From: a virus
DNA length: 25,532 bases
Direction: 5' to 3' (one strand)
Virus record (IMG/VR): IMGVR_UViG_3300028115_001464
Coordinates: 1-25,532 of that record
This document shows positions 1-25,532 of the stretch, piece after piece. Made by a program: the position numbers and the translations under genes. The notes beneath the pieces are model-generated. The model did no database searches and had not been told where the DNA came from. It saw only the letters and a program-made list of their open reading frames with translations. How positions within the stretch are numbered: position 1 is the stretch's first letter; each line of letters opens with the position of its first letter.

Positions 1-704
1 TACTCATTGAGTTTCTCAATCGCATCACTCGCTTGCTTCTTATCAATCTTCCTTGACACAGAAAGATTAAATACATCTTTAAACAGTTTTGCTGGACTGA
101 TATCCAACTGCTTACTTTTACCATCAATGAACCTTTCTTGGTTCTCTGTCATTCTACCTGTTGATTGATATTCTCCTTGTGTACTTTGTATCGCATTAGT
201 TTGACTGATACTCTTAACGATCTCAGCGGTATTCTTTTTAGTGACCTCTTCTGCGGCAACCACACGCAATCTAAGAGCTTTTCTTAGCGCACGACCTTCT
301 GCTCTAGTCGCTGCCGTAGCGGTGTTAAACACACAAAATGTGTCGTCTGTATTGCCCTCCCAGCAGTCTGCCACATCACTGAACGATTGCCCGTTCTCAA
401 ACACGATTTCCCAGATAACAGTTGCTCTACCAATACCATTATCATCTTGCGGCGGGAAGACTTTTGTAGGTCTACTGATTACGATATCACCGAATAGCAA
501 TTCTGCTACTCGCCGTAAACCGTGGCATAACGGTCGCCCATCATACATTTCATTATCTTCAAATAGACTTAGAACATAATCATTCCATCCGGGATCTGTG
601 GTTTTTGGTCTACCGTCATCTATGATATCTACAACGCCGGTTCTGGTATTGGAAGGGGTTTGTAATTCAACGTCTTCAAATAAATCATCTGTTTTACTAC
701 TCAT
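1..704 (-). CDS. Putative phage recombination/DNA-binding accessory protein, cut by the left edge
   Basis: 234 residues are visible from an ATG at 704; the reading frame is open to base 1, and the last two visible bases (TA) could begin a stop codon, so the protein may be nearly complete. Residues 93-145 hold an RATVIWEI strand, a Phe-x-Asn-Gly turn and a helix ATRAEGRALRKALR. This layout recalls phage proteins often annotated as Rad52-like or single-strand-annealing accessories. Residues 184-234 (MTENQERFI ... KKQASDAIEKL) resemble the small helical C-terminal domain that ends many phage recombination proteins. The family call is inference from pattern. The start overlaps the stop of the upstream endonuclease gene as ATGA, so translation is probably coupled. 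It could instead be an unrelated phage DNA-metabolism protein. Confidence 0.6.
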   Translation of the reverse strand, partial: MSSKTDDLFEDVELQTPSNTRTGVVDIIDDGRPKTTDPGWNDYVLSLFEDNEMYDGRPLCHGLRRVAELLFGDIVISRPTKVFPPQDDNGIGRATVIWEIVFENGQSFSDVADCWEGNTDDTFCVFNTATAATRAEGRALRKALRLRVVAAEEVTKKNTAEIVKSISQTNAIQSTQGEYQSTGRMTENQERFIDGKSKQLDISPAKLFKDVFNLSVSRKIDKKQASDAIEKLNE

Positions 705-1468
705 AATTCGATCTCTATAAACCTTTCAGTTTTAGGTGGAAACTTCTTTTTAATATTATTAACTGCTTCTATTACTTTATTAGATAAGTCTTCCTTTTTA
801 TTTAGTGATTCTTGACCAAGTGACTTCACTCTAATTATAGCGTAACCACGACTCAAAAGCAAGCCAGATTTGTGTAAATCTGCTTTTATTTGTTTCTGTA
901 GTTTTTCTTCGCCCCAAATAGGGAGAAAGTGCGAAGGCCCATCTACTTCTATTATAGTTTTTATCTCTGGCAGATAGATGTCAATTTCTAGTTTTTCTGT
1001 AGGAATAAGACGTTTATTATGATGCTCAATTCTGTATCCAGATTCTTCTATTTTATTGCCTATAAACATTTCTAGCTTTGAACCCTCTTGACCGGCTTTT
1101 CTGATCGCTTCGGTAGCGAGTTTAGACATTCTGTCTTTTTGTGCGCTACTCATATTTTGCCATCTTTCTTTTGCTTGAAGAGACCTCTCTTCTTTCTCTT
1201 TTTCGGATAGAGAACTCCAGTGCGATTCCAAGGAAGAACTAATCTTAACTCTTTCTTCTAAAGATCGCTCTTTACCGGCTGTCGGGTGTTCACATCTACC
1301 ATTTTCAAGCGCTAGTTTTTGAGCTTCGCTTTTAGTTTTAAGTGATATACCATGCTTTTTTAAGATTCTTCTAATCTTATTAGGGTACGTATTTAATTCT
1401 TCGGCAATTTGATAAGTACTCTTATTCATATCGCTGTAGAGTGATATGACCTTTTTTTCTAAGTCCAT
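701..1468 (-). CDS. Putative homing-type endonuclease: HTH, NUMOD-like linker, PD-(D/E)XK/Vsr-like nuclease domain
   Basis: 255 residues. Residues 6-45 form a helix-turn-helix-like segment (STYQIAEELN ... KIRRILKKHGI). Residues 60-125 are basic and rich in Ser/Lys/Arg with repeated E-R-W/H-W blocks, resembling the NUMOD3 modules that tether homing endonucleases to DNA. Residues 130-220 form a restriction-like fold: Glu161 and Asp163 in KLEIDIYLPE, Glu174 and Asp176 in IIEVDGPSH, His180, Asp197, then GYAIIRVK. This is the pattern of DUF559/Vsr-like (EDxHD) nucleases. The likely role is a free-standing mobile endonuclease cutting a related genome, but a repair nuclease cannot be excluded. The ATG overlaps the upstream stop by one base (TAATG). 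Confidence 0.7.
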   Translation of the reverse strand: MDLEKKVISLYSDMNKSTYQIAEELNTYPNKIRRILKKHGISLKTKSEAQKLALENGRCEHPTAGKERSLEERVKISSSLESHWSSLSEKEKEERSLQAKERWQNMSSAQKDRMSKLATEAIRKAGQEGSKLEMFIGNKIEESGYRIEHHNKRLIPTEKLEIDIYLPEIKTIIEVDGPSHFLPIWGEEKLQKQIKADLHKSGLLLSRGYAIIRVKSLGQESLNKKEDLSNKVIEAVNNIKKKFPPKTERFIEIEL

Positions 1469-1902
1469 TATAACACTTCCTTTAGTTTGTCGATTGTTAG
1501 ACCGTCCACCAGTACAGCGTCTTTACCAGTAATTCTTTTGACGTATTGACGATCTTCTTCTTTTGTTACGATAACTTTGCATGAGTTAATAATTTCGTTC
1601 AGCGCAAAAACCGTTACGTCTGAGACCCCGCTGTACAAAAAGCAAGATGTAAACTTGTTGATAATGTTAGATGCTGTTTTGTAAGTTTCCCAGCTTGTTG
1701 TGACCAACTTTCCAGTAAAAAACCAAAGATCAGTAGAATTAAAAATTCCAAATTTAGGAATCGTAGAATGATAGTCAACATTGTCATAAAATATAGACCC
1801 ACTCTCTATTTGATTTGTCTCTACTGCTGTATTTAGCATTTCAAAAAGCTGCTTGCTATCTTCATTTTCTTTTAAGCTGTCGATATAAAATCCTAAGTTC
1901 AT
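1468..1902 (-). CDS. Hypothetical protein downstream of GDP-fucose synthase
   Basis: 144 residues, function not recognised. A longer frame starting with TTG at 1917 is possible. The ATG at 1902 is preferred because it has GGGAGAA about 6 bases upstream and overlaps the fcl stop as ATGA. The N-terminus (MNLGFYIDSLKENEDS) resembles the first beta strand and helix of a Rossmann-like fold, and the C-terminal half has alternating strands and helices (KVIVTKEEDRQYVKRITG, DAVLVDGLTIDKL) like the end of a GT-B or Rossmann domain. No signal peptide or membrane segment is visible. Its position at the end of the glycan genes suggests a part in the same pathway, but that is only context. Confidence 0.55.
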   Translation of the reverse strand: MNLGFYIDSLKENEDSKQLFEMLNTAVETNQIESGSIFYDNVDYHSTIPKFGIFNSTDLWFFTGKLVTTSWETYKTASNIINKFTSCFLYSGVSDVTVFALNEIINSCKVIVTKEEDRQYVKRITGKDAVLVDGLTIDKLKEVL

Positions 1903-2840
1903 ATATTGTTCTCCCAATTATTATCGTTCATAAACCATTCTATTGTTTGTTTAAGTCCATCCTTCCAATATGTTTTTGCTTCAAACCCAAGGACTTCTTT
2001 TGCTTTTGTTGTATCTAGACAGCGGCGAGGTTGACCGTCTGGATAATCTGAATTAAAATATAAATCTCCTTCATATCCCATAATATGTGATATCTCTGCG
2101 GCCAAATCCATAATCAATACTTCTTCTCCATTACCAATATTCATTGGTTCTAGAGTTACATCATTTTTGATCGCTAGAGCAATTGCCTCTGCGCAGTCTG
2201 GCGCGTACAGAAACTCGCGAGAAGCATTACCAGTACCCCATAGCTCAATCTGCTTGTCACCGTTTTTAAGGGCGGTGTAGACCTTCAGAATGAGCGCTGG
2301 AATAACATGACTGCTTGTTAAATTGAAGTGGTCGTGAGGTCCATACATATTCACGGGAATTAAGTTAGCACCCCTCATTCCGTACTGCTCTCCATACGCC
2401 TGTAATAGTCGCATAAGTGTTTTCTTTGCAATCCCATAAGGAGCATTGGTTTCTTCTGGATATCCATTCCACAATTCACCTTCGTTAAATGGAACAGGTG
2501 TGAATTTTGGATAGGAACAAACTGTACCCAAAAGAATAAACTTGGAGGTATTTTGTACCCTTGCTGCTTCTATTAAGTTAGTACCCATGATTAAATTTTC
2601 ATACATAAACTTTCCGGGGTTATCACGATTAGCGCCGATACCACCAACCGAACCTGCTGCATGTACGATAATGTCTGGGTTATAATACTCTAGCACTTTC
2701 CTACAAGCGTGTTGATTTCTAAGATCGTACTGACTAGAACCTATAAAAGACACGCCATAATCTACCCCTAAAATTCTAGGCAAATGATCGTAAAGGTTCT
2801 TACCTAAGAACCCTGATCCACCTGTTATTAATACCCTCAT
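1899..2840 (-). CDS. fcl: GDP-L-fucose synthase (GDP-4-keto-6-deoxymannose 3,5-epimerase/4-reductase)
   Basis: 313 residues, normal family length (about 310-320). It should convert GDP-4-keto-6-deoxy-D-mannose to GDP-L-fucose with NADPH. Visible are the nucleotide-binding GGSGFLG (7-13), the catalytic Cys in GTVCSYPK (Cys108), the YxxxK pair in APYGIAKK (Tyr135, Lys139), and the family signature SSHVIPALI (His178), matching the epimerase His of the E. coli enzyme. A strong ribosome site AAGGAGG lies 7 bases before the ATG, and a promoter-like sequence lies just upstream, so this gene may begin its own transcript. The preceding enzyme, GDP-mannose 4,6-dehydratase, is not in this window and would have to come from the host or elsewhere on the genome. 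Confidence 0.93.
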   Translation of the reverse strand: MRVLITGGSGFLGKNLYDHLPRILGVDYGVSFIGSSQYDLRNQHACRKVLEYYNPDIIVHAAGSVGGIGANRDNPGKFMYENLIMGTNLIEAARVQNTSKFILLGTVCSYPKFTPVPFNEGELWNGYPEETNAPYGIAKKTLMRLLQAYGEQYGMRGANLIPVNMYGPHDHFNLTSSHVIPALILKVYTALKNGDKQIELWGTGNASREFLYAPDCAEAIALAIKNDVTLEPMNIGNGEEVLIMDLAAEISHIMGYEGDLYFNSDYPDGQPRRCLDTTKAKEVLGFEAKTYWKDGLKQTIEWFMNDNNWENNI

Positions 2841-2860
2841 ATATAATCCTCCTTACTATT

Positions 2861-2890
2861 ATTATAGTTTAGGAAATATTTCTTTTTCAA
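2861..2890 (-). promoter_or_regulatory. Predicted sigma70-type promoter upstream of fcl
   Basis: Read on the minus strand: TTGAAA (2890-2885), an 18-base spacer, then TATAAT (2866-2861) preceded by C. The -10 matches consensus exactly and the -35 matches 5 of 6. The -35 overlaps the stop codon of the upstream aminotransferase gene. The core CTATAATA is the same as in the other two promoters of this window. The distance to the fcl ATG is about 20 bases from the -10, so the leader would be short. Confidence 0.55.
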
Positions 2891-3699
2891 GATTGTTCTG
2901 TCTTAATTCTAATTTTTTCTGATATTTCTTTTGCAATTGGGCAATTTCCAGTAATATTTAGTTTTCTGTAGCATGGTTGATCGTAAACCAGTCTTGGGTA
3001 ATGGCCTTGATCTGGACCTCTTATGCCTAACTCTGCTTTTATCCCAACCATATGTATTTTCATTTGTTCTAAAGCCATAAGGCATAATGGCTCTGCCATT
3101 CTAAAATTAAAACCAACGTATTCATGGTTATATTTTCCAACCTGTCCTTGGTCGCATATTGATCTAATTTTATTGCCATCTAATTTAGATTTTTTGGGTA
3201 TGCATATCATACCCCCTTCAAATGTTGAGATGTTTTTTGTTTTGTAGAACGAGAATGTTCCTACATCTCCATTCATTCCAGCGTAATTTCCTTCTCTATC
3301 AGTCGCGCCAAATGCCTGAGATGTATCTTCTATAACTATTAAGTTATATTTTTCTGCAATTCTGTTTATTTCTTTCATATTACAAACTCGACCGTAAAGA
3401 TGAACGGGCATGATTGCTTTAGTATTTTTTGTAATAGCTGCTTCTATTTTAGAGGCGTCTATCAGATAAGTAGATGGGTCAATATCTACAAACACAGGTT
3501 TTGCTTTACTGATAAGTATAGAATTAGACGAGGCAATAAACGTAAAGGGTGTCGTTATAACTTCGTCTGTGTTTTTAAGATCCATTGACCAAAGCGGAGC
3601 AATTAGAGCAGACGTTCCATTGTTGACAGCTATACAATCCTTTAGATCAAACCTCTCCTTGACGTATTCTTCAAAAATATTTCTAACTATTTGTGGCAT
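2887..3699 (-). CDS. Shortened DegT/DnrJ/EryC1-family sugar aminotransferase
   Basis: 270 residues, against the usual 360-400. It should be a PLP enzyme placing an amino group on a nucleotide keto-sugar. Present are the substrate/PLP loop NNGTSALIA (26-34), PFTFIASSN (51-59), PVHLYGR (98-104), Asp125 in VIEDTSQAFGA and the Schiff-base Lys155 in FSFYKTKN, followed by EGGMI. The first 25 or so residues of the family and about 90 residues between the VGFNFRMAE block (195) and a C-terminal GHYPRLVYDQPCYRKL block (232) are missing, as is the usual LPVHP end. The ATG at 3699 has AAGGTG 6 bases upstream; a GTG at 3708 would add three residues. It may be a minimised enzyme or a decaying one. It sits with the acetyltransferase and oxidoreductase below, like wlbC/wbpE. 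Confidence 0.82.
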   Translation of the reverse strand: MPQIVRNIFEEYVKERFDLKDCIAVNNGTSALIAPLWSMDLKNTDEVITTPFTFIASSNSILISKAKPVFVDIDPSTYLIDASKIEAAITKNTKAIMPVHLYGRVCNMKEINRIAEKYNLIVIEDTSQAFGATDREGNYAGMNGDVGTFSFYKTKNISTFEGGMICIPKKSKLDGNKIRSICDQGQVGKYNHEYVGFNFRMAEPLCLMALEQMKIHMVGIKAELGIRGPDQGHYPRLVYDQPCYRKLNITGNCPIAKEISEKIRIKTEQS

Positions 3700-3724
3700 T
3701 TTATTCACCTTACTAGATTAAAGT

Positions 3725-4198
3725 TTAATTTCTGTATGTTTTTCTTACTTTTGCAGGATTTCCATAAGCAATAACATTGCTAGGTATATCCTCTGTTACA
3801 ACTGATCCAGCGCCTATTATACTAAGATTACCTATTGTAGTACCACAAACTATAGTGGTATTAGCCCCTGTGCTACAGCCTTTTTTAAATAGAGTTTTTT
3901 TAAATCTTTCTTTTTTCCAATCTCCATAAACGCTTGGTAGTATATCATTGGTTGTTACGGTGTTAGGCCCAATGAAAACATCGTCTTCTATAATAACCCC
4001 TTCATAAATTAAGCTATGATTTTGTATTTTACATCCATTTCCGATTATTACATTTGGTCCGATGTATACACCTTCTCCTATAATGCAGTTGCTTCCTATC
4101 CTAGCTCCTTTGCAAATGTGAGAAAATGCCCATACTTTAGATTTTTTTCCAATAAAACTTGTTTCTATGATTGAAGTTTCATGAGCAAAGTAATTCAT
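3725..4198 (-). CDS. Left-handed beta-helix sugar N-acetyltransferase, WlbB/WbpD-like
   Basis: 157 residues made of hexapeptide repeats ([LIV]-G-x-x-x-x), e.g. ARIGSNCIIGEGVYIGPNV and CKIQNHSLIYEGVIIEDD. The order FSHI, IGEGVYIGPNVIIGN, CKIQN, YEGV and EDDVFIGPN closely follows UDP-2-acetamido-3-amino-glucuronate N-acetyltransferases (WbpD/WlbB) and related dTDP-3-amino-sugar acetylases. It should transfer acetyl from acetyl-CoA onto the amino group made by the neighbouring aminotransferase. The C-terminus VIAYGNPAKVRKTYRN is the standard family end. Only two bases separate it from the upstream oxidoreductase gene. Confidence 0.88.
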   Translation of the reverse strand: MNYFAHETSIIETSFIGKKSKVWAFSHICKGARIGSNCIIGEGVYIGPNVIIGNGCKIQNHSLIYEGVIIEDDVFIGPNTVTTNDILPSVYGDWKKERFKKTLFKKGCSTGANTTIVCGTTIGNLSIIGAGSVVTEDIPSNVIAYGNPAKVRKTYRN

Positions 4199-4200
4199 AA

Positions 4201-5019
4201 TTAAATTTCCACTTGATTTATATTAATTAAAAGATCATGAGATTTTTTACAGTTTATGTATTCAGGATTTTCCGAAAAAAAGTTTCTATGTTCATTCTCT
4301 ATTGGTGAAGATTTTTCAACGAATAGCGATTGAGATATGTGGTGTCCGTTAGACTCCCAGTGCTTCACTACAGATTGCTCCTGTAGATCTACCTCGTAGG
4401 TACAGTCATTTTGCCTAACAATGATTTTACGTTCCTTAAAAAATGTGTCTTTACTCCATATCATTCTAATCAAAGGTTCGTATGACAAAAAAACAGTTGT
4501 TTGATCTACACTTACTATATTATAGTCAATTACTTCTTGTAAATCAAGTAGATAAAAAAGTAAATCTATATCATGGATTCCTATGTCCTCAAAGATTGAA
4601 ACTTTTGAAGACTGAGATGAAACACAACATCTACTAAAATCAATATTAATTACTTTACTTCGATCTATTAGCGATTTTAATGTTTGTATGGCTGGATTAA
4701 ATCTTTCAACCATACCTACTATAACCTTGTCGTCTAACATTATTTCATTAACGTGCGAAGCGGTCAAGGCTACAGGCTTTTCTATGAAAATATATCCATC
4801 ATAACCAGAGTCTCTAACTTTTTTGTAGATATCATAATGGCTATACTCAGGAGATGCTATTAACACTCTATCAAAACTTGGCGACTGTTCAATATGTGAC
4901 TCTTTTTCTTTTGGACCCGTTCCTTGAGGGTCGCACCATCGCCATTTTATATTATTTTTCGTTAAATATTTAGCGTGAATTTTTCCTATATTGCCTAATC
5001 CAATAATCAAACACTCCAC
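4201..5019 (-). CDS. Gfo/Idh/MocA-type NAD(P)-dependent oxidoreductase, WlbA/WbpB-like position
   Basis: 272 residues; family members are usually 310-350, so the C-terminal sheet is trimmed. The N-terminal nucleotide-binding motif is IIGLGNIGKIHAKYL, the hallmark EKP is in YIFIEKPVAL, and a second-domain motif FEDIGIHDIDLLFYLL carries the GxHDxD substrate-site signature. It may oxidise a nucleotide sugar at C3 to give the keto group for the aminotransferase. It starts at GTG (5019), with AGGAG seven bases upstream inside the previous gene; no ATG near the Rossmann motif would retain the first strand. It overlaps the upstream gene by 13 bases. Confidence 0.8.
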   Translation of the reverse strand: MECLIIGLGNIGKIHAKYLTKNNIKWRWCDPQGTGPKEKESHIEQSPSFDRVLIASPEYSHYDIYKKVRDSGYDGYIFIEKPVALTASHVNEIMLDDKVIVGMVERFNPAIQTLKSLIDRSKVINIDFSRCCVSSQSSKVSIFEDIGIHDIDLLFYLLDLQEVIDYNIVSVDQTTVFLSYEPLIRMIWSKDTFFKERKIIVRQNDCTYEVDLQEQSVVKHWESNGHHISQSLFVEKSSPIENEHRNFFSENPEYINCKKSHDLLININQVEI

Positions 5020-5855
5020 ATTAAATCTCCTATTAGCTTGTTTATATATTGACTATAATGTTCATATGGTCTATGACTATGATACTCAGAATAATGTCCA
5101 CTTCTTAGTTTTTCAGTATCATAGTTAACATTTTGTCCACCCCTGTCAATTCTGCTAGGATGCCAGTAATCGTAGAAAAATTCTGACAAGTGAAATATAT
5201 CTTCTTTTTCGTGAGAAAATATAAAATCAGACGAATAACACTCATCAAGTCCCCAAAAAGTCTGCTGGTTTGTGTGATGGTATTTATTCCTATGAGAAAA
5301 AACTTTAGTAATTTCTTTTTCCCAGTCGTCTTCAATCTTGTACACTTCTTTATATAGACTACCTTTTGCCACATGATGAGAAGAAGGAAAGTAAGAAGCA
5401 GGAGATCGTTTAACTAGCGGAGAGTCATTGTCGGGAGAAAACATGTAACCTAAAGTTTGAGGTGTATAGTTTTTATATGCATCAGCAAAACCTATTACGT
5501 ATTTGTCTTCATCAACATTTTTAACATAATCCAAAAAAAAGTTGGTTAGCAATAGTTGGTCAATGCCACACGTCATACAGACTTCTGACGGAAATTTCGC
5601 TGCCGCCCAAAAAATCGACCAAGTTACAGACCAATCAAGGTTTTTATATACAGAAACGCTATCCACAACTGGTACTACTATTATTTCCCCGTACTTGTCA
5701 GATAGGTTTAAATCTTTTAGTTCTTGATGTGTTCCATTAAAAACTAATGTCGGTGTAATATTCCACTTTTCTTGCCAAACTCTAGAATATAAATTCCAAA
5801 AGCTAGAATATATAATATTATTATTCAAGCAAAGCATTACTCTATCTATTTTCAT
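5007..5855 (-). CDS. Hypothetical protein, possible glycosyltransferase
   Basis: 282 residues. I do not recognise the family with certainty. The pattern (a first strand RVMLCLNNNIIYSSFW, an internal VCMTCGIDQLLLTNFF block, then YVIGFADAY and later WGLDECYSS) is like small GT-A-fold enzymes, where acidic clusters bind metal and nucleotide sugar. No membrane segment or signal peptide is seen. It lies between a CgeB-like glycosyltransferase and the oxidoreductase, overlapping both by about 14 bases, so it is co-translated with glycan genes. ATG at 5855 has GGAG 7 bases upstream. Confidence 0.6.
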   Translation of the reverse strand: MKIDRVMLCLNNNIIYSSFWNLYSRVWQEKWNITPTLVFNGTHQELKDLNLSDKYGEIIVVPVVDSVSVYKNLDWSVTWSIFWAAAKFPSEVCMTCGIDQLLLTNFFLDYVKNVDEDKYVIGFADAYKNYTPQTLGYMFSPDNDSPLVKRSPASYFPSSHHVAKGSLYKEVYKIEDDWEKEITKVFSHRNKYHHTNQQTFWGLDECYSSDFIFSHEKEDIFHLSEFFYDYWHPSRIDRGGQNVNYDTEKLRSGHYSEYHSHRPYEHYSQYINKLIGDLMWSV

Positions 5856-6693
5856 CTAAAATCTCCAATATTCTTTGTGTCCTATTTTTATATGTATGGT
5901 TTTGTTTAACTAAGTTATAACCCGCCTTGCTAATGTCTTCTCTATAAGTATGATTTTGGATGGCGTGTTTTGCATAGCCAACCATTTGAATAGAATCTTG
6001 ATAAATTAAACAATTTTCCCCGTGTATAATACCTAGTTCTGCATAGTCTGGATGTGCCGATGTGAGCAAACAAGTATGACATCCCATAGTCTCAAAGTTC
6101 CGATAATTAATATCTACGCTAATATTTGCGTTCCAGTGTATCTGGTAAGAGTTAATCGCTCTAACCATATCATCACCGATAACCATTTCGTCAAATACAA
6201 ATCCCGGAACATTTGCTTTCATTAAATCAATTTGTAATTTTCTGTTTACTACGTTTCCGCAAAAGCCAATCGGAATACGATTATAGTAACTATTTTCTAT
6301 TGGATGTAATAGAGTATCGTCGTAACAGTTTGGTAGCCAGCACCCGTCTTTAGCAAATTTTTTTGTAGCATGTAGAACCTTGTCAAATCCATATTGTTCA
6401 TAAACCTGTGGACCCTTGCAATGTGCGTCAATTGCCCAGATAAATTTCTTGGTGTGTACTTTACTCATGTCTGGCATCCAGTCCCAGTTTTCAATCGCAA
6501 ACACCAAATCAAAGTGACTGAAGTATTGGTCGTACATTCGCTGGTCTGGATTTGGATCGAAATCATCGTGACCCTTTCCCCAAATTTCTACTGTAGCACC
6601 ATGATACTCAAATCCACGCTTGAGACAAAAGCACTCTCTAAAGTTCCTATTTTTTTCATGGTGACCGTTTTCTTGGATAATTAAAATGTTCAA
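5842..6693 (-). CDS. CgeB-like glycosyltransferase (GT-B fold)
   Basis: 283 residues. It begins with a Rossmann strand NILIIQENGHHEKNRNF, has IGFCGNVVNRK in the middle (start of the second domain), and ends with a donor-site block: WNANISVDINYRNFETMG, CLLTS, then GENCLIYQD. This arrangement is that of CgeB/Glyco_trans_1_2 proteins, which move a sugar from a nucleotide donor to a glycan or protein. The start is TTG at 6693: it overlaps the upstream stop as TTGA, GAGG lies 10 bases upstream, and the next in-frame Met is about 50 residues in, beyond the first strand. Confidence 0.78.
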   Translation of the reverse strand: MNILIIQENGHHEKNRNFRECFCLKRGFEYHGATVEIWGKGHDDFDPNPDQRMYDQYFSHFDLVFAIENWDWMPDMSKVHTKKFIWAIDAHCKGPQVYEQYGFDKVLHATKKFAKDGCWLPNCYDDTLLHPIENSYYNRIPIGFCGNVVNRKLQIDLMKANVPGFVFDEMVIGDDMVRAINSYQIHWNANISVDINYRNFETMGCHTCLLTSAHPDYAELGIIHGENCLIYQDSIQMVGYAKHAIQNHTYREDISKAGYNLVKQNHTYKNRTQRILEILDENR

Positions 6694-7316
6694 AATTGCG
6701 TAACCTCATTTTCATCGTACACCTGACCAACAAAATCTTGTAAATTTTTCCTTGGGGTTGGGAATGGTTTTCTTTCAAAGTATTCGTCGTGGACTATGCT
6801 ATCATCTTTTACTAAAGGATATACTATCTCTCGTAAAAAGTTTTGATCTACCTGATATTTATTATCATACGACCCAGTATTGTAGTTAGCTATCATGTCC
6901 TTAATTCCATTTAAAAGACCATTGCGAACCCCCCACATACCGCCAAGAATCTCTGTCTTATGATATGGGTGGTCACGCATAATGTGGAAGTCTTTGTCAC
7001 TGGCAAGCCATTCATCAACGGCGGCTTTTTCTCTAGTTCCAAGACGAGAGTCTGTATCTCTAGAGATCATAATATCGTCACTGTCGGCAGCGAAAAAACG
7101 CCAGAACATTCCATTCCAACTTGAGCCATCCATTTTACAGACTTCTGCACCATTGTCAATAAGTTGATTTTCAATATCTTCTGAAACATCATCGCCAGTG
7201 TAGAATCTACAAATCCAGCCCGGATAAATTTCTTTTGCTAATTCTGTGTTACGTATAGCACCTATTGTATATTTCGGATTTTTACCCCACAAACTAAATG
7301 CAATAACTTTAGTCAT
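6690..7316 (-). CDS. GT-A-fold glycosyltransferase with DTD metal site
   Basis: 208 residues. The first strand VIAFSLWGKNPKY, a MFWRFFAAD block, and IMISRDTDS (Asp87-Thr-Asp89 as the DXD metal/nucleotide motif) followed by GGMWGVRNG match short glycosyltransferases commonly seen in phage, giant virus and capsule clusters. It would act in the cytoplasm on nucleotide sugars. AAAGGATAACAAATG is a good ribosome site. The start overlaps the previous gene by 8 bases and its end overlaps the next by 4. Confidence 0.78.
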   Translation of the reverse strand: MTKVIAFSLWGKNPKYTIGAIRNTELAKEIYPGWICRFYTGDDVSEDIENQLIDNGAEVCKMDGSSWNGMFWRFFAADSDDIMISRDTDSRLGTREKAAVDEWLASDKDFHIMRDHPYHKTEILGGMWGVRNGLLNGIKDMIANYNTGSYDNKYQVDQNFLREIVYPLVKDDSIVHDEYFERKPFPTPRKNLQDFVGQVYDENEVTQF

Positions 7317-8025
7317 TTGTTATCCTTTGCTTAGGAAATCCCAACTCTTTTCTCTTCTCAAAAACCATTTGGTCTCTACCAGCATAATGTAGAGTTTTCT
7401 TAGCTGATAGATCAAAGTCTCCCGAATTACTATTTCCTTCTTCGCCGTAATGCTCATGTTTAATTATAATGCGGTCAATATATTTAGCTCTGTTAAGTCT
7501 ATATACCTGCTGAGTAAATTCATCATCGCAATATAAACTCTTATAATCTGGATGGTAAATATATCCGAAATAATCATATAGCTTTCTACCCAATATAGAA
7601 AGAGTTATCAACTTTCCTTTTTGATGCCCGTCAGAATAATGAAGGGCGCCATCTCTGTGTGGGAAATGAGTTTGCATATCTGTAGCGATAATGTCATCCC
7701 ACCCCTCTTCCTGCGGTATCATATCATCTGATGCGCAAATTACAATATCAAAATCAAAAAATCTTGCGTCAATATGGCTGTTGATAGCGGATATCTTGGT
7801 CGTATTTTTATCAAACTTTAAACTAAATGTACAATTATCTTTTTCTTGAAACAAACCGCAGACATCTGCTACAAATTTACTGTTATTACAGAGATCGTCG
7901 TCTTCGTCACAGTTAATATTAAAATGTAGCTCATGTTTAGAGCTATACGTAGAGAGATATTTTTCTAGGCACTTAGTAAATTTCTCAGGTCTAGCATATG
8001 TAGGAAACTGAATCAATATTTTCAT
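7309..8025 (-). CDS. GT2-like glycosyltransferase
   Basis: 238 residues. The N-terminus MKILIQFPTYARPEKFTKCL is the usual start of GT2-type enzymes. NINCDEDDD (38-44) gives the nucleotide-binding acidic pair, and DIVICASDDMIPQEEGWDD (93-111) gives the D(D)M metal site and the acceptor-side acidic residues. Near the C-terminus a KHEHYG motif offers a metal-binding His as in many GT-A enzymes. It shares the MKILIQ start with the next gene in the chain, though the rest differs. It overlaps both neighbours (ATGA upstream, 8 bases downstream). Confidence 0.8.
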   Translation of the reverse strand: MKILIQFPTYARPEKFTKCLEKYLSTYSSKHELHFNINCDEDDDLCNNSKFVADVCGLFQEKDNCTFSLKFDKNTTKISAINSHIDARFFDFDIVICASDDMIPQEEGWDDIIATDMQTHFPHRDGALHYSDGHQKGKLITLSILGRKLYDYFGYIYHPDYKSLYCDDEFTQQVYRLNRAKYIDRIIIKHEHYGEEGNSNSGDFDLSAKKTLHYAGRDQMVFEKRKELGFPKQRITND

Positions 8026-8879
8026 TTAACTTTTTCTTCAATCTTTTTGAGTAGTTGTTTGGATCTGACGTTAGAGGTGTGCTTCAGCATCACTTGGCTC
8101 TTAATCTTTTCTAAAATATTTGACTCATCAACATCTTCTTCATCTAGTATTTCAGACAAGAACTTTGATAAATTTTCTGAGTCTTGTATTTTCAGCGAAA
8201 CATCTTCTGAATTTAAAATGCTATCAAAGAAAATCTGACCACATAGATCTTTTGTTTTCCCGCACAATGTAATATTCTTATAATTTCTATATATTGGTTT
8301 CATTGTGACGGTGTTTACAAAGAAGTCAAAATCGGGATCTTTCTCATGACTAATTTTAATCTTATGGTATACTTCTTTTTTTGAACATAATTTTTGATAT
8401 TCTTCAGAGTTTTCAACGGCGAGAACAGCACTGTCAATATTAAATTTAGGTGTTGATATTTGAATTTCATCAATGTTAGCTGCTGGTAGAAGTTTAAACA
8501 GTTCGTGTTTTTTTGGTTTTACTGATTCCATGAAGTCATAAGCATTAGAAATCATAAACAAACAATTTATATTAAATTGATCTATAATGCTCTCTAATTT
8601 GTCTAAATCTTCTTGAGATTCCAAGCCGCTAATACTGAGAATTACTTTGATGTTTTTTTCTTGATTTGTTGATAGATACTTAACAATATCTTTGTTCATA
8701 AGCCCAAAGTGACAGATAAGAATGTCTGGCTCAGTTCTATCTAACATATCATATGCGCTGTAACGGTTTACCTCCCATAGTCCGCTCTGGTGATCTGACG
8801 GATGGCTATTGATTCCATTGCTTAGATAGTATGGCTCACTAGAAGTTGGGGTTGTATAATTTTGTATTAGAATTTTCAT
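8022..8879 (-). CDS. Divergent GT-B-like protein of unknown role
   Basis: 285 residues. The first 125 residues look like a Rossmann half-domain: MKILIQNYTTPTSSEPYYLSN, then ILICHFGLM, IKVILSISGLE and CLFMISNAYDF strand/helix pairs. This resembles the acceptor domain of GT4 enzymes that starts with a Gly/Ser-rich loop after strand 1. The second half keeps KNITLCGKTKDLCGQIFFDS but lacks the E-x7-E donor motif, so catalysis is doubtful. The last 60 residues are charged and probably helical. AAGGA lies 6 bases before the ATG, which overlaps the previous stop as ATGA. Confidence 0.55.
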   Translation of the reverse strand: MKILIQNYTTPTSSEPYYLSNGINSHPSDHQSGLWEVNRYSAYDMLDRTEPDILICHFGLMNKDIVKYLSTNQEKNIKVILSISGLESQEDLDKLESIIDQFNINCLFMISNAYDFMESVKPKKHELFKLLPAANIDEIQISTPKFNIDSAVLAVENSEEYQKLCSKKEVYHKIKISHEKDPDFDFFVNTVTMKPIYRNYKNITLCGKTKDLCGQIFFDSILNSEDVSLKIQDSENLSKFLSEILDEEDVDESNILEKIKSQVMLKHTSNVRSKQLLKKIEEKVK

Positions 8880-9607
8880 ACCGAGTCCTTTATACTTTTT
8901 AAGTTATTATATTTCTTTACTTGTCTTTCTAGATTTTTTATAACAGCTACTTCATAGTTTCTTGAGAAGTCATTTATGGCTTCAAATAAAAATTTTGTCT
9001 TATAGTTAATATTAGAAATTATTTCATAAAATTTATTTACTTCTCTTTCACCGCATAGATAAAAATTCTCAATCCAATAGTTATCTTTTAATCCAAGTGA
9101 AAGATTTTGCAATTTATAATTGTGGTTTATAGCTGAAATTTCAAACAGAGAATTAGAATTAGTATCTTGAGTTATGATTGAATTTTTAGTATAGTCAATC
9201 TGCGAGTAATTCTCTTTAGAAAGTATTGTATTACATTGCTGTATGAAGATCCTAGAATTATTAGTATTTCCCAAACATAGTCTAATACTTTCACAACAAT
9301 TAGTATTGTAATGTATCTGATTTTCAACAACTCTTACGTTATCAAATAATCCATCTTTAATGTGGCTATTTATTTTAAATGACTCAAACCCCGTACATAC
9401 GATTATTTCATAATTTACAAAACAAGACTTGATTGTTTCAATTTGTTTTTCCAGAATGGTCTTTTCACCAATCTTAATCATTGGGATTGGGCCATGAGAC
9501 TTCATTCTATATCCATGATTTTCAGCAAGAATTATAAAGGTTATAAACTCTTTTATATCCTTGCGTTGCCTATTTCTAGGGCTTGTTATACAGAATTTAT
9601 TTTTCAT
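8876..9607 (-). CDS. Nucleotidyltransferase-like protein (degenerate NTP_transferase fold)
   Basis: 243 residues. Residues 24-75 follow the sugar-1-phosphate nucleotidyltransferase pattern: FIILAENHGYRM, PIPMIKIGEKTILEKQI, then YEIIVCTGFE. The canonical signature LAAGxGxRL is altered to LAENHGYRM, and the usual GDxxF metal motif is replaced by IFIQQCNTIL, so it may bind rather than activate sugars. It is very rich in Asn, Ile and Lys. No ribosome site is visible before the ATG, and the 11-base overlap with the upstream gene suggests coupled translation. Confidence 0.55.
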   Translation of the reverse strand: MKNKFCITSPRNRQRKDIKEFITFIILAENHGYRMKSHGPIPMIKIGEKTILEKQIETIKSCFVNYEIIVCTGFESFKINSHIKDGLFDNVRVVENQIHYNTNCCESIRLCLGNTNNSRIFIQQCNTILSKENYSQIDYTKNSIITQDTNSNSLFEISAINHNYKLQNLSLGLKDNYWIENFYLCGEREVNKFYEIISNINYKTKFLFEAINDFSRNYEVAVIKNLERQVKKYNNLKSIKDSV

Positions 9608-10331
9608 TGATATTTTTATAAAATTGAGATCCTTTAATCATCTTTCTAATATCTGATTCCATCATATCGTAATTATTGAAATCTAGATAACGAGATTTAA
9701 CAATTTTTGAGGATATGGTGAGGTTTCCGCTTGAATCTTCAAACACAAGTATCTTTTCTAAATCTTTATTTATAGAAGCGTTTATATTACTTAAATAGTT
9801 TTTGTCTATTGTAGAACCCGCTTTGAGTTGCATGAGATAATTAGACTTTGATAGATATTTAAACGAATCAAAGTCTTTGATGTGTTGAACATTATTAAAA
9901 TTGAATACAACTTTATTATTAATATCTTCTGCTTTTAATTGATGAGAAAGCAATACAAATTTTGATACTTCTTCTTTTTTTGCGGTACACTGTACTACTA
10001 CGGCAAATTTGTTCTTAGGGTAGTCAATATTTTTTATAGAATCAATTGACTTTTGCATGTCCTCAAGGCTATCTTTTACAACAAGCACGATACCAACAGA
10101 TGGATAAATATTTAGCAGGTCTTCTTCAAGTGAAGAGTCTTTATTGTTATTTAGATTGCAAACTCTACTTATACTGTAAAATTTACCTTCTTCATTTATC
10201 TCTGCTTGTTGGTTTTCTTTAAACTTATCTAGTCTATTCGCAGAGCATCCTACTTGAATATTTTCTACTATAGCATACTTACACCCTTCACAGGAAGTTG
10301 TTATACTAAGATCTGACTGCTGAGATTTCAT
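9597..10331 (-). CDS. GT2-like protein with N-terminal cysteine cluster
   Basis: 244 residues from the ATG at 10331; an ATG at 10343 would add four residues but has no ribosome site. Near the N-terminus there is a cysteine cluster (CEGCKYAI ... VGC ... VCN) that could hold a metal. Then YPSVGIVLVVKDSLEDM and NIDYPKNKFAVVVQC follow the opening strands of a GT2 domain, and SNYLMQLKAGSTID sits where the DXD would be, with the acidic pair replaced. Residues that define an active GT2 are therefore not evident. It overlaps the upstream methyltransferase-like gene by about 26 bases and is rich in Asn/Lys/Ile like its neighbour. Confidence 0.5.
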   Translation of the reverse strand: MKSQQSDLSITTSCEGCKYAIVENIQVGCSANRLDKFKENQQAEINEEGKFYSISRVCNLNNNKDSSLEEDLLNIYPSVGIVLVVKDSLEDMQKSIDSIKNIDYPKNKFAVVVQCTAKKEEVSKFVLLSHQLKAEDINNKVVFNFNNVQHIKDFDSFKYLSKSNYLMQLKAGSTIDKNYLSNINASINKDLEKILVFEDSSGNLTISSKIVKSRYLDFNNYDMMESDIRKMIKGSQFYKNINEK

Positions 10332-10731
10332 ATCTAAATCCATTCATTTTAGAGTGTACGACGGTGAGGTTTAAAGATTTTACAATGTTTTCTGCTGATG
10401 CGAGATTCATCATAGACTTTACCTTTGAAACACAATCTCTTGCGCTTGATTCATCTATAACATTGTTTGTTACATTCTTGCAGAACATTCTTAAATCAAT
10501 TCCACCCACCACAATCCTACCATTAACTCTTAGTTTATTTGTTATAGCCATCAGGTTTTCACCTAAAGCTTCTGGTTCAGAGTCATCTATAATATTTTGA
10601 GCAATGATTAATTCGCACTCATTGTCGGAGAACTCTTGTAGCTTTTGTGTCAGTGGGACATAATCCATTTTAACATAATTAAATCCACCGATAGGTGCTT
10701 CATCTTTCGTAAGAATTTGTAATTTTGTCAT
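10306..10731 (-). CDS. Short methyltransferase-like protein without a SAM-binding glycine loop
   Basis: 141 residues. The centre follows the second half of a class I SAM methyltransferase: ECELIIAQNIIDD (strand 4 region), LMAITNKLRVNGRIVVGG (strand 5) and a C-terminal FRYEISAVRS strand. The first part that normally carries GxGxG is missing, so the protein either lost SAM binding or works with a partner. It lies between GT genes with AGGAA 5 bases before its ATG. Its gene-neighbour order (methyltransferase-like, GT2-like, nucleotidyltransferase-like, GT-B-like) is a run of incomplete or divergent domains. Confidence 0.5.
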   Translation of the reverse strand: MTKLQILTKDEAPIGGFNYVKMDYVPLTQKLQEFSDNECELIIAQNIIDDSEPEALGENLMAITNKLRVNGRIVVGGIDLRMFCKNVTNNVIDESSARDCVSKVKSMMNLASAENIVKSLNLTVVHSKMNGFRYEISAVRS

Positions 10732-10738
10732 TTTATTC

Positions 10739-11725
10739 CTATAGTATAGAAGATTGATAAATCTGATTAAAAATCGTATTCCATTTTTCCGTAAAGTTTT
10801 CAGTTGTAAATCTACTTAACACTGTAGACCTAGCAGCTTTACCCATTTCTACTGCCATCTCTGGATTATTTAGTAGCTGTTCTACATATCCACGTAGTTC
10901 TTGTTCATCGTTTGATATAAAACCATTTTTCCCATGTTCAATAATTTTTGGTATTTCACATGTAGCGGTACTGACAATCGCACAACCACAAGACATGGCC
11001 TCTAATAGAGCCGTAGGGAGCGGACTGAAGGTAGACGTATTAAGGAATACCGATGAAGACTGATATCCCTTTACAAGCTCTTGAACCGAACTAGCGGCTT
11101 CAGAAAGACCCGGAGTATTTCCAATAACTTTCACTGGAAGCCCCTTTGTAATTCTTTGCCACCCAGAAAAGTTAAGACAATAATCTCTATTAATAAAATC
11201 GTTAGCTACGCTCAATACAACGTTGTCTCTTTTCTCTTCGCTAGAACAAAATGTTTCTGAGTCAACATTATGTGGAGCAACAATTCCATCACTAGAAAAT
11301 CCCCAAGCATCTTTATTATACTCTGTATTAAATATGTTTAGGTGTCCTTTTATGGATTTTAAATAATTAACTTGCTCATTTGTCATATTTGGCGTAGGTA
11401 CTGTATGCTCCATGCAAATTATTGGCAATTTAAAGGTTTTAGAAATATCAAACGCAATTTGCAGTTGACCAAATTTACTTTGAGCTAAAATAAAGTCTAA
11501 ATCAAGACCTTGAGGAATAGTATTTTCTGGTAAGATGTAATAGTTACTTGGTATTTTTGCGTAGTTTTCGTCCCACTTCTTACCTTTATTGTGATCGAAA
11601 CAATAAAAATTGTGACCCGTTAGACATAAATCTGATTCGTATCTTTCATGCGTAGCAAAGGTTAAGATATTATATTTATCCTTTTTGCTTAATTTAGATA
11701 AAATCTGTAGCGTTTGATTACTCAT
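10739..11725 (-). CDS. GT4 glycosyltransferase
   Basis: 328 residues. The C-terminal donor domain is clear: NVVLSVANDF (start of the second Rossmann domain), LPVKVIGNTPG, a SSVFLNTSTFSPLPTALLE run and EAMSCGCAIVSTATCEIPKII, followed by HGKNGFI and RSTVLSRFTTENF. These are the E-x7-E and GNGF-type elements of GT4. The N-terminal acceptor domain is shortened and lacks the usual glycine-rich loop near residue 15. GGGAG lies about 7 bases before the ATG, inside the end of the upstream GT gene, and the two genes overlap by 8 bases. Confidence 0.85.
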   Translation of the reverse strand: MSNQTLQILSKLSKKDKYNILTFATHERYESDLCLTGHNFYCFDHNKGKKWDENYAKIPSNYYILPENTIPQGLDLDFILAQSKFGQLQIAFDISKTFKLPIICMEHTVPTPNMTNEQVNYLKSIKGHLNIFNTEYNKDAWGFSSDGIVAPHNVDSETFCSSEEKRDNVVLSVANDFINRDYCLNFSGWQRITKGLPVKVIGNTPGLSEAASSVQELVKGYQSSSVFLNTSTFSPLPTALLEAMSCGCAIVSTATCEIPKIIEHGKNGFISNDEQELRGYVEQLLNNPEMAVEMGKAARSTVLSRFTTENFTEKWNTIFNQIYQSSIL

Positions 11726-12857
11726 TTATCGCTCCCTTCATTAGTTCTGCAACGTTTTTATAGGAGAATTGTTCTGCTCTCTTCAGTCCAGCAGCCTGAT
11801 TCCTAGACTTATAGGAAATACTATCCTTTTTCCAAGAGTTATACAGTCTTCTCATTTGTTCTTTAATATCTTTCTCTGACGGCTGAAACCAATACTCCCT
11901 TCCGGTAAAGAGGTCTTGAAATGCTGCATCATCACATCTACAGATAGTTGAAACTCCATTAGCCAAGAATCCAGTTCTCCAATCATTCCTATCAATAAAA
12001 TCTCTAGGTCCACCAAAATTAGAGCAGATTGGAGTGTTGCCAAAGCACATTGCTTCAAATGATGGGATAGACCAAGCTTCTCCGTGAGACGGACATATGA
12101 AACAATCGCAATACTGATGTAGCGCGTATAACTCTTCTTCTTTAATTTTAGAAGGCACTATAACTGGTCTTTTGTAGTCTGTCGAATTTCTATATAGACG
12201 CACATCTTTTTGGACTTTCGCAGATAGATTATTAACTAGCTCTTCCATCATTTTTGGATCGTGACCAAATTTACTAACTTTAAGTATTAGAGCTACATCT
12301 TCTGAAGATTCAAATTCTGAATAAAAACAAGCAAGAATAGACTCAAGATTTTTTCTCTTATTTACATCTCCAATATAGTAAAATTTGAATTTACCCTCTA
12401 CGTTGGGTACTTTTATGTCGCCATATCTCCGTTTATATTTTTCTAATTCAAAAGTATGTGGAATCACTTTAACCGGGATGCCGATTTCATCTTCAATTAA
12501 AGAATTTTTAAGTTGTTCATTTGGAACCCATACCTCATCCATCATTTTAAGGTTTTCTAACCAAGCGAGACCTTTAATACTGGTTGATTCGGAAGCAAAA
12601 AAAGCAATATTCTTTTTAAGCTTGTTATATTTAACAAGATAGTGCGGTAGAACATGTTGAATACAAATATCACAATCAGAAGAATCTTTCTTCTCTAGCG
12701 CTAGAAGTCTGCTATCAACATCTTCTTTGTCACTAGTCAAAGTAACATTTCTGCAAACAACATCAACACCATTTTTGTCTAAGGCTAGTATATAGTCGGT
12801 TGCAGCCTGAGACCAGCCACCAAATTCCTTGTAATGTCCTATGTATAATATTTTCAT
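11718..12857 (-). CDS. GT4 glycosyltransferase
   Basis: 379 residues, the normal length for GT4. It starts MKILYIGHYKEFGGWSQAA with the G-G-x-S/A loop of strand 1. It contains FKFYYIGDVNKRKN (second domain start), CDCFICPSHGEAWSIP and SFEAMCFGNTPICSNFGGP, with the E-x7-E pair and a glycine-rich donor loop. It is probably a cytoplasmic enzyme adding a hexose to a growing glycan. The ribosome site is weak (AGGA about 12 bases upstream, at the stop of the FkbM gene). Its end overlaps the next GT4 gene by 8 bases. Confidence 0.88.
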   Translation of the reverse strand: MKILYIGHYKEFGGWSQAATDYILALDKNGVDVVCRNVTLTSDKEDVDSRLLALEKKDSSDCDICIQHVLPHYLVKYNKLKKNIAFFASESTSIKGLAWLENLKMMDEVWVPNEQLKNSLIEDEIGIPVKVIPHTFELEKYKRRYGDIKVPNVEGKFKFYYIGDVNKRKNLESILACFYSEFESSEDVALILKVSKFGHDPKMMEELVNNLSAKVQKDVRLYRNSTDYKRPVIVPSKIKEEELYALHQYCDCFICPSHGEAWSIPSFEAMCFGNTPICSNFGGPRDFIDRNDWRTGFLANGVSTICRCDDAAFQDLFTGREYWFQPSEKDIKEQMRRLYNSWKKDSISYKSRNQAAGLKRAEQFSYKNVAELMKGAINE

Positions 12858-12865
12858 AAAATTAT

Positions 12866-13531
12866 TTATCCTAAGTTATTGTTTTTGTAAAGAATATCTT
12901 CTTGCCATCCTTTTAAATTAGGATTATTTTGATTTGAAAAATTATTATCTTTTAAAAAGCTGTTTAATTCTTCAAACATAACTTGACCAGAATAGATTTC
13001 TTTATATGTTACTTCAGTATATATATATTTAACATTTTTCAGGTAGTCACCAAGACCTTTAAGTGCTAACATCTCAGCGCCTTGAAGATCCATCCATATA
13101 ATGTCTACGTTTTCAACGCCATGTTTTTGCATTACACTGTCTAACCTATGACAATTTACGTTTATTTTGTATTGAGGAAGGCTTTCCGCAGTATAAGTTC
13201 CATTGTGTTGGAACATGGATGACGCTCCCGGATTTCCGTCTGCGTGAACTGTTTCATTTTTTTCTTGGTCTATAGGATAAAAATCAACTGTGCCGTCATA
13301 GTCGCATACAGCACCTTCTATTAACTTCACCCTGTCTCCAACTTTGTAATTTTTTATATTGTTTTTACAAATATCTAACGTGTTTGGATTGCACTCAAAA
13401 GAATATATATTAGAGTTTGGGAAAGCATAATACAACTCTATGCTTTGCATACAATCTCTAGCTCCAACATCCAGTATATTGTACTTTAAATTTCTATTTA
13501 AGTCTATATTGTAAATTAGATTTTCAATCAT
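12866..13531 (-). CDS. FkbM-family SAM-dependent methyltransferase
   Basis: 221 residues. NILDVGARDCMQSIEL is the SAM-binding loop, IYSFECNPNTLDICKNNI is the second strand with the ribose-binding Glu, and VKLIEGAVCDYDGTVDFY and VDIIWMDLQGAEMLALKG are the FkbM signatures. Such enzymes O-methylate sugars in polysaccharide and antibiotic pathways, so a hydroxyl of the glycan built here is the likely target. GAGGAAAATA precedes the ATG. It is separated from the upstream gene by 36 bases with no promoter-like sequence. Confidence 0.88.
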   Translation of the reverse strand: MIENLIYNIDLNRNLKYNILDVGARDCMQSIELYYAFPNSNIYSFECNPNTLDICKNNIKNYKVGDRVKLIEGAVCDYDGTVDFYPIDQEKNETVHADGNPGASSMFQHNGTYTAESLPQYKINVNCHRLDSVMQKHGVENVDIIWMDLQGAEMLALKGLGDYLKNVKYIYTEVTYKEIYSGQVMFEELNSFLKDNNFSNQNNPNLKGWQEDILYKNNNLG

Positions 13532-13567
13532 TATTTTCCTCTAGTTTGAGTTCTGTTTTTTATTGGT

Positions 13568-14299
13568 TTAGCAATTAACTTTAGTTAAACAGCTTGCATG
13601 ATAGTAGCTTACAGATTTAAGCTCGCAGTATTCTGATTTATCAAATCCGTAATATAACGCTTCCCCCCACAGCATATGGTCTCCCCATCTATAAATATAG
13701 ATACCTTGAGATTCATTTACCTTGTCTATAAAATATTTAACGGTATCGTTTCCTCTAATTTTATTTAGATCCCAAGCAACGAGATTAGTATACGGGCCGC
13801 CTATCTCCTGCCTTGGTTGATCTGGAAAAATCTTTTTACAGAAGTCACTAAGCCCGTAAACATTGAACCAATCGTCTCCGCACCATTTTCCATAGACGCA
13901 AACTTTTTCATCAAGGGCATCAAAAATATGATCTAAGTCTGAATAAATAGTGCAGTCTTCGTCAATTCTCAGTAATTGGTCATAGCTTTTAACATAATCT
14001 AGAAATCCAGAGAACCAGAAGTTACACATATGCCTATAGTTCCAACCCCAAGGTCTTGTTGGTTCAAATATTGCATGGTTTCTAGGTTCAAATTTAGGTA
14101 TAGTTATGAACTGTAACGGAATCTTAGTTTTAGATTGTATATATTCTTGTTGATCTTCACTAATGTTTCCTTCGTTGAACACAAGAAAGTCGTAATCTCT
14201 CTGTATGTTCTCTTCTATGGAATTGTTTCTTTGAATAAAAGAATCATATTCATCTATGTTTTTATAACCTCTTGTTAATAATGCTATAGCTCTTTTCAT
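13568..14299 (-). CDS. GT15 (Kre2/Mnt1-like) glycosyltransferase
   Basis: 243 residues. The motifs follow the fungal alpha-1,2-mannosyltransferase family GT15 in order: WNYRHMCNFWFSGFL (86-100), YDQLLRIDEDCTIYSDLD (106-123, with the acidic DED at the EPD metal position), YTNLVAWDLNKIR (170-182) and YIYRWGDHMLWGEALYYG (201-218), where RWGD holds the catalytic-region Asp. Fungal members have an N-terminal membrane anchor and are about 400 residues; this one has no anchor and starts with the catalytic domain, so it should be cytosolic. GDP-mannose is the likely donor by family. It overlaps the upstream GT4 gene as ATGA, with AGGAA before the ATG. Confidence 0.8.
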   Translation of the reverse strand: MKRAIALLTRGYKNIDEYDSFIQRNNSIEENIQRDYDFLVFNEGNISEDQQEYIQSKTKIPLQFITIPKFEPRNHAIFEPTRPWGWNYRHMCNFWFSGFLDYVKSYDQLLRIDEDCTIYSDLDHIFDALDEKVCVYGKWCGDDWFNVYGLSDFCKKIFPDQPRQEIGGPYTNLVAWDLNKIRGNDTVKYFIDKVNESQGIYIYRWGDHMLWGEALYYGFDKSEYCELKSVSYYHASCLTKVNC

Positions 14300-15981
14300 T
14301 TAGAATTTCCTGCAATTTGGTTAATTCTTTGAACTCTGAGATTTTCCCAATAGTTTCTTTTTTCACACATTCCTCTTAGCTGTTGATATGCAATATCAAG
14401 GTCGAACGGATTCCTAAAACCCTGAGAGTCAAATATTTGACTACTCTCGTTGAAGTACATACCGCCAGTTGAGGATGTTGATTGTCTATACAACAAATCT
14501 CTTGTTAGTCTAGATTCAAAAAACGTATTAAGTTTGGAGCTATCTCCAAGAACATTAACAATTAACCATCTTGCGAGGTCTTTGTGTCTAACATTATCTT
14601 TCAGGTCTGGCTTTGGTGCTGGTTCTATAATTTTTGGTTCAGAACCCCACCCTTGCTGGAACTCAATTGGGTCAGTTTCATCAAAGTATTTCTCCCATCG
14701 AGCGCCACTTAAATGCCACTGATAGTGTTTTTCAAAGTTTTCTCTAGTCCTTTTACCCATAGCCACTCTATCTTCTTCATTCATTTTTTCAAAGAAGTGT
14801 AAGAAAATTTCTGAAGCATATTCATTATCTGGTACTGCTCTAAGACATCCTGTTTCCAGTTCTTTGTATAAAGCTGCTGGCGTGATAGTGAACCCTTCTA
14901 GCTTCCTTAAAACACTTTCCATAGCGGAATAATCAGTTCCGCACACGGGAACCCCACACGCCGCAGCTTCTACTTGAGGGAGTCCGAATCCCTCGCAGTT
15001 TGCATATTGAGTATAAAGATCAAAACAGTTCATAACTTTTGCTAAATCTTCATAGCTCAAACCATTTTTAACGTTTGAAAGAGTTGACCCCCACTTCCCT
15101 GTATAGGGAGATTGAGCAATTGCGCCTTTAAATTTTGATGAGAATGGCTTTTTAGTCTCTGGGCAAATGTATGTGAATAGTACATTTGAGGCAATTCCAT
15201 ATTGGTTTAGTAGCTCTGGTATATCCCAACCAAGGTCTGGATAAGATGTATGACAGTAGAGATAATATTTCTTACTCTTTGATTTATTTAAGAACTTTTT
15301 AAATGCTTCAAATAAATCAGGATATAGTTTACGGCGTTGATTGCGCATAACAGTGCCGATAATTTTATACTCTGGGTCAATTCCCATAGCTAACTTGTGA
15401 GCATTTTTATTATCTATTGGAGCATAAGCTGCGTGAGCAGATGGTGGCGCACTTCCTAGATAATTAATTTTACCGCCAGACTGATCTTTTAAGACTCCAC
15501 CAGCCCAATCAGAATATGTTAGACATCCATCTGCACCAGCATACGTGGCAATCCACTGTCTAGCTTGAGGTCTTGCGTCAACAGTAGGCATTACAACCCA
15601 CTTAAAATATGGTCTAAATGGAGACCGTTCTGCAAAGTCAAGCATCCAAAAATCACGAATATCACAAACAAAATCTGGTAAAAAATCCAAACAAACATTT
15701 TCAAATATCCATTCCCCAAATTGGTTGCTTGGTGAGCTTTGATACTTTTGTATTTCTTCTTGGCTCGCTTTTGGTTCATTGTGCATATTTGGCGCTACAC
15801 CATAATATTTCCAAGGAATGTTTGCTGCCCTAGAGTCATTTCTTTCTCCGTAAGAAGACATTTCAGCAATTTCGTATTTACCAGTACTATGCAAATAGTT
15901 TAAGATTTCTCTAGTGTATGTAGCATATCCGGTGTTAAGAAATGTAGCTTCGCTACAGAATAGAATTCTTTTCTTTCTCAT
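14296..15981 (-). CDS. Large GT4 glycosyltransferase with extra C-terminal domain
   Basis: 561 residues. The GT-B part spans about 1-430: ILFCSEATFLNTGYATYTR (strand 1 with the acceptor loop), KIIGTVMRNQRRKLYPDLFE (donor domain with R-x-x-R-K) and YANCEGFGLPQVEAAACGVP, whose E-x7-E is the GT4 donor site. After residue 440 a further 120 residues (PAPKPDLKDNVRHKDLARW, then LTRDLLYRQSTSSTGGMYF) match no fold I know; they could be a docking domain. The gene follows ssb by a single base and probably shares its promoter. Confidence 0.85.
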   Translation of the reverse strand: MRKKRILFCSEATFLNTGYATYTREILNYLHSTGKYEIAEMSSYGERNDSRAANIPWKYYGVAPNMHNEPKASQEEIQKYQSSPSNQFGEWIFENVCLDFLPDFVCDIRDFWMLDFAERSPFRPYFKWVVMPTVDARPQARQWIATYAGADGCLTYSDWAGGVLKDQSGGKINYLGSAPPSAHAAYAPIDNKNAHKLAMGIDPEYKIIGTVMRNQRRKLYPDLFEAFKKFLNKSKSKKYYLYCHTSYPDLGWDIPELLNQYGIASNVLFTYICPETKKPFSSKFKGAIAQSPYTGKWGSTLSNVKNGLSYEDLAKVMNCFDLYTQYANCEGFGLPQVEAAACGVPVCGTDYSAMESVLRKLEGFTITPAALYKELETGCLRAVPDNEYASEIFLHFFEKMNEEDRVAMGKRTRENFEKHYQWHLSGARWEKYFDETDPIEFQQGWGSEPKIIEPAPKPDLKDNVRHKDLARWLIVNVLGDSSKLNTFFESRLTRDLLYRQSTSSTGGMYFNESSQIFDSQGFRNPFDLDIAYQQLRGMCEKRNYWENLRVQRINQIAGNSK

Positions 15982-15982
15982 T

Positions 15983-16309
15983 TTATTCCTTTTCTAAGCA
16001 CCCAAAGTCAAATTCGTTAATTCTAAATACAATATCATCAGTAGCATCTGTTTTCATGACACCATTTCTAGCAGAAGCATAGACGGTCATTTTAGTTCCT
16101 TTCTTGCCGAGCTTGGCGATTGTTTCTGCTCCAGATGCCCATGCTTGTAGAGTGATGGTCGTGGGAACTTTCTTTTTTTCTCCGCGCTTGTTCTTACGAT
16201 ACTCGTAAGTGACCAATTTGACAGTACAGCAGCTAGCTCCACCGTCTGCTTCCCCCGTTTCAATCTGTGGGTCATGTAATAGATACCCAGTAAAAGTACA
16301 ATTATTCAT
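15983..16309 (-). CDS. ssb: Single-stranded DNA-binding protein, OB fold
   Basis: 108 residues from the ATG at 16309, which has AGGAGA about 5 bases upstream; an upstream ATG at 16336 would add nine residues but has no ribosome site and lies too near the promoter. NNCTFTGYLLHDPQIE is the first OB strand as in bacterial SSB (N-x-V/x-L-I/x-G-x-L). SCCTVKLVTYEYRKNKRG is the second strand and basic loop, and TTITLQAWASGAETIAKLGKKG matches the W-x-x-x-A-E-x-x-x-x-x-x-K-G core. There is no acidic DDDIPF tail. It should coat single strands during viral replication and follows the polymerase genes. Confidence 0.88.
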   Translation of the reverse strand: MNNCTFTGYLLHDPQIETGEADGGASCCTVKLVTYEYRKNKRGEKKKVPTTITLQAWASGAETIAKLGKKGTKMTVYASARNGVMKTDATDDIVFRINEFDFGCLEKE

Positions 16310-16341
16310 CAATTTCTCCTGTGTAAAATGTCTCACTCTAT

Positions 16342-16370
16342 ATTATAGCAGCAAGATAATAAAAAAACAA
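16342..16370 (-). promoter_or_regulatory. Predicted sigma70-type promoter upstream of ssb
   Basis: On the minus strand: TTGTTT (16370-16365), a 17-base spacer, TATAAT (16347-16342). The core CTATAATATA at 16348-16339 is identical to the one upstream of the polymerase gene. It sits in a 61-base gap immediately after the stop of the polymerase C-part, one of the few gaps in the window. It would drive ssb and the glycan genes downstream. Confidence 0.5.
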
Positions 16371-17930
16371 TTAAATTTCGTGAATTTTATCAATAATAAA
16401 TGATCCATTCTTCTCTACCTCTCCGCAAAACAATAGATTTACACCTTCATCTAATATAAATACGTATTTATCTGTAGCTTGCGGGAATACAACCACGTTG
16501 TCGATAGAGCATGTGTCATCTTCAAGAGTTAAGAAGCACATATCTTTACCCTTACTCTTACCCTTCTGACACTTATACTTCTGTAGCCTACTAACATTTG
16601 CAACCAAGCATATGTTTTTACCAAATTTACCATCTAATATCTCTTTACATGTGGTATTAGAGTGTGAAGTGTCAGAAGCTTCTACTCTAGATAAAGATAT
16701 AGGACATCCAAGATACTTCTTCTCTTGTTCTACAATCCACTCTGGGTGATCAGATAGATCGTATGGTGGGTTTTCTAAAAAATGAATTTCATTTCCTATG
16801 ACCTGTTTTCTATCAACCTTGCTTGTTCCTCCACCCTCTTTTTTAGTTGGTGCAAGATCAACAAAGCAATCCTTTAATGTTTTCCACTTCTTAGATTTAT
16901 AGTTATCAGTTACCCACTTTAGCTCTGCCTTGGTTAGATTTTTAAATATCAGGTATTCGTATAGAGCTTTATTTCTAGTAACGCCCGTTTTCTTTGTCGA
17001 AAAGAATCCTATAGAGCAAAGAGCTTTAAATCCAGTGGAGTTTATATTAGAAGACAGGTAGATTAGAATATCCATCCAAGTAAGATTGTGTAGGGGTTTA
17101 TTAATATCTTCCGACACTTTCTCAATAGCATTTATTACTTTATCTCCATTCACACCAGTAAGTGATTTAACATCTTTAATACCAAAGCATAAATTATTCT
17201 TGTTAACAAAGAATGTTTTATCCCATGTCGTTATGTTTGGAAGTTTTACCTCAATGTCAAACAGTTTAGCTTCTGATACAAGTTCGTATACTTCTTGGTG
17301 GGGGTCTTGTTTTTCATTCGCGTAGGTTAGGTATGACAAAAAGAACTCTTTGGTGTAGTTTGCTTTATACCAAGCACTCTTGTAAGAGTTGATTGCATAG
17401 CACACAGCGTGAGATTTATTAAATGAATATCGCGAAGATTTCTCAATCCACCCAAATATTTCTTCTGCGGTTTCTTTATCGACCTTTCCAACCTTTTCAC
17501 AACCAATGAGAAAGTCTTTCTTGACTTCCGCCATGAGGTCTGCCTTCTTCTTACCAATAGCCTTACGCAGAACATCTGCTTCTTGAAGATTAAACCCAGC
17601 AAGGTCTTTCGCGATGCGCATAGATTGTTCTTGATAGATTAGAACGCCCTTGGTAGTTTCAAGTATATCTGTCAAAGTAATATGAAGATATTTAATTATA
17701 TCAAGGCCGCTCTTCCTATCAACATAGTGTTGGGTCATAGACTTACCATCTGCAATAGCTTTTAGCGATCCCGGACGAATCAAAGCAATCAACGCTGAAA
17801 GTTCTTCAATATTAGTTGGTTGTAATCTTTTCGACCAAGCGCGACCAAGATTACTTTCTAATTGAAAGATACCTTTGGTTCTACCCTCTTTAAAAAGATT
17901 CCAAGTTTTTTCATCATTATAATCAATCAT
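16371..17930 (-). CDS. dnaE: DNA polymerase III alpha, C-terminal part (fingers, HhH, OB), encoded as a separate gene
   Basis: 519 residues. The N-terminal sequence DEKTWNLFKEGRTKGIFQLES (from residue 6) matches the start of the DnaE fingers domain. IRPGSLKAIADG, GVLIYQEQSMRIAKDLAGF, EADVLRKAIGKKK and SRYSFNKSHAVCYAINSY follow in the usual order (about 51-183). A helix-hairpin-helix region lies near 246-272, and an OB fold at 435-519. The tau-binding end of cellular DnaE is absent. It holds no catalytic Asp and must pair with the N-terminal part encoded 1.1 kb upstream. The junction is close to flush: nothing obvious from DnaE is missing or duplicated between the pieces. The ATG overlaps the HNH stop by 8 bases and has no strong ribosome site, so it is likely coupled. 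Confidence 0.92.
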   Translation of the reverse strand: MIDYNDEKTWNLFKEGRTKGIFQLESNLGRAWSKRLQPTNIEELSALIALIRPGSLKAIADGKSMTQHYVDRKSGLDIIKYLHITLTDILETTKGVLIYQEQSMRIAKDLAGFNLQEADVLRKAIGKKKADLMAEVKKDFLIGCEKVGKVDKETAEEIFGWIEKSSRYSFNKSHAVCYAINSYKSAWYKANYTKEFFLSYLTYANEKQDPHQEVYELVSEAKLFDIEVKLPNITTWDKTFFVNKNNLCFGIKDVKSLTGVNGDKVINAIEKVSEDINKPLHNLTWMDILIYLSSNINSTGFKALCSIGFFSTKKTGVTRNKALYEYLIFKNLTKAELKWVTDNYKSKKWKTLKDCFVDLAPTKKEGGGTSKVDRKQVIGNEIHFLENPPYDLSDHPEWIVEQEKKYLGCPISLSRVEASDTSHSNTTCKEILDGKFGKNICLVANVSRLQKYKCQKGKSKGKDMCFLTLEDDTCSIDNVVVFPQATDKYVFILDEGVNLLFCGEVEKNGSFIIDKIHEI

Positions 17931-18399
17931 TATTTTTATTACTTTTTCTTTTCTGTTGAGCTTTTTTAGAGTTAAATCCGTTCGTCACCCATTGTAAATT
18001 TTCTACCCTGTAGTCTGACTTGTCATCGTTTATATGATCTACTTCTAGTTTTTTAGAAGTGTCATCATTTTCTACAAATGCTAATGCTACTAATCTATGC
18101 ATAGCTATTACAACTCCACCCATACCTATACAGGGGTACTGATTTCTAGTAGTGCTTATGGATAACTTTTTACCTTTTGTTCCTATTACATACGGAAAAC
18201 CACCAGTATTCTTATGAAGGAAATATTTACCAGAATCCATAGAGTTTAATTTAGAAATCATGATGTTAGATTTTCTATGCATCTCCTTGTCGCCAACAAA
18301 GTTAGCTTTTATCTTACTAACATCAATTACATCTTCATCAGAAATTTCATGGTTTGCCGCTTCCGATAATTCAAATAAAGTTAGCTGTCTTAAATTCAT
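17923..18399 (-). CDS. HNH endonuclease, free-standing, with clamp-binding-like N-terminus
   Basis: 158 residues. The nuclease core is at the C-terminal half: IAMHRLVALAFVEN (His101), KKLEVDHINDDKSDYRVEN (Asp121-His122, N134) and LQWVT, the pattern of HNH_3-type homing enzymes. Between residues 55 and 100 a small beta domain (GKYFLHKNTGGFPYVIGTKG) could help bind DNA. The start MNLRQLTLFELSEA contains QLTLF, which fits the bacterial clamp-binding motif QLxLF. The gene overlaps the exonuclease stop by 4 bases (ATGA) and the next polymerase part by 8. It lies exactly between the two halves of the split polymerase, as mobile endonucleases often do. Confidence 0.88.
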   Translation of the reverse strand: MNLRQLTLFELSEAANHEISDEDVIDVSKIKANFVGDKEMHRKSNIMISKLNSMDSGKYFLHKNTGGFPYVIGTKGKKLSISTTRNQYPCIGMGGVVIAMHRLVALAFVENDDTSKKLEVDHINDDKSDYRVENLQWVTNGFNSKKAQQKRKSNKNND

Positions 18400-19070
18400 A
18401 GATAAGTATTCCCGTTAGCAAATGCCTTTTCAAGTTTTAGGTTTCTATAAACAGCGCGATGAGTCTTCATGAACTTAATCATCAGGTTAGCAGTATCCTT
18501 AACGTCCTGTAACGCATCGTGAGCGTTTTCAGAAGACATACCCATACGTTCTCTAATACTATCCATACTTCTAGTTTTAATAGATGGATCGCCTTCTGTC
18601 CACATCCAATAGTTGTCCATCATATCAATTTTATAAATTTGATGGAATAGCTTTTGCTTTTTCCTCTCTTTGTCCCAAGGTCCAAATTCTTCACATAATC
18701 TATCAATAATTATCATATCATAGCCAAGAATATTATAACCAGCGGGGATCGGAGCGAAGAATGGCGTGCTTTTCCAGTTGTATTTGTCAACAAATGCGCA
18801 AAACTTATTCCAAGTGGGTTTTAGTTTTGGCGCTTTTGCAATCTGCTCTCTGGTTTTACCAGTCACCTTTAGCGCACCTTCTTCTAATGGTGTTAAACCC
18901 ATCTTGACTGCTTTATCATCATCTGTTTCAGCCCATATCTCACTATTAAAAGTTCCTTTTAGCTTTAAACTTCTACCATCTAGAGCTAGCGCAGCTATCT
19001 GAGTTGGTTGACACGTCCTTGGGTCACGGCCACCGGTTTCAAAGTCAAAGACTATAATATCTCTATTCAT
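18396..19070 (-). CDS. DnaQ-like DEDDh 3'-5' exonuclease (probable proofreading subunit)
   Basis: 224 residues. The three exonuclease motifs are clear: Asp9 and Glu11 in VFDFETGGRDP, Asp118 in GYNILGYDMIIIDRL, and His184 and Asp189 in SENAHDALQDVKDT. The overall length fits DnaQ/RNase T relatives. It should remove mismatched 3' ends, most likely for the polymerase encoded on either side, whose PHP domain lacks normal metal ligands. Its start overlaps the end of the polymerase N-part by 8 bases and its stop overlaps the HNH start by 4 bases. No clamp-binding motif is evident. A general repair exonuclease is the alternative. Confidence 0.9.
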   Translation of the reverse strand: MNRDIIVFDFETGGRDPRTCQPTQIAALALDGRSLKLKGTFNSEIWAETDDDKAVKMGLTPLEEGALKVTGKTREQIAKAPKLKPTWNKFCAFVDKYNWKSTPFFAPIPAGYNILGYDMIIIDRLCEEFGPWDKERKKQKLFHQIYKIDMMDNYWMWTEGDPSIKTRSMDSIRERMGMSSENAHDALQDVKDTANLMIKFMKTHRAVYRNLKLEKAFANGNTYL

Positions 19071-20700
19071 TTTTTTCCTTTATGAGTGCTTCAATATACA
19101 TTAATTTATCTAATAGGTTAATTGCAAGAACGTCAAACTTAACGTGACCTAGAGCTTCTAAGTCTGTCATCTCAAGACCTGCAATCTTTTCTTTACTACT
19201 TTTTGAGTTTACCATAGGACACACTTGACCAAGAGGCTCTGCTGAAATGACAACACCAGCAGCATGTTTTCCTTGAGTTTTAAGTGTTCCTTCAATCTTA
19301 ATAGCTTGCTCAAAATACTCAGCGTAATCACCCTCTAAATATCCTTTATCATTTACATGACAATAATCATATAATCCTTCTGAGTTATTTTGCAATGCCC
19401 AGCGAATAATAGAGCGATCTTCCTCATCCATCTGCGATAGTTGATCAGATATGGCGGCTTCATCTGGAATGTATTTAGTGATTTCATTCATAACGCTAAA
19501 TCCACAAGCCTCGTTGACCCGTAGAATCTCTTTAATTGCGCTACGGCCTTGAAGTCTACCAAACGTCACCATCTGGCTTACATTCTCATGACCGTACTTA
19601 TCTTTAATATTTTCAATAATTTGGTCGCGCTTCTTTCCGGGAATGTCAATGTCAATATCAGGCAAAGAAATGTTGTCTTTGGTGTTACGACCGGGGTTGT
19701 AAAATCTTTCAAACAAAAGGTCAAACTCGATTGGATCTACTTCTGTAATACCAATCAAATACGAAATCAAACAGCCAGCAGCAGAGCCACGACCCGGACC
19801 AACCATCCAACCTTGATCTTTTGCATACTGAATAATATCTTGAACGATCAAGAAATAACCAGACAATTTTGCTTCTTTTATAATATCAAACTCTTTTCTA
19901 AACCTATCGCCATATTCATTCCAGTATGGAGAGTCTTTTTCAATGTGCGGGAGTTTCTTTTTCCAGCCTTTTCTAGCAAGCTTAGTTAGGTATTGCTCTT
20001 CGGACTCTCCGTTTGGCGTTTTAAATTTTGGCAACTTAGGATTGCTTAGAATATTATAATTCTCACATTCGTTATATATCTTTTCTAATTCCTGTAAACC
20101 TTCTGGGTCTTCTAGCATAACCTCTGTTGCTTCTATTTTATCTGGAACAAAGTAGTGAGAAAAGTCAAAGAATTTCTTATTATCAAACTCTTCACCTTTT
20201 TGGTATAGTTTTCTCATTTTTGGTAGAGTAGTTTTCATCTCTGAACATAGAAGAATCCTGTGTAGGTTAGCGTCTTCTTTTTCTACATAGTGCATGTCTT
20301 GAAAACATTTGGTTTTATTATACCAGCCGCTTTTTACTGGTGAGTCAGCAGCGGATTCTGCGAGAACCAAAAGGTTGCCCTTATTGCAAATATCTGACAT
20401 GTCGCTGCTATTATAGTTTCCGTCTGCATCTAGAAGAGATACAATTTTTATTAGGTCAAACCAACCGTCTTTATTCTTAGCAAACAGAGTAAATTTATCA
20501 AACGAGCATCCTATTATTGGCTTAACATCATTTGCTACGCAGGCTTTATAAAAAGCAACTGATCCAGAGATAGTTTTATAGTCGGCAATTCCGCAAGCGC
20601 GAAAATTATTCTCCGCGCATTTCTTAGCAAGCTCTTTGGGTTTAGAGAAACCCTTTAGAAGTGAATAGTGCGTGTAATTACACAATGGGAACCAAGTCAT
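19063..20700 (-). CDS. dnaE: DNA polymerase III alpha, N-terminal part (PHP, palm, thumb), encoded as a separate gene
   Basis: 545 residues from the ATG at 20700, with AAAGGA about 5 bases upstream; a TTG at 20703 is too close to that site. Residues 1-75 are a PHP domain (YSLLKGFSKPKELAKKCA, ACGIADYKT), but the usual metal-binding His/Asp pattern is degraded (NYTHYS, DYKT). Palm motifs are GPGRGSAAGCLISYL (301-315), LPDIDIDIP (Asp348 and Asp350) and VKFD (Asp523), that is, all three catalytic aspartates; TQGKHAAGVVIS (475-486) lies in the thumb/palm region. It stops at LLDKLMYIEALIKEKNE, right at the palm-fingers boundary. The next parts of DnaE start in the gene at 17930. A promoter and a 65-base gap precede it. 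Confidence 0.93.
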   Translation of the reverse strand: MTWFPLCNYTHYSLLKGFSKPKELAKKCAENNFRACGIADYKTISGSVAFYKACVANDVKPIIGCSFDKFTLFAKNKDGWFDLIKIVSLLDADGNYNSSDMSDICNKGNLLVLAESAADSPVKSGWYNKTKCFQDMHYVEKEDANLHRILLCSEMKTTLPKMRKLYQKGEEFDNKKFFDFSHYFVPDKIEATEVMLEDPEGLQELEKIYNECENYNILSNPKLPKFKTPNGESEEQYLTKLARKGWKKKLPHIEKDSPYWNEYGDRFRKEFDIIKEAKLSGYFLIVQDIIQYAKDQGWMVGPGRGSAAGCLISYLIGITEVDPIEFDLLFERFYNPGRNTKDNISLPDIDIDIPGKKRDQIIENIKDKYGHENVSQMVTFGRLQGRSAIKEILRVNEACGFSVMNEITKYIPDEAAISDQLSQMDEEDRSIIRWALQNNSEGLYDYCHVNDKGYLEGDYAEYFEQAIKIEGTLKTQGKHAAGVVISAEPLGQVCPMVNSKSSKEKIAGLEMTDLEALGHVKFDVLAINLLDKLMYIEALIKEKNE

Positions 20701-20729
20701 CAATGTCCTTTCAAGTTAGTGTTCAATAT

Positions 20730-20759
20730 ATTATAGTCGGCAAATAATGATTTAGTGAA
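20730..20759 (-). promoter_or_regulatory. Predicted promoter upstream of the split polymerase genes
   Basis: On the minus strand: TTCACT (20759-20754; 4 of 6 to TTGACA), an 18-base spacer, TATAAT (20735-20730). The core CTATAATATA (20736-20727) is identical to that before ssb. It lies in the 65-base gap between the methyltransferase gene and the polymerase N-part, so it probably drives the replication module. The -35 is weak, which may mean an activator or a virus-made sigma factor. Confidence 0.45.
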
Positions 20760-20768
20760 ACAAAAAAC

Positions 20769-21347
20769 TTATTTTTTCACTTTACACATAAAGGATGGAA
20801 ATTGCTCATTAGTGATTCCCACCATTTCTAAATGATCTTCTTGAATAGCTTCTATGACAGGAATGATTACACCTGCGCCCCACACACTAGGGGTTACGCA
20901 AAAGTCGTGTCCTGAAATTATTCCGTCTTTTTTTACAACTCTAATGCAACGTTGAAGCTGATCTGTCATAGACTTTTGATCGTGACCAGAATCTATGTAA
21001 ACCCAGTCTAAAGAGTTATCTGATTGTTTATCTAACCACGAGGATATCTCAGACCTACATACTTCTACTTTATCATTCCCTAGAAATACAGACGACACAA
21101 ACTCAGAATAGTTATCGAACTTTCTTCTTTCTTTTTTTTCGCAAATATTCCCCGGCGTATTAAAACCTGCTATTGCAACTGGCGGTTGATCGCTCGGCCA
21201 CAAATCTACAAGAAAAAGTTTACTTGGTTTTGCTTGATGTAGAAGGTTTATAGCATTATACCCCTTCGCTACACCTAGCTCCGCACCGATTCCTTTAGAG
21301 GGAATGTGCGAAAACATATCTATTCTATTAGAGTGAAAGTAAATCAT
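20769..21347 (-). CDS. Class I SAM methyltransferase (Methyltransf_24-like)
   Basis: 192 residues. IGAELGVAKGYNAINLL (20-36) is the SAM loop, SKLFLVDLWPSDQPP the second strand, and DWVYIDSGHDQKSMTDQLQRC and GIISGHDFCV are family motifs (Asp/His cluster near the active site). Such proteins methylate sugars or small molecules in capsule pathways. The gene overlaps the sulfotransferase by 20 bases, so these two act as one unit. GAAAGG lies 7 bases before the ATG. The gene is followed by the promoter of the polymerase module. Confidence 0.85.
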   Translation of the reverse strand: MIYFHSNRIDMFSHIPSKGIGAELGVAKGYNAINLLHQAKPSKLFLVDLWPSDQPPVAIAGFNTPGNICEKKERRKFDNYSEFVSSVFLGNDKVEVCRSEISSWLDKQSDNSLDWVYIDSGHDQKSMTDQLQRCIRVVKKDGIISGHDFCVTPSVWGAGVIIPVIEAIQEDHLEMVGITNEQFPSFMCKVKK

Positions 21348-21930
21348 AATCGAACCTTTCTAAAATGTGTTGACAACTCTGGTCTATAAATTGTAGGCTA
21401 CTTCCGTTCAGTAAATCTTGGGTTTGTTCTAGCTTTCGAGAAGCATTTCTACGCCTATTAATAAATTTTTTTACATCTTCTTTTATGGGAATATCGTAAA
21501 GGTCGGCCAACTGATTCATTGACTGCTCCAAATTTTCAAATTTAAATATTTGTTTACATTCTTTGTCTGTTCCGATACCATAAAACCTATCAAAGTGATT
21601 ACCAAGTTGAAAAACATCTTCTCCTTTGCACTTCTGTATGAATTCATTGATATCATTTGATCTAAGACGCTCAAAAGAGGTGGTAGAGATTTTCCAATTT
21701 ACTGTGTGCATAAAGTGGAACATGGAAACGTACCAAGAAACAGGATGCCTAATAAAACCAAAGCTATTGCAACCTTCTGGTAATTCTTCAACCCCCAAAT
21801 GTCCTCCATTTTTCGTATAATTTATAGGTTTAAAATTGCACTTGTTTAATATCTCAGAAACCCACCAACCTCCACATTTTTCTAAATGTAGAAATGCAAT
21901 GTTCTTTTCTTTATTTATCATAGATGGCAT
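21328..21930 (-). CDS. Sulfotransferase family protein (P-loop, PAPS-type)
   Basis: 200 residues. IAFLHLEKCGGWWVSEIL (11-28) fits the 5'-phosphosulfate loop of the Sulfotransfer_2 family (H-x-x-K-[CT]-[GA]-G), and FGFIRHPVSWYVSMF (57-71) is the 3'-phosphate motif (R-H-P/D-P-x-x-x-x-x-S). A basic segment KKFINRRRNASRKL is typical for the family's late region. It would transfer sulfate from PAPS to a sugar hydroxyl. It overlaps the fusion-protein gene by one base (TAATG) and the methyltransferase gene by 20 bases. A second in-frame Met four residues in is also possible as a start. Confidence 0.83.
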   Translation of the reverse strand: MPSMINKEKNIAFLHLEKCGGWWVSEILNKCNFKPINYTKNGGHLGVEELPEGCNSFGFIRHPVSWYVSMFHFMHTVNWKISTTSFERLRSNDINEFIQKCKGEDVFQLGNHFDRFYGIGTDKECKQIFKFENLEQSMNQLADLYDIPIKEDVKKFINRRRNASRKLEQTQDLLNGSSLQFIDQSCQHILERFDYDLLSL

Positions 21931-23855
21931 TAGAGTGTCACCCCCTCATTTATTGATATAACATAAGTATTTTTAATTTTATTTTTAGCAATTAGTCTAG
22001 ATTGATGGGGGCAGCTTTCTATGAAATAAACTGGTTTAATTTTTTCACTAGGGGTGGTTATCGCATAGTTATTAAAGACTTTTGACTTGTATTCTCCAAC
22101 ATTCTTCAGGTGGTTTATATCTCTTTCTTCTTTTGTTCCGTTAAACATTATTAATTCGTTGTATTTTATACCATGCTTTTTTAGCCATTCTTCTGTTTGA
22201 GGTCTGTATTTTTCAAGTCTACCCGTACATATTGCCATACAATTAAATAATTTTGGAATTCTTGAATTAATTGGTAATACATCGGTGAGCCATTTTTCAT
22301 ATTCATTTTGATTTTCCGCCACTTCATAGGGGCAGTCTTTACAAAAAACACCGTCTAAATCAAATATTCCATACAGAGATGTGTGAGCATTGAAAAAATT
22401 CCATTCTAATACATGGGGATATGGCGCACATACATTGGCTATATCTAATATATTTTTACCGTCAACACACATTGGGTGTGAATAAATTGTTGTATATAGG
22501 AACTTTTCCTTTGGGTACTTCTTATTAAACAACTCTTTTGTTCTCATAATTTCAGCGCCACTATAACTAGTGTCATCTACAACTAAATAAGGTAAAGATT
22601 TATTTTCGTTGAACATTTTCATTCTAGATCCACCATCTTTTGATCTGGTAGAGTGTAGCTTCTTTATTTCTCCTTCAGAGACGCTGTATAAAGGCACAGA
22701 CATGTTGACCGAAATCACTGAGGCTGGTATCATTCCCGATCTCGGCAACCCAATTACACCTTTTATTGGCGGTAATTTCTCGCATAGTTTTGTAGATTCT
22801 TCTACTAGGTCTTTAGTCGTTAGAAACTTTCCCGGTTCGATAAAACTAATATCGCTATGTGATTTTAGGATTTTTTCTTTTTTTTCATTATCCCAAGGTA
22901 GACTGATTTGGTTACAATTTTTAACTTTATTTGGTGACTTCATTTCATAATTTCCAGATATTATCCTTTTTAGGATCTCCATTCGATATTCATGCGGTCT
23001 AGCGGCATTTATATGTATGAATTGAGGTTTAAAAAATTCACTATTGAGTAGACTCCAAAATTCTGGATCTATAAATTCTAGATTATACTTTTTACTGAGG
23101 ATAAAATATTCTTCTGGCTTTAGGTTTATTCCCATTAAATGTTGGTCATATGTCCATATATTTTTATATACAGGATTGTTTATAGAGTAATTGTCCGCAT
23201 ATTTATGCGGTAGAAGCAGAATTCCAGCTTGGGGTTGTAGGTGATACGTAAATTTCTTACCAAGAATTGTACATAAATACTGCCTAACGTTCTTAAAGCT
23301 TTTGTAGAATTTCTCATCTTTTTGTACTGTTTCTACTTCGTTTGTAAAGCACATTTTATGTGAATGTGGGTGTTCAAACAAGTTTTGGGCGTTTTTCGTG
23401 ACTATGATATCACAGTCTAAGTATAGAGTTTTTTCGTAGTGTCTGACTACATTTTTTAGCCTATACTTATTACCAAGCCCCCACTCTGGACACTTGTCAC
23501 CTGTAAGCTCTACGTAATCGGCGCCGCACTTTTTTGCATACTCTATAATATTTTGCCTAGTAATCTCCAATTGTTCTTCACAATGCTTGTTACCGGCTAT
23601 TGTGCAGATTGCATTTTTATTAGAAGGTGTCGGAATATCTTCTTCAAGTTGATCAAAGTTTATATGATACTCTTGAAAAAGAGATGCAGTTTGAAAATTA
23701 TTGATATTAATCTTGCTAGATAATTCTAGATAATTTTCTCTTTCTTCTTTTGTTGCATCTTGACACCATTTCCAGTTAGGCGGCGATTCACCCATAACTT
23801 TACCAAAGACGGAGCAGAACCCCGCCTTTTCGCAATTACATTTAGATAGATCCAC
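21930..23855 (-). CDS. Three-domain fusion: glycosyltransferase, phosphoribosyltransferase, HAD hydrolase
   Basis: 641 residues. N-terminal cysteines (CNCEKAGFC, WC) may bind a metal. About 80-300 is a GT8-like domain: ICTIAGNKHCEEQLEITRQN, YLDCDIIV (DXD, Asp147/Asp149), PQAGILLL and YDQHL. About 335-480 is a phosphoribosyltransferase domain: GVIGLPRSGMIPA (366-378) as the flexible/PPi loop and LVVDDTSYSGAEI (424-436) as the PRPP motif. About 495-640 is a HAD hydrolase: IFDLDGVFC with Asp499/Asp501, AICTGR (motif II) and VYFIESCPHQS (late motif, ES instead of the usual DD). It starts at GTG (23855) directly after the upstream stop, with AGGA about 9 bases upstream; the Cys cluster supports this start. 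Substrate unknown; it may make or trim an activated sugar or nucleotide. Confidence 0.87.
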   Translation of the reverse strand: MDLSKCNCEKAGFCSVFGKVMGESPPNWKWCQDATKEERENYLELSSKININNFQTASLFQEYHINFDQLEEDIPTPSNKNAICTIAGNKHCEEQLEITRQNIIEYAKKCGADYVELTGDKCPEWGLGNKYRLKNVVRHYEKTLYLDCDIIVTKNAQNLFEHPHSHKMCFTNEVETVQKDEKFYKSFKNVRQYLCTILGKKFTYHLQPQAGILLLPHKYADNYSINNPVYKNIWTYDQHLMGINLKPEEYFILSKKYNLEFIDPEFWSLLNSEFFKPQFIHINAARPHEYRMEILKRIISGNYEMKSPNKVKNCNQISLPWDNEKKEKILKSHSDISFIEPGKFLTTKDLVEESTKLCEKLPPIKGVIGLPRSGMIPASVISVNMSVPLYSVSEGEIKKLHSTRSKDGGSRMKMFNENKSLPYLVVDDTSYSGAEIMRTKELFNKKYPKEKFLYTTIYSHPMCVDGKNILDIANVCAPYPHVLEWNFFNAHTSLYGIFDLDGVFCKDCPYEVAENQNEYEKWLTDVLPINSRIPKLFNCMAICTGRLEKYRPQTEEWLKKHGIKYNELIMFNGTKEERDINHLKNVGEYKSKVFNNYAITTPSEKIKPVYFIESCPHQSRLIAKNKIKNTYVISINEGVTL

Positions 23856-24155
23856 TTAAAATAATCCTGAGTCCTTAGCGAAAAATCCTATAACACCAGC
23901 GCAAGCCGCAACCAGTAACAACCCAAGCCAGTAAGTTATACCACCATTATAAGTTATGATTCGGTATTTTGGAATATCTTCTTTATTTCTTTTTGCTCTA
24001 ATATTTGCTTTTAGTATATCAGAGTCAGTAAAAAGCAATTCCTCAAGTTTTCCAGTGCTGTCCTCTACAACGATCATATTGTAATGATCGTTTGCCGCAC
24101 CTTTCTTTTCTTGATTTTTAATACGATATATCTTACCAGCTTGAATGTTATGCAT
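23856..24155 (-). CDS. Small membrane-anchored protein of unknown function
   Basis: 99 residues. Residues 1-65 are soluble and charged (KIYRIKNQEKKGAA, NMIVVEDSTGKLEELLFTDSDI), like a small beta-rich domain. Residues 73-92 (ITYWLGLLLVAACAGVIGFF) form one membrane helix, with a short tail AKDSGLF. No cleavable signal is present, so the soluble part is probably cytoplasmic. GGAG precedes the ATG; the gap to the upstream gene is 9 bases. I do not recognise a family. Confidence 0.65.
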   Translation of the reverse strand: MHNIQAGKIYRIKNQEKKGAANDHYNMIVVEDSTGKLEELLFTDSDILKANIRAKRNKEDIPKYRIITYNGGITYWLGLLLVAACAGVIGFFAKDSGLF

Positions 24156-24164
24156 GATTATCTC

Positions 24165-25025
24165 CTACCAAGCTCTACATGACCAGTACCTTGCTTTCCA
24201 ACGAGGGCCGGGGTTACTACAGTTGTGACGCGCTCTGAAGTTCTTACGGCGACCGGGATCGCTTTTCTTGATCTTCATGTTTGGATCGCCAAAGCGAACG
24301 ATAACGACTTTACCGCTTCCGTTTCTAACGTAGACGGCACTTTTCTTTGGTCCACCGGGAGTTCTAAAAGGTTTTCCGAGTTGGACTTTGCGACCTTGAT
24401 ATTCGGCGGCATATGCTTCGCCCCCTTTGCGAGCTTCTACAAAGTCATAAATATTTTGAATATAAATTTCTGCTTTAGAAATCATATCCTTTGTCCAATC
24501 TTCAAACTTGACACCCTCAAGATATTCCTCTATCTCCATAAGTTGATGGTGCATCTTCATGAGTTGCTCGCGTTGCATTTGACCTTCGTCGTATTCAGCA
24601 ACGGCTTGCTTCCACAAAGATTGCGCCTTTTTCCATGATTCAGGATCAGGACGATCCTTGTCGTCTTTTTTGGCGGGTTTGTAGTTTTTACCTTCGCGTT
24701 CTTTTTTCTTGCGAATGTTTTCCCAGAGACCGGGGCGTTCAGCAGCCCAATCCCACTCTTCAGTTTCTTCGCCCCAGTCTTCGTACTCTGCTTCTGCCGG
24801 AATATAGAAGTTATCTTCGTCAATATCTTCTGTGTAACCATACTCATTTACGGTGAGGTGAAAGTCTGCTGCTTCTATATAATCAAGACCTTCGGTTGCT
24901 TTACTAATGCAAACCGCAGTTCTCTGTTTCCCGTCTGGATATTCTTTACCCATTGTCGGGTCAGACATACAGCGTGACATAAACTTTGAACGATCTTCAC
25001 CGTCTTTTCTAGATGGGATGGGCAT
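24165..25025 (-). CDS. Phage-type protein with N-terminal PIPxxK domain and C-terminal Cys/Arg-rich domain
   Basis: 286 residues. The first 43 residues (PIPSRKDGEDRSKFMSRCM ... GKQRTAVCISKA, Cys19 and Cys39) match a short segment often placed at the start or end of phage head-related and protease-like proteins. Residues 55-200 are acidic and Trp-rich, then helical and charged. Residues 211-286 contain KPFRTPGGPKKSAVYV, FGDPNM (245-250), NFRARHNC (263-270), and PRWKARYWSC, a conserved domain seen at the C-terminus of many phage proteins. The role is unknown; a structural or maturation role is a guess. It starts at ATG 25025, overlapping the upstream stop by one base. Confidence 0.75.
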   Translation of the reverse strand: MPIPSRKDGEDRSKFMSRCMSDPTMGKEYPDGKQRTAVCISKATEGLDYIEAADFHLTVNEYGYTEDIDEDNFYIPAEAEYEDWGEETEEWDWAAERPGLWENIRKKKEREGKNYKPAKKDDKDRPDPESWKKAQSLWKQAVAEYDEGQMQREQLMKMHHQLMEIEEYLEGVKFEDWTKDMISKAEIYIQNIYDFVEARKGGEAYAAEYQGRKVQLGKPFRTPGGPKKSAVYVRNGSGKVVIVRFGDPNMKIKKSDPGRRKNFRARHNCSNPGPRWKARYWSCRAW

Positions 25026-25399
25026 TATCTTCCTCTCTGAAAGTTAAAAGTGTGAACTCTGGGCGTATGGTAGAATCCAGCACTAACGCCAAATCTAACA
25101 TGACGACGATCTGGACTAACTGCCGTTCGTCCAATATTTAAACTAAATCCACTTGGCAACCACTGAATATATGGTCTATAACCTACTGGATTTCTACTGT
25201 AATATTGATGGTATAGCGGTCTGTGATACTGATGAGCGCCATGATGCCCATGATGCTCTGAACCGCGAACGTGCGGTGGTGGATGATGTCCACGTTGACC
25301 ATGCTCTACTTGTGGTCTTTCTGGTCTTTGTGGTTTCTTATCGTCTGCCAACGCGACTGTAGATGTCAAAAACAAAACTGCCAAGATTAAATTTCTCAT
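25025..25399 (-). CDS. Small secreted His-rich protein
   Basis: 124 residues. Residues 1-18 (MRNLILAVLFLTSTVALA) form a clear signal peptide with cleavage before ADDKK or DDKK. The mature protein is proline- and histidine-rich between residues 24 and 75 (HGQRGHHPPPHVRGSEHHGHH), then a basic C-terminal part with short strands (SLNIGRTAVSPDRRH, FGVSAGFYHTPR). It would be exported and could bind divalent metals. I do not recognise a family. AAAGGAT lies about 9 bases before the ATG, which overlaps the preceding DUF1501-like gene as ATGA. Confidence 0.7.
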   Translation of the reverse strand: MRNLILAVLFLTSTVALADDKKPQRPERPQVEHGQRGHHPPPHVRGSEHHGHHGAHQYHRPLYHQYYSRNPVGYRPYIQWLPSGFSLNIGRTAVSPDRRHVRFGVSAGFYHTPRVHTFNFQRGR

Positions 25400-25532
25400 A
25401 ATGTAATATCCTTTATAATTTTACCATTGTTAGCTATTCTCATTGGGCGACCATTCTTTGCCGTATAGCTTTTTTCGGTATCAATACCTAGTGCGTGACA
25501 CACTGTCATCATCACATCTTCTGCTGCATACG
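25396..25532 (-). CDS. DUF1501-like protein, C-terminal end only (cut by right edge)
   Basis: The visible 44 codons end in ATTA TGA at 25396. The sequence AAEDVMMTVCHALGID followed by TEKSYTAKNGRPMRIANNG and KIIKDI follows the C-terminal end of DUF1501 proteins, where a Asp-Val/Leu-x-A-T strand precedes LGID, and GRP begins the last strand. These are usually secreted, sulfatase-like proteins of Planctomycetes and some relatives. Only the end is seen, so the call is made from this pattern alone. The stop overlaps the start of the His-rich gene. Confidence 0.5.
   Translation of the reverse strand, partial: YAAEDVMMTVCHALGIDTEKSYTAKNGRPMRIANNGKIIKDITL

Follow-up and report, generated by a model that had tools for sequence, protein, structure and literature searches.

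C-family DNA polymerases copy all bacterial chromosomes, and to our knowledge they occur either as a single chain or as parts rejoined by an intein. A 25,532-bp virus fragment (IMG/VR record IMGVR_UViG_3300028115_001464; the whole of this stretch is called the window below) raises the question of how such a replicase gene came to lie in pieces and whether the pieces still make an enzyme. On its minus strand the window carries, in this order, the N-part of the polymerase, an exonuclease gene, an HNH endonuclease gene, the C-part and then an SSB gene. The polymerase is not a single polypeptide: its two ORFs lie in different frames and are separated by two genes. We consider it probable, at about 0.8, that this is an ancient gene-in-pieces DnaE-type replicase whose two chains join without splicing, with the exonuclease gene in the break and the HNH gene a recent homing arrival.

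Layout of the locus and position of the joint

The N-part (19063..20703, minus strand) contains a degenerate PHP domain, the palm, the thumb and the three catalytic aspartates (Pfam families DNA_pol3_alpha, PF07733, E 2.5e-71, and PHP, PF02811). It can start at a TTG at 20703 or at an ATG at 20700 that gives 545 aa; the ATG, which has AAAGGA upstream, is the likely start. Next on the same strand are a DEDDh (DnaQ-like) 3'-5' exonuclease gene in the gap (18396..19070; RNase_T, PF00929, and phrog_192) and an HNH homing-endonuclease gene (17923..18399), which sits exactly at the joint of exonuclease and C-part and matches HNH_3 (PF13392, 34.9 bits against a cut-off of 24.8), phrog_59 and 'homing endonuclease' in PADLOC. 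The C-part (16371..17930, minus strand) holds the fingers, the clamp-binding region and the OB fold (DNA_pol3_finger, PF17657, E 3.7e-44). The SSB gene (15983..16336, minus strand; PF00436) is the syntenic partner 3' of the C-part in most relatives, giving the order N-X-C-S, where X is the exonuclease gene.

Re-calling the ORFs gave overlaps of 8, 4 and 8 nt along the series from N-part to C-part, in agreement with the original prediction of four ORFs at these positions with joints overlapping by 4 or 8 bases. Because the ORFs overlap in this way no non-coding sequence is left in the gap, and the genes would most likely be translated together from one tightly overlapping operon. An assembly chimera was considered and ruled out by contig L019, which shares 99.98 % identity with the window over a stretch of 8,222 bp, from the N-part through the exonuclease and HNH genes into the C-part. 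The match runs unbroken across the joints and excludes that the two parts come from different molecules. A further contig, L002, has the same sequence as the window from upstream of the N-part to about 600 nt inside the C-part, and diverges there at a recombination breakpoint.

Alignment with E. coli alpha puts the joint in the linker at about residues 577-587, which confirms the palm/fingers boundary as the place of the split. The N-part had been thought to end right after the third catalytic aspartate (VKFD); it continues instead for about 22 residues beyond this motif (VKFDVLAINLLDKLMYIEALIKEKNE*) and ends in the variable linker, whose length differs among homologues. The companion claim that no conserved residue is missing at the joint stands, since the C-part picks up at about residue 588 after that linker. 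Residues across the joint are also kept in intact homologues, for example in the single-ORF dnaE of the relative L093. All three catalytic aspartates (D401, D403 and D555 in E. coli numbering) are in the N-part and are invariant in 56 N-parts, and in this set the GPGRGSAAG and PDID motifs vary little or not at all.

AlphaFold2 models of each half were built as single chains from 56-sequence alignments, with a mean pLDDT of 93.0 for the N-part and 91.8 for the C-part. The N-part model spans E. coli alpha 3-577 when compared with 2hnh (Z 28.2, 505 residues aligned) and the C-part model spans 588-1073 when compared with 5fku (Z 21.9, 444 residues aligned). As modelled, the two halves tile E. coli alpha with no overlap or loss and with a 10-residue linker between them. 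The C-part stops at the OB fold, at E. coli residue 1073, and the tau-binding C-terminal domain is absent from it; the alignment with E. coli alpha shows no counterpart of the clamp motif QADMF in the C-part either. Other phage DnaE may likewise be without both. The PHP metal-binding motif (HxH ... DH) is not found in the window, which has CNYTHYS / IADYKT instead, and the PHP domain of E. coli alpha likewise departs from this motif.

One explanation for a replicase coded in two parts is that a full-length protein is restored by protein trans-splicing or by RNA splicing. Inteins do occur in the group: the relative L039 carries them in its C-part, one split around a free-standing endonuclease gene. 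At the window's joint, neither the N-part nor the C-part has a Pfam match to an intein or Hint domain, and the 22 residues after VKFD and about 17 before TKGIFQLES leave no room for intein halves. Rfam gives no intron match anywhere in the window, and the gap is all coding. With these results splicing is scarcely credible at this locus. The N-part (PHP, palm, thumb and all catalytic aspartates) and the C-part (fingers, clamp region and OB fold) would instead remain two chains that assemble into one polymerase. Such assembly in trans, also part of the original prediction, is required if the split gene works at all.

The split gene in related viruses

We scanned viral contigs with each half, with the alignment and with the intact relative, which resulted in about 190 loci, and 122 distinct loci have both halves and the exonuclease. 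The N-X-C order is found in 121 of these 122, usually followed by the SSB gene. This conserved order, together with the L019 match, shows that the split is neither due to chance nor an assembly fault. The viruses form a large, uncultured and mostly marine group. The terminase is only 25 % identical to those of Microcystis phage MaeS and Bacillus phages. A search for the T4-type major capsid protein gp23 gave no match in these viruses and none in the control either.

For comparison, cellular DnaE is coded by single genes in 80 of the 80 loci fetched, two of them only after allowing in-frame TGA. L263 and L275 were examined as candidate split bacterial DnaE and rejected, as each break proved to be a TGA codon in frame, which points to an alternative genetic code.

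What lies at the joints varies from virus to virus. Among the distinct split loci, the joint between exonuclease and C-part has no insert in 76 and carries the window's HNH family in 4; other inserts at this joint are a different HNH family (phrog_2255, 4 loci), an endonuclease-VII type (PF02945, 22 loci) and methyltransferases (4 loci). The joint between N-part and exonuclease has a small protein of 72-83 aa in 37 distinct loci, a protein of about 164 aa that we call R in 6 and a further endonuclease type (phrog_3322) in 4, while others have a methyltransferase or ORFs without a match. At least three endonuclease families besides the window's HNH occupy these joints. The exonuclease is the constant occupant of the break; other inserts come and go. 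Its D-E-D-D-h catalytic residues are in place, with DFE, N/D and HD...D invariant in 16 diverse relatives. Given that the PHP site of the window is degenerate, the exonuclease is probably the proofreading partner of the split polymerase.

We addressed the question of whether the split gene is in use by looking at selection and at the other polymerases on long contigs. Between the window and the relative L021, dN/dS (NG86) is about 0.045 for the N-part, 0.056 for the exonuclease and 0.039 for the C-part, values that are rough because dS is near saturation (about 2 or more). At the sequence level these ratios indicate purifying selection on both halves. Each of 18 contigs of 80-174 kb has exactly one palm gene and one fingers gene (the latter in two pieces in L039), and neither PolA nor PolB was found on these contigs, which are fragments and may be incomplete. 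No other A-, B- or C-family polymerase accompanies the split gene on the 18 contigs examined. An intact second dnaE, which would have weighed against the original prediction, is absent from them, as is any other replicative polymerase.

Alternatively the split gene may be a decaying relic in viruses that rely on the host polymerase. Consistent with decay, the window's clade has lost the PHP metal motif and the tau-binding domain, and no clamp motif is seen. However, the ORFs are conserved at about 40-100 % identity, dN/dS is about 0.04 and the catalytic residues are invariant in 56 sequences, and we regard a relic as extremely unlikely.

Age of the HNH gene and history of the break

According to the original prediction, an HNH homing event split dnaE. 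The insertion of the present HNH gene would have broken the gene, either bringing the exonuclease or finding it there, and the parts would assemble in trans. A homing-type enzyme does lie at the joint, and other phage genes have been split in this manner (PMC2988022). The comparison of relatives with and without the HNH gene at this site, suggested along with that prediction, decides the matter: only 4 of the 121 distinct split loci carry this HNH family and 117 are without it, so that this HNH did not split the gene. The 76 loci with an empty joint of exonuclease and C-part point the same way.

The HNH gene is also much younger than its flanks. The copies in the window and in L006 share 94.5 % nucleotide identity, compared to about 75 % for the flanking genes. 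L286 has an HNH with 91 % amino acid identity at the same joint, where the N-part, exonuclease and C-part proteins are 53, 56 and 41 % identical to those of the window, and L287 has a 73 % identical copy at this joint. The HNH is 91-95 % identical at the same joint across viruses with flanking proteins 41-82 % identical, and the other contigs with this HNH all have it there (7 of 7: L002, L019, L006, L007, L016, L286 and L287). The gene starts at the stop codon of the exonuclease and its end supplies the start codon of the C-part, and as a consequence neither neighbour is damaged. This placement and spread match the footprint that a free-standing homing endonuclease would be expected to leave.

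Taken together, these results identify the HNH gene as a recent homing element, far younger than the split, and make it very unlikely that its insertion caused the break. It would be one of several unrelated endonucleases that spread into these joints. The first break may have been the work of an older endonuclease, though the sequences neither show nor require a trace of one.

The intact relative bears on how often the gene was broken. In L093, dnaE is one intact ORF with the order R, small protein, exonuclease, endonuclease gene, DnaE and SSB, and the exonuclease lies upstream of dnaE both in L093 and in the related L176. The L093-type and the split arrangements differ by one block move of the small protein and exonuclease relative to the N-part, in either direction. 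We computed maximum-likelihood trees under two models and for two taxon sets, with bacterial and phage DnaE as the root, and the L093/L176 pair falls inside the split clade in both trees. Because the intact pair nests within the split clade, we favor one ancient split and a re-fusion in L093; the trees suggest that the L093 gene is a re-fused polymerase. An AU test with L093 placed outside the split clade did not reject this topology (p 0.063 and 0.064), and the exonuclease tree gives no resolution around L093.

As the AU test is borderline, several independent splits have to be weighed as well. L093 would then preserve the unsplit ancestral dnaE, and the block with the exonuclease would have entered the gene separately in at least three lineages. 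The PHP metal motif of L093 is intact and its joint residues look native, consistent with an ancestral gene. This motif gives no reason to put L093 at the base, because the L090 and L018 split groups keep it too; it is lost in the window's clade and in the L075 group, which places the PHP decay after the split. Repeated splitting has against it that L093 is within the split clade in both trees and that the same exonuclease is at the same joint in every split lineage, and we judge it unlikely. We prefer the reading in which a DnaE-type gene was broken once, in the ancestor of the clade and in the flexible palm-fingers linker, and a proofreading-type exonuclease gene would have come to occupy the break.

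Comparison with other split genes

Examples already known are a family B polymerase in two parts, split NrdA and split-intein DnaE. In Aeromonas phages 25 and 44RR the replicative polymerase is likewise in two genes, gp43A and gp43B, with an endonuclease (seg43) at the phage 25 break. As reviewed in PMC2988022, the phage 25 parts co-purify and polymerise, and the endonuclease of phage 25 may have arrived when the gene was split already; the window's endonuclease is similarly judged to be later than the split. In the window too, two complementary ORFs together cover the enzyme, as seen from the models against E. coli alpha. While gp43A-gp43B is a split T4-type PolB with the exonuclease within the polymerase, found in two related phages, the clade of the window has a family C enzyme, a conserved exonuclease with a gene of its own in the gap and a clade-wide split. 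The nrdA-a / mobE / nrdA-b locus of phage Aeh1, whose split NrdA is active (PMC2988022), also has an HNH gene between the two halves of an essential enzyme. The Aeh1 endonuclease is held to have made the split, whereas in the window the split predates the HNH gene.

DnaE genes in two parts are found in other phages. In Rossellomorea phage phiT1 (gp20/gp19/gp18, PV767480), DnaE is interrupted at this palm/fingers linker as well (E. coli 578/583), but the gap holds a 49-aa ORF instead of an exonuclease, and the phage falls outside the clade in the tree; going by these sequences, its split is apparently independent of that in the window's clade. Cellulophaga phage phiST has DnaE in two adjacent genes (gp044/gp045), but the break is before the PDIDTD motif, inside the palm. 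Both splits are annotated in GenBank, and our literature search, with most subscription papers outside its reach, found no paper discussing either and no account of a phage C-family polymerase split without an intein. Cyanobacterial split-intein DnaE and 'fractured genes' resemble the window in having the coding sequence in two genes, with an endonuclease between in the fractured genes. Those parts are re-joined by protein splicing, whereas the window's joint is without an intein and intein halves are seen only in the relative L039.

The new element is an entire clade of viruses in which a C-family replicase is stably split, an exonuclease is fixed in the break and the joints serve as a shared landing site for unrelated endonucleases. 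It is conceivable, though we hold this only tentatively, that the split has been selected across the clade rather than tolerated as damage, and that palm chain, exonuclease and fingers chain form an obligate three-chain core of the replicase, with the exonuclease made between the two polymerase chains for coupled assembly. If true, this would be the first bacterial-type (C-family) replicase known to work in pieces without splicing, with at least one natural re-fusion, that of L093, as a built-in control. Active-site aspartates and fingers on separate chains would make the covalent palm/fingers link dispensable in family C, and a natural split replicase would serve mechanistic work. The L093 gene, apparently split and then re-fused, would make the evolution of gene fission testable. 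The locus also shows that once an essential gene is split, its joints become common landing sites for unrelated homing endonucleases. In the HEG-islands of phage core genes, essential replication genes are flanked by homing endonucleases of different classes that replace one another at a given place (PMC10448857); the sites in the window differ from these in lying inside a former single gene.

Variation among relatives of the split polymerase

The PHP domain of the N-part (19063-20703, minus strand) has lost its HxH and DH motifs and is shorter by about 80 residues in the clade of the window and in the group of another split-polymerase relative, L075; other split groups retain both the motifs and these residues.

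A small protein of 72 to 83 amino acids, P (for example L045, 9574-9792), is encoded between the N-part and the exonuclease in 37 distinct loci. P also lies upstream of the exonuclease in L093, a relative with an intact single-gene DnaE. No match to P was found in Pfam or PHROG.

The C-part is broken further in one relative, L039 (10479-14112 of a 154-kb contig). One intein sits after IIRPG, and a second, split intein flanks a free-standing endonuclease gene (12098-12985), so that the polymerase pieces are spread over three genes, two of which apparently encode pieces that are joined by trans-splicing.

Breaks in DnaE of other phages

The DnaE of the isolated Rossellomorea phage phiT1 (L195, 4968-8250) is broken at the palm/fingers linker, as in the clade of the window, with a 49-aa ORF between the two parts. 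This split apparently arose independently, and phiT1 provides a cultured system on which assembly in trans could be tested.

Cellulophaga phage phiST likewise encodes DnaE in two genes (L097, 5680-9280), the break preceding the PDIDTD motif. At the end of its N-piece is an unusual tail that, judged by eye only, looks Hint-like.

In Alicyclobacillus phage MMB025 (L096, 3150-7512), about 1.2 kb containing an endonuclease ORF interrupts the DnaE fingers after KAIG and is possibly an intron.

Other genes of the window

Away from the polymerase locus, a second endonuclease-like ORF is found at 701-1468 (phrog_559, phrog_9084). The 641-aa ORF at 21930-23855 looks like a fusion of GT8-like glycosyltransferase, phosphoribosyltransferase-like and polynucleotide-kinase-like parts. 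Glycosyltransferase, methyltransferase and sugar-nucleotide genes form a long series on one strand of this virus fragment, from 1899 to 15981.
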